Source: Candidatus Eiseniibacteriota bacterium
GTDB taxonomy: Bacteria; Arandabacterota; Arandabacteria; JAGLYR01
DNA length: 46,073 bases
NCBI GenBank assembly: GCA_023132135.1
Contig: JAGLYR010000003.1
Coordinates: 1-46,073, forward strand
Direction of reading: 5' to 3'
The notes beneath the pieces are model-generated. The model was not told the DNA's origin. It made no database searches and worked only from the letters and a program-made list of their open reading frames with translations. The translations under genes and the position numbers were made by a program. Below are positions 1 to 46,073 of the stretch, piece by piece; the first letter of the stretch is position 1, and the number at the start of each line of letters is the position of its first letter.

Positions 1-7
1 TCTGCTG

Positions 8-128
8 CGGCGTTGTATCTACCTGCACTGACTTTGTCATACTCGTTCGGCGATCCTCGACGTACCTTTCGGTACGCCTCCGGTCTCCTCACTCGCATTC
101 CTCGTCATTACAGGCATCTACAACGCCT
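8..128. repeat. Imperfect long inverted repeat at the left window edge
   Basis: The outer arms (about 8-32 and 104-128) match as reverse complements at roughly 20 of 25 positions. The centre is a clean hairpin, CGTACC (61-66), TTTC, GGTACG (71-76). Both parts share the same symmetry centre near 68, so they form one long degenerate palindrome, although the stretch between them pairs poorly. No coding signal is seen. It runs directly into the dispersed repeat core at 140-157 and may be part of the same element. It is not a recognisable attC site, because canonical GTTRRRY/RYYYAAC boxes are not seen. Confidence 0.5.
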
Positions 129-157
129 CGCGACGAGGCTGGTGAGAAATGCAGGCT
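125..157 (+). repeat. Dispersed repeat copy 1: hairpin plus 18-bp core
   Basis: GCCTCG (125-130), CGA, CGAGGC (134-139) is a perfect 6-bp hairpin. It is followed at once by the core TGGTGAGAAATGCAGGCT (140-157). The same core occurs at 9743-9760 (one base different) and, on the minus strand, at 46049-46066. It lies ten bases upstream of the -35 box proposed for thiC. Three copies of an 18-mer in 46 kb, always outside genes, cannot be chance. Confidence 0.8.
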
Positions 158-166
158 AGAAGGCGG

Positions 167-195
167 TTGACGATGGGGTAGGGGAGGACTATCAT
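167..195 (+). promoter_or_regulatory. Sigma-70-type promoter for the thiC operon
   Basis: TTGACG (167-172) is a 5/6 match to the -35 box. A 17-bp spacer follows, then TATCAT (190-195), a 5/6 match to the -10 box. Transcription should start near 202, giving a leader of about 100 nt before thiC. It is the best housekeeping-type promoter seen on the plus strand of this window and the only one seen before the seven-gene run. Confidence 0.7.
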
Positions 196-201
196 AGCGG
201 C

Positions 202-302
202 GGAATGAAGTGGGAGGGTACATGTGCCCTCCCCTGGATCATAAGCTTGGGTGCCGACAACGTCGGGGCTGTCGGCCCCGGCTGGAATTGGAGTGAGCAA
301 TT
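202..302 (+). promoter_or_regulatory. Structured thiC leader without a recognisable TPP riboswitch
   Basis: The leader holds a perfect 7-bp stem, GGGAGGG (212-218) with CCCTCCC (227-233). It also holds two hairpins that exclude each other: CCGAC-AAC-GTCGG (254-266) and GGGGC-TGTCG-GCCCC (265-279). A third option pairs GCCGACA (253-259) with TGTCGGC (270-276). The thi-box landmarks expected of a TPP aptamer (CTGAGA and the ACCTGATCTGG-type segment) are not present. The last hairpin ends 10 nt before the Shine-Dalgarno GGAG (290-293), so it could affect translation. No U-tract follows, so it is not a classical terminator. Confidence 0.4.
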
Positions 303-1595
303 ATGACACAGAGTCAGGCCGCAAAGAGCGGACAGATCACCGATGAGATGAAACAGGTCGCTGAATTCGAGGGCCGGAGCCCGGAGGAGATTCGGGCCGG
401 GGTGGCGAGCGGCCGGGTTGTGATCTGCCGCAATACGCGCGGCGAGAATCGGTTGCCTGTGGGAATCGGAAAGGACCTCCGGACCAAGGTCAACGCGAAC
501 ATCGGGACATCTCCGGACGCTTCGGCCGAGGATCAGGAAATCGAGAAGCTCCGGGTGGCGCTTGAGGCGGGTGCGGACACGGTGATGGATTTGAGTGTGG
601 GCGGCGACATCGACGCGGTGCGCAGGCGAGTCCTCGATGAGTCGACGGTCCCGGTCGGAACCGTGCCCGTTTACCAGAGCATTGCGGAGATCCTCGGAAA
701 AAAGCGGCCGATCGTCGATCTCAGCGAGGACGAGATTGTCGGAATGTTTGAACGGCACGCGAAGGACGGCGTCGATTTTGCCACTATCCACTGTGGAGTC
801 ACCTTGGCGGTGCTCGATCGCCTGAAGGAGATCAACCGCGTGATACCCATCGTGAGCCGGGGCGCGTCTCTCCTGGCCGAGTGGATGGTCAAGAACGGGA
901 AGGAGAATCCTCTGTACGCGCAGTACGACAGCGTGCTGGAAATAGCGGAAGCCTACGACGTGACCCTGAGTCTGGGAGACGGATTGCGGCCTGGAGCGCT
1001 GGCCGATGCTACGGACGGGGCGCAGATTGCCGAGCTGATTGTTATCGGGGAGCTGGTTGAGCGGGCCCGGGCACGAGGCGTGCAGGTGATGGTGGAGGGG
1101 CCGGGGCACGTTCCCCTGCACCAGGTCGCCGCCAACGTGATCCTGGAGAAGAAGATCTGCGACGAAGCTCCCTTCTACGTTCTGGGGCCCCTGGTCACGG
1201 ATGTGGCCTGCGGCTATGACCATATCACGGGCGCCATCGGCGGGGCCATCGCTGCGGCGGCCGGGGCGGATTTCCTCTGCTATGTGACTCCGGCGGAGCA
1301 CCTGGGTCTTCCTAACCGGGAGGACGTGCGTGATGGCGTGATGGCGTCGCGGATCGCGGCGCACGCGGGAGACATCGCCAAAGGGTTGCCGGGAGCGGCC
1401 GCCTGGGACAGGAAAATGTCCGAGGCCCGCGGTGCTCTGGACTGGAAGGCCATGATCGGGTTGGCTATGGACCCTGTCCGGGCCGAGAAGATGCGGTCGG
1501 TCAACCCTCCGGAGGACGATGATCTCTGCTCCATGTGCGGTGAATTCTGCGCGGTGAAGAAATCGACGGAAATATTCAAGGATCCAACAGCGTGA
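303..1595 (+). CDS. thiC: Phosphomethylpyrimidine synthase ThiC
   Basis: Radical-SAM enzyme that converts aminoimidazole ribotide to HMP phosphate, the pyrimidine half of thiamin. At 430 residues it is of the short form, without the N-terminal extension of the approx. 630-residue E. coli enzyme. Family landmarks include NANIGTS near residue 65, MDLSVGGD near residue 95, and the C-terminal cysteine cluster CSMCGEFC (C409, C412, C416). That cluster is CX2CX3C, one residue tighter than the CX2CX4C of the long enzymes. The start is the ATG at 303, nine bases after GGAG. It is first in a co-directional run, with hutU 26 bp downstream. No thiE, thiG or thiD is in the window. Confidence 0.97.
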
Positions 1596-1621
1596 CATCG
1601 TGTTGGCAAGGAGGCCAAGCA

Positions 1622-3295
1622 GTGAGTGTGGATCGAAGGACGGTGAGAGCGCCGCGGGGAACTGCCCTGTCATGCAAAGGGTGGGTCCAGGAAGCGGCGC
1701 TGCGGATGCTGATGAACAATCTGGATCCGGAAGTGGCTGAGGAACCGGATCGGCTGGTCGTCTACGGCGGCACGGGAAAAGCGGCCCGGAGCTGGGAAGC
1801 CTTCGACCGGATTATCGCGTCCCTCAGATCGCTGGAATCGGACGAGACCCTGCTGGTCCAGTCGGGGAAACCGGTCGGGATTTTCAGGACCCACTGCGAC
1901 GCACCCCGGGTTCTCATTGCCAACTCGCTTCTGGTTCCCCAGTGGGCAACGTGGGAGCACTTCTGGGAACTGGAAAAAAAGGGTCTGATGATGTACGGCC
2001 AGATGACGGCCGGCAGCTGGATCTATATCGGCACTCAGGGGATTCTCCAGGGAACGTACGAGACACTGGCGGAGCTGGCCCGGCAACACTTCGGGGGAAG
2101 CTTGAAGGGCAGGCTTGTGCTGACTGGGGGACTGGGAGGCATGGGGGGCGCCCAACCCCTTGCGGTCACGATGAATGATGGCGTGTGCATTGTGGCGGAG
2201 GTCGATCCCGCCCGCGTGGCCCGGAGGATGGATGCCGGCTACTGCGACTGCTCCACCGACCGTCTGGATGAGGCATTGCGGCTGGCCAGAGAGGCGCTGG
2301 CACAGGGAGTGGCGCGGTCCATCGGCATAGTAGGGAACGCTGCCGACATTTTCCACCGGATCGCGGAGTCGGATGTCCGGCCTGACGTAGTTACGGACCA
2401 GACCTCGGCTCACGACCCGCTGAACGGGTACATCCCCGAGGGCCTGTCGCTGAGTCGGGCGGCAGACCTCAGGGAGAACAGCCCAGACGAGTACATCCGG
2501 CGGGCAAGGGAATCCATCGCAAAGCACGTGCGGGCCATGCTCGCATTCCAGGAAGCCGGCTCCGTGGTTTTCGACTACGGAAACAACATCCGCGGACAGG
2601 CCCGGACCGGCGGTGTTGAGAACGCCTTTGATTTCCAGGGATTCGTCCCGGCCTTCATTCGTCCCCTCTTCTGCAGGGGGAAGGGGCCCTTCCGGTGGGT
2701 GGCGCTCTCCGGGGACCCCGAAGATATCCTGAGAACCGACCGGGCCCTGCTGGAACTGTTTCCCAACGATGAGGCCCTGGCCCGGTGGATCCGGATGGCC
2801 GAGAAACGGGTACCCCTCCAGGGACTGCCCTCCCGGATCTGCTGGTTGGGCTATGGAGAGCGGGCGGCTTTCGGTCAGGTCCTGAACCGGTTGGTGGCCA
2901 GCGGCGAGGTTGGGGCGCCCATTGTGATAGGGCGCGATCATCTGGACAGCGGGTCGGTGGCATCTCCCTACCGGGAGACCGAAGCCATGGCCGACGGTTC
3001 CGATGCGGTGGCCGACTGGCCGATTCTCAATGCGCTGCTCAATGCCGTATCGGGAGCGAGCTGGGTTTCCGTGCATCATGGCGGTGGTGTGGGAATGGGA
3101 CTGTCCATCCACGCGGGAATGGTTATTGTGGCCGATGGAACCGAGGAGGCCGGCCGACGTTTGGAGAGGGTGCTCACTGTCGATCCGGGGACAGGTGTGG
3201 TGAGGCACGCGGATGCCGGGTACGAGAGTGCTCTGGAGGCGGCCAGGGAACACGGGATCCGGATTCCAGGTCTGAACCCCGTGATGGAGGAATAG
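1622..3295 (+). CDS. hutU: Urocanate hydratase HutU
   Basis: Second enzyme of histidine degradation: urocanate plus water gives 4-imidazolone-5-propionate, with tightly bound NAD. The approx. 557-residue protein has the NAD-binding [13 protein letters not shown] stretch, [12 protein letters not shown] and the [11 protein letters not shown] segment of the family. The open frame extends back to 1592, but AAGGAGG at 1609-1615 sits 6 bp before the GTG at 1622, which is taken as the start. hutI follows after 5 bp. No hutH (histidine ammonia-lyase) is in the window, so the pathway's first step must be encoded elsewhere or urocanate is taken up. Confidence 0.96.
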
Positions 3296-3300
3296 CGTTC

Positions 3301-4587
3301 TTGAAGAACGTGGCGGATGTGATTATTGAGGGGATCGACGAGCTGGTCACCGTCGATCCGGGGGATGACACCCGGGAAGAGGGAGATCTGGGACTCATCC
3401 GTGATGGGGCCGTGGCCTTGGGCGGTGGTGAGATTCTGGCGGTGGGCCGATCGCGCGAGATCACGGAAACATATCGTCTCACCAAGGGTGGAATGCGTCT
3501 GAACGGGCAGGGCCAGGTGCTCCTGCCCGGTTTTGTGGATCCGCATACCCACGTTGTGTTCGGGGGCTCCAGAGAGCATGAATTCGAAATGCGGATTTGC
3601 GGATCCAGCTACCAGGAAATCGCCGCCAGGGGTGGGGGGATCCGGGCCACGGTGAGTGCCGTACGACAGACGCCGGCCGAGGAGCTGCTGGAGGCGGGGC
3701 TCCGGCGGCTGGACCGGATGCTCTGCTACGGGACGACCACGGCGGAGGCCAAGAGCGGGTACGGTCTCTCACTGGAGTCGGAGATCAAGCTGCTCGAGGT
3801 GGCGAGGGATCTCAATGACCGGCACCCCGTGGATCTGGTTTCGACTTTCCTTGGAGCGCATGAGGTTCCGGAAGAGTATGTGCACCGGAAGGAGGAGTAC
3901 ATCGACCTCCTGGTGGATGAAATGATCCCGGAGGTGGTGCGCCGTGACCTGGCGGAGTTCTGCGATGTGTTTTGCGAGGAAGGAGTCTACACGCGCGAGG
4001 AATCAAGGAGAATCCTGAGTTCTGCGTCGAAAGCAGGTTTGAAGCCCAAGATTCATGCGGATGAATTCACAAACCAGAAAGGCGCGGAGCTGGCCGTGGA
4101 AATCGGAGCAACATCGGCCGATCATCTACTCGCGATCTCCGGGCAGGGCCTGAACGCTCTCCGGGAGAGCCGTGTGATCCCCGTACTCCTTCCCGGCACA
4201 TGCTTCAGCCTGGGGCTGGACAGCTATGCTCCGGCCCGGGAAATGCTCCAGTGGGGCCTCAAGGTGGCCCTGGGCACAGACCTTAACCCGGGGAGCTCCA
4301 TGACCGAGTCCATGCCCATGATCACCACTCTGGCGTGTGTCATGCTTCACATGACGCCGGCGGAGGCCATTGTCGGTGCAACTCTGAATGCTGCCCTTGC
4401 GGTGGACCGGGCGGATCAGGTGGGAAGCGTGACACAGGGGAAGAAGGCCGACCTGATCCTGCTGGACATGCCTTCCTTCCGGTACCTGCCCTACCACTAC
4501 GGAGTCAATCTGGTGGACAAGGTGATCAAGAACGGGCGGTTGGTGGTGGATGGGGGGAGACGCGTCCAGCACGGGGACAATCCATGA
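3301..4587 (+). CDS. hutI: Imidazolonepropionase HutI
   Basis: Third histidine-degradation enzyme, an amidohydrolase that opens imidazolonepropionate to N-formimino-glutamate. Visible metal and active-site segments are DPHTHVVFGG (HxH), GAHEVP, HADEFTN and GTDLNPGSS, in the usual order. The frame is open far upstream, inside hutU, but homology begins only near 3301. A TTG there follows GGAGG (3286-3290) by 10 bp and gives about 428 residues, close to family length. The stop codon overlaps the ATG of the next gene (ATGA), which suggests translational coupling. The TTG start is an inference. Confidence 0.95.
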   Translation: MKNVADVIIEGIDELVTVDPGDDTREEGDLGLIRDGAVALGGGEILAVGRSREITETYRLTKGGMRLNGQGQVLLPGFVDPHTHVVFGGSREHEFEMRICGSSYQEIAARGGGIRATVSAVRQTPAEELLEAGLRRLDRMLCYGTTTAEAKSGYGLSLESEIKLLEVARDLNDRHPVDLVSTFLGAHEVPEEYVHRKEEYIDLLVDEMIPEVVRRDLAEFCDVFCEEGVYTREESRRILSSASKAGLKPKIHADEFTNQKGAELAVEIGATSADHLLAISGQGLNALRESRVIPVLLPGTCFSLGLDSYAPAREMLQWGLKVALGTDLNPGSSMTESMPMITTLACVMLHMTPAEAIVGATLNAALAVDRADQVGSVTQGKKADLILLDMPSFRYLPYHYGVNLVDKVIKNGRLVVDGGRRVQHGDNP

Positions 4588-5432
4588 ACGACTCCAGGCG
4601 CGTAGACCTGCATGTACACACCATTTTCTCTGACGGCGATCTGACTCCCGAGACATTGGTTTGTCAGGCGCTGGACAATGATCTGGCCGCCGTGGCGGTG
4701 ACCGATCACGATACCGTGATGGGTGTGGGCCCTGTGATGGAGGCCGCCCGGGGAACGGGACTGGAGATCATCGCAGGGGTGGAACTGAGCTCGAGCAACG
4801 GATCGAACGATATCCACGTTCTCGGCTATCTTGTCGACTGTACCGATGATTCGTTTCTCCGGGCCCTTGCCCTTTTCCAGCGGAAGCGGTCCGAGCGGGC
4901 GATCGAGATGGTCCGGTTGCTTCATGCGTTGGGTCTGCGGGTGCGAATGGACCTGGTGCTGGAGTTCGCCGGAGATGGATCCATTGGCAGGCCCCACGTG
5001 GCGCAGGCTCTTCTGGAACAGCGGTTGACCAGCAGCTTTGAGGAGGCTTTCCGGAAGTACATCGGCTATGGGGGACCCGCGTACGTGGAAAAGCACCGGC
5101 TGGAACCTTCTGAGGCATTTGCCCTGATCCGGCGCGCCGGAGGGGTTGCGGGAGTGGCGCACCCCGGGACTCTGAGACAGGATAGTCTGCTCCCGGGTTT
5201 CGTGTCCGATGGAATGGAAGCCATCGAGGTCTGGCATCCCAGGCATGGGGATGGTCAGTCGGAGAAGTATGGGAACTTCGCTCGTGAGCACGGGCTGGCA
5301 ATGACAGGCGGGTCGGATTCCCACGGCGTGCGAACCGGACTGCAGAACTTCAGGCCGATCCCCGTGACGTATGAAGCGGTGCGCGCGCTACGTAGGATCG
5401 CAGACTCTCGCCACCACACCGCCGAATCGTGA
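4584..5432 (+). CDS. PHP-domain metal-dependent phosphoesterase
   Basis: A 282-residue PHP-family protein with all the metal-binding segments: DLHVHTIFSDG at the N-terminus, VTDHDT, GVELS, HVLGY, VAHPG near residue 192 and GGSDSHG near residue 245. The closest characterised relatives are the YciV/RNase AM type, which act on 3',5'-nucleoside bisphosphates or short RNA ends. The substrate cannot be fixed from sequence. The ATG overlaps the hutI stop by 4 bp, and its own stop overlaps the GTG of the next gene, so it is embedded in the operon. A role in histidine breakdown is not obvious; co-transcription may be incidental. Confidence 0.88.
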   Translation: MNDSRRVDLHVHTIFSDGDLTPETLVCQALDNDLAAVAVTDHDTVMGVGPVMEAARGTGLEIIAGVELSSSNGSNDIHVLGYLVDCTDDSFLRALALFQRKRSERAIEMVRLLHALGLRVRMDLVLEFAGDGSIGRPHVAQALLEQRLTSSFEEAFRKYIGYGGPAYVEKHRLEPSEAFALIRRAGGVAGVAHPGTLRQDSLLPGFVSDGMEAIEVWHPRHGDGQSEKYGNFAREHGLAMTGGSDSHGVRTGLQNFRPIPVTYEAVRALRRIADSRHHTAES

Positions 5433-5983
5433 CCACAACAGACATCACCCGGATTGCTCTCTTCATCGCACTCGCTCTGGCGTCGGGGTTTGCCCTGCTG
5501 GCAGTGCCCAATGTCGAGCTCATAACCCTTTCGGTATTCTGTGGCGGGGTTTCTCTGGGGGTCCGGAGAGGCGCCCTGGTCGGTCTCCTTTCAATGTTCC
5601 TGTTTACCATGTTCAACCCGTACGGGGTGGCGCCCCTTCCCCTTGCCGGGGCCCAGGTGGCGGTCATGGCGCTGGTGGGAGCTGCCGGGGGGGCGGAGAG
5701 CCGGTGGATCGTCTCACGGATGAGGTCGGAAGAGGGGGGACGCTCCACTGCGGGTCTTGTGGCGCTGGCGGCGACGGGCGTGCTGCTGACTATCGTGTAT
5801 GATGTGGCCACAACGCTGGCCATCGCGGGCATGCTGGCGGAGTCCGGCAAGGTGAGCTTCTGGGTTCTGGTGGTCACGGGTTCCGCGTTTTCGTTGTTGC
5901 ATGTCGTTTCCAATGGTCTCATCTTCTGCGTCGTAGGGGGGAGCGCGATCCGGGCCCTGGCTGTCTGGAAAAAGGCGCTGTAG
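5429..5983 (+). CDS. ECF-transporter S component (vitamin-type substrate-binding membrane subunit)
   Basis: A 184-residue protein that is almost entirely hydrophobic, with about five or six predicted membrane segments and short polar turns. The pattern of GVRRGALVGLLSMFLF and a small-residue-rich NPYGVAPLPL loop resembles S components of energy-coupling-factor transporters, which bind vitamins or precursors. The ATPases (EcfA) and EcfT are not in the window, so it would share an energising module encoded elsewhere (group II type). The GTG start overlaps the PHP stop (GTGA). Its neighbours, thiC upstream and a TonB-receptor-like gene downstream, point to cofactor or precursor uptake. The substrate is unknown. 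Confidence 0.7.
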   Translation: MTTTDITRIALFIALALASGFALLAVPNVELITLSVFCGGVSLGVRRGALVGLLSMFLFTMFNPYGVAPLPLAGAQVAVMALVGAAGGAESRWIVSRMRSEEGGRSTAGLVALAATGVLLTIVYDVATTLAIAGMLAESGKVSFWVLVVTGSAFSLLHVVSNGLIFCVVGGSAIRALAVWKKAL

Positions 5984-6020
5984 GGGAAACGCAGACCGCC
6001 GCATCGGTTGGGAAGGGAAG

Positions 6021-7910
6021 ATGAAGAGAACACAGAAGAGGGGTCTTCCGGGACACGACACCAGGCGCGGTGGGACAGCGTTCCTGGTCGTCGCGCTGGT
6101 TGTCCTGATGTGGGCCGCCCCAGATGGTGCGCTGGCCGCGGAGCCGGCTGCGGAGCCGGCCGCGGCGCCCGAGGCGCAGCCCGAGGTGGTACCCGAGCGA
6201 GCGGACGATGGCGGGCGCGTTTTCACGGATTCCTGGGACACCTTGTGCGAGACGGGCGTCGGCACACCGGTTTCGGGTGGGATGCTGGGGTCGCCTCTCT
6301 ATCTTGCTGGAGAGTCCGGAGATCCCTTCTCCGTGCTGGTCCTGCTGGACGATGTGTCGCTGAATCATCCGCAGACCGGATGGATGGACTGGAAAAGCCT
6401 CTCCCCGGGTTCGGTCCGCCCGGGATGGTTTTCACCGGGTGGATGGAACTCAAGGTTCCGGGACGGCTCCTTGGACGGGAGCGTTGCTCTGCGCGGGAAG
6501 CGGGGGCGGCTTGACGTTCCGGTGAGCAGGATTGCATTCATCCAGGGACCGAGGGGGTACAGAAGAAACGGTGCAGAGTTTGGCCGGAGCGTGGGTGGTA
6601 GTTGGGGCGCGTACCTGAGTATTGAGCAGACGGAGGGTACACCGACGCCCTCATCCATCCGGCACAGCATCGACCAGATCGGCGCTGCCCTGGAGGGGAA
6701 TCTGGGTGGGTGGTACACGCGGGTGACGATCCGCAGGCATGACGCGGAGCGTGAGTGGAGCTCTGTGACGGTTCCCCCGGACGGTATACACGGCAGCGAG
6801 AACATGAGGGAGACCACGGTGCTGGCGCAGGGGCGGGGACTGGGTGCGGAACGTCTGGGAGTTTCCCTGTGGACCCGGGATCTCTCATCGGTGGAGGAGA
6901 GGTTGTCGGGTTGGGATCTGGCGCGGGTGGGCGACCGGCTCTCGGGCGGGTTGGTGGCGGGTGAGTGGGACGTGGGGAAAACGCACCGGGTCAGCCTCGA
7001 GGCAGGTGTGGAGCGTCGTTCCTGCGAGTGGTTGGGCGCGCCGTCGAGAACGGAATGGGAGGCTGGGCTCTGGGTTGGGGATGAGGTCGCCTGCGGGGGC
7101 GGCACGGCGCGGCTTGGACTGCGCGCCGAGTACGGAGGGGGATGGGAAGCCCGGATGGGCGGAGGCCTGGGGTGGTCGAAGCGTCTCGGGTTGGGTCGGT
7201 TTTCCAGCGACGTGTACCGGAGTTTCCGAGCCCCGGGAGAACACGAGCGCCGCTACTCGGAAACGCCCCCGGCAACATCGGCGAGGACCGGCGTACGCAT
7301 GGAGTACACGTTTGGGGAACCTGGAAGGGAAAGCGGTATCCGGCTTTTCACGTGGGAGGAGGACAACCATCCTCTCTGGGATGTGACAGCGCTTCAGGGC
7401 GGTGTGGGTGGTGTGAGATGGCGGCTTGCGGAAGCCCGGATTCGGGCGACAGGATCGCTGATCTGGGCTCGATGGGGTGTGGGGGAGAGGGGCCGGCTCT
7501 GGTCATCGCTCCGGCTCCGCCGGGTCCGGGACTCCGGCGGAGAGGCTGTACCATTGGCTCCCGCCGCCGCGGTTACATTGGGAGGAGAACTCCGGATTCC
7601 TCTCCCACTGCGAGAAACGAGCGTGGTGGCTTCCTGTCGCGGGTATGGGTGGACAGACACCGGGTTGCCGGAAGGGGGCGAACAGGTTGCCGGAATGCTG
7701 CTGGATGCCGAGGTCGGGTTCGAGCTGGACACGTTCCGTGTGTCGGGCGGGATCCGGAATCTCTTCGATACTGCGGTGGCGGAGAGTCCCTTTCTCCTTG
7801 TGCGGGAGCGGTGGACAGGGCGGATGGAGCGGTTTGGAACCGTTCCGCGCAACGCGTGTCAAACAAAAAGGGAAACGTACTTCGGGATAAGTCTGGTTCT
7901 CTATGACTGA
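6021..7910 (+). CDS. TonB-dependent-receptor-like outer-membrane barrel protein
   Basis: A 629-residue protein with an N-terminal hydrophobic signal segment (about residues 20-40) ending at ALAAEP, then an Ala/Pro/Glu-rich linker. The segment VLVLLDDVSLNHP near residue 100 and FIQGPRGYRRNG near 177 resemble the plug domain of TonB-dependent receptors. The remainder alternates Arg/Glu- and Gly-rich strands like a barrel. GGIRNLFDTAV near the end is typical of the last strands of such receptors. The last residues are ISLVLYD, without the usual terminal Phe. It would import a ligand across the outer membrane, plausibly the substrate of the S component encoded 37 bp upstream. The plug looks shortened, so a receptor-derived barrel is also possible. 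Confidence 0.65.
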   Translation: MKRTQKRGLPGHDTRRGGTAFLVVALVVLMWAAPDGALAAEPAAEPAAAPEAQPEVVPERADDGGRVFTDSWDTLCETGVGTPVSGGMLGSPLYLAGESGDPFSVLVLLDDVSLNHPQTGWMDWKSLSPGSVRPGWFSPGGWNSRFRDGSLDGSVALRGKRGRLDVPVSRIAFIQGPRGYRRNGAEFGRSVGGSWGAYLSIEQTEGTPTPSSIRHSIDQIGAALEGNLGGWYTRVTIRRHDAEREWSSVTVPPDGIHGSENMRETTVLAQGRGLGAERLGVSLWTRDLSSVEERLSGWDLARVGDRLSGGLVAGEWDVGKTHRVSLEAGVERRSCEWLGAPSRTEWEAGLWVGDEVACGGGTARLGLRAEYGGGWEARMGGGLGWSKRLGLGRFSSDVYRSFRAPGEHERRYSETPPATSARTGVRMEYTFGEPGRESGIRLFTWEEDNHPLWDVTALQGGVGGVRWRLAEARIRATGSLIWARWGVGERGRLWSSLRLRRVRDSGGEAVPLAPAAAVTLGGELRIPLPLRETSVVASCRGYGWTDTGLPEGGEQVAGMLLDAEVGFELDTFRVSGGIRNLFDTAVAESPFLLVRERWTGRMERFGTVPRNACQTKRETYFGISLVLYD

Positions 7911-7931
7911 CCTTGACAGGAGATGTGAATC

Positions 7932-9011
7932 ATGACCTCAGAGATGTTTGCCGTCATCATGGCCGGTGGAAGGGGCACGCGCTTCTGGCCCCTCTCCCGC
8001 CGCAACCGCGCCAAGCAATTCCTCCGGATCGCACCGGGAGGGACGTTGATTCAAAGCACGGTGGCGCGCATTCAGCCCCTGCTCCCCGCTGACCGCATTC
8101 TTGTGGTTCTTGGAGAAGATCAACTGGACGAAGCCGCCCGGCAGCTGCCCGGACTTCCCCCCGAGAATTTTGTCGTGGAACCTGTTGGAAGGAACACGGC
8201 TCCAGCCATTGCGCTGGCTTCCATGGTGGTGTCCGACAGGGACCCGGACGGTGTTATGGTGGTCCTGCCGGCGGACCATCTCATAGGGGACGAGGCGGAC
8301 TTCCGCGGGGTCCTGGCGGCTGCGGGGGAGGCGGCGTGCAAGTCCTCCGTGCTGGTGGTTCTGGGGATCCGGCCGACGGGACCCGACACCGGATTCGGGT
8401 ACATTGAGGTGGGTGAAATGTGGGCGGAGGAATCCGGCCGGTCCATCCACCGGGTGGGTCGGTTTGTGGAGAAACCAACCCGGGAGAGGGCGGAGAAATA
8501 CGTGGAGGAGGGTTTCCTCTGGAACAGCGGCATGTTCGTCTGGCGGGCCTCGATAATTCGGGACCAGATAGCGATGCACCTGCCGGAGCTTCAGTCGACC
8601 CTGGATGGAATCTGGAACACGGCTCCCGGCTCCGGGCGCTCGGAAAAGATCCGGGAAGTCTACCCGGAACTGGATGCCGTCTCCATCGACTACGGTGTGA
8701 TGGAGAAGTCGGCCGATACGGTGGTGATTCCCTGCCAGTTCGGATGGAATGATGTCGGAAGCTGGTCGGCTCTTGCGTCTGTGTGGAAGAAGGATGAGCA
8801 GGGGAACGCTGTCCGTGGCCAGGTGGTCACCATGGGTGCGAAGCGGTGTGTTGTCTCCACCGACGATCGCCTCGTAGCGCTGGTGGATGTGGAAGATGTG
8901 ATAGTTGTTGACACGCCTGATGCCATTTTGGTTTGCCGGAGCACGTCTGATCAGAAACTCCGGGATCTCGTGAATCTACTGCAGGTTTCCTCACTGGATA
9001 GGTACCTCTAA
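7932..9011 (+). CDS. manC: Mannose-1-phosphate guanylyltransferase
   Basis: Forms GDP-mannose from mannose-1-phosphate and GTP for surface polysaccharide and glycoconjugate synthesis. The 359-residue length is the single-domain form, without the C-terminal phosphomannose isomerase of the bifunctional enzymes. Signature pieces are MAGGRGTRFWPLSRR at the N-terminus, VVEPVGRNTAPAIALA, LPADHLI, GYIEVG and FVEKPTRERA with FLWNSGMFVW. The usual PKQF after the first motif reads AKQF. AGGAG at 7919-7923 precedes the ATG by 8 bp. It is last in the co-directional run that starts at thiC, 21 bp after the receptor-like gene. Confidence 0.94.
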   Translation: MTSEMFAVIMAGGRGTRFWPLSRRNRAKQFLRIAPGGTLIQSTVARIQPLLPADRILVVLGEDQLDEAARQLPGLPPENFVVEPVGRNTAPAIALASMVVSDRDPDGVMVVLPADHLIGDEADFRGVLAAAGEAACKSSVLVVLGIRPTGPDTGFGYIEVGEMWAEESGRSIHRVGRFVEKPTRERAEKYVEEGFLWNSGMFVWRASIIRDQIAMHLPELQSTLDGIWNTAPGSGRSEKIREVYPELDAVSIDYGVMEKSADTVVIPCQFGWNDVGSWSALASVWKKDEQGNAVRGQVVTMGAKRCVVSTDDRLVALVDVEDVIVVDTPDAILVCRSTSDQKLRDLVNLLQVSSLDRYL

Positions 9012-9014
9012 CCA

Positions 9015-9040
9015 CCCCGGGTCGGGGCCGGAAATATTTT
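9015..9040 (+). terminator. Weak candidate terminator after manC
   Basis: CCCCG (9015-9019), GGT, CGGGG (9023-9027) is a perfect but short stem. An A/T-rich stretch ending in TTTT (9037-9040) follows, separated by several bases. It lies at the proper place, right after the last gene of the thiC run. The stem is only 5 bp and the T-run is not adjacent, so this is a weak call. Confidence 0.3.
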
Positions 9041-9204
9041 CTCACTTTCTACCCGCCAGGGTCGATTCCCCGGTAAAGATGTCCCTCTTCTCAGTCGATA
9101 GATTCCCCTGTAAGCTAGTCCTGAAGCACCTTTCCAAGACAGTACAATTCTGGGAGTTCATCATCTTAGGCAAGCGATGCTTGTGTTTGTTTGCCGGGAA
9201 CGGG

Positions 9205-9696
9205 GTGTGGTTGCGCGCCCTTTCCAGGCAAGAGAAAGTTGTCGTCCTGAGTTCGGTGGGGGTGATCCTGCTGGGACTCGCGGCGCTCCTCTACAGCTTT
9301 GCCAGCCCTGAAGGAGCGGGGGATCTCCTGGTCCCGTGGACTGCCTCGCGGGCGGTCTCCGCTGAAACGGGCGCCACTCCGCCGTGGCCGGGCATTTCGG
9401 AGTCCCGTGCGCAGTGTGCCCTGAGCACCCACTTGGCGAAGGTGGAGAAGAGGATCCGATCGCGGGGTGACGCGGAAAGGGAAGAAGCAGCGGCTCCTGT
9501 GCGCAGGATCAATATCAATACCGCCGGGGAAGCGGAACTGGCCTTGCTTGACGGAATTGGCCGGACGAGGGCGAAGGCGATCATGGAATACCGGGCGAGG
9601 GAGGGAGTGTTCAGCTCCATCGATGAAATTCAGAAGGTCAGGGGCATTGGCCCGGGGACTTTCGCACGTATAGCGGATTGGATTTGCACGGAGTGA
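9205..9696 (+). CDS. ComEA-like helix-hairpin-helix protein with one membrane anchor
   Basis: The C-terminal 65 residues form a ComEA-type (HhH)2 DNA-binding domain: ININTAGEAELALLDGIGRTRAKAIMEYR followed in the family pattern by an F-S-I-E-L-like segment and VRGIGPGTFARI. A single membrane segment (VVVLSSVGVILLGLAALLY) lies near the new N-terminus, with a linker of about 65 residues between them. This is the layout of ComEA, the DNA receptor of natural transformation, and suits a locus next to type IV pilus genes and a window with dprA. The frame opens at ATG 9079, but the first 42 codons look non-coding (Cys- and Phe-rich). GTG at 9205 is therefore preferred; the start is uncertain. Confidence 0.75.
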   Translation: MWLRALSRQEKVVVLSSVGVILLGLAALLYSFASPEGAGDLLVPWTASRAVSAETGATPPWPGISESRAQCALSTHLAKVEKRIRSRGDAEREEAAAPVRRININTAGEAELALLDGIGRTRAKAIMEYRAREGVFSSIDEIQKVRGIGPGTFARIADWICTE

Positions 9697-9710
9697 GGTT
9701 CGTTTGCAAC

Positions 9711-9762
9711 TCAGCCCGCACTTATCACCAGCCTCGTCTGGTTGGTGAGAAATGCGGGCTGA
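9711..9762 (+). repeat. Dispersed repeat copy 2: 52-bp palindrome
   Basis: The two arms TCAGCCCGCACTTATCACCA (9711-9730) and TGGTGAGAAATGCGGGCTGA (9743-9762) are reverse complements apart from two positions and flank a 12-bp loop. The right arm contains the 18-bp core also found at 140-157 and 46049-46066. It lies between the ComEA-like gene and the pilB promoter and could act as a transcript end, although no T-run follows. This is the only complete palindromic copy in the window. Confidence 0.8.
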
Positions 9763-9883
9763 GACCGTGCATTTTGAGAGATGTGTAATTGCGGTAACGC
9801 ATTTTGCAAATCCGGTGGATCCGGCCGGTGCCCTTTGTTGGGCAGTACTGGCAGGTTTCGCGGGATCGTTGTGCACACGGGCC

Positions 9884-9899
9884 GGGCACAGGTATTGCA
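9884..9899 (+). promoter_or_regulatory. Sigma-54 (-24/-12) promoter of the pilB operon
   Basis: GGGCAC (9884-9889), five bases, TTGCA (9895-9899) matches the sigma-54 consensus TGGCAC-N5-TTGCW except for the first base. The GG and GC dinucleotides are 12 bp apart as required. Transcription should start near 9910, leaving a leader of about 55 nt before pilB. The 122 bp upstream of it, after the repeat, are free for activator binding; GCATTTTGCA at 9799-9808 is a candidate site. Confidence 0.75.
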
Positions 9900-9964
9900 C
9901 GCGCGCGGGTTCGTTCCGGGATCCGGCCGAAACGGACCCCGCGGGTTAAGGAACCGTTGAACTG

Positions 9965-11653
9965 ATGCGGGATCGTCTGGGAGAAGTGTTGCTGGAAGCC
10001 GGCCTCGTGGGCGAGGACGACGTTCAGCAGGCGCTGGCTCGCAAGGAAGCGACAGGGAATCCTGTGGCGCAGTGTCTCCTGGAAATGGAGGTGCTGAGCG
10101 AAGAGGATCTCTGCGGGTTCCTGACGCAGCGCTACCGCGTGCCCACCATCGATCTGGAAAACGTGGAGATCGATGATGCGGCTGTCCAGCTTGTCCCCGT
10201 CGATGTCGCGCGCAAATTCCGGCTCATTCCCGTGTCCGTTGAAGGCCGCCGGCTGACGCTGGCGATGGCCGATCCCGGGAACTATGCCGCCGTCGATGAC
10301 ATCAAGTTCATCACGGGGCTGGAAGTTCGGGTCGCTGCTGCGACAGACTCGGCCATTTCGCGGGCCATCGACCGCCACTGCGGTGAAGACGGGGAGTCCT
10401 TGGCGGAGATCGTCAAGGACATGGCCGACGAGAGCGTCGAGGTCCTCGAAGCGGAGGAAGAGGACGACGGCGATGCTGCCGACTCGGCCCAGGAAGCTCC
10501 GATCGTAAAGTTCGTGAACTCACTGATCGCCGACGCGGTCCGTAAGGGTGTGAGCGATATCCACATCGAGCCCTACGAGAAAACGCTGAGAGTTCGCTTC
10601 CGCATTGACGGGACGCTGTTTGAAGTGATGTCGCCGCCGGTGAAGATGAAGTCGGCCATTATCTCGCGCCTGAAGATCATGTCCGATCTCGACATCGCCG
10701 AGAGACGCGTTGCCCAGGATGGCCGGATCAAGATCAAGGTTCTGAAACGCACGGTTGACCTGCGGGTGTCCACGCTGCCCACCCTGTTTGGGGAGAAGGT
10801 GGTCATGCGGATCCTGGACCAGTCCAACCTCAATATGGATCTGGAGAAGTTCGGATTCGGACCCAAGGCCCTGAAGGACTTCCTTGAAGCGATCGAGAGT
10901 CCCTACGGAATGATCCTGGTCACAGGTCCCACGGGCAGCGGGAAGACCACCACCCTGTATTCGGCGATGAGCCGGCTCAACGTCCCGGATGTCAACATCA
11001 TGACGGCTGAGGACCCGGTGGAGTACAACCTGGACGGGATCAACCAGGTTCTGGTCAACGAAGAGGTGGGCGTCGGCTTCGCCGCGGCCCTCAGGGCTTT
11101 CCTCCGGCAGGATCCGGATATCATCATGGTGGGCGAGATCCGGGATCTGGAAACCGGGTCCATCGCCACCAAAGCCGCTCTCACGGGACACCTGGTCCTG
11201 AGTACCCTGCACACCAACGACGCGCCCAGTACCATCGATCGCCTGATCGACATGGGTCTGGAGCGTTTCCTGGTCGCCTCGGCGGTCAACCTTGTGCTGG
11301 CGCAGAGACTCGTCAGGAGAATCTGCAGCAATTGCAAGGAAGAATACCAACCGGAAGAGGCGCTGCTGCAACAACTGGACATCCCGCCGGAGGAGTTGGG
11401 CAACATCAAGCTTTTCAAGGGGAGCGGATGTCCACAGTGCAATGGGACGGGGTACTCGGGGCGAGTCGGACTCTACGAAGCTATGCCGGTAACCGCCCGG
11501 ATCCGGCACATGATTCTGGAAGGGTCGTCCTCGGACGAAATCCGTAAAGCGGCCATCGAGGAGGGAATGCTCACGCTGAGGGACGATGCGGTTCGGAAGA
11601 TGAAGAGCGAACTGACAACGATCACTGAGGTCCTGGGGGAAACTACCAGGTAG
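9965..11653 (+). CDS. pilB: Type IV pilus extension ATPase PilB
   Basis: Hexameric cytoplasmic motor that powers pilus assembly. The 562 residues comprise an N-terminal MshEN/GspE-N type domain (about 1-150), an acidic linker (EAEEEDDGD near 165) and the secretion ATPase core. The core shows Walker A GPTGSGKTT near residue 321, the AEDPVEYNLDGINQV box, VGEIRDLET (Walker B) and LSTLHTND. A tetracysteine zinc site (CSNC near 454, CPQC near 489) is typical of PilB and separates it from PilT. The ATG follows a sigma-54-type promoter. pilT starts 17 bp after the stop. Confidence 0.97.
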   Translation: MRDRLGEVLLEAGLVGEDDVQQALARKEATGNPVAQCLLEMEVLSEEDLCGFLTQRYRVPTIDLENVEIDDAAVQLVPVDVARKFRLIPVSVEGRRLTLAMADPGNYAAVDDIKFITGLEVRVAAATDSAISRAIDRHCGEDGESLAEIVKDMADESVEVLEAEEEDDGDAADSAQEAPIVKFVNSLIADAVRKGVSDIHIEPYEKTLRVRFRIDGTLFEVMSPPVKMKSAIISRLKIMSDLDIAERRVAQDGRIKIKVLKRTVDLRVSTLPTLFGEKVVMRILDQSNLNMDLEKFGFGPKALKDFLEAIESPYGMILVTGPTGSGKTTTLYSAMSRLNVPDVNIMTAEDPVEYNLDGINQVLVNEEVGVGFAAALRAFLRQDPDIIMVGEIRDLETGSIATKAALTGHLVLSTLHTNDAPSTIDRLIDMGLERFLVASAVNLVLAQRLVRRICSNCKEEYQPEEALLQQLDIPPEELGNIKLFKGSGCPQCNGTGYSGRVGLYEAMPVTARIRHMILEGSSSDEIRKAAIEEGMLTLRDDAVRKMKSELTTITEVLGETTR

Positions 11654-11670
11654 AGGAGCGGAGTCGAAAC

Positions 11671-12753
11671 ATGGCTGAGTTGAGAAACCTGTTGCAGGAG
11701 ATGGTGGATAGGGGGGCCTCGGATCTCCACATCGTCTCCGGATCTCCTCCGCATCTGAGAGTGGACGGGGCGCTTGTACCCTGCGGCGAGAGCCTGTCGA
11801 TGGATGAAGCAAGGGCGCTGGGTTACAGCGTTCTCAGCGAGGCGCAGAAGAAGGAGTTCGAAATCAACAAGGAAGTCGATCTCGCATTCAGCATCCAGGG
11901 GGTCAGCCGCTTCCGGGCCAACGTTTTCACCCAGCGCGGCGCCGTGAGTGTCGCCATCCGGCGGATTCCATTCGAGATCCCACTGCTGGAGGATCTGGGG
12001 CTTCCCAATGTGGTGGAGTCGATGATCGAGAAAAACAAGGGCCTGGTTCTTGTGACCGGCCCTACCGGCAGCGGGAAATCCACTTCCATGGCGGCGATGC
12101 TGAACCGTATCAACCACCGGCGGCAATGCCACATCGTGACGGTGGAGGATCCTATCGAATACGTTCACCAGAACCACAAGAGCATCGTCAACCAGCGACA
12201 GGTCAAGTCGGATACGGTCAGTTTCGGCTCGGCCCTCAAACACGTGCTCCGCCAGGACCCCGATGTCATCCTGATCGGGGAGATGCGGGATCCGGAGACG
12301 ATGCTGGCCGCGCTGACCATCGCCGAGACCGGACATCTCGCCTTTGCCACCTTGCACACCAACTCGGCCTACGAGTCGGTCAACCGAATTGCCGACTCGT
12401 TTCCTTTGAGCGAGAGGAGGAATGTCCTCAGCCAGCTGGCCTTCGTGTTGGAAGGCGTCATCACACAGCAGCTGTTGCCGAGGAGTTCGGGAAAGGGGCG
12501 GGTCCTTGTATCAGAGGTCCTGATCTGCACGCCCGCCATCCGTGCGGTGATCCGTGAAGACAAGATTCACCAGGTCTACGGCCTGATGCAGGCAGGGCAG
12601 AAGTTCGGCATGCAGACCATGAACATGAGTTTGGCCAGCGCGGTTCGGAAAGGTCGCCTGACCAGCAAAGACGCCCTGAATCGCAGTCTGGATGGCGAGG
12701 AACTCGCGCAGCTCCTGGCGCAACAAACAGTGGCAGGGGCCCGGGCCAGGTAG
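11671..12753 (+). CDS. pilT: Type IV pilus retraction ATPase PilT
   Basis: Motor for pilus disassembly, needed for twitching and for DNA uptake through retracting pili. The 360 residues match family length. Seen: N-terminal ASDLHIVSGSPPHLRVDG, Walker A GPTGSGKST near residue 131, VEDPIEYVH, IGEMRDPETM and the His box HLAFATLHTN. The retraction-specific segment reads AIRAVIREDKIHQVYG, close to the AIRNLIRE motif of characterised PilT proteins. It lacks the tetracysteine site, as expected. The gene sits between pilB and pilC, as in Myxococcus and Pseudomonas-like loci. Confidence 0.97.
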   Translation: MAELRNLLQEMVDRGASDLHIVSGSPPHLRVDGALVPCGESLSMDEARALGYSVLSEAQKKEFEINKEVDLAFSIQGVSRFRANVFTQRGAVSVAIRRIPFEIPLLEDLGLPNVVESMIEKNKGLVLVTGPTGSGKSTSMAAMLNRINHRRQCHIVTVEDPIEYVHQNHKSIVNQRQVKSDTVSFGSALKHVLRQDPDVILIGEMRDPETMLAALTIAETGHLAFATLHTNSAYESVNRIADSFPLSERRNVLSQLAFVLEGVITQQLLPRSSGKGRVLVSEVLICTPAIRAVIREDKIHQVYGLMQAGQKFGMQTMNMSLASAVRKGRLTSKDALNRSLDGEELAQLLAQQTVAGARAR

Positions 12754-12769
12754 TTTGGAGGACTTGATC

Positions 12770-13981
12770 TTGCCGGTTTATCTGTGGAAAGGAAAAGACG
12801 GAGTCGGGAAAGCGGTTTCCGGGGAGGAGAGCGCGAAGGACCGACCCTCGGCCATCCGGCGGTTGCGGAAGCGCAAGATTATCGCGACGCAGGTTCGGGA
12901 AAAGCCAAAGGATGTCAAGATCAGCCTGGGACGCAAGAAAGGGGTCGCGGTCAAGGACCTGGCGGTATTCACCCGGCAATTCGCTACCATGATCAACGCG
13001 GGTCTCCCCATCGTCCTGTGTCTGGACGTGATGGCCAAGCAGGTAGAGAAGCCGGTCCTTCGTGAGGTGCTGACCCAGGTGAAGGAGTCGGTTCAGTCGG
13101 GAGGTACGCTGTCGGATTCGTTGAGCAAGCACACGAAGGTGTTCGACGAGCTGTACAGCCACATGGTCGAGGCGGGAGAGTCCAGCGGCGCGCTGGACGC
13201 GATTCTCGAGCGCCTCGCGGAGTACCTTGAAAAGGCAGAGCAGCTCCGGCGCAGGATCAAGAGCGCGATGATGTATCCCACGATCGTCACGATGATTGCT
13301 CTTCTCGCGACCTCGTTCCTCCTCATCTTTGTGATCCCGACCTTCACCAAGATGTTCTCGGATTTCGGAGGGCAGCTACCCCTGGTCACTCGCATAGTAG
13401 TAGCGATGAGTGACTTCCTGATAGGGTACTGGTGGCTCCTGCTGGCGTTGATCCTGGGCGGCCGGTATGCGTTCATGCGGTACCGTGCGACGGAAAAGGG
13501 CAGGGAGAAGGTGGACCGGTTGTTGCTGAAGATGCCTGTATTGGGGACGGTGCTTCGCAAAGGAGCAGTGGCGAGATTTACGCGCACATTGGGGACACTC
13601 CAGGTGAGCGGTGTTCCGATTCTCGAAGGTCTCTCCATTACGGCGAGAACGGCTGGAAATGTGGTTCTGGAGAAGGCCATCCTGAATACGCGGGACAGCG
13701 TGAGCCGGGGCGAAACACTGACCGAACCTCTGAAGGAGTCGGGAGTGTTTCCACCGATGGTGGTTCAGATGGTCGCGGTCGGAGAGGAAACGGGCGCGCT
13801 GGATCAGATGTTGACCAAGATAGCGGAGTTCTATGAGGACGAGGTGGACACAGCCGTTGACGGCCTGACCTCCGTGATTGAGCCGGTGATGATGGTGTTC
13901 CTGGGTGGGCTGGTCGGCGGCATGGTAATAGCCATGTATCTGCCCATCTTCAAGATGATCACCGTTATCATCGGGGACTAG
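12770..13981 (+). CDS. pilC: Type IV pilus inner-membrane platform protein PilC
   Basis: Platform protein that couples the motors to pilin polymerisation, about 403 residues, with two GspF/PilC domains. FTRQFATMINAGLPIV marks the first and FTRTLGTLQVSGVPILEGL the second. Three membrane segments are visible, near residues 170-190, 215-235 and at the C-terminus. The frame is open upstream to 12692 inside pilT, but GGAGG at 12757-12761 lies 8 bp before a TTG at 12770. That start gives the typical N-terminus (M)PVYLWKG. The last 26 codon bases and the stop form the template-like first copy of a 40-bp tandem repeat that fills the gap to pilS. Confidence 0.95.
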   Translation: MPVYLWKGKDGVGKAVSGEESAKDRPSAIRRLRKRKIIATQVREKPKDVKISLGRKKGVAVKDLAVFTRQFATMINAGLPIVLCLDVMAKQVEKPVLREVLTQVKESVQSGGTLSDSLSKHTKVFDELYSHMVEAGESSGALDAILERLAEYLEKAEQLRRRIKSAMMYPTIVTMIALLATSFLLIFVIPTFTKMFSDFGGQLPLVTRIVVAMSDFLIGYWWLLLALILGGRYAFMRYRATEKGREKVDRLLLKMPVLGTVLRKGAVARFTRTLGTLQVSGVPILEGLSITARTAGNVVLEKAILNTRDSVSRGETLTEPLKESGVFPPMVVQMVAVGEETGALDQMLTKIAEFYEDEVDTAVDGLTSVIEPVMMVFLGGLVGGMVIAMYLPIFKMITVIIGD

Positions 13982-14098
13982 GCGAGCTGAGCACATAATG
14001 ATCGTCATCGTCAGGAGCTGGGTCAGCTGAGTACATGATGATCGTCATCGTCGGGAGCTGGGCCAGCTGAGTACATGATGATCGTCATCGTCGGGAGA
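13955..14098 (+). repeat. 40-bp tandem repeat derived from the pilC tail
   Basis: Four units with a strict 40-bp period begin at 13955, 13995, 14035 and 14075; the last is truncated at about 14098. Unit 1 is the end of pilC itself (codons for MITVIIGD, then the stop and 14 bp). It matches unit 3 at 31 of 40 positions, while units 2 and 3 are nearly identical. Each full intergenic unit contains ATGATSATCGTCATCGT-like sequence and a small palindrome AGCTG-GGY-CAGCT. The final unit supplies GGGAG (14093-14097), placed 9 bp before the pilS ATG. Confidence 0.9.
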
Positions 14099-14106
14099 CC
14101 GTACGC

Positions 14107-15909
14107 ATGGCAGGCGGGTTGGTACGGAACAACGCACATGCAGGGGCCGGAGGAGAGGGCTCGTCTTTCGTTCGCGTGCTCCTCCTCATGCGACTGGGGG
14201 TTTTCACCCTGGCGTTGGGTGGGACGGGGTTTCTCCTTCTCAGCGGGCAGGGGGCGGACGCGCTCTTCAGCGTGGGCGCGCTCCTGATAGCGGCCTACAT
14301 CGTGTCTGGATTGTACTGGGTGGCCTACCGGCAGGGCTACCGCTCCAGGTTCCAGGTCTACGGGCCCATCCTCATCGACATCGTTGTCAACACGTGGATT
14401 GTCCAGTACTCGGGGGGAATCGAGTCTCCCTTTGCCCTTCTGTATATCCTCACGATCCTGTCCGTAGGGGCGGTTTTCCAGACCCGCCCGGCGCTGGTCG
14501 CGGCGACCGTCTCGGCTGTCTGTTTCGGATGTGTCGGATGGCTGGAGTATTCCGAGGTTCTGTCTCCCGGGAGTGCTCTTGGCGCGAATCTCGATGCCGG
14601 CCACAGCCTTGCCTACGTCTTTTTCTACATCGTTCTGCAGGTCGGCTTTTTCTACATGACGGCCGTGGGTTCGGGGGCCCTGTCCGGGAACCTCAAGGCG
14701 AAGGGCGAGGCCCTGCAGAACACGGCGGCGGAACTGCAGGAGATGAGACACGACACAGAGAGCATTCTGCAGAATATGCCCAGCGGTCTGGTGAGCGTGA
14801 ACGACGACAGGGTTGTCGTGGGCTTTAACCGGGCCGCCGGCGAGATGCTGGGGCTGAACCGTGAACACGCCGTGGGGCGGGAGATGGGAAGCGTCCTCGG
14901 TCCCGGATACGAGGGATTCCGGGAGGTGGTGGAGAGGGTATTCGCCACCGGGAGTCACGCGCCGCGCCTTGAGATCACCATCCACCGCCCGGACGTGAGC
15001 GAGATTCCCTTGGGAATCAGCGCGTCGGTACTCCGGGACCCCGGGGGAGAGAGCCGGGGGGTGATCGCCGTGTTCCAGGATCTGACGGAAGTGCACCGGA
15101 TGCGGGCCCAGATTCGCCGGTCGGACAAACTGGCAGCGGTTGGTGAGCTCTCCACTGCCATAGCGCACGAACTGAGGAACCCCTTGGCCTCCATCGGTGG
15201 CTGCGTGGAACTTCTCCAATCGGAGCTCAATCTCTCGGATGAGAACGAAAGATTGATGAGCCTTATCCTGAAGGAATCCATGCGGCTCAAGCGCATCACG
15301 AGCGAGTTTCTCGACTTTGCCTCTGTGAGGGAGAAACGGATCCGGATGGTGGATCTCGGCGAAGTACTACGGGAGGTGGCGTGTCTCCTCAGGGGATACG
15401 ATCGGTTCACGGAATCGGTGGACCTGATCGTCAACATCGAGGAGGAGGCCCGCTGGATTGAGGTAGATGAGGAGCAGTTCAAGCAGGTGCTGTTGAATCT
15501 CGGCTACAACGCGTTGGATGCCATGGGTGGAAATGGGTGCCTGCGGGTGCATGGGGTCACGCGTTCTGCCTGTACGCACGATGCTGTGGGTGGGGGTGGG
15601 GTGGCAGGGTGCGACCGCGGAAATCTGGTGCTCACCGTGGAGGATACGGGATGCGGGATACCCCTGTGTGAACAGGAGAAGGTGTTCGAGCCTTTCTACA
15701 GCAGTAAGCCCAGGGGAGTAGGCCTGGGTTTGTCCATCGTCTCCCGGATTGTCGAGGACCATGGTGGGAAGGTGCTGCTGGAGAGCAAGGTGGACTGTGG
15801 CACCTGCCTGACGGTGTTCCTGCAGCGCTGTGTTGCGGCGCGCGGGCCGGCGCGGGAGTCTGCCGCAGAGCAGGAATTGCAGGAAGCTACAGTGGTAGGA
15901 GTCTTGTAG
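14107..15909 (+). CDS. pilS: Membrane sensor histidine kinase PilS
   Basis: Sensor kinase of the PilS/NtrB class, 600 residues. The N-terminal part (about 20-195) has around six membrane segments. A PAS domain follows (about 215-320, beginning SILQNMPSGLVSVN), then the HisKA dimerisation helix with IAHELRNPLASI (phospho-acceptor His354). The ATPase domain has N box NLGYNALDAM, VEDTGCGIP and GVGLGLSI. A Gly/Cys-rich insert of about 15 residues (HDAVGGGGVAGC) lies between the N and G1 boxes. The ATG at 14107 uses GGGAG provided by the last copy of the 40-bp repeat. Next to pilR, it should control sigma-54 pilus promoters. Confidence 0.88.
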   Translation: MAGGLVRNNAHAGAGGEGSSFVRVLLLMRLGVFTLALGGTGFLLLSGQGADALFSVGALLIAAYIVSGLYWVAYRQGYRSRFQVYGPILIDIVVNTWIVQYSGGIESPFALLYILTILSVGAVFQTRPALVAATVSAVCFGCVGWLEYSEVLSPGSALGANLDAGHSLAYVFFYIVLQVGFFYMTAVGSGALSGNLKAKGEALQNTAAELQEMRHDTESILQNMPSGLVSVNDDRVVVGFNRAAGEMLGLNREHAVGREMGSVLGPGYEGFREVVERVFATGSHAPRLEITIHRPDVSEIPLGISASVLRDPGGESRGVIAVFQDLTEVHRMRAQIRRSDKLAAVGELSTAIAHELRNPLASIGGCVELLQSELNLSDENERLMSLILKESMRLKRITSEFLDFASVREKRIRMVDLGEVLREVACLLRGYDRFTESVDLIVNIEEEARWIEVDEEQFKQVLLNLGYNALDAMGGNGCLRVHGVTRSACTHDAVGGGGVAGCDRGNLVLTVEDTGCGIPLCEQEKVFEPFYSSKPRGVGLGLSIVSRIVEDHGGKVLLESKVDCGTCLTVFLQRCVAARGPARESAAEQELQEATVVGVL

Positions 15910-15968
15910 GTCCAGGTACTCACCGAGTCCTGTTGCAAAGGCAGCTTGCTTGGAAGACGGAGACAAAG

Positions 15969-17357
15969 ATGACGGGCGAAAGAATTCTGATTGTCGATGA
16001 CGATGAAAGTATGTGCGAGTTCCTCACGATAATGCTCGAGAAAGAGGGCTATGAGGTCCATGCCGTGAACCGGGGCAGGGAAGCCATTGATCTGGCGAAG
16101 ACAAACCGCTACCACGCAGCCATGATCGACATCAAGATGCCCGGCATGGATGGCATGACTCTTCTCGGTGAACTCCGGACCATCTCGCCAGGCACTCCGG
16201 TGGTGATCATGACGGCGTTCTCGTCGGAGGAGACGGCCATCGAGGCCGTTAACCGCGGCGCGTTCTACTACCTGGTGAAGCAGGCGAAGAAAGACGAGAT
16301 CCGGCTGGTGATCAAGAAGGCGCTGGAGGTGGGGCGCCTGCAGGCAGAGAACAGGTTCCTGAAGCAGCAGCTCCGCAGCCGGCATTCGTCGAAGAAGATC
16401 ATCGGGAAAAGTGAGTGTTTCGAGGAAGTGTTTCATCTGGTGGACAGGGTTGCTAATTGCGAGAGTACGATTCTCATCTGCGGCGAAAGCGGAACGGGCA
16501 AGGAGCTGGTAGCCCGGGAGCTTCACTATCGATCCCGGCGAGCGGACGGGCCCTTTGTGTCCATCAACTGCGGAGCGCTCCCCGAGACGCTCCTCGAGAG
16601 CGAGCTCTTCGGGCACAGGAGAGGCGCATTCACGGGGGCAGTGAGGGACAAGGACGGACTGTTCACGGTGGCCAAGGGAGGCACCTTCTTCCTGGATGAG
16701 GTAGCGGAAACCTCGCCGGCCATTCAGGTCAAGCTCCTCCGCGTTCTCCAGGAGAGGGAGATCATCCCTCTGGGGGGGACGAAGCCTGTCAAGGTCGAGA
16801 TGCGGTTGATCGCTGCAACCAATGTGGATCTGGAGCAGAGAGTTGACGAGGGTCTCTTCCGGGCCGATCTGTTCTACCGTCTGAACGTGATCCAGATTCC
16901 ACTGCCACCGCTTCGGAAACGCCGGGATGACGTCCCGTTGCTCGTCGACTTCTTCCTCCAGGAAACGGTCAAACGCGCACACACGGGACCGAAGTCCGTC
17001 ACGCCCGAAGTCATGGACCTGCTGGTGCGGTATGACTGGCCCGGCAATGTCCGGGAGTTGGAGAATGTCGTTGAGCGGGCGGTGGTCCTGCAGGACGGCG
17101 ACACAATCGGGAAGGAGGCCCTTCCGCCCAAGTTCCAGACAATGGGTGAGAAACCCGTCGAGTGCAACCTGAGTGGGACGGCTAATGTCACCCTGGAGCA
17201 ACTGGAACGGCGCTACTTGGCCAAGGTGTTGGAAGAGGTTGGCTGGCGCAAGAAGGTAGCGGCCGATATCCTTGGAATCGATGCCTCGACGCTGTACCGG
17301 AAGATCAACAGGTACGAGCTCGCCCCTGATCGGAAATCGGAGAAACAGCCTGTCTAA
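15969..17357 (+). CDS. pilR: NtrC-family response regulator PilR
   Basis: Sigma-54 activator of 462 residues: receiver domain with phospho-acceptor Asp54 (MIDIKMPGMDG), AAA+ domain and a Fis-type helix-turn-helix at the end (KKVAADILGIDASTLYRKI). The AAA+ part has Walker A GESGTGKE near residue 172, the sigma-54-contacting GAFTGA near 219 and the GTFFLDEV Walker B. The usual Lys of the receiver is in YLVKQAKK. The frame opens at 15933, but GGAG at 15959-15962 supports ATG 15969. It is the partner of the kinase just upstream and the likely activator of the -24/-12 promoters at 9884, 22810 and 28824. Confidence 0.93.
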   Translation: MTGERILIVDDDESMCEFLTIMLEKEGYEVHAVNRGREAIDLAKTNRYHAAMIDIKMPGMDGMTLLGELRTISPGTPVVIMTAFSSEETAIEAVNRGAFYYLVKQAKKDEIRLVIKKALEVGRLQAENRFLKQQLRSRHSSKKIIGKSECFEEVFHLVDRVANCESTILICGESGTGKELVARELHYRSRRADGPFVSINCGALPETLLESELFGHRRGAFTGAVRDKDGLFTVAKGGTFFLDEVAETSPAIQVKLLRVLQEREIIPLGGTKPVKVEMRLIAATNVDLEQRVDEGLFRADLFYRLNVIQIPLPPLRKRRDDVPLLVDFFLQETVKRAHTGPKSVTPEVMDLLVRYDWPGNVRELENVVERAVVLQDGDTIGKEALPPKFQTMGEKPVECNLSGTANVTLEQLERRYLAKVLEEVGWRKKVAADILGIDASTLYRKINRYELAPDRKSEKQPV

Positions 17358-17415
17358 AGGGCGCCGGACAGAGCTCCCGCTCGCGTCGGGAGTCGGAGAA
17401 CAAGGGAGGATACCG

Positions 17416-18459
17416 GTGGATGTCATCCGAACGGAGGCTCTCTGCAAAAGGTACGGGAACCTGAGGACCTGCTCGACCGCCCTCAGGAACCTCGATCTTG
17501 AAGTGGCGGAGGGCGAGATCTTCGGTTACCTGGGCCCCAACGGTGCGGGGAAAACAACAACTCTGAATCTGCTGATGGGGTTGGTCCGGCCCAGTTCCGG
17601 TCGCGCGTGGCTTCTGGGACGGCCGGTGCGGGACCCGGATTCGCGCGCCGGGGTCGGTTTCATGCCGGAGCATCCGCGGTTCCCCAGGCATCTGAAATGC
17701 GGAGAAATTCTGACGGCGTGTGGGAGGCTATCGGGCTTGGGCCGGGGGGAGTCGAAGCGCCAGGCCGGGTATCTGCTGGAACAGGCCGGTCTCGCCCGCG
17801 TGGCGAACAGGCGCGTGCAGCAGCTATCCAAGGGAATGCTCCAGTGGCTTGGACTGGCGCAGGCCTTGATGGGCAGTCCGAGGCTTCTCATTCTGGACGA
17901 GCCGATGTCGGGGCTGGACCCGGTTGGGCGGCATCGGATGCGAGATCTCATCGTGGAGCAGAGGGGCAGGGGAACTACCGTGTTCTTCAGCTCCCATATC
18001 CTGGCCGATGTCGAGATGATCTGCGATCGGGTCGGGATTCTCCTTGAGGGGGAACTGGGTCAATGCGGTCGTCTCGACGAGATTCTGGATCGCAGGTCGG
18101 CGGGGACCGAGATCCGTGTGACCGGTCTTGGCGGCGGTGTTGTTCACCGAATTCGAGAAATGGGCGGGACGACGCGAATCTTCGGCGAAGAAACCCTGAT
18201 CGAGGTTCACGGAGACGACTGCGTGGACGGGATACTGGAGCAGGTCCGGGAAGCGGGCGCCAGTCTCCGTTCATTGGTGCCCCGCAGGGAGTCCCTGGAG
18301 GAGTATTTCCTCCGGCAGGTCGCGGGAAAGACCGGTGATGATGCGGTTCCATGGTGGGACAACAGCAGGATCCCGGAACGCGCCGGGTCTTGGGACGGGC
18401 CGGAGGAGTCCTTCCGGGAAACCGTGGGGGCCGGCGAATTTGGGGAGGGGAGGCGATGA
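17416..18459 (+). CDS. ABC transporter ATP-binding protein, PilH-like by position
   Basis: A 347-residue ABC ATPase of the CcmA/NatA type: Walker A GPNGAGKTTT near residue 36, a signature region reading QLSKGMLQWLGLAQAL (the canonical LSGGQ is degenerate here), Walker B LLILDEPMSGLDP and the switch His in FFSSHILADVE. A C-terminal extension of about 120 residues follows, as in exporters of this class. The start is GTG 17416, seven bases after GGGAGG. It overlaps the permease by 4 bp (ATGA). In Myxococcus xanthus an ABC pair (pilH, pilI) lies between pilA and pilD and is needed for piliation. The same position here suggests the same role. The major pilin that precedes it there is missing. Confidence 0.85.
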   Translation: MDVIRTEALCKRYGNLRTCSTALRNLDLEVAEGEIFGYLGPNGAGKTTTLNLLMGLVRPSSGRAWLLGRPVRDPDSRAGVGFMPEHPRFPRHLKCGEILTACGRLSGLGRGESKRQAGYLLEQAGLARVANRRVQQLSKGMLQWLGLAQALMGSPRLLILDEPMSGLDPVGRHRMRDLIVEQRGRGTTVFFSSHILADVEMICDRVGILLEGELGQCGRLDEILDRRSAGTEIRVTGLGGGVVHRIREMGGTTRIFGEETLIEVHGDDCVDGILEQVREAGASLRSLVPRRESLEEYFLRQVAGKTGDDAVPWWDNSRIPERAGSWDGPEESFRETVGAGEFGEGRR

Positions 18460-19259
18460 AGACACACGATTCTGAGTCGGGCGGCAGCCGTCTGTCTCGT
18501 ATCCGGGTGGTTGCGGGCAGCACATTCCTGGAATCGGTGCGCGACCGCACGCTTGCTGTTCCTGTGCTTCTGGCGGGGCTTCTCATTGGAGGGGCTTTCT
18601 TGAGTCGGACCCTGAGCCTGGGTCAGCACGGGAAGATGCTCCAGGATTTCGGATTGGCCGGCTTGTGTTTGTTCTCGAATGTCCTGGTGATTCTGGCTGT
18701 GACCACCTCGCTGTCAAGGAGTGTGGAACAGGGGACCCTGCTTCCTATGCTGGCCAAGCCGCTGAGGCGGGGGGAGCTTCTCCTCGGGCAGTATGGCGGT
18801 GTTCTGGGAGTAGTGCTGGTTAGTGCTCTGGCTATCATGGGGGCCCTCTGTCTGGGACTTGTACTCGTGGGAACCCCGGTCTCGGGCGGGCTCCTGTTGG
18901 CGGCCGGCCTGACGATGGTCGAGGTCATGGTTGTCGGGGCGCTGGCTGTTTTCTTTTCCGCCGTGAGTTCGCCGGTCCTGGCGACGGTTTTCGCCGGGTT
19001 CGCCATGCTCATCGGGCACACAACGGCGGACGTAAGGGAACTGGGGGTACACATCGGGGGACGGGCGGCGCGGGCCATCGGAGAGGTTCTCTACTACGCG
19101 CTGCCGAATCTGGAGATCTTCGATGTTCGAGCGGCTGCCGTCCACCGCTATCCCATCTCTCTGGAATACGTGGGGTTCGCCGTTCTCTACGGTGTGCTCT
19201 ACGCGACCGTGGTGCTCTTCGCAGCCAGCTGGGTCTTCGAACGGAGGGACCTGAGTTAG
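18456..19259 (+). CDS. ABC transporter permease, PilI-like by position
   Basis: A 267-residue ABC-2 type membrane protein with about six hydrophobic segments (VPVLLAGLLIGGAF, LCLFSNVLVILAVTT, VLGVVLVSALAIMGALCLG, AGLTMVEVMVVGALAVFF, a weaker middle one and a last one before the C-terminus). It has the ABC-2 family pattern VEQGTLLPMLAKPLRRGELLLGQY after the second segment. The ATG is in an ATGA overlap with the ATPase stop, so the two form one transporter. Its TAG stop forms the base of a long hairpin (19259-19304). The substrate is unknown; the locus suggests a pilus-linked function. Confidence 0.82.
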   Translation: MKTHDSESGGSRLSRIRVVAGSTFLESVRDRTLAVPVLLAGLLIGGAFLSRTLSLGQHGKMLQDFGLAGLCLFSNVLVILAVTTSLSRSVEQGTLLPMLAKPLRRGELLLGQYGGVLGVVLVSALAIMGALCLGLVLVGTPVSGGLLLAAGLTMVEVMVVGALAVFFSAVSSPVLATVFAGFAMLIGHTTADVRELGVHIGGRAARAIGEVLYYALPNLEIFDVRAAAVHRYPISLEYVGFAVLYGVLYATVVLFAASWVFERRDLS

Positions 19260-19304
19260 CCTGGACTATGCACAAATCCGGGAGGATTTGTACACAGTCC
19301 AGGC
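19259..19304 (+). terminator. 21-bp hairpin at the end of the ABC permease gene
   Basis: Bases 19259-19279 pair with 19284-19304 (CCTGGAC...GTCCAGG at the base, ACAAATCC with GGATTTGT at the top) with two mismatches and a GGGA tetraloop. The stem starts at the last base of the TAG stop. No T-run follows, so it is not a textbook intrinsic terminator. It may stabilise the upstream mRNA 3' end, or end transcription with another factor. Confidence 0.6.
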
Positions 19305-19305
19305 A

Positions 19306-19337
19306 GAGCAATGGAGCAATGGAACAATCGATCAATA
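19306..19337 (+). repeat. Degenerate 8-bp tandem repeat (four units)
   Basis: GAGCAATG, GAGCAATG, GAACAATC, GATCAATA follow one another from 19306 to 19337, between the hairpin at 19259-19304 and the TPR gene. Units 1 and 2 each carry an ATG. Because 8 is not a multiple of 3, these ATGs lie in different frames, and the first (19311) is in frame with the TPR gene. Copy-number change here would alter which upstream start is in frame. Confidence 0.7.
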
Positions 19338-19370
19338 GAGTCAGGAGAAAGGCATGGGGGGAAAGGCCGC

Positions 19371-20420
19371 GTGAATCGGAGGCGTAGTCGCTTGAGCCGC
19401 GTCGTGCGTGCGTGCGTGCTGCTCGTGCTGATAGCCGTTCTTCTGGTTGTGGAACGGCACACGTTGGGCGAGAGGCATGCATTCCGCCTCGCCGCGGGGT
19501 GGTCGCCTGTGCTGACGGGGAGCACCCTGCGAAGGCTGTCCTTCGGATATGACCAGGTTGCGGCTGATGTGATGTGGATCAGAGGTCTCCAGTACTATGG
19601 CAAGCAGCGGCTCTCGAGATCGCCCATGCCGAGGCTGGCCGAGTATCTCGATGCAGCGGTGGCCCTGGACCCCCATTTCATAGCAGCCTACATCTTCGGC
19701 GGAATCGTTCTGGCTCAGGATCTGAACCAGGGCGATGCCGCAGTGGATCTGCTCCTGCGCGGAATAGCGGCCAACCCGAAGAGCTGGGAACTGCCTTTCG
19801 AGCTGGGGTTCCTTCTCTACATAACTCTCGACGATCCCTATCGCGGGGGGAAGTACTTCGAGGTGGCCGTCACTCGGGAGGGATGCCCGGCAATGGCGCG
19901 TCGCCTTGCCGCAGGAGCCTATGCCAAGAGCGGGAGCCGGAGTGATGTCCGGAAGGTGTGCGAAGAAATCATGGAGATGTCGGACAATGAGGGCATGATG
20001 GAGTTCGCCAGGCGCGCGCTGGCGAAGATCCGGATGGAGGAGAATCTGGAGTACCTGCAAATGGGAATCGCGGGATTCCGGGAACGGGTGGGAACATGGC
20101 CCCCGGATCTGGAGTCGCTGGTGGGGTGCGGCGATCTGACCGGGATTCCATCAGAACCGGAGGGAGGGTTCTACGCCTACCGCCCGGAGACGGGGGAGGT
20201 GGGGAGCTCACTCCAGATCCAGCTGGCCCTCGATCGGCATTTCCGGGAACTGGAGGATGCCATAGCGCGCTACAAGGCGGAGAGGGGCCGTGTCCCTACC
20301 GGCCTCGAGGAGCTGGTGGTGGAGGGTTTCGTGGGCGAACTGCAGACGATTTTCGGATACCGTTTTGCATACGACCCATCCAGCGGCCGGATCTGGGCCA
20401 TGGATGCGTGGAGAACCTGA
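19371..20420 (+). CDS. Membrane-anchored TPR-like protein of the pilus locus
   Basis: About 349 residues: one N-terminal membrane segment (VVRACVLLVLIAVLLVVE), then helical TPR-like repeats (YLDAAVALDPHFIAAYIFGG, LLLRGIAANPKSWELPFELGF and onward to about residue 220). The C-terminal region contains two similar blocks (YLQMGIAGFRERVGTWPPDLESLV and LEDAIARYKAERGRVPTGLEELV), an internal duplication. No enzymatic motif is seen. The frame extends back to ATG 19311 inside an 8-bp tandem repeat, but GTG 19371, after a G-rich GGGGGGAAAGG, gives the better N-terminus. It lies between the ABC pair and pilD, so a scaffold role in pilus assembly is plausible. Confidence 0.75.
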   Translation: MNRRRSRLSRVVRACVLLVLIAVLLVVERHTLGERHAFRLAAGWSPVLTGSTLRRLSFGYDQVAADVMWIRGLQYYGKQRLSRSPMPRLAEYLDAAVALDPHFIAAYIFGGIVLAQDLNQGDAAVDLLLRGIAANPKSWELPFELGFLLYITLDDPYRGGKYFEVAVTREGCPAMARRLAAGAYAKSGSRSDVRKVCEEIMEMSDNEGMMEFARRALAKIRMEENLEYLQMGIAGFRERVGTWPPDLESLVGCGDLTGIPSEPEGGFYAYRPETGEVGSSLQIQLALDRHFRELEDAIARYKAERGRVPTGLEELVVEGFVGELQTIFGYRFAYDPSSGRIWAMDAWRT

Positions 20421-20421
20421 G

Positions 20422-21186
20422 ATGATGATGGTGTTGGTGTCCGTGTTCGGACTGATCGTGGGGAGTTTCCTCAATGTGTGCATCTACCGGATTCCCAGGA
20501 AGCTCTCCATCGTCCGGCCGGGATCGGCCTGTCCGGAATGCGGGCATCCGGTCCGGTGGTACGACAACCTGCCGGTGCTGAGCTACCTGTGGCTGCGGGG
20601 ACGCTGCCGGGACTGCGATGAGCGAATTACTCTCCGGTATCCGCTGGTGGAACTGATTACCGGACTGGGATTCCTTGCTGTGTTCCGGGTAGCGCCTGAT
20701 CTCATCTCCGGTCTGGTGGGTTGCGCGTTTGTCGCTCTCCTCGTTGTGGTGGCGTTGGTTGATCTGGACCACCGTATCATTCCGAACAGTATCGTGTTGT
20801 TTGGGACCCTCGTCGGTCTGGCCGCCGCCATGGCGGTGTCGCCGGGACTGGGAGGAGCGGTGTTGGGCGCTCTGGCCGGGGGAGGCGCACTGCTGGGCGT
20901 GGCCTGGCTCTACCGCCTGACGACAGGGGTCGAGGGCATGGGTGCAGGAGACATCAAACTGATGGGCATGGTCGGGCTCTTCGTGGGTTGGCAGGGAGCT
21001 CTGTTGACCATTTTCCTCGGCGCTCTGGCGGGGACCATCGTAGGGTTGGGGATCGTGGCGTTCCGGGGCGGGAATCGGCGTACAGCCGTTCCCTTCGGAA
21101 CTTTCCTGGCGCCGGCCGCAGTGGCGGTATGGCTTGCAGGCGAGCAGGTGCTCCAGTGGTACGCTCTGGCCCTCAACGGAGGCTAG
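20422..21186 (+). CDS. pilD: Prepilin peptidase / N-methyltransferase PilD
   Basis: Inner-membrane aspartyl protease that cleaves prepilin leaders and N-methylates the new first residue. About 254 residues. It has the cytoplasmic zinc loop with two cysteine pairs (CPECG and CRDCD), FLNVCIYRIPR near the N-terminus, and the two catalytic aspartates in VDLDHRIIP and MGAGDIKLMG (the GxGD motif). Eight or so membrane segments are visible. Three ATGs in a row start at 20422; GGAG at 20410-20413 supports the first. It would process the four prepilins encoded from 22882. Confidence 0.95.
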   Translation: MMMVLVSVFGLIVGSFLNVCIYRIPRKLSIVRPGSACPECGHPVRWYDNLPVLSYLWLRGRCRDCDERITLRYPLVELITGLGFLAVFRVAPDLISGLVGCAFVALLVVVALVDLDHRIIPNSIVLFGTLVGLAAAMAVSPGLGGAVLGALAGGGALLGVAWLYRLTTGVEGMGAGDIKLMGMVGLFVGWQGALLTIFLGALAGTIVGLGIVAFRGGNRRTAVPFGTFLAPAAVAVWLAGEQVLQWYALALNGG

Positions 21187-21198
21187 AAGGGGAACGCG

Positions 21199-22578
21199 TT
21201 GGTCCGGGAGAAGAACGCAAACATCCTGGTGGTCGATGACGCCGAAGACGTGTTGTCGGTCATATCCGACTTGCTCCGTCTCAACGGGTACCGCGTGACG
21301 GAAGCGTCCAGCGGAGAGGCAGCTCTTACGGAGCTGTCGCGCGGGCACTTCGACGTCGTTCTGACGGACCTGGAAATGCCTGTGGTCAGCGGCATGAATG
21401 TCCTGGCCGCTGCAAGACGCCAGGATCCGGAGATGCCCGTTGTTATGGTGACGGCCTACAGTACGATCGAACGGGCCGTGCAGGCAATGCGGGAGGGCGC
21501 CTTCGATTTTATCCCGAAGCCGGTCCGATCCGAGGACTTGCTGGGAGTGGTCGAGCGAGCCCGCGACAGAAGCGCGTCGGCGGAGGAAATGTCCGGGAGC
21601 GGCCTGCGCAAAGGGTTCCGGGGCGAACCTTTCTGTGTCTGCGTCTCCCCGGCGATGCGGCGAGTCATGGAAGAAGTGGATCGGGTGGCCTCGAGCGACG
21701 CGACGGTCCTGCTGCTGGGCGAAAGTGGAACAGGCAAGGAGATGGTGTCGCGGACTATTCATACCAGGAGTCCCCGCCACGAGGCGCCCCTGGTCGTGAT
21801 CAACTGCGCGGCCATCCCCGGTGAGCTGATGGAGAATGAGCTCTTTGGATCGGAGAGGGGCGCCTTCACGGGCGCGGCGCAGCGAAAGCAAGGCAAGTTC
21901 GAGATGGCGGAGGGCGGGACAATTGTCCTGGACGAAATCGGGGAGCTGAATCTCAGTTTGCAGGCGAAGCTGCTGCGCGTGCTGGAGGAGAAAGAATTCG
22001 AAAGACTGGGGGGCACAAAGACGATTCCCCTGGACGTTCGGGTGATAGCGGCCAGCAACCGGGACCTGGAGGTGGAGGTGGAGAACGGGCAGTTCCGGGT
22101 GGACCTCTTCTACCGGCTGAACGTTTTCCCGATTGAGCTGCCACCCCTGAGAGACCGCAAGGAGGACATTCCCGATCTGGCGCGTCACTTCGTCGCGGAG
22201 ATGGCGCGCGAACTCAGAAAGCCTGTGGAGACGATCAGTGACGAATCCATGCAGATTCTGCAGTCGCATGACTGGCCCGGGAACGTGCGGGAACTCCGCA
22301 ATGTGGTCGAGCGGTCTGTAATCCTGTGCGATGGGTCGGTGCTGCAGCCTTCCCATGTCATCATTCCTGAAAGGCAACACCCGCGGGGGAAACCGGCATT
22401 TCTGGAAGAAGGGAGTTCCCTGAAGGACGTGTCCCGGAGGGCGTCGAGCGAGGCCGAGATCGAGATGATACGGCAGGTAATGGAAGAGGTTCGCTGGAAC
22501 CGGAGAAAGGCCGCCCGGCGCTTGGGTGTTAGCTACAAAACTCTGTGGAACAAGCTCAAGGAGTACCATCTCGGCTAG
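21199..22578 (+). CDS. Second NtrC-family sigma-54 response regulator
   Basis: A 459-residue regulator with the same plan as PilR: receiver with Asp57 (VVLTDLEMP), AAA+ domain with Walker A GESGTGKE near 174, GAFTGA near 221, GTIVLDEIGEL, and a Fis-type helix-turn-helix (NRRKAARRLGVSYKTLWNKL). The start is TTG 21199, six bases after AAGGGG. It has no kinase partner beside it. It lies directly upstream of the sigma-54 promoter of the prepilin operon. It could be a local activator of that operon or be phosphorylated by PilS or a distant kinase. Confidence 0.9.
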   Translation: MVREKNANILVVDDAEDVLSVISDLLRLNGYRVTEASSGEAALTELSRGHFDVVLTDLEMPVVSGMNVLAAARRQDPEMPVVMVTAYSTIERAVQAMREGAFDFIPKPVRSEDLLGVVERARDRSASAEEMSGSGLRKGFRGEPFCVCVSPAMRRVMEEVDRVASSDATVLLLGESGTGKEMVSRTIHTRSPRHEAPLVVINCAAIPGELMENELFGSERGAFTGAAQRKQGKFEMAEGGTIVLDEIGELNLSLQAKLLRVLEEKEFERLGGTKTIPLDVRVIAASNRDLEVEVENGQFRVDLFYRLNVFPIELPPLRDRKEDIPDLARHFVAEMARELRKPVETISDESMQILQSHDWPGNVRELRNVVERSVILCDGSVLQPSHVIIPERQHPRGKPAFLEEGSSLKDVSRRASSEAEIEMIRQVMEEVRWNRRKAARRLGVSYKTLWNKLKEYHLG

Positions 22579-22596
22579 CCTGAATAACCCAGGCTA
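22576..22596 (+). terminator. Short hairpin formed by the stop codon of the NtrC-type gene
   Basis: TAGCCTG (22576-22582) and CAGGCTA (22590-22596) are perfect 7-bp arms around AATAACC. The left arm begins with the TAG stop codon itself. No T-run follows. It marks the boundary before the separately promoted prepilin operon. Function as a transcript end is inference. Confidence 0.4.
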
Positions 22597-22761
22597 TGAC
22601 CCAGGCAATTGATGGATGATGTCAGCATTGCAGTCTCGGAGCACGTAGCACGGAGCACTGGTTCCGAACCTTCGACCCGACACGGTGTTGCCGAGGAGTG
22701 GCAATCGGTTACACGGGGAGGATTGCGCGGAACGGGAGGGATGCGTCGGAATGCACCGGAA

Positions 22762-22800
22762 AGCCCGCGGGATCCACATGGAATGTGGGTCCCGCAGGCT
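22762..22800. repeat. 39-bp inverted repeat just upstream of the prepilin promoter
   Basis: Left arm 22762-22779 and right arm 22783-22800 are 18 bp each with a GGA loop and two mismatches, so a strong stem is possible in RNA or DNA. It ends 10 bp before the -24 element at 22810. It could end read-through from the regulator gene, or be a protein-binding palindrome. The rest of the 303-bp gap 22579-22881 shows no convincing gene; a short open frame at 22609-22866 has no ribosome site or family resemblance. A smaller palindrome TTGCC-N7-GGCAA lies at 22688-22704. Confidence 0.6.
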
Positions 22801-22809
22801 TTGGAACTG

Positions 22810-22825
22810 TGGCACAGGACCTGCG
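22810..22825 (+). promoter_or_regulatory. Sigma-54 (-24/-12) promoter of the prepilin operon
   Basis: TGGCAC (22810-22815), five bases, CTGC (22821-22824) matches TGGCAC-N5-TTGC in all but one base. GG and GC are 12 bp apart. Transcription should start near 22837, about 45 nt before the first prepilin gene. It lies in a 303-bp gap that is ample for upstream activator sites. Confidence 0.72.
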
Positions 22826-22881
22826 ACGTACAAGGGCAGAAGGCCGTCTGGCTCAGGAGTCAGTAGAGGGAGAGCAGGACG

Positions 22882-23376
22882 ATGAAAGCGTATAGCATCA
22901 ACCGGAAGCGTGAAGGCGGATTCTCATTGATCGAGCTCATGGTTGTCATCGCCATGATCGGCGTCCTGCTCGGCTGCAGCTTTGTATCTCTCCGCCACGG
23001 GATGCCGGGACACGGGCTTCGGGCAGCGTCAACCGATCTGGCCTCGGAGCTTCGATTGTCACGCCAGAAGGCGATCACGGAGAATAACAACTACACCGTC
23101 ACGTTTGATACGGGCACGCAGTCGTACTCGATCTGGGACGACGATGGCAGCGACGGATACCACTCGGCAGAGGAAGAGGTCCGGGTTATTGCTCTGGCCG
23201 AGGGGGTTGTTTTTGGGACGGTGAACATCGGGGCATCCAACGTGCTGACGTTCCGGGCGAACGGGAGTGCGAGTAGCGGCGGGTATGTTGAATTGCGCAA
23301 CAACTCCAGCGTTGCTCGGCGCGTGAGCATTACAAGGTCTACGGGCACTATCACCGAGAGCAGGGTGGACGGCTAG
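22882..23376 (+). CDS. FimU/GspH-type minor prepilin
   Basis: A 164-residue prepilin with a class III leader: REGG cut before Phe14, then FSLIELMVVIAMIGVLLG with the required Glu at mature position 5. The body has the GspH/FimT pattern (ASELRLSRQKAITENNNYTVTFD, then a beta-rich end with SVARRVSITRSTGTI). Such proteins prime pilus assembly as part of the tip complex. It is first in the operon fimU-V-W-X-like. It could in principle be a major pilin, but its GspH-type body argues against that. Confidence 0.88.
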   Translation: MKAYSINRKREGGFSLIELMVVIAMIGVLLGCSFVSLRHGMPGHGLRAASTDLASELRLSRQKAITENNNYTVTFDTGTQSYSIWDDDGSDGYHSAEEEVRVIALAEGVVFGTVNIGASNVLTFRANGSASSGGYVELRNNSSVARRVSITRSTGTITESRVDG

Positions 23377-23405
23377 ACTCGGTGGCATTCGGAGGAGCGT
23401 CGAAC

Positions 23406-23801
23406 ATGTCCGGGTTCTGGAATCGAGCCAGCGTATTCGTGAAGGGTACCGTCGGGTTCAGCGTGATCGAGATCATGGTGGCCGTCGTGATCTTCAGCAT
23501 CGGTGTGCTCGGGCTGGGTGCTCTGTTCCCCTTGGCGATTCGCAATGTCAACCAGAGTGCCATGATGACCCGGGCGACGCAGTACTCGAAATCGAAGATG
23601 GAAGATCTTATGGATGCGGGTGCGCAGCGCGTTGTTTCTGGAGCGGACACACTGAACGGGGGGTTTTACCGGTCGTGGCACGTGGCGCCGGACAGTTTGA
23701 CCGAAGGGCTGACTACACTCCGTGTGACGGTACTCTGGACGAGCGGAGGGACCGACAGGCGGGTCAACCTGAGCAGTACGATCGTGGACATGACCAAGTA
23801 A
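23406..23801 (+). CDS. PilV-like minor prepilin
   Basis: A 131-residue prepilin. Leader ends TVG, cleavage before Phe18, then FSVIEIMVAVVIFSIGVLGLGALFP with Glu at mature position 5. The segment after the helix (QSAMMTRATQYSKSKMEDLMD) is the common PilV/GspI pattern. The frame opens at GTG 23382, but GGAGG (23391-23395) lies 10 bp before ATG 23406, which is taken as the start. It follows the FimU-like gene by 29 bp. It is expected in the minor-pilin tip complex. Confidence 0.87.
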   Translation: MSGFWNRASVFVKGTVGFSVIEIMVAVVIFSIGVLGLGALFPLAIRNVNQSAMMTRATQYSKSKMEDLMDAGAQRVVSGADTLNGGFYRSWHVAPDSLTEGLTTLRVTVLWTSGGTDRRVNLSSTIVDMTK

Positions 23802-23816
23802 AGGAAGGCGATCCGC

Positions 23817-26801
23817 ATGTGTGCGCAGAACTCATCATCGAAGCGTCTGTTGAAGATCGGTAGCGAATCGGGGTTTTCGCTGATGGAAACCATCGTGGCA
23901 GTCACGCTACTGGGGATTGTGGCTCTGGCGTTCTACCAGACGTACAACGAGAGTCAGCGGCACCTGGTCCGAGGCCAAGCGGTGATGGATATGCAACAGA
24001 ATACGCGGATCGCTCTCGAGACGATCGCGGCCGAGCTGCGCTCTGCCCAGACGATCCATTCTCTCCAGTCCGATCGCATCACGTTCGTCTCGGATCTTTT
24101 CACACCCGGGCAGACCCGCGATATCCGCCTGGACACCGAGGATGTCGATCAGGACGGGAATCGGAGCGAGCTGCTGCTTACCCGTGAGCCCATGGACGAC
24201 GGAACGCCGGGAACCCAGACGGACGAGATTGCGAGCTCAATCGGATCGGTCCAGCTGCGCTATCTGACTTCGCTGGACGGCACGGTCGAAGCGCAGTCCG
24301 TCGACCAGATCCGGCGTGTCGAGATTACGGTTACCGGGATGCTGTCCGAATCGTATGGAGACTCGACACGAATCAGCTTTCTGACCACGGTACGGCCCCG
24401 GAACCTTAGGCTACCGGACCCGCCGGATCCGGATGCCGAGGCACCGGCAGCTCCAACAGGCGTGGAGCTCACACCCTCCTGCGGTGTGCTCGATATCACG
24501 TGGGAAGCCAATACGGAAGATGATCTCGGTGGGTACCGGGTCTCTTACAAAACCGGCGCCAGTGGAGCTCCGTACGACGGCATGGGTGCGATCCAGGGAT
24601 CGTCACCGATCTATGTGGCCACCGAGACGTTCCTCCAGCTTACAGGACTTGATCCATCGGAAGCTTACTACGTCGTCGTGACTGCGGTGGACGTGTCCGG
24701 CAACGAGAGTGGCTATTCTATCGAGCGAGTGGCGGTTCCCTATGACAACGCCCCTCCGCCGGTGCCGACGGGGGTTGCGGTCGAGGTGGGTGCCGACGAC
24801 GCGCTGGTCGTTGCGTGGGATGAGAGTCCGAGTAGCGACATCGCATTCTACCGCGTGTACTACGACTCGGATGAAAGCGGCGCTCCGTACGCGTGGTGGG
24901 ATTCGACCCGGATCATCCCTGCCCGTCTCGAGAATCTGTCGACGGGAACGACCTACTACATCGTCGTGACGGCCAGCGATGCCTGTGGTAACGAGAGTGG
25001 GTTCTCCAGCGAAGTCACGGGAGTACCGACCCCGTGCTCGGAAGATCACACACCGCCTGCCGTTCCGCAGGGAATCTCGGGTATTGCGGGCGACAGCAAG
25101 GCCACGCTGAGGTGGCAGGCCAACTCAGAACCGGACCTGCACACATACCGTCTTCTGTACGCCTCTGTCCATTCCGTAGACTCGGTGGAAGTGGGCTTGG
25201 GCACGAACTACACGCTGGAAGGTCTCACGAACGAGGTGGACTACGCATTCAGCGTGGTGGCTCTGGATGCCTGCGGAAACCGGAGCGGGGAATCGGCTCC
25301 GGTGACGCTGCGGCCCGTCTCCTGCGCCGGCGATGAGGTAGCCCCGCTGCCCCCGGCGGCCGTTGCAGTGGAGGATGCACGAGCTCCCACCGGAGATCAA
25401 CTGTTGCTGTCGTGGGCACCGAGTCTGGAGGCGGACCTCGCCGGATACTTGGTCTACTGTGGCGGAGCACCCCGTTCATATGCAGATCCCATTGATGTGG
25501 GAGATGTGGTGACTCTTGTTCTGGGGGATCTGGTTCCGTGGGAGCGGTACTACGTGGCGGTCGCGGCTTACGACCGATGCGGAAACTGCAGTGGATTCTC
25601 GATCGAGGCCACCGGGGTTCCAACATTCGGTTGCGAGTGTAACCCGAACGTGGCGTTTGTAACGCCCGCGGATGGCGCCATCGTGGAGGACATCGTAGCA
25701 CTGGTGGGCACCGTGTCGCCCTGCGCAGAACAGTCGATCATCAGGCTTGAGTTCTTGGTGAATGACTTTCCGGAGCGGGCGTGGATCGAGCCTCCGTTCG
25801 AACATCCGTGGGACACACGGCGCTGGCCGGACGGGTTCTACACGCTGGTGCTTCAGGCGACGGACGATATGGGCTGCCAGGGGCAGGACACGATTCATGT
25901 TCAGATCAACAACACGGGGGCGGGGCCCGGCTGTGTACGGGTAGATATCACCGAGCCGGTGTGGGTCTCGGGAATGTTTGACGAGGAAATCAATTTCGGC
26001 TTGGTGAACACCAGTGCCGTTGAGACGTGCGAACTGGTTTCGCTCAAGACGTGGTGGACGACCCAGAATCCGGAGATGTCGGTCGCGCGGCTCCACCGGA
26101 TTGAAATCCCGCGGGGGATGGAGGTCTGGGATGCCGGTCTCGAAGTCGGGGCGGCAGTCACCAGTGGTGAGGAAGTGCTGCTGACGTCCACGGTGTCAAT
26201 TACGGGTGGGTCGGGAGAAGACGTGCGCCTTTTCTTCTGGCACCAAGATGGGGATATGAATCCCGGGGGACGCATGAACATGCCAATGGGGCAGGTCCTG
26301 GTAAGTACCCAGGGAGTGGTCCAGCCCTCGCGTCTGTGCCCAGCGGATTCCTTCTACACAGGCTGTTTGATCAACGTGGCGAACCTGACGGTGTCCACGG
26401 GCAGAACCTATCAGACGGCCTATATCACGGTGGGAGACCATTACTACATCGACCGGAACTACTACGTCCAGGGGATCCCGAGCCAGTTCGAAGATCTGCT
26501 CTGGATCATGACAGCCAATGGGGACAAGTTTGAGGGGGCGGGGTATGCCCTGGAGTTTGACGTCGACCGGCGCGTTATCCTCTACGTGGCGTACGACTCA
26601 CGAGACGTCCCGCCTCACTGGATTACCAGCGAATACACCCCTGTGGGCCTTTCCATCGATGTGTCCGATGTGGGTGCGGATGTGCTGGATCTCTGGGCCA
26701 GGGAATTCCCTGCGGGACACATCACGCTCTACGGTAACAGAGAAGCCGGCGCGGGCTCAGGAGTCAAGACTAACTACGTGGTTCTCCTGGATTGCCGGTA
26801 G
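23817..26801 (+). CDS. Giant PilW-like prepilin with fibronectin-III domains (candidate pilus-tip adhesin)
   Basis: The 994-residue protein begins with a PilW/GspJ-type prepilin module: cleavage at G19 before FSLMETIVAVTLLGIVALAF (Glu at mature position 5), then a short pilin head to about residue 200. Four FN3-like domains follow, starting near 205, 311, 407 and 503, each with a P-P-x-x-P-x-G start and an A-x-D-x-x-G-N-x-S-G near the end. An Ig-like domain (VAFVTPADGAIVEDIVALVG) starts near 605. The last 290 residues are beta-rich and end with a block (ILYVAYDSRDVPPHWITSEY, then FPAGHITLYGN) resembling ligand-binding modules of secreted enzymes. Ordinary PilW is about 200-300 residues. It may replace the absent PilY1 as an adhesin. 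Confidence 0.85.
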   Translation: MCAQNSSSKRLLKIGSESGFSLMETIVAVTLLGIVALAFYQTYNESQRHLVRGQAVMDMQQNTRIALETIAAELRSAQTIHSLQSDRITFVSDLFTPGQTRDIRLDTEDVDQDGNRSELLLTREPMDDGTPGTQTDEIASSIGSVQLRYLTSLDGTVEAQSVDQIRRVEITVTGMLSESYGDSTRISFLTTVRPRNLRLPDPPDPDAEAPAAPTGVELTPSCGVLDITWEANTEDDLGGYRVSYKTGASGAPYDGMGAIQGSSPIYVATETFLQLTGLDPSEAYYVVVTAVDVSGNESGYSIERVAVPYDNAPPPVPTGVAVEVGADDALVVAWDESPSSDIAFYRVYYDSDESGAPYAWWDSTRIIPARLENLSTGTTYYIVVTASDACGNESGFSSEVTGVPTPCSEDHTPPAVPQGISGIAGDSKATLRWQANSEPDLHTYRLLYASVHSVDSVEVGLGTNYTLEGLTNEVDYAFSVVALDACGNRSGESAPVTLRPVSCAGDEVAPLPPAAVAVEDARAPTGDQLLLSWAPSLEADLAGYLVYCGGAPRSYADPIDVGDVVTLVLGDLVPWERYYVAVAAYDRCGNCSGFSIEATGVPTFGCECNPNVAFVTPADGAIVEDIVALVGTVSPCAEQSIIRLEFLVNDFPERAWIEPPFEHPWDTRRWPDGFYTLVLQATDDMGCQGQDTIHVQINNTGAGPGCVRVDITEPVWVSGMFDEEINFGLVNTSAVETCELVSLKTWWTTQNPEMSVARLHRIEIPRGMEVWDAGLEVGAAVTSGEEVLLTSTVSITGGSGEDVRLFFWHQDGDMNPGGRMNMPMGQVLVSTQGVVQPSRLCPADSFYTGCLINVANLTVSTGRTYQTAYITVGDHYYIDRNYYVQGIPSQFEDLLWIMTANGDKFEGAGYALEFDVDRRVILYVAYDSRDVPPHWITSEYTPVGLSIDVSDVGADVLDLWAREFPAGHITLYGNREAGAGSGVKTNYVVLLDCR

Positions 26802-26826
26802 ATGGGATTACCGAGGAGGGATTAAC

Positions 26827-28626
26827 ATGTGCAACGACTTCGCACACCAGCGCGAGTGCAGAAGGCTGTGGAAGGATGAGAAGGGGATGGCCTTGGTCAT
26901 CGCCCTCTCGCTCTTGGCGGCGATGAGCATGCTGGGAGCGCTCTATGTAGCCCTGTCGTCTACAGAGGGGCGCATCGCGGTGAACGAGAACCTCGCAGCC
27001 AAGGCGCTGATGATGGCCGAAAGCAGCTGGAACGTGGCCTACCGGGAGTTCTCGAACGTCAACTTCCACTACTACACACACAACGCGGATGGGAGCTTTC
27101 CACCGGCCGACGCTCTGACCTATGTGGCTACTCCGCACGTCGTTCTGGACGATTTGGAGAACAATGGCCTGAGCGACGAGAGGAACAACGGTGATTTTGT
27201 CTGGGAATGGCAACCGGGGAACGAACACATGTCTCTCTCCGGAGGGACCCTGCCGGAGTCCTTCCGATTTCGGATCTACCCGAGGACCGACAATGCGGGA
27301 GAAGACGAGCTCTTCCTGGAGTGCACAGGCCGCGTGGGGAACGCGACACGCACCATTCGCATCGGGCTTTTCAAGGAGTCGGGTTTCAAGTACGCGGTCT
27401 TTTCGGATGGAGACCTGGGAGAGTTCACGCGAGGCCGGGATCAGACGATAGCAGGTCCGATCCATGCAAACGGTGACATCTGCTTCCGTCCAGAGGCGGG
27501 GCAAACCTTGAGCCTGGACAGCGAATCGGTCACATGCACAGGGGAAATGATTCGGTCCCGGGATGTCTGGGGACGTCCGGCGCCCTCGGGATCGACTGTG
27601 GAAATCAAGGACGGAGACGGCGTTTACCAGGAGATGGACAACGGTGACCCGGGAGAGGCGTTTGACAGCGAGAACCCGGACTGGTTGGACTGTGATGAGA
27701 CCAATGGGATCGAAGGTGCGCTGGAGAAGTGGGACGGCATCGTTCGGGATGGCCAGCTGGGAGGGCAGTATATCAAACCCCCGGACTTCGACGCGTTCAA
27801 GGTCGGAGGGTACTACGAGTGCCAATCAGGTCTGAGAATTCACGCGGCAGATTTCCAGACTGACGGGTCGGGTCTGGATATCACGGGTACCATTGCAGAT
27901 GCAATCTACGAAGTGACGTTCTGGAATCCGAACTTGGACCAGTTCGTCATGGTGCAGGAGATTGACCTTGCGCTTCTCGCAGCTGCGGGTTGTTACCCGG
28001 CCAACGGGCTGATTTTCTCCGACCAGCCCGTTCGGCTCGTGAACGCCGGCGAGCTACAGGCACCGTTGACGGTCGTCGCAGACAACTCTATCTACACCAA
28101 GGGCAGCTTCAATGGCGTGGACAAGAAGCCTGCAGCGCTCGTGAGCACGGGCCGGGTCTGGCATCTCTCAGACAACTGGCGGGACGACGACGAGTATACC
28201 AAGGGATCGCTGGCCGGCCGCCAGGCCAGTGACGGAACGACCATCATCAATGCGGGCATCGTGGACGGCGCTCCTACGATCAACGAGGCAAACTGGGCGG
28301 ACCTGGACGACGATGGGACCCCCGATGGATATTCGGGGGACGCGTGGGCCAACTCGGACTGGCTGCTTGAGGTCTGGGGTGGAGGACCGCAGCGAGTCCT
28401 GGTCAAGCGGGGCGCGGTCATCCACCTCCAGAAGGCGAACATGGCGGACGACCCCGAGAGCAATGTCGTTGACGAACCGGGAGAGATCGCGTGGCAGAAG
28501 CACAGCGCATACATGCCCCCGATTCGCGATTACGCATATGACCCCGACATTGCGAACCCGTGGTTCCAACCGCCGTTCACCCTGAACGTGGCCAAGATCT
28601 TCTCTTGGGAAGAAGTAATCCCGTAG
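26827..28626 (+). CDS. Enlarged PilX-like minor prepilin
   Basis: 599 residues against about 200 for ordinary PilX. The N-terminus has a PilX-type leader and helix: EKG cut before Met21, then MALVIALSLLAAMSMLGALYV, lacking Glu at mature position 5 as is common for this family and GspK. A long beta-rich body follows, with segments such as TIAGPIHANGDICF near 215 and NGLIFSDQPVRLVNAGEL near 400. They resemble surface assemblies seen in large PilX-like proteins; the fold is unknown. GAGGAGGG (26813-26820) sits 6 bp before ATG 26827. It is last in the prepilin operon. A GspK-like cap function at the pilus tip is an inference. Confidence 0.78.
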   Translation: MCNDFAHQRECRRLWKDEKGMALVIALSLLAAMSMLGALYVALSSTEGRIAVNENLAAKALMMAESSWNVAYREFSNVNFHYYTHNADGSFPPADALTYVATPHVVLDDLENNGLSDERNNGDFVWEWQPGNEHMSLSGGTLPESFRFRIYPRTDNAGEDELFLECTGRVGNATRTIRIGLFKESGFKYAVFSDGDLGEFTRGRDQTIAGPIHANGDICFRPEAGQTLSLDSESVTCTGEMIRSRDVWGRPAPSGSTVEIKDGDGVYQEMDNGDPGEAFDSENPDWLDCDETNGIEGALEKWDGIVRDGQLGGQYIKPPDFDAFKVGGYYECQSGLRIHAADFQTDGSGLDITGTIADAIYEVTFWNPNLDQFVMVQEIDLALLAAAGCYPANGLIFSDQPVRLVNAGELQAPLTVVADNSIYTKGSFNGVDKKPAALVSTGRVWHLSDNWRDDDEYTKGSLAGRQASDGTTIINAGIVDGAPTINEANWADLDDDGTPDGYSGDAWANSDWLLEVWGGGPQRVLVKRGAVIHLQKANMADDPESNVVDEPGEIAWQKHSAYMPPIRDYAYDPDIANPWFQPPFTLNVAKIFSWEEVIP

Positions 28627-28629
28627 GAC

Positions 28630-28651
28630 TGCGTCGGACACAACCGACACA
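28630..28651 (+). terminator. Weak hairpin after the prepilin operon
   Basis: GTCGG (28633-28637) pairs with CCGAC (28644-28648) around ACACAA; two further pairs form outside a mismatch. It starts 4 bp after the stop codon. No T-run follows. The 333-bp gap 28627-28959 otherwise holds the sigma-54 promoter at 28824, GCAATTTGCA (28662-28671) and TTGCA-GAA-TGCAA (28691-28703). No gene is seen in it. Confidence 0.35.
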
Positions 28652-28823
28652 CCGGCGAGAGGCAATTTGCACGAGGTCAAGAGCACAGGTTTGCAGAATG
28701 CAAGGATTGAGCGACAGAATGGTTGACCGTATGCGCGAGCGGAAGACTGGGAGATGTCGTTTATCCTCTGTATCGACAACGGCTTCGGCGGGGGGCACAA
28801 GGGCATGAGTCCATCTGGCTTTG

Positions 28824-28839
28824 TGGCACATATGTTGCA
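28824..28839 (+). promoter_or_regulatory. Consensus sigma-54 (-24/-12) promoter of the pilM-Q operon
   Basis: TGGCACATATGTTGCA (28824-28839) is an exact match to TGGCAC-N5-TTGCW. It lies in the non-coding gap between the pilX-like gene and pilM. Transcription should begin near 28851, about 110 nt before pilM. GCAATTTGCA at 28662-28671, about 150 bp upstream, is a candidate activator site also found before pilB in nearly the same form. Confidence 0.88.
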
Positions 28840-28959
28840 AGCAGCAGAGATGATCTTCCGGTGTGGGCTGCCGGGCGCAAAACACATCATGAGCGGAACT
28901 TGGTCGGAAAACTGGTCTGGTCGCTCGGCAGCCCCATCCTCCCTTGAGAAGGACTGACC

Positions 28960-30165
28960 ATGTTCCTGGATAAGCTCAGACACATCATCACGCGCGGTCG
29001 GGGGGCTTCGGAGGAGAACGCTTCGGAAGAGACCCCGCCGAAGAAGCTCCTTCCGGATTTCCTCTCCCGCTTGACCCGGTTCACGTGGGTCAAGGAACTC
29101 AACGTCATCGCTCGCCTTGTGGCCCGGCGCCAGGCGCCTCACATGTACGGGGTGGATATCGGGTCGAGCAGTGTGAAGATCCTGAAACTCTCCAACGAGG
29201 GCGGAGAGCTCCAGGTAACGGCGGCTGCCGTTGCCGAGCTTCCCGAGGATGCCATCGTTGATGGGGAAGTGATGGACCACGATGCAGTCGTGGGCGCGAT
29301 CGAGATGGCGATGGTGGAGCACGATCTGGAGCCGGGGATGGCGGTGGTGGGACTGAGCGGGCGGGCAGTGATCGTCAAGAGAATCTCGATGGAGAAGACG
29401 GATCCGGATCTGGCGCGGGAAACGCTGGCGTATGATGCGGCTGAGCACATACCGTTTGAGCCTGGCGAGGTCTGCCTGGATCTTCACATCTTCGAGCCTG
29501 CCCCGGAAGCGGAGATGATGGATGTTCTCCTGGTAGCGGCAAAGCGCCCGGTCGTGGAACTTCAGGCGGACATCCTGACAGCGGCGGGCCTCACGCCCGC
29601 CGTGATTGATGTGGATACCTTCGCCCTTTCCAACGCCTACCTCATGACTTGCGAGCCTGTAGAGAACGAGAATGTCGCCATTGTGAACATCGGCAACTAT
29701 GTGACGAACATGGCCGTGATTCAGAATGGTTTTCCGTGGGTCATGCGTGATCTGGCGGTTGGCGTCAGCACATTCATGGAAAAGGTCATGGGGACGCTCG
29801 CCGCCGACAAAGCCCGGGCAAGGGATGTGCTGTTCGGCTCTCCGGAGAGAGGCGATGCGAGTCTGCCTGAGATCGTGGCCGAGGTTGGGGGAGAGCTCGT
29901 CAGTGAGATCGAGCGCTCCCTGGCGTTTGCCGATTCGGGTGGAGGAGGGGGGGACCTGACCAGGATGATACTGTCGGGGGGTGGGTGCCGTGTCGACGGG
30001 CTCAAGGACTTCCTGGCAGAACGGCTCGGGATTCCTGTCGAGATAGCGGATCCCTTCCGGGTTTTTAAATGGAGTGACGAGGTGCTCCTGGAGGAGCTGG
30101 CGGAAGATATCGCGCCCCGGTTCATGATCGCCACGGGTCTCGCGTTGAGAGGAGTGCAGGGCTAG
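28960..30165 (+). CDS. pilM: Type IV pilus assembly protein PilM
   Basis: Actin-like cytoplasmic ATPase-fold protein that binds the N-terminus of PilN. The 401 residues begin with an unusual extension of about 60 residues, Lys/Arg-rich with an acidic patch (SEENASEETPPKK). The actin-type core then starts at YGVDIGSSSVKILKL. Further core segments are VVGLSGRAVIVKRI, DVLLVAAKR, NVAIVNIGNYVTNMAVI and ILSGGGCRVDGL. AAGGA about 7 bp before ATG 28960 supports the long form. It is the first gene of pilMNOPQ and follows a consensus sigma-54 promoter. Confidence 0.94.
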   Translation: MFLDKLRHIITRGRGASEENASEETPPKKLLPDFLSRLTRFTWVKELNVIARLVARRQAPHMYGVDIGSSSVKILKLSNEGGELQVTAAAVAELPEDAIVDGEVMDHDAVVGAIEMAMVEHDLEPGMAVVGLSGRAVIVKRISMEKTDPDLARETLAYDAAEHIPFEPGEVCLDLHIFEPAPEAEMMDVLLVAAKRPVVELQADILTAAGLTPAVIDVDTFALSNAYLMTCEPVENENVAIVNIGNYVTNMAVIQNGFPWVMRDLAVGVSTFMEKVMGTLAADKARARDVLFGSPERGDASLPEIVAEVGGELVSEIERSLAFADSGGGGGDLTRMILSGGGCRVDGLKDFLAERLGIPVEIADPFRVFKWSDEVLLEELAEDIAPRFMIATGLALRGVQG

Positions 30166-30166
30166 C

Positions 30167-30718
30167 GTGTTCCGGATCAACTTGCTCCCAGAGGAAGCCC
30201 GTCCCTCAATGGGCGGAGGACTCCGCGTTCGACGGGGAGTCATCCTGTGCCTGGGCATACTGGGAATCGTCTTGGTTTCGGTCGTAGGGACGGCAAGCTG
30301 GCAAGCCAGGGCGATTGGCAAACTGGAGGTCCAGGCTGCGGATCTCCGGAGCGAAGCAGAACGCTACGAGCCGCAGATCAACATCGTCAAACAACTGCGC
30401 TCCAAGAAGGCGGCTGTGGAAAAACGACTGGATGTGATCCTGCAGCTGGACCGCGACCGGTCCCTGAGAATCACGGCGATGGACGAGCTTTCGAGCGCTC
30501 TTCCGGACTACATGTGGCTGACCGGTTTCATTGAGTCGGAGGGCGGAGTCGCCATTGATGGTGTGGCTTTCTCCTCGCTGGCAGTGTTCGAGTTCATGGA
30601 GAATCTGGAGTCGATGTCCCGGTTTGAGGCTGTCCGGCTGAAGAACCTGAAGCGAGCAGAAATAGAAGAGGGCAAGATTGTGCGGTTCACGCTGACCACG
30701 ATGCTGGTAGGGGGATAG
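30167..30718 (+). CDS. pilN: Type IV pilus assembly protein PilN
   Basis: Bitopic inner-membrane protein of the alignment complex, 183 residues. The N-terminal FRINLLPEE is the PilM-binding motif. A membrane segment follows (VILCLGILGIVLVSVVGTA), then a coiled-coil (about 45-95) and a ferredoxin-like periplasmic domain (DELSSALPDYMWLTGF and onward). The GTG start lies one base after the pilM stop. Typical family length. Confidence 0.93.
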   Translation: MFRINLLPEEARPSMGGGLRVRRGVILCLGILGIVLVSVVGTASWQARAIGKLEVQAADLRSEAERYEPQINIVKQLRSKKAAVEKRLDVILQLDRDRSLRITAMDELSSALPDYMWLTGFIESEGGVAIDGVAFSSLAVFEFMENLESMSRFEAVRLKNLKRAEIEEGKIVRFTLTTMLVGG

Positions 30719-30725
30719 GGACACA

Positions 30726-31370
30726 GTGACTGTCGATATCAAGGACCCATTTGTTCAGAAAGCCGCTCTGGCGGGGCTTGGTTTGGCCGGTCTGCTGTAT
30801 CTCTATTTCGGAACGGCCGTCGTGCCTTTTTGCTACAGGCCACAGGTCGCAGCCGCGCAGGAGATCCGGGAGACTGTTAATCGGCTGAGCGGCGATCTTG
30901 CGCGGGCGAAGGCGACGGCAGAGGGACTCAAGTCTCTCGAATCTCAGTATGCCAGACTGGAGCGAGACTGGAAGCGCGCTCAGGACATGCTGCCCGAGAA
31001 AAGCGAGATCCCAAGGTTCCTGGCAGGCGTGACTCGCTCGGGTCTGGACTGTGGTCTTGAAGTGCGCTTGTTCGAGCCGAAGAAAACCGTCGGTCACGGA
31101 TTTTTCACGGAGAGTCCAGTGGCGATGAAGGTCGCCGGTCAGTATCACCAGGTCGGGGAGTTCCTGGCGCGCGTTTCCAGCCTGCCAAGGCTCGTCAACG
31201 TGGACCGGCTCCAGATTCGAGAGCAGATGGGCGTGGATGACGGGGACCACACGGTGGAGATGGAACTGATTCTGTCGGCGTACTACCTCGAGGATGATAT
31301 GCGGGTTGGCGGCGGTGCGGTCGCGCCGACATCGGAGCCGGCGGTGCAGAAGCGCGGAGAGGAACACTAG
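30726..31370 (+). CDS. pilO: Type IV pilus assembly protein PilO
   Basis: Partner of PilN in the inner-membrane alignment complex, 214 residues: short cytoplasmic N-terminus, membrane segment (ALAGLGLAGLLYLYFGTA), coiled-coil (about 40-90) and the periplasmic domain (MLPEKSEIPRFLAGVTRSGLDCGL, then QYHQVGEFLARVSSLPRLVNV). GTG start 7 bp after the pilN stop. The extreme C-terminus is a Glu/Gly/Pro tail. pilP follows at once. Confidence 0.92.
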   Translation: MTVDIKDPFVQKAALAGLGLAGLLYLYFGTAVVPFCYRPQVAAAQEIRETVNRLSGDLARAKATAEGLKSLESQYARLERDWKRAQDMLPEKSEIPRFLAGVTRSGLDCGLEVRLFEPKKTVGHGFFTESPVAMKVAGQYHQVGEFLARVSSLPRLVNVDRLQIREQMGVDDGDHTVEMELILSAYYLEDDMRVGGGAVAPTSEPAVQKRGEEH

Positions 31371-31374
31371 GCTG

Positions 31375-32310
31375 ATGATCGGACGGAGCATGCACACTCG
31401 CTGGATGTACATAGCTGGAATCGTCGCTCTGTGCATGATGGGATGCGTTGTGGGCCTTTCGCGGGTAGACGTCGGCCGGTGTGGGAAGTGGGTTGTCTCC
31501 AGCGCGATCGGTTTCTTCGCCCGGCAGGAAGTTTCGCCCGATTCGGGAGGATGGGCCGTTGCGGAGCCTGCGCGGGCCTCAGAGCTTCCTTCCCTGTTCC
31601 AGATGGCAAAGGTCGAGAACAAGAAGAAAGCGGCCGAGACTGGTCTGAAGATCCTCTCGGGTCAAACGCAGGCGATCATTGATTCCCAGGTTGACTCTCA
31701 GGAAGAGCCTGCGGTTGAGCCTGCGGTTGAGCCTGCGGTTGAGCCTGCGGTTGAGCCTGCGGTCGAGCCTGCGGTCGAGACGGAGAATGCGCCGGAGCAG
31801 GTCAGGGAGGCGCGGCAGAGTTTCGTGAAAGGGCTGGATCAGCTCAAAGATCAGTTCCGGAGATCGGAGGAGTCCGAAGATGACGGGGAGACCGTGGGCA
31901 TATCTTCCCGGCCGCCGCTGGAGTTGTCCGTGGGGGAGCAGCCCGCAGGACCGCAGCAGGCTGCAGTCCGGCGATCCGCTGATCCCCTGCGAGCGAAGTT
32001 CAGCTACGGCGCTCACGGGCGGAGGGATCCATTCCGGGCCCTCATTTCCAGGAGTGACGGAACAGAGCGTACGGGCAGGTTGAATCTGGACGAAGCCCGG
32101 CTCGTGGGCATCCTCTGGGGAGGCAAGAGCGATCTGGTGCTGCTCGAGGGCCCTGGCGGAGTCTCTTGTTGCTTGAAGAAAGGTGATCGTGTCCAGGACG
32201 GGCGTTTGGAGACAATTCGATCGAATTCGGTTGTCTTCAGCCGTTTCCGCTTTGGTCGAGCAGAGACGGTGGTTCTCGAACTGGAACAACAGAAGGCCGG
32301 TGGCTCATGA
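31375..32310 (+). CDS. pilP: Type IV pilus assembly protein PilP with an EPAV repeat linker
   Basis: Links the PilN/O complex to the PilQ secretin. About 311 residues: an N-terminal hydrophobic segment with a Cys (ALCMMGC, possible lipidation site), a low-complexity linker, and the C-terminal PilP/HR-type beta domain (RRDPFRALISR, LNLDEARLVGILWG, LLEGPGGVSCCLKKGDRVQDGRLETI). The linker holds six repeats of EPAV, encoded by a 12-bp tandem repeat at 31705-31776, and makes the protein longer than usual. ATG 31390 is an alternative start. The stop overlaps the pilQ ATG (ATGA). Confidence 0.9.
   Translation: MIGRSMHTRWMYIAGIVALCMMGCVVGLSRVDVGRCGKWVVSSAIGFFARQEVSPDSGGWAVAEPARASELPSLFQMAKVENKKKAAETGLKILSGQTQAIIDSQVDSQEEPAVEPAVEPAVEPAVEPAVEPAVETENAPEQVREARQSFVKGLDQLKDQFRRSEESEDDGETVGISSRPPLELSVGEQPAGPQQAAVRRSADPLRAKFSYGAHGRRDPFRALISRSDGTERTGRLNLDEARLVGILWGGKSDLVLLEGPGGVSCCLKKGDRVQDGRLETIRSNSVVFSRFRFGRAETVVLELEQQKAGGS
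31705..31776 (+). repeat. 12-bp tandem repeat in pilP (six units)
   Basis: Six copies of GAGCCTGCGGTY, from 31705 to 31776, encode six Glu-Pro-Ala-Val units. The only differences are T or C at the last base. Because 12 is a multiple of 3, changes in copy number would lengthen or shorten the periplasmic linker without a frameshift. The likely effect is variation in linker length between strains. Confidence 0.92.
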
Positions 32311-34022
32311 TGAGAGGACAACACCGAGATATGAGGTTCTGTGCAGCTACGATTGCAACCATCCTGGTCGGAACAGTTCTTGTGCCGGGCGCAGCGTTGT
32401 GCCTGGCGGGCAATGTCAGCGTGGTTTCGGACGTCCGGGTGGATCAGAGGGCCGAGGGCACGTGCATCTTCCTCCAATCGGATGGTCCGTTGAAGTATGT
32501 TGACTTCACTCTGCCTGGGCCGGACCGCATTGTGGTTGACTGCTTCGACACGCACCGCCGGACGTCCAGGGAGCGATGGGACGCTCCCGAGGGCTCGGGG
32601 ATTCGCGCGATCAGGGTGAGCCAGTATCGTGTAGAGCCCAGGCCGGTCACGCGCATGGTTATTGATCTGGGCCACCGGGCACCCTATATCGTCAAACCCC
32701 TGGAGAACGGGCTGCTTCTGATCGTGAATCCGGTGGAGGCGATGGAGGCGGCTGCCAAACCGATCCCGCGCCCGCTGTCGGGAAAGGACAGGCCCCAGGC
32801 CAGGAGGTTTGGACCCGATCAGTCACCCGCCCCGACGGTGGCTCCGGCGCCGGAAGTCCGGGACGATCTTATTACCCTGGAGTTCCAGAACGCGGATATC
32901 CAGACCGTGCTGCGGAGTTTCAGCGATTACGGTGGCGTGAACATCATCTGGGGACCGGAAGTGAAGGGTGCGGTCACTGTCCATCTCGAGAACGTGCCAT
33001 GGCGAGAGGCGCTGGGTATTGTTCTGCGGGCCCATTCCCTGTCCTCGGTGGAGGAAAACGGCATCATCCGGGTCGGGGGCTCCCAGACGATGGAAAACGA
33101 GGAAATCACGAGGCACGCGGCGGCCCGAAAGAAAGAGGAGCTGCAAGCGCTCCAAACCAGCATCGTGCGCGTGAAGTTTGCCAATGCCGAGGAGCTCTTG
33201 GAGCCCTTGAGAAGAATTCTGGGACCCCGGGGCTCCATTGATGTTGAGACGAGGACGAACGCCATCCTGGTGACGGACATCGCGAAGGTTGTGACGCGTA
33301 TTGAGAATCTCGTCGCCGAGCTGGATACGCGAACGCCGCAGGTGGAGATCAACGCGAAAATCGTGGATGTCGATGCCTCGGTGAGCCGCGACCTGGGAAT
33401 TGACTGGACGGCCCTCGAGCTCATGGTTCCCTCGATCAGCGCGGAGGGGCGGGTTGACGTCTCCGCCGGTCTCATGACTCCCGTCGGGCAATTCACGGTC
33501 GGGAAGATCGAAGGTCCCAACGGCAAGCTGGAGATGACCCTGACCGCTCTGGAAAGGGAAAACAAGGCCAACATCATCTCGAACCCGAGGATCCGGACCC
33601 TGGACAACATGGAAGCCAGGATCCTTGTAGGGAAGAAAATCCCTCTCATCGTGTCTGACGAGGCGGGAAATCCCATCACCGAGATGACTACCATAGGGAT
33701 CCAGATGACGGTCACGCCCCATATCAACGCCGATGGACAAATCACCCTGGACCTGCATCCGGAAGTGAGTGATCTGGCCTCGCAGTCCACGGTCCAGGGT
33801 GGCATCATCATTCTGACCAGCGAGGCCCGAACACGGGTCATGGTCAAGGATGGGGAGACGGTTGTTATCGGGGGTCTCATTCGCAACAACGAGACGGAAT
33901 ACACCACGGGGGTCCCGTTTCTGAGAAGTCTTCCCCTGGTGGGGCGGTTCTTCCGGTCGACGAGCACGTCCATTGAAAAACGTGAGCTTCTGATCTTTGT
34001 CACACCGCGCATTGTGGAGTAG
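32307..34022 (+). CDS. pilQ: Type IV pilus secretin PilQ
   Basis: Outer-membrane pore for the pilus, 571 residues. Order of parts: signal peptide (about 9-35, ATIATILVGTVLVPGAALCLAG), one AMIN domain (about 36-130, cell-wall binding), a Pro-rich linker, an STN-type N domain (LITLEFQNADIQTVLRSFS), a secretin N1 domain (about 285-345, VKFANAEELLEPLRRILG) and the secretin barrel domain ending in VTPRIVE. GETVVIGGLIRNNETE and the VPFLRSLPLVGRFFRS segment are characteristic. The final 31 codon bases and stop, plus 7 bp, are perfectly duplicated directly downstream. Only one AMIN domain is seen. Confidence 0.96.
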   Translation: MMRGQHRDMRFCAATIATILVGTVLVPGAALCLAGNVSVVSDVRVDQRAEGTCIFLQSDGPLKYVDFTLPGPDRIVVDCFDTHRRTSRERWDAPEGSGIRAIRVSQYRVEPRPVTRMVIDLGHRAPYIVKPLENGLLLIVNPVEAMEAAAKPIPRPLSGKDRPQARRFGPDQSPAPTVAPAPEVRDDLITLEFQNADIQTVLRSFSDYGGVNIIWGPEVKGAVTVHLENVPWREALGIVLRAHSLSSVEENGIIRVGGSQTMENEEITRHAAARKKEELQALQTSIVRVKFANAEELLEPLRRILGPRGSIDVETRTNAILVTDIAKVVTRIENLVAELDTRTPQVEINAKIVDVDASVSRDLGIDWTALELMVPSISAEGRVDVSAGLMTPVGQFTVGKIEGPNGKLEMTLTALERENKANIISNPRIRTLDNMEARILVGKKIPLIVSDEAGNPITEMTTIGIQMTVTPHINADGQITLDLHPEVSDLASQSTVQGGIIILTSEARTRVMVKDGETVVIGGLIRNNETEYTTGVPFLRSLPLVGRFFRSTSTSIEKRELLIFVTPRIVE

Positions 34023-34067
34023 ACAGACGGATCTTTGTCACACCGCGCATTGTGGAGTAGACAGACG
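33992..34067 (+). repeat. Perfect 38-bp tandem duplication of the pilQ tail
   Basis: Bases 33992-34029 and 34030-34067 are identical over 38 bp. The unit covers the last codons of pilQ (IFVTPRIVE region), the TAG stop and 7 bp beyond. The second copy is non-coding in practice and places GGAG (34067-34070) eight bases before the next gene's ATG. Perfect identity implies a recent event or active maintenance. Confidence 0.95.
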
Positions 34068-34076
34068 GAGTTAACC

Positions 34077-37000
34077 ATGAGAGCAAGAGCCTGGAAAGAC
34101 GGAAATGGATGTCCGGTGGTCCCGGCAGGCAGAACAGGCCGTGTGACGGTGGTTATGTTGCTGGGTCTCTCGGCAGGGCTTGGCCTCTGGATGGGGTGCG
34201 CGGAGGAACCGGTGAGTCCTTCGGCACCGCCCTTTGAGCCGAGCTACTTCATCGAGTCGGTATCGGCCTCGCCCGGGCAGGTGGGAGTCGGAGGGTCGAG
34301 CTCCACCATCTCCGCCCTGGTGGTGGACAGGGATGGGAATCCGGCCGAAGGCGTTGCGGTTGTTTTCGACGCTGAAAGCTGGGGAACAATCGTTGGGGAA
34401 GCTGTGACGGACTCCAGCGGTGTGGCCACAGCGGTGTTCACGTCGGGCCAGAGCGAAGGATTGGCCAAGATCATAGCCCACGTGGGAGCTTTTTCCAGGA
34501 GCACGGTGGTGCTGGTTGGGCAGGGAAGTCTGGAGGCTTCGCCCTCGATCCTGCTGGCCAATGGACTCGAGACGAGCCTGATTACAGCCAAGGTGATTAA
34601 CGCGATAGGCCGTGCGGATTCCGGAACTGTGGTCGCGTTTCAGACAACGGCGGGCAGCATTACCCCGCGGGGAGTCGCCGACGCGGCTGGTGTGGTCATG
34701 GCAACACTCACTGGCCCCGCCAGCAGGGAGGATATTTCGGCCGTTGTGACGGCTACCGTGGAGAGCGGCGATCCGCAGAGCCAGAATGATGCCTTTGGAA
34801 TCACACTCGTGACTTTCAAGGGGATCACGTTGGAGGTCGGAGCCTCGCCACTTACCATTCCGGCGGATGGGAGCTCGCAGAGCACGCTGACGGCGGTTCT
34901 CAAGGAGACGTCATCCATGATTCCCATTGCCGGGGAGGCTGTGCGCTTTGCCTCGGACAAGGGAGTTGTGGTCGGCGAAGCCGAGACGGACGAACGTGGA
35001 CACGGCATCGGTACATTGACCAGCTCTATGGAGCCGGGTGCGGTTCGCGTGATCGCCAGCTACGGCAATACTCTCGCGGACACGGTTGAGGTCGTTTTCT
35101 CGAGTCTGGCTCTGAGCCTGTCGGCGGAGCCCCCGACGGTGAGAGGAGATGGCGTCAGCCAGGTAGAGGTGAGAGCGGTTCTCAAGGATCTCACCGGCGA
35201 GGCGCTGCCGCAGCGCATCGTGGGGTTCGATACGAATGTCGGGTTAGTGACCGCCAGCGACACAACGAACAGCTCGGGCCTGACGATGGCGACATTCACG
35301 GCGCCGGCCGTTGCCAGGGACACGACCGCGATCATCAGTGTTTCCAGTCTCGGTGTAGTCTCGACGTTGGAGATCCCGGTGCGGGGCCTGAGTCTGGTTC
35401 TGACAGCAGAGCCGGCAACGCTGGTCGCCGATGGAAGCTCCCAATCCGAAGTCCGTGTGACCCTGCGGGAAGCGACCTCCGGTGAACCCATTCCCAGTGA
35501 GGTCGTCTGGCTGGAGACGAACCTGGGATCAGTGGATTCCATGGCGGTGACCAACTCGGAGGGAGTCGCGGCTGCGACCTTCCACGGCGGACCGTACACG
35601 GGCACTGCTACAATCCGCGCTGAGTACGGCGGTGGAGTCGTCTCAACGGCGATGGTGGAAGTTGTGGAGGTGGAGATTGCCTCTATTGTGCTCAGTGCGC
35701 GGCCCGGCGCCATCTATGCCAACGGCTGGAGCAATGCTCACGTACTGGCCTTTGTGAAGGACAGCGGCAATCGGGCGGTCCCGGACGGTCTGATTGTCAA
35801 GTTCTACACGTCGTCGGGGCTGATCACAGCTCAGGCGCTGACGGAGAGTGGTATCGCGAACGCTGTTCTGACCAGCGGCACCGGAGTGGAATCCGGCGTC
35901 GAGGTTGTTGCGGTTTGCCAGGGGATGTCGGACACGACGCATGTGGATTTCATCCCCGGCGTTGCGGCGTCGATGGAGCTGTCTGTCATGCCCGACTCGA
36001 TCCCGGCCGATGGGTCGACGACGGCGAGCCTGATTGCCACAGTCCAGGATTCCATCGGGCATCCGGTCAAGGACAAAACCCTCGTAACGTTTATGATCGT
36101 GGTGGACCTGGCCGACACATCTGCTGCGGATACTGTGATTGTCAGCTCGACGACGACCAACGGCATAGCGTCCACTTCCTACACAGCGGCTACGCATGCC
36201 GGTCTGGCCATTATCAAAGCGACTGTGGGAGATGTATCGGCCGATGCAACCCTTGTGCTCACGGCATCAGGGGTGTCGAGCATTGTGCTCTCCAGCAACC
36301 GCCCGTCCATCACGGTTCAAGGGGTCGGAGGGATCGAGACGGCCACGGTCACCGCGGAGGTGCGCGACAAGAATGGCAACCCCGTGGCAGAAGGAACTGA
36401 GGTGGGATTCTCCATCATCAGCGGTCCGGGAGGACCGACTGAAGAGAATCTCAACAACCAGGGATGGGGGCCGGTTGAGATCCCCACCGCTAACGGGAGA
36501 GCCTCGGTTACGCTGAGCGCGGGTACTGAATCCGGGATTGTGGGGCTCCTGGCAACGTGTGGTGGAGTGGAGGCGCAGGACGCCGAGATCACCATCGACT
36601 CCGGACCACCCGACACCCTGATGACGTCGGTGAACCTGGGTCTCGTGTCAGAGGGTGGAGACGGCATCTACAGCCTGATTGTCGCCACGATAGTCAGGGA
36701 CCAGTACGGCAACCCCGTGGAGAACGGGAATGCGGTGTACTACGACATAGGAACAGGTGAACCTCATGTGATGATCGAGGGTAACGCTCACACGGGCAAC
36801 GACATCGACTGCAACCAGACGTGGCCGGCTCCTGCGATGAAGGGAGTGGCCCGGACGTGCCTGTCCTTCACCAGCGAAGCCATCTTCGAGAATGTGCGGG
36901 TCTACGCGCACGCGTTCAACGGCCAGCGCGAGATCAGCACATATCTGGACATAGGGCTTCCGCTGTTTGGCGGCGAGATTCTGATCACGGCAAGCCCGAG

Positions 37001-37271
37001 ATCCTTGGGGAACGGGATTTTCTCATCCGTCGTGATCGTGTCCCTGACGGACAAGTACGATCACTTTATCGACAGTGGCGTGATCGACTTCTACCTGGAT
37101 ACAGGCCGTGCGATCTGCGAGCCGTGGACGGTCGTGACCGACGAGAGCGGAACGGCCTTCACAACGGTGACGGTCCCGGGCGGCGAGGAGGAATCCGGGT
37201 TGGTCTTCGCCGTGATCGCCAGGCTCAGAGGAACGAGCCTGGAAACATCGGTCGATCTGAAAGTCGACTAG
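34077..37271 (+). CDS. Large Ig-like repeat (invasin/Big-type) surface protein
   Basis: About 1064 residues. The N-terminus has basic residues, a hydrophobic segment (VTVVMLLGLSAGLGLWMG) and a Cys at residue 41 (WMGCAEE), a possible but atypical lipobox. The rest is about ten Ig-like domains of around 95 residues. Each shows a pattern such as ADGSSQSTLTAVLKE, then a G-x-I/V-x-F strand, a T-D/N-x-x-G-x-A-T-A/T-F-T/L segment and a final V-x-V strand (starts near 45, 145, 250, 345, 440, 535, 635, 735, 850, 965). This is the Big_1 (invasin/intimin) family plan. ATG 34077 with GGAG 34067-34070 is chosen. It may be an adhesin or stalk on the cell surface. It sits in the same direction 54 bp after pilQ. 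Confidence 0.85.
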   Translation: MRARAWKDGNGCPVVPAGRTGRVTVVMLLGLSAGLGLWMGCAEEPVSPSAPPFEPSYFIESVSASPGQVGVGGSSSTISALVVDRDGNPAEGVAVVFDAESWGTIVGEAVTDSSGVATAVFTSGQSEGLAKIIAHVGAFSRSTVVLVGQGSLEASPSILLANGLETSLITAKVINAIGRADSGTVVAFQTTAGSITPRGVADAAGVVMATLTGPASREDISAVVTATVESGDPQSQNDAFGITLVTFKGITLEVGASPLTIPADGSSQSTLTAVLKETSSMIPIAGEAVRFASDKGVVVGEAETDERGHGIGTLTSSMEPGAVRVIASYGNTLADTVEVVFSSLALSLSAEPPTVRGDGVSQVEVRAVLKDLTGEALPQRIVGFDTNVGLVTASDTTNSSGLTMATFTAPAVARDTTAIISVSSLGVVSTLEIPVRGLSLVLTAEPATLVADGSSQSEVRVTLREATSGEPIPSEVVWLETNLGSVDSMAVTNSEGVAAATFHGGPYTGTATIRAEYGGGVVSTAMVEVVEVEIASIVLSARPGAIYANGWSNAHVLAFVKDSGNRAVPDGLIVKFYTSSGLITAQALTESGIANAVLTSGTGVESGVEVVAVCQGMSDTTHVDFIPGVAASMELSVMPDSIPADGSTTASLIATVQDSIGHPVKDKTLVTFMIVVDLADTSAADTVIVSSTTTNGIASTSYTAATHAGLAIIKATVGDVSADATLVLTASGVSSIVLSSNRPSITVQGVGGIETATVTAEVRDKNGNPVAEGTEVGFSIISGPGGPTEENLNNQGWGPVEIPTANGRASVTLSAGTESGIVGLLATCGGVEAQDAEITIDSGPPDTLMTSVNLGLVSEGGDGIYSLIVATIVRDQYGNPVENGNAVYYDIGTGEPHVMIEGNAHTGNDIDCNQTWPAPAMKGVARTCLSFTSEAIFENVRVYAHAFNGQREISTYLDIGLPLFGGEILITASPRSLGNGIFSSVVIVSLTDKYDHFIDSGVIDFYLDTGRAICEPWTVVTDESGTAFTTVTVPGGEEESGLVFAVIARLRGTSLETSVDLKVD

Positions 37272-37321
37272 CGCAGCTTGGCGCACGTGATGTGCGGCGG
37301 CGCGCTCAAGGAGTTGTAGGG

Positions 37322-38092
37322 ATGAAACGCCTGCTGGCAGTCATGATGTCCGGTTTCCTGGTTTACGCTGTTCCGGCCGGGGCCGTTGTGGTTGGAAACC
37401 CTTCCGGGGTCATGGGAAAGGGAGAGATTTCCCTGGGGCTGGAGAGCGAACGGTTCGAGGACGTCTTCGACACCGACGAGGTCTGCTCCCAGCGCTACTT
37501 GGCCAAGATGAGCTACGGTCTCACCGGATTCATGGACGTGTTTGCCAGGATTGGAAGCGGCGCACTGAATGTGATGCCCGAGGGTTCCGCTGCCGGATCG
37601 GGATTTACCGGGGATTCGCGGATGGCTCTGGGTGGAGGCGTACGCGCGGAGACCGCCAGGGTTTCCGGCCTCGGGGGATGCAGATTCTTCACGACAGTTC
37701 AGTGGCTCCAGTTCAACTCTGCAGGAGAGTTTCTCCGCGAGCTGAGGCACAAGGACTACACGTGGGAGGAACGCCTTGAAACCTCCTACCGGTGGAGGGA
37801 AATCGGCGCCGCGTTTGGTATGAGCCGGGCGTTCAAGAAAGTGGCGATCCATGGAGGGTTGGCCTTCACAAGAATAAACGGGGACGTGCACCGTAACCAG
37901 TACGTTCTCTCGGAGAGTGGTTCGGTGAAGGTCGGAGAGGGCAGCGAGTATTTCACCGAAGGGCCGGGCAGCGGGCTGTTCTTCGGCTTCGACATCCCCC
38001 TGTCGGGAACGCTCCGATTCAGCACGGAATACCAGCTCAATGATCGGAACCACGGGACTCTGTCTTTGGGAATTAGTGAGACTATGGACTAG
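37322..38092 (+). CDS. Small outer-membrane beta-barrel candidate
   Basis: 256 residues with a signal peptide (MKRLLAVMMSGFLVYAVPAGAVVV), then alternating hydrophobic strands with Gly turns (GEISLGLESERFEDVF, YGLTGFMDVFARIGSGAL, RMALGGGVRAETARV). It ends in GTLSLGISETMD, without a terminal Phe. It resembles 10-12-strand OmpW/Opa-like porin-type barrels in pattern but is not assigned to a family. AAGGAG (37308-37313) precedes ATG by 8 bp. It lies 50 bp after the Ig-repeat gene, so it may be that protein's outer-membrane partner. The TAG stop lies inside a strong hairpin. Confidence 0.65.
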   Translation: MKRLLAVMMSGFLVYAVPAGAVVVGNPSGVMGKGEISLGLESERFEDVFDTDEVCSQRYLAKMSYGLTGFMDVFARIGSGALNVMPEGSAAGSGFTGDSRMALGGGVRAETARVSGLGGCRFFTTVQWLQFNSAGEFLRELRHKDYTWEERLETSYRWREIGAAFGMSRAFKKVAIHGGLAFTRINGDVHRNQYVLSESGSVKVGEGSEYFTEGPGSGLFFGFDIPLSGTLRFSTEYQLNDRNHGTLSLGISETMD

Positions 38093-38114
38093 GAGCAGTA
38101 CCTAGTCCGTAGTC
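38080..38114 (+). repeat. Hairpin that contains the stop codon of the barrel gene
   Basis: GACTATGGACTAGG (38080-38093) and CCTAGTCCGTAGTC (38101-38114) pair over 14 bp around AGCAGTA with one G-U pair. The TAG stop (38090-38092) lies within the left arm. It precedes the strong terminator at 38142-38167 by 28 bp. It may protect the mRNA 3' end. Confidence 0.7.
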
Positions 38115-38141
38115 CCTGGTTCACGGAGAAGAGCATCGTAG

Positions 38142-38167
38142 GGGCGACCCGGTGGGTCGCCCTTCTT
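38142..38167 (+). terminator. Rho-independent terminator after the pilus/surface-protein genes
   Basis: GGGCGACCC (38142-38150), GGT, GGGTCGCCC (38154-38162) is a perfect 9-bp GC stem followed at once by TTCTT (38163-38167). It closes the long plus-strand block that began at pilM. It is the best classical terminator in the window. Confidence 0.88.
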
Positions 38168-38202
38168 GCGTGGGTTGAAGCCCCCGGGCGGAGTTTCTTC
38201 CC

Positions 38203-38231
38203 TTGACACACGCTCCTGTCACTGCTACACA
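38203..38231 (+). promoter_or_regulatory. Sigma-70-type promoter for rsmD
   Basis: TTGACA (38203-38208, perfect -35) is followed by 17 bp and TACACA (38226-38231, 3/6 to -10). Transcription would start near 38238, about 75 nt before rsmD. It lies right after the terminator at 38142-38167. The weak -10 lowers confidence. Confidence 0.55.
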
Positions 38232-38312
38232 TAGGTGTGATTCCCGCTGGTTGCCTTCAGAACTGTGCGGTTGGGTGTGGGTGGTGGGGTTCCTCTTGGG
38301 GTGGTCCTGGGT

Positions 38313-38870
38313 ATGATCCGAATTACGGGCGGGACGCTGCGCGGGCGAAAACTCAAGACCCTCGATGGAAGCTGCTCGCGACCAACCCTCTCCCGAGTCC
38401 GGGAAGCCATCTTCAACATTCTGGGACAGACAGTCCGAAGTGTGACGTTCGTCGACCTCTTCTCGGGGGTGGGGACGATGGGGATCGAGGCCCTGAGCCG
38501 CGGCGCGGAAGCAGCTATCTTTGTGGAGCACGATGCCCGTTGCGCGAGTATACTCAGCAAGAACCTGGAAACTCTGGGTCTTGGGCGCCGAGCGACGGTG
38601 GTCATCGCGGATGTGTCGGACTGGGTTCGGGGACCATCCTGGGACGCGGACATTGTATTTGTCGATCCTCCCTACGGCTTGGGGCTCGCCGATGGAACTC
38701 TGGAGCTTCTGGGACGGAGTGGGGACAAGCGGCTCGACTGTGTGCTTGTGCAGCACGAGCCGAAGCTCACCCTGCCGCAGGAAGCAGGAATACTCCGGCA
38801 GGTCCGGTCCGGACGATATGGGGATACGGTGGTCGATGTCTACGAACCGGCGACGGTGGGGGCGCCGTGA
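38313..38870 (+). CDS. rsmD: 16S rRNA (guanine(966)-N2)-methyltransferase RsmD
   Basis: SAM-dependent methyltransferase that modifies G966 of 16S rRNA. About 185 residues, matching the family. Seen: N-terminal MIRITGGTLRGRKL, RPTLSRVREAIFNIL, the SAM-binding FVDLFSGVGTMGIEALSRGA and the catalytic DPPY. The frame continues upstream to 38265, but the typical family N-terminus begins at ATG 38313. The ribosome site is weak. The next gene, coaD, is its usual neighbour in many bacteria. Confidence 0.93.
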   Translation: MIRITGGTLRGRKLKTLDGSCSRPTLSRVREAIFNILGQTVRSVTFVDLFSGVGTMGIEALSRGAEAAIFVEHDARCASILSKNLETLGLGRRATVVIADVSDWVRGPSWDADIVFVDPPYGLGLADGTLELLGRSGDKRLDCVLVQHEPKLTLPQEAGILRQVRSGRYGDTVVDVYEPATVGAP

Positions 38871-38885
38871 GAGGAAGGATTTGCC

Positions 38886-39365
38886 ATGAAGCTGCTGCTT
38901 TACCCCGGCACCTTTGACCCTGTGACCGAGGGGCACGTCGACTTGATGAGGCGAGGCCTGAACCTGTCCGATCGAGTTCTGGTCGCGGTGGCCGACAGCA
39001 AGAGCAAGGACCCCTTCTTCAGTCTGGAGGAGCGGGTAGCGATGATTCGGGAAGTGACCCGGGAGATGAAGAACATTGACGTGGAACCCTTCTCCGGGCT
39101 GGTGGTGAATCTGGCCAGGGCAAGAAACGCCGGCGCGATCCTGCGGGGTCTCCGGGCGGTATCGGACTTCGAGTATGAATTCCAGATGGCCCTTATGAAC
39201 CGGCAGCTGGACCAAGAGGTGGAAACGATGTTCCTGATGCCCAGCGCGCGATACACATACCTGAGCGCTTCCATGATCCGGGATGTGGCGCAGATGGGTG
39301 GTGATGTCAGCACGATGGTTCCCCCGGAAGTTCACAAGAGGTTGAGGAAGAAGCTCGCGACATAG
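38886..39365 (+). CDS. coaD: Phosphopantetheine adenylyltransferase
   Basis: Fourth step of coenzyme A synthesis: 4'-phosphopantetheine plus ATP gives dephospho-CoA. The 159 residues match the family. Seen: N-terminal YPGTFDPVTEGH (the nucleotidyltransferase (T/H)xGH motif), AILRGLRAVSDFEYEFQMA with the conserved RGLR, and SARYTYLSASMIRDVAQ with the SxSxxR-like motif. It follows rsmD after 15 bp. Confidence 0.96.
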   Translation: MKLLLYPGTFDPVTEGHVDLMRRGLNLSDRVLVAVADSKSKDPFFSLEERVAMIREVTREMKNIDVEPFSGLVVNLARARNAGAILRGLRAVSDFEYEFQMALMNRQLDQEVETMFLMPSARYTYLSASMIRDVAQMGGDVSTMVPPEVHKRLRKKLAT

Positions 39366-39373
39366 TCGGCGGA

Positions 39374-39405
39374 AGTGCGAGGGCGCGAGAGTGCGAGGGC
39401 GCGAA
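39374..39405 (+). repeat. 16-bp tandem repeat between coaD and the glcD-type gene
   Basis: AGTGCGAGGGCGCGAG is at 39374-39389 and is repeated at 39390-39405 with one mismatch at the end. A related word, GCGAGGGCGCGAGG, appears again just before obgE (about 40815). It fills the 53-bp gap ahead of the next start codon. Confidence 0.75.
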
Positions 39406-39418
39406 AGGATGAGAGGGC

Positions 39419-40846
39419 GTGATAAGTCGGGCGTTCGTCAGGGAACTCAAGCGTGCGGTTGGATCTGACCTCATTCTGGACAAGGTGGAGGATCGCACCT
39501 GCTATGGCTTCGACGCTACGGGGATCTTCCAGCTCCCCGATGTCGTAGTCTGTCCGACGCGGCCGGAACACGTGGTGTACGTGGTTCGGCTTGCGCGCCG
39601 GGAAGGATTGCCGATTACGCCCCGCGGTGCGGGGACGGGGTACAGTGGGGGAGCCGTTCCCGTCCGACGGGGAATTGTCCTGGCCATGGAGCGGATGAAC
39701 CGGATCGAGAGCGTTAGCCGGGCCGATGGTGTGGCGGTCGTAGAGGCCGGGGTTGTCAATGGGGTTCTGCAGCAGGCTGCGTTGCGGGCTGGACTGTTCT
39801 ACCCTCCGGATCCCGCCAGCTGCGAGTTCTCCACTCTGGGAGGAAACATCGCGGAGTGCGCCGGGGGACCGCGGGCTCTCAAGTACGGAGTCACGCGCGA
39901 CTACGTCGCCGGGTTAGAGTTCGTCACGCCTGAAGGCGCGCTGGTACGATGCGGCGTGTTGGCGGAAGGATCACTGGCGCCGTACGACTTGGCGGGAATT
40001 CTGTCCGCTTCGGAGGGAACGCTTGGCGTCATCACGAGGTGCGCGCTCCGGGTGATTCCCGAGCCGCCCCATTATCGCACGCTGCTGTTCTCGTTCAGCA
40101 GGCTGTCAGAGGCTGCTGAGGCCGTTGTCCTGTTGACATCGGCGAACGTGGTGCCCTCCGTGGTGGAGCTGGTAGATGAGAGTTGTCTCAAGGCGGTCCG
40201 ATCGGCAGGGACTTCGGATCTGCCGATCGGGGAGGGTCAGCTTCTGCTCGTGGAGGTGGACGGGGAGGAAGAGGAGGTGGAGGACACCGCTCGACGGGTT
40301 GAGAGGGTCGCGGAAAAGGCGGGATGCACCGGGCACTGGACCTCTTCCAGCGAGAGCGAGAGGGAGAATATCTGGTCGATGCGGAGAGCCATCTCGCCGG
40401 CCCTGGCGAAGCTGTCGCCTACCAAGGTCAACGAGGATGTGTGCGTACCCCGGAGCCAGCTATCGCGACTTGTCGGGAGGATTGAAAGCCTGTCCCGAGA
40501 GCACGATCTTCTGATTCCTGTTTTTGGTCATGCAGGGGATGGAAACCTCCACGTCAACTTCATGGTGGACCGGAACAAGGCGGAGCAGATGACGCGGGCA
40601 GAGCGCGCTGTCGAGGGTCTGCTCAGGGCCACACTGGATCTGGGGGGAACCCTCAGTGGAGAGCACGGCATCGGTCTCAGCAAGGCGCCCTTCCTGGAGT
40701 GGGAGATGGGCCGCTCCGGCCTCCGGCTGATGCATGACGTCAAGGGGGCCGTGGATCCGGAGAATCTCCTGAATCCGGGGAAGGTGGGGCCCGATGGGGC
40801 AACAGGGGGAGGGAGCGAGGGCGCGAGGACCTCGAAATGTTCGTAG
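39419..40846 (+). CDS. glcD: FAD-linked oxidase, glycolate/D-lactate dehydrogenase (GlcD) type
   Basis: 475 residues with an FAD-binding PCMH domain (VCPTRPEHVVYVVRLARREG, TPRGAGTGYSGGAVP near residue 75, GGNIAECAGGPRALKYGVTRDYV) and an FAD-oxidase C-terminal domain (VFGHAGDGNLHVNFM, GGTLSGEHGIGLSK). The family oxidises 2-hydroxy acids such as glycolate or D-lactate and feeds electrons to quinones. No glcE or glcF is adjacent, so the exact substrate is open. GTG start at 39419, after AAGGATGAGAGGG. The last 10 bp overlap obgE. It is an unusual neighbour in this housekeeping cluster. Confidence 0.88.
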   Translation: MISRAFVRELKRAVGSDLILDKVEDRTCYGFDATGIFQLPDVVVCPTRPEHVVYVVRLARREGLPITPRGAGTGYSGGAVPVRRGIVLAMERMNRIESVSRADGVAVVEAGVVNGVLQQAALRAGLFYPPDPASCEFSTLGGNIAECAGGPRALKYGVTRDYVAGLEFVTPEGALVRCGVLAEGSLAPYDLAGILSASEGTLGVITRCALRVIPEPPHYRTLLFSFSRLSEAAEAVVLLTSANVVPSVVELVDESCLKAVRSAGTSDLPIGEGQLLLVEVDGEEEEVEDTARRVERVAEKAGCTGHWTSSSESERENIWSMRRAISPALAKLSPTKVNEDVCVPRSQLSRLVGRIESLSREHDLLIPVFGHAGDGNLHVNFMVDRNKAEQMTRAERAVEGLLRATLDLGGTLSGEHGIGLSKAPFLEWEMGRSGLRLMHDVKGAVDPENLLNPGKVGPDGATGGGSEGARTSKCS

Positions 40847-41862
40847 ACGAAGCCGTCATTGAAATTTCCTCTGGTGCGGGTGGAAACGGATGCGTCAGTT
40901 TCCGGAGGGAGAAGTTTGCCCCCAAGGGAGGACCGGATGGTGGCGATGGGGGAAACGGCGGGCGGGTAATTGTCAAGGTTGTGCCACAGATCCGAACGCT
41001 GGTCGACTTCCGGTTCCGAAAAGCATTCCGGGCGGGGCGCGGCAGGCACGGTCAGGGGAACAACAAGACGGGACGCCAGGGACGTGATGTGACAATCCGT
41101 GTGCCGCGGGGGACGGTTATGAAGGACTCCCGCGGGCGGGTTCTGGCGGATCTGGTTGAACCGGGGGAGAAGCGGGTTCTTCTTCAGGGGGGCCGGGGGG
41201 GGCGCGGTAACGCCCGTTTTGCCACCTCTACAAACCAGGCGCCCCGCCGTGCAGACCCAGGACGGCCCGCCACGACTCTTCAGTTGCATCTTGAACTGAA
41301 ACTGTTGGGGGATGTCGGCCTGGTGGGTTTGCCGAACGCCGGGAAGTCCACGATTCTGGCGCGGGTGTCCTCGGCGCGGCCCAAGGTTGCAGCGTATCCT
41401 TTCACAACCCTGGCTCCGTGGCTGGGTGTGGTGCGTATGGACGCGGAGCGCAGTTTCGTGATGGTCGACCTGCCTGGGCTCATCGAGGGGGCCCACGCGG
41501 GAAAAGGCCTGGGACATGTGTTCCTGAGGCATATTGAGCGGACCCGTGTATTGGTGTTGGTGATCGATGTTCTCGCCGGTGAGGTGGAGGACGGGTATCA
41601 GGCCCTGATGGAGGAACTGAGATCCTACAGCCCTGCGCTGGTGGAAAAACCCAGGGTAGTGGCTCTGAACAAGATCGATCTGCTGGGAGAGGCGGCGGTG
41701 GATGTCACCCTTCCTGATGAGACCTTCTGGATCTCGGGTCTCACGGGGAAGGGTGTCCGGGAAATGCTGTGGCGGCTGTTGGATCTGGTGCTCCAGCAGG
41801 ACAAAGAGGCTCCGGATTTCAATGAAGACGACGGGCATGAGACCGAGGGGGAGATGGGATAG
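40837..41862 (+). CDS. obgE: GTPase ObgE/CgtA
   Basis: Essential ribosome-assembly GTPase. 341 residues: glycine-rich Obg domain (about 1-158, FVDEAVIEISSGAGGNGCVSFRREKF, RPKGGPDGGDGG-type, with the glycine repeats), then the G domain with G1 GLPNAGKST near residue 168, G3 DLPGLIEGAHAGKGLG, and G4 NKID. The usual C-terminal OCT domain is absent and is replaced by a short acidic tail (DFNEDDGHETEGEMG). The ATG is inside the end of the upstream gene; GAGG lies 8 bp before it. Confidence 0.96.
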   Translation: MFVDEAVIEISSGAGGNGCVSFRREKFAPKGGPDGGDGGNGGRVIVKVVPQIRTLVDFRFRKAFRAGRGRHGQGNNKTGRQGRDVTIRVPRGTVMKDSRGRVLADLVEPGEKRVLLQGGRGGRGNARFATSTNQAPRRADPGRPATTLQLHLELKLLGDVGLVGLPNAGKSTILARVSSARPKVAAYPFTTLAPWLGVVRMDAERSFVMVDLPGLIEGAHAGKGLGHVFLRHIERTRVLVLVIDVLAGEVEDGYQALMEELRSYSPALVEKPRVVALNKIDLLGEAAVDVTLPDETFWISGLTGKGVREMLWRLLDLVLQQDKEAPDFNEDDGHETEGEMG

Positions 41863-41868
41863 CGTGGA

Positions 41869-42969
41869 GTGGACGCGGGTCGGTCGTGGCTTGCACTCAG
41901 CCTGATTCCGGGTTTTGGCGGGCGCGTTGGGAAAATGCTCCTGGAAGCCTTCGGGTCTCCCGACCGGATTCTGAACGCCGACCGGGTGAACCTGGAGGCG
42001 GTTCACGGGATTGGATCCAAACTCTCGCTGGCTATCCGCAAGGGCGCGGACAACGGACGCCTCCAGGAGGAAATCTGCAACCTGGAGCAGGCCGGGGCCG
42101 TGCTACTGGGAATGGGGGATGAGAGATACCCCTGGGCCTTGGGAAAGATCCACGATCCGCCGCCGGTTCTGTACCTCTTGGGACAGCTGTTGGAGCTGGA
42201 GAAGCCGCGGGTTGCCGTGGTGGGAACGCGGCGTCCGACCGATAGCGGTCTGGCCTTTGCCCGGGAGCTGGCCCGGGACCTGGCCCTGGCGGGAGTGGAG
42301 GTGGTGAGTGGCCTGGCCTATGGAATTGACTCGGCTGCGCACATGGGGGCGCTGGAGGGCCAGGGGACCACGGTAGCGGTTCTGGGATGTGGTGTGGATG
42401 TACTGTACCCGCGCCGACGGGGGGAACTGAGGGATCGGATACAGGAAAAAGGCACGCTGGTGTCTGAGTTCCCCATGCGCACCACACCGCTCCCGGAGTA
42501 TTTCCCGCGGCGAAACCGGATCATCAGCGGGCTATCTTCGGTGGTTGTTGTCGTGGAGGCGGCGAGCCGGAGTGGCGCTTTGCTGACGGCGGATCTGGCC
42601 CTTGAGCAGGGGCGTGAGGTGATGGCCGTGCCGGGATACCCGAAATCCCGGTTGTCGGAAGGTCCCAATCGTCTGCTGCAGGAAGGAGCCAAGCTGGTGC
42701 TCTCGGCCGAGGACGTGCTCGAAGAACTGCCCGTTCTCAGGATGGAGAGAGATGCTGCTGTGCCGCCCGTTCCGCGGCCGCCGGAGCCGGAAGGAGTTGA
42801 GGAGCGGAAGATTCTTGGGGCTGTGCGTTCCGGCGCGAGGTTGGTGGATGAGATTGCGCAAGCGACGGGCTTCGATGTCTCGGTGATTCTCAACAGGCTG
42901 TTGGGGATGGAACTCCGGGGACTGGTCAGAAGGATTGGTGGCGCCCGGTATGAACAGGTTGCACATTGA
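41869..42969 (+). CDS. dprA: DNA processing protein DprA
   Basis: Loads RecA onto incoming single strands during natural transformation. 366 residues: N-terminal SAM/HhH-like part, Rossmann core with VVGTRRPTDSGLAFAREL, GLAYGIDSAAHMGAL, LGCGVDVLYPRRR, SEFPMRTTPLPEYFPRRNRIISGLS and a C-terminal winged helix (GARLVDEIAQATGFDVSVILNRLL). It starts with GTG 6 bp after the obgE stop; the ribosome site is weak. With pili and the ComEA-like protein it completes a plausible DNA-uptake set. Confidence 0.94.
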   Translation: MDAGRSWLALSLIPGFGGRVGKMLLEAFGSPDRILNADRVNLEAVHGIGSKLSLAIRKGADNGRLQEEICNLEQAGAVLLGMGDERYPWALGKIHDPPPVLYLLGQLLELEKPRVAVVGTRRPTDSGLAFARELARDLALAGVEVVSGLAYGIDSAAHMGALEGQGTTVAVLGCGVDVLYPRRRGELRDRIQEKGTLVSEFPMRTTPLPEYFPRRNRIISGLSSVVVVVEAASRSGALLTADLALEQGREVMAVPGYPKSRLSEGPNRLLQEGAKLVLSAEDVLEELPVLRMERDAAVPPVPRPPEPEGVEERKILGAVRSGARLVDEIAQATGFDVSVILNRLLGMELRGLVRRIGGARYEQVAH

Positions 42970-43871
42970 ACTGGAAGGTGTTCTCACACAAGATTGAGTA
43001 CGCCGCCGTGCAAGGAATAGCGGTGGCCGCGCGCGCGTTGCCTCTCCGTCTGGGGCTTGCCTACGGGGCGTTCCTCGGATGGCTTGTGTTCGATGTCTTC
43101 CGGGTTCGCCGTCGGGTGACTCTGGACAATCTGCGTAATGCTCTGGGGGAGCAGACCCCGGAAAAAGAGAGAGTTGGGATCGGGCGGCGGACATACATGA
43201 ACTTCGGACGGTTCATGATAGAATTCTGCCGGTTTCCGCTCCTGTCGGCGGACAACATCGGATCGCTGGTGGAATTCCGCGGCATCGAGCACCTCGAGCA
43301 GGCACTGGAACGGGGCAAGGGAGTTATCATCCTGTCACCCCACTTCGGCAATTGGGAACTCCTTGGAGTCGGGCTCAAACTCATCGGCTACAGGATGAAT
43401 TTCCTGGTGGGGGAGCAGCACAACAAGGCTGTGGACAGTCTGATGAACCAGCTTCGCCTCTCTACAGGTGTGGGCATCATCCCGAAGGGCTATGCTCTCC
43501 GGGGCGTAATCCAGGCGCTGAGGGGAAACGAGCTGGTGGGCCTTCTGGCGGATCAGGACGCAAGGGGCAGCGGGTGCTTCGTGGAGTACTTCGGGCGGCC
43601 GACCTCCACACCGCGGGGGCCGGCCAGTTTTGCCCTCAAGACGGGAGCTGTCATCCTCCCCTGTTTCATACTCCGCAAGCCGGGCGGCCGGCATGAAGTC
43701 GTTCTGGAGAAACCCATCGACCCTGTTCCCGGTGACGACCGCGAGGAAGACGTACGCAAGTACACCCAGGCACATGTGAGCGTGCTGGAGCGCTACGTCC
43801 GCATGTACCCCGACCACTGGTTCTGGCCTCATCGGCGCTGGAAGACCAAACCACCGCCACCCCCAATCTGA
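42966..43871 (+). CDS. Lysophospholipid/lipid A acyltransferase, LpxL (HtrB) family
   Basis: 301 residues of the LPLAT family of lipid A late acyltransferases. The catalytic HX4E motif is in ILSPHFGNWELLGVGLK near residue 120; LLADQDARGSGCFVEYFGR is the next family block. An N-terminal membrane-associated segment precedes them. TTG start overlaps the dprA stop (TTGA). It would acylate lipid A in the inner membrane, which supports a diderm, lipid-A-making host. It ends one base before the end of the convergent minus-strand gene, with no terminator between. Confidence 0.87.
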   Translation: MNWKVFSHKIEYAAVQGIAVAARALPLRLGLAYGAFLGWLVFDVFRVRRRVTLDNLRNALGEQTPEKERVGIGRRTYMNFGRFMIEFCRFPLLSADNIGSLVEFRGIEHLEQALERGKGVIILSPHFGNWELLGVGLKLIGYRMNFLVGEQHNKAVDSLMNQLRLSTGVGIIPKGYALRGVIQALRGNELVGLLADQDARGSGCFVEYFGRPTSTPRGPASFALKTGAVILPCFILRKPGGRHEVVLEKPIDPVPGDDREEDVRKYTQAHVSVLERYVRMYPDHWFWPHRRWKTKPPPPPI

Positions 43872-43872
43872 C

Positions 43873-44163
43873 TTAGAACCCTATGTTGTCCCTCGCATCG
43901 TCCGGCCCGGCTTTCCGGATGGCCCCGTACTTGTCTTCGAAAGCCTTGATGTTCTTCTCCAGCAGATCAAGGAGAGCCTTCGCGTGCTGGGGCGTTGTGA
44001 TGACCCGGGAGTAGATCTTTGCCTTCTGCGCTCCGGGCACAATGCGGGCGAAGTCGATGATGAACTCGGCTGGTGAATGGGTTATAAGGGCGAGGTTGGA
44101 ATAGATACCTTCGGATTCCTTTTCCCCCAGCTCGATCTGGAGGGGGCGTCTCTGCTTTTCCAT
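43873..44163 (-). CDS. DUF3467-family protein
   Basis: Small soluble protein of about 96 residues with the DUF3467 pattern: YSNLALITHSPAEFIIDFARIVPG, then SRVITTPQHAKALLDLLEKNIKAFEDKYG. Function is unknown. The frame runs back to TTG 44178, but on this strand GGAGG (44172-44176) lies 8 bp before ATG 44163, the third in-frame start. The last residues are variable. It lies 35 bp downstream of the M6 peptidase and is probably co-transcribed. Confidence 0.88.
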   Translation of the reverse strand: MEKQRRPLQIELGEKESEGIYSNLALITHSPAEFIIDFARIVPGAQKAKIYSRVITTPQHAKALLDLLEKNIKAFEDKYGAIRKAGPDDARDNIGF

Positions 44164-44198
44164 CTCCATGTCCTCCAAGGTTGGTGACTTCCGCCGGG

Positions 44199-45962
44199 TT
44201 ACCGGACAATGGCAATCTTGCCGGTGGACCGCTTTTCTCCGTTATCGACGACGACGAAATAGACACCGGCCGCCACGTGTTCGCCATCTCTGTTCTTCCC
44301 GTCCCACCGCGCATAGCCTCCCGCGTCGGAGACGTCGGGGGGCTGGTTGAGAACGCGGATGAGTGCTCCGGACAGGTTATAGATGCACACCCGGAGACGC
44401 CGGGGTTCAGCGCCGGGTTTGTAGGTGATGTGCAGGTCTTCGGCCCCGTCTCCTATGAGCCATGGGTTGGGTCGGATGTCGAGGTCCTCGGCCGTCTGGA
44501 TTTCCCCGCGCGAGATGGTGGCTCGCATCCAGTCCGCTCCTGCGGCATGGATTCCTGTCACGGATACGCCGCTGGGGGTCCCGCCGTAGAGATTGCTGGA
44601 GGGAGTGGATGAAGGGCCCAACTCCTGCCCTGGCTGCCAGAGATCTCCTGGAGCCCCGGTGCCCAGTTCGGTCAAGCCTCCGCCATCGGCCTGCACCACG
44701 GAAACGAGCAGGCGATCCATCCGGTTGTTGTCCACCTGGGATTCGTCGACGTGGAGAATCAGAAACCCCTCCGCTTCCGCTCCCGCGGTGGCAAAGATCT
44801 CCGTGTCGTAGCCCAGGAGCTGCCGGTTCTCCATGAGGAAGTACTCGCCCGTACCCGTTGCCGACCTGGTCCAGTCCACGCCGTTGGGATTGTCGAGGAT
44901 GCGGTAGGCGATGGGCTCATTCTCCACAGGTGGGAGCACGACCGAGTAGGTCTGGAAAGGCGGCGGGTCGGTAATCGAGTCAATGGCTCTGGGCTCTATC
45001 CATCCCAGAAACCATTTGCACCAGGTGCTCAGATGCGACGGCCGGCTTCCCACAGGCCATCCGCTCCATCCGCCGTAGTCCATCAGGCAGAATCGGCCGA
45101 GCCGCGACTCCATGCTGGTCGTGTTGTAGAAATCCGGCAGACCCAGAGTGTGCCCAAACTCGTGGCAGAAGACTCCGAGTCGGCCGTCCTCGGGATTGAG
45201 AGTGTAGATATCGGCCTCCACTCCATCCACCGCGACGGGGAGCAGGTGGCCGGCCATGATCTCCAGGTAGTCCCGGAGGCTGGATTGGTGGGACCAGATC
45301 TGGTCGGCCGACGGCTGGCAGCTCTGGAATTCCGCACCGCAGCCGGCGTGGACCACAATGATGGCATCTACTTTGCCGTCGTGATCGTTGTCAAACTCGC
45401 TGAAATCCAGGTGGGCATCCGCCAGCTCCACGGCTTCCTTGACCAGCCCCCACACGTTCCGGGGGGGTAGTGGGCCGGTGGCCGCGGCGGCCGATGTGTC
45501 GAATCCGTGGTCGTCCGCTGTTCCGGAGATGCCATCCTGGTTCACGTAGTGGCCGTTGTAGGAATAGGCGCTGCGAAGCCAAGGAGTTACGGTTCCCCGG
45601 ACGTCAAATGCACCGTACGAGCTCTCCTTATAGTAGTCGTACAGGCTGAGCGCTCCCGCAGCGCGTTCGAAGAGCAGGGTCTCAAAGTGGGACGGGGGAT
45701 ACTGGAGGGTATCCGCCGGGCGGTCCACGAAATCGATCAGAATGACGGGGACATGAAACACCCCTTGGGCAGGCGCCCGTTCCTTCAGTGTTGTCCCCTG
45801 ATGCGGGGCTACAATCTCAAGGATGGCCGAGAGCTGCGCCGGGTCTTTGAACCGGCGCTGGAGCTCGCCCGGGGGATATGGAGGTATAGCCTCCGCCGGA
45901 AAGCCGCTGCCGAACCCCAAGATCATTGCGGTTGTGAGAATGCAGACACTGTGTCGAGTCAT
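44199..45962 (-). CDS. Secreted M6-family metalloprotease with FlgD-like C-terminal domain
   Basis: About 587 residues. Start ATG at 45962 gives a signal peptide (MTRHSVCILTTAMILGFGSG ending PAEA); AGGA lies 5 bp before it. The frame runs upstream to 46064, but those codons include no signal. The catalytic zinc motif is FCHEFGHTLGLPDFYN (HExxHxxGxxD). The segments VPVILIDFVDRPA, YYKESSYGAFDV and DNDHDGKVDAIIVVHAG match M6 immune-inhibitor-A-like peptidases. The C-terminal 80 residues (VCIYNLSGALIRVL, then WDGKNRDGEHVAAGVYFVVV) are an FlgD-Ig-like module common on secreted FCB-group proteins. Substrate unknown. Confidence 0.88.
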   Translation of the reverse strand: MTRHSVCILTTAMILGFGSGFPAEAIPPYPPGELQRRFKDPAQLSAILEIVAPHQGTTLKERAPAQGVFHVPVILIDFVDRPADTLQYPPSHFETLLFERAAGALSLYDYYKESSYGAFDVRGTVTPWLRSAYSYNGHYVNQDGISGTADDHGFDTSAAAATGPLPPRNVWGLVKEAVELADAHLDFSEFDNDHDGKVDAIIVVHAGCGAEFQSCQPSADQIWSHQSSLRDYLEIMAGHLLPVAVDGVEADIYTLNPEDGRLGVFCHEFGHTLGLPDFYNTTSMESRLGRFCLMDYGGWSGWPVGSRPSHLSTWCKWFLGWIEPRAIDSITDPPPFQTYSVVLPPVENEPIAYRILDNPNGVDWTRSATGTGEYFLMENRQLLGYDTEIFATAGAEAEGFLILHVDESQVDNNRMDRLLVSVVQADGGGLTELGTGAPGDLWQPGQELGPSSTPSSNLYGGTPSGVSVTGIHAAGADWMRATISRGEIQTAEDLDIRPNPWLIGDGAEDLHITYKPGAEPRRLRVCIYNLSGALIRVLNQPPDVSDAGGYARWDGKNRDGEHVAAGVYFVVVDNGEKRSTGKIAIVR

Positions 45963-46008
45963 TATATCCTGATATGTAGAGAAGAGATATCCATCATTCG
46001 TCCCCATG

Positions 46009-46037
46009 AATCTAGGCCTCCGGGTTGGGCAAGTCAA
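46009..46037 (-). promoter_or_regulatory. Sigma-70-type promoter of the metalloprotease
   Basis: On the minus strand TTGACT (46037-46032, 5/6 to -35), 17 bp spacer and TAGATT (46014-46009, 4/6 to -10). Transcription would start near 46002, about 40 nt before ATG 45962. Confidence 0.6.
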
Positions 46038-46048
46038 GCCAAATGGCC

Positions 46049-46073
46049 AGCCTGCATTTCTCACCAGGTTTCT
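46049..46073 (-). repeat. Dispersed repeat copy 3, cut by the window end
   Basis: AGCCTGCATTTCTCACCA (46049-46066) is the reverse complement of the core at 140-157, identical over 18 bp. It is truncated at the right edge, so any further palindrome arm is out of view. The copy is in the opposite orientation to copies 1 and 2. Confidence 0.85.

Follow-up and report, generated by a model that had tools for sequence, protein, structure and literature searches.

The product of an open reading frame at positions 23817 to 26801 of the forward strand is a giant PilW-type modular prepilin of 994 amino acids, in which a pilin module is followed by four FN3 domains, an Ig-like domain, an unassigned segment and a C-terminal domain, here called the cap, that is shared with enzymes. 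The window, by which we mean the whole stretch of 46,073 nucleotides that was analysed, is contig C223 of a draft genome of 3.4 Mb (96.4% complete, 0.4% contamination). Taking the analysis as a whole, we consider it reasonably probable that this protein is a modular minor pilin that would show its stalk and cap at the pilus tip, do PilY1's job in cis and, most likely, serve as an adhesin. An adhesin carried in cis at the tip is not a new idea, being the modular-pilin model of Raynaud 2021 (PMC8179133); for the stalk-and-cap family, for the cap and for the cassette shared by two phyla, no description was found in the literature searched.

Results

The reading frame translates into 994 amino acids with no internal stops, has a coding-like third-position GC of 0.62-0.75 along its entire length, and starts at an ATG that lies 15 bp after pilV and is preceded by a Shine-Dalgarno-like AAGGAAGG. 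Residues 1-19 (23817..23873) are a class III leader of 19 amino acids with Gly at -1, followed by a hydrophobic helix with Glu5. Namely, the motif reads SESG^FSLMETIVAVTLLG, or SESG^FSLME around the cleavage site, with predicted cleavage after Gly19, so that Phe20 is +1 and Glu24 is +5. Both general prepilin models recognise this region: TIGR02532 of NCBIfam scores 19.1 with a cut-off of 16.3, and Pfam N_methyl, whose cut-off is 21.2, gives 26.4 bits in a six-frame search and 21.1 in a protein search. Taken with the prepilin peptidase and the type IV pilus (T4P) machinery of the window, the leader, helix and Glu5 identify a type IV prepilin. No PilW family model of NCBIfam scores above its cut-off, the PilW-like NF007848 staying far below its own (E 0.003), and since only general prepilin models match, the name PilW is given by position.

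The helix and pilin domain (residues 20-202, 23874..24422, +) were assigned from the sequence and from homology to the pilin part of the giants of genomes G174, G315 and G392, described below. They are followed by four FN3 domains, at approximately residues 203-308, 309-408, 409-507 and 508-606 (24423..25634, +), which Pfam fn3 detects as four stretches above its cut-off (E 2.5e-30) and which are clearly related to one another, with 25-41 identities per pair over about 70-104 columns. Next comes an Ig-like Big_7 domain (residues 607-702, 25635..25922, +), where PF17957 matches residues 610-677 with 25.2 bits, the cut-off being 24.1, and then a segment, probably rich in beta structure (residues 703-849, 25923..26363, +), which has no match in Pfam or in the PDB and is conserved in the G174 and G366 pilins. 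The cap (residues 850-994, 26364..26798, +) closes the protein. A pilin module fused in this way to domains foreign to T4P, namely four fn3, Big_7 and an enzyme-shared cap, makes the protein a modular pilin. In all these respects the sequence-only reading holds: it had described a pilin leader and Glu5 helix fused to about 790 extra residues, with four FN3-like domains and an Ig-like module, and had taken the whole for a minor pilin whose modular extension is exceptionally long.

The gene is the third of four minor-pilin genes in the order FimT-PilV-PilW-PilX at 22882-28626, all on the forward strand, and it thus occupies the position expected of pilW, between PilV and PilX and after FimT. The first product is a FimT/GspH-type minor pilin (22882..23376; Pfam GspH and N_methyl above cut-offs), the second a PilV-type minor pilin (23382..23801; TIGR02523 E 2.7e-9, below cut-off) and the fourth a PilX-type minor pilin of 600 amino acids (26824..28626), called from PilX_N (E 1.3e-4, below cut-off) and from its homologues; the bulk of PilX has no meaningful Pfam match. 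On the 5' side lie, also on the forward strand, the genes for the extension ATPase PilB (9965..11653; TIGR02538 738 bits, cut-off 676), the retraction ATPase PilT (11671..12753; TIGR01420 456 bits, cut-off 319), the platform protein PilC (12710..13981; NF052606 E 2.4e-152, below cut-off), a sensor kinase, two NtrC-type regulators and the prepilin peptidase PilD (20419..21186; Pfam A24_N_bact and Peptidase_A24). On the 3' side follow PilM (28960..30165, +; Pfam PilM_2 188 bits), a gene in the PilN position, PilO (30726..31370, +; Pfam PilO E 5.9e-30), a gene in the PilP position and the secretin PilQ (32307..34022, +; TIGR02515 327 bits, cut-off 284). Because PilB, PilT and PilQ exceed their NCBIfam cut-offs, the locus is, by its predicted products, that of a T4a-type pilus with a retraction ATPase. 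The window shows no gene for a major pilin.

Several other features of the locus and genome may be mentioned here. Directly 3' of pilQ, positions 34035-37271 encode a protein of about 1,060 amino acids in which Big_1/Invasin_D3 stretches occur nine times and which has a lipobox-like LWMGC; it is predicted to be a second large surface protein of the pil locus. On the reverse strand, 44199-46064 encode an M6 peptidase whose C-terminal Ig domain is FlgD-like, a type of secreted protease that is typical of such genomes. At least three further type IV filament loci, each with its own pilins, lie on contigs C308 (L079), C39 (L080) and C238 (L081), that on C308 including a 382-residue pilin with a carboxypeptidase-regulatory-like domain.

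The usual tip adhesin, PilY1, is itself not a pilin, and the sequence-only reading had noted its absence from the operon. Indeed, PF05567, the PilY1 propeller, has no match in PilW, in the operon or anywhere in the 96%-complete genome, so that a look beyond the operon returned the same answer. The seven phylum mates gave no match above cut-off either, and 14 control genomes gave none. The search itself works, since it gave matches above cut-off in 11 of 41 Nitrospirota genomes that served as a positive control. Given the completeness of the draft, PilY1 is likely to be truly absent from this genome.

No Pfam model, including those of the CBM families, and no NCBIfam model matches residues 850-994. 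A profile built from 11 caps, searched against the PDB, matches residues 867-988 of 6hpd, a GH2 enzyme, with an E-value of 7e-9, as compared with a far weaker 0.033 for the single cap sequence. An AlphaFold (AF2) model of the cap from a three-sequence alignment reached pLDDT 73 and pTM 0.73, and a single-sequence model of residues 691-994, with pLDDT 33, was discarded. In Foldseek, the best PDB match to the cap model is again 6hpd (TM 0.75, E 1.1e-5), followed by GH138 BP0997 (6hzf) with a TM of about 0.6 (0.63). In other words, the cap shares both the fold and detectable sequence similarity with the C-terminal domain of 6hpd. Structure prediction and a Foldseek search had been proposed for residues 690-994; for the cap, they point to 6hpd and GH138.

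The cap is also found well away from pilins. Two small secreted proteins homologous to it were found in a search of genome contigs at a Poribacteria locus, and 30 of the 59 Poribacteria genomes searched encode stand-alone cap proteins of about 200 amino acids. The cap-only secreted proteins at L020:9854-10483 and 10572-11183 stand in tandem, and others lie at loci L044-L076. Among 290 genomes spread over Bacteria, 12 further ones carry the domain, its hosts being an apiosidase-like protein, a protein with a GH115_C-like stretch, two metallophosphoesterases, Kelch proteins and a FecR protein; none was found in plasmids and viral contigs or in the window's phylum mates. Judged by these hosts, the cap moves among secreted proteins as an accessory domain, and in many cases, though not in all, it is found next to carbohydrate enzymes. 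The stand-alone family has two invariant arginines, in DR and DxR motifs, and because neither is kept in 6hpd, ligand-binding residues are not transferable from that structure. Glycan binding by the cap is possible, to go by sequence and model. The earlier suggestion that the end block resembles sugar-binding ends of secreted enzymes is therefore right as far as the enzyme-type domain goes, with both the 6hpd profile and the fold behind it, whereas its sugar-binding part is a lead only, because the cap also sits on phosphoesterases, Kelch proteins and a FecR protein.

Another phylum does contain homologues in which pilin and FN3 follow each other in this order, as it had been proposed to look for. 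Namely, G174, from another small phylum, encodes a prepilin with four fn3 and Big_7 that is colinear with the window's PilW, at 32% identity over 963 amino acids (E about 1e-148) up to the end of the G174 contig. G392 and G315 belong to the same family as G174 and have their giant PilW in two contig pieces each: the G392 pieces match at 38% over 631 and 29% over 387 amino acids, and G315 matches at 41% in the pilin, 32% in the FN3-Ig part and 35% in the cap, its pilin and FN3 parts being in different frames. The head was present in three of the five genomes searched of G174's phylum. The cassette FimT-PilV-PilW-PilX is kept in the same order in G315 and G392, where PilX is followed on its 3' side by groES-like sequence and not by pilM. 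PilX (window 26824-28626; L140:1083-2924; L131:516-2330) is 49% identical over about 585 amino acids across the two phyla and is the best-conserved member of the cassette, FimT and PilV standing at 32-37% and PilW at 32-38%. In the PilX tree, the window falls together with G315 and G392 at a support of 100/100, and a grouping with the PilX of the window's phylum mates is rejected (p-AU 0.0006); the trees of FimT, PilV and the PilW pilin domain are unresolved. These sequences can fairly be read as showing that the cassette was transferred from one phylum to another, and old vertical descent followed by loss is an alternative that may also account for them.

Two more pilins share parts of this architecture. 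G366 has a pilin of 673 amino acids with Big_7, a segment like 703-849 and the cap, without FN3, which is 26% identical over residues 609-987, and G213 has a pilin of 1798 amino acids that ends in the cap and is encoded between PilV and an 822-residue PilX. The G213 pair (L133:7239-12635 for the pilin and 4740-7208 for PilX, the latter with FG-GAP repeats) would make an even larger tip complex.

In the window's own phylum, a FimT-PilV-PilW cluster is present in all seven other genomes searched (PilV match E below 1e-48). Where complete, the PilW of these phylum mates have 987, 979, 976 and 884 amino acids; two that are cut by contig ends have at least 629 and at least 514, and one is unreadable beyond 188. 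These giants (L077:7394-10333, L104:11442-14405, L105:8993-11647, L106:1950-4880) are built of SdrD_B/carboxypeptidase-regulatory-like repeats and not of FN3 and cap, and three phylum-mate giants contain FG-GAP repeats, which could possibly form a propeller head. In three of these phylum mates there is another cluster, whose PilW is of ordinary size (289-290 amino acids), and the window's genome also has a 316-residue PilW on C39. Since the same genomes hold ordinary-sized PilW as well, giant size is a property of one cluster type and not of every PilW here. We also considered whether the giants of the phylum mates fill an orthologous slot in which modules were swapped in place, and we do not claim this, because the PilX tree joins the window to the other phylum and the other trees are unsettled.

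Discussion

How might such a protein work? Going by S. sanguinis PilB and PilC (PMC8179133, PMC9934059), the pilin part would fix it in the minor-pilin complex, and the extension would be exposed on the outside. PilD would cut the leader after Gly19, and the N-terminal helix and pilin domain would pack with FimT, PilV and PilX into a priming and tip complex, which PilB-driven assembly would move out through PilQ. The stalk of FN3 domains, Ig-like domain and segment would hold the cap beyond the tip, where it would bind a surface or a polymer ligand, such that retraction by PilT would pull on whatever the cap holds. PilW would thus supply in cis what a separate PilY1 protein supplies elsewhere. 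Models from M. xanthus arrange the proteins as PilA, FimU, PilW, PilV, PilX, PilY1 (PMC11046646, PMC13190605), so we would place PilW near the very end and not at it; we estimate the extended length of five or six beta modules at 20 nm or more, and a stalk of this kind would bring the cap past PilX.

Four observations speak against this picture: PilX is itself 600 amino acids long and better conserved than PilW; it is PilX, and not PilW, that comes nearest the tip in the M. xanthus models (PMC11046646, PMC13190605); the cap also occurs on proteins without an evident glycan role; and 6hpd lacks the two arginines that the stand-alone caps keep. One alternative is a purely structural extension, acting as a spacer or stabilising the minor-pilin complex, with adhesion left to PilX or to a surface protein such as the Big_1 protein encoded after pilQ, an account to which we assign a real but minor chance. 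With 49% identity against 32-38% for PilW, PilX is the member that varies least, and modelling for M. xanthus puts it beside the tip (PMC11046646); FN3 and Ig domains commonly serve as spacers, and a protein with nine Big_1 stretches is indeed encoded at 34035-37271. A spacer, however, needs no conserved cap, and this cap ends pilins that have no, four or many other stalk modules. Somewhat less probable still is that stalk and cap are not adhesins themselves and instead tether or present a partner, be it a secreted enzyme, a polysaccharide or a lipoprotein, much as CofB holds CofJ. The modular pilins CofB and TcpB work as adapters (PMC8179133), and the cap occurs alone as a small secreted protein and as an accessory domain of enzymes, but no conserved extra gene accompanies the cassette, and what follows PilX in G315 and G392 is groES-like.

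That the cluster instead builds a type II-like secretion pseudopilus or a DNA-uptake pilus, with the extension serving cargo or DNA, strikes us as improbable. There is homology between the minor pilins of the T2SS and those of T4P, GspH/XpsH models give scores for FimT, and for Thermus ComZ, itself a large modular pilin, DNA binding has been proposed (PMC8179133). On the other hand, the PilT, PilM, PilO and PilQ models fit a T4aP while those of GspE and GspD stay below cut-off, and the presence of a ComEA-like gene in another part of the window would be no reason to assign PilW to uptake. As for an assembly artefact or fusion, the genome is a draft MAG, and related giants are cut by contig ends and, in one case, by a change of frame; given a single open frame with coding-like third-position GC, a domain order that recurs entire in another phylum, and an oligonucleotide usage of the window closer to the rest of its genome than to G174 or G315, we regard the chance of this as negligible. 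Contamination by a contig from G174's phylum was considered separately and set aside, the GC content and tetranucleotide usage of the window fitting the genome's other contigs better.

The minor pilin with a tip-borne stalk and cap is hence the reading we prefer. A bolder version of it, which we offer tentatively and would not expect to hold in full, is a PilY1-independent tip-adhesin cassette of FimT, PilV, giant PilW and PilX in which PilW is an exchangeable platform for stalk and head, the FN3-Ig-cap form having passed between phyla as a single cassette, the phylum mates using, in a PilW of about equal size, SdrD_B modules for the stalk and an FG-GAP propeller for the head, and the cap binding polysaccharide.

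Modular pilins numbered over 1,200 proteins with 264 architectures in 2021, the most extreme multi-domain case having 860 residues (PMC8179133), and FN3 (IPR003961) is among their 15 most frequent extra domains (Raynaud 2021, PMC8179133). S. sanguinis PilB (pilin and vWA) and PilC (pilin, Ig and lectin) are adhesins (PMC8179133, PMC9934059). Like modular pilins such as S. sanguinis PilB, for which tip presentation was proposed (PMC8179133), the window's PilW begins with a prepilin motif and a pilin module and continues with non-T4P domains; unlike that PilB, with its one vWA domain, it has seven modules in stalk-and-cap order and a cap without a Pfam family, and its gene takes the place of pilW in the core T4aP cluster of a diderm. 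With S. sanguinis PilC (PMC9934059), it shares the combination of pilin, Ig-like and C-terminal beta-sandwich domains, that of PilC binding glycans; the head of PilC, however, is a ConA-like lectin, whereas the cap is, by predicted fold, a relative of the 6hpd/GH138 C-terminal domain, with four FN3 in addition. It would fill the same role as the PilY1/PilC tip adhesin (PF05567), that of a large variable surface part on a minor-pilin complex, although it is a pilin and lacks the PF05567 propeller. CofB and TcpB of T4b pili are likewise long minor pilins with beta-rich extra domains near the tip, but they are T4bP proteins, trimeric and of other folds by published description, and CofB is an adapter for CofJ. 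Finally, the cap has, by its model, the fold of the C-terminal domains of the GH2 beta-glucuronidase 6hpd and GH138 BP0997 (6hzf), which are accessory parts of enzymes, while the cap is the end of a pilin.

How T4a pili attach to surfaces without PilY1 is an open question in most uncultured phyla, and a long PilW that has a conserved cap and is partnered by PilX is one testable answer. In particular, the cap, having no Pfam family, offers a domain signature for finding more such pilins. The modular-pilin concept, known from experiment mainly in one monoderm, whose heads are small, would be extended to a core cluster of minor pilins in a diderm, where five or more beta modules make up the stalk, and different lineages may use PilW as a platform for heads of their own. 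Because whole-protein relatives adjoin the same partner genes in another phylum, the giant PilW is probably a real device, common to both phyla, by which a retractable pilus is fitted with a binding head.
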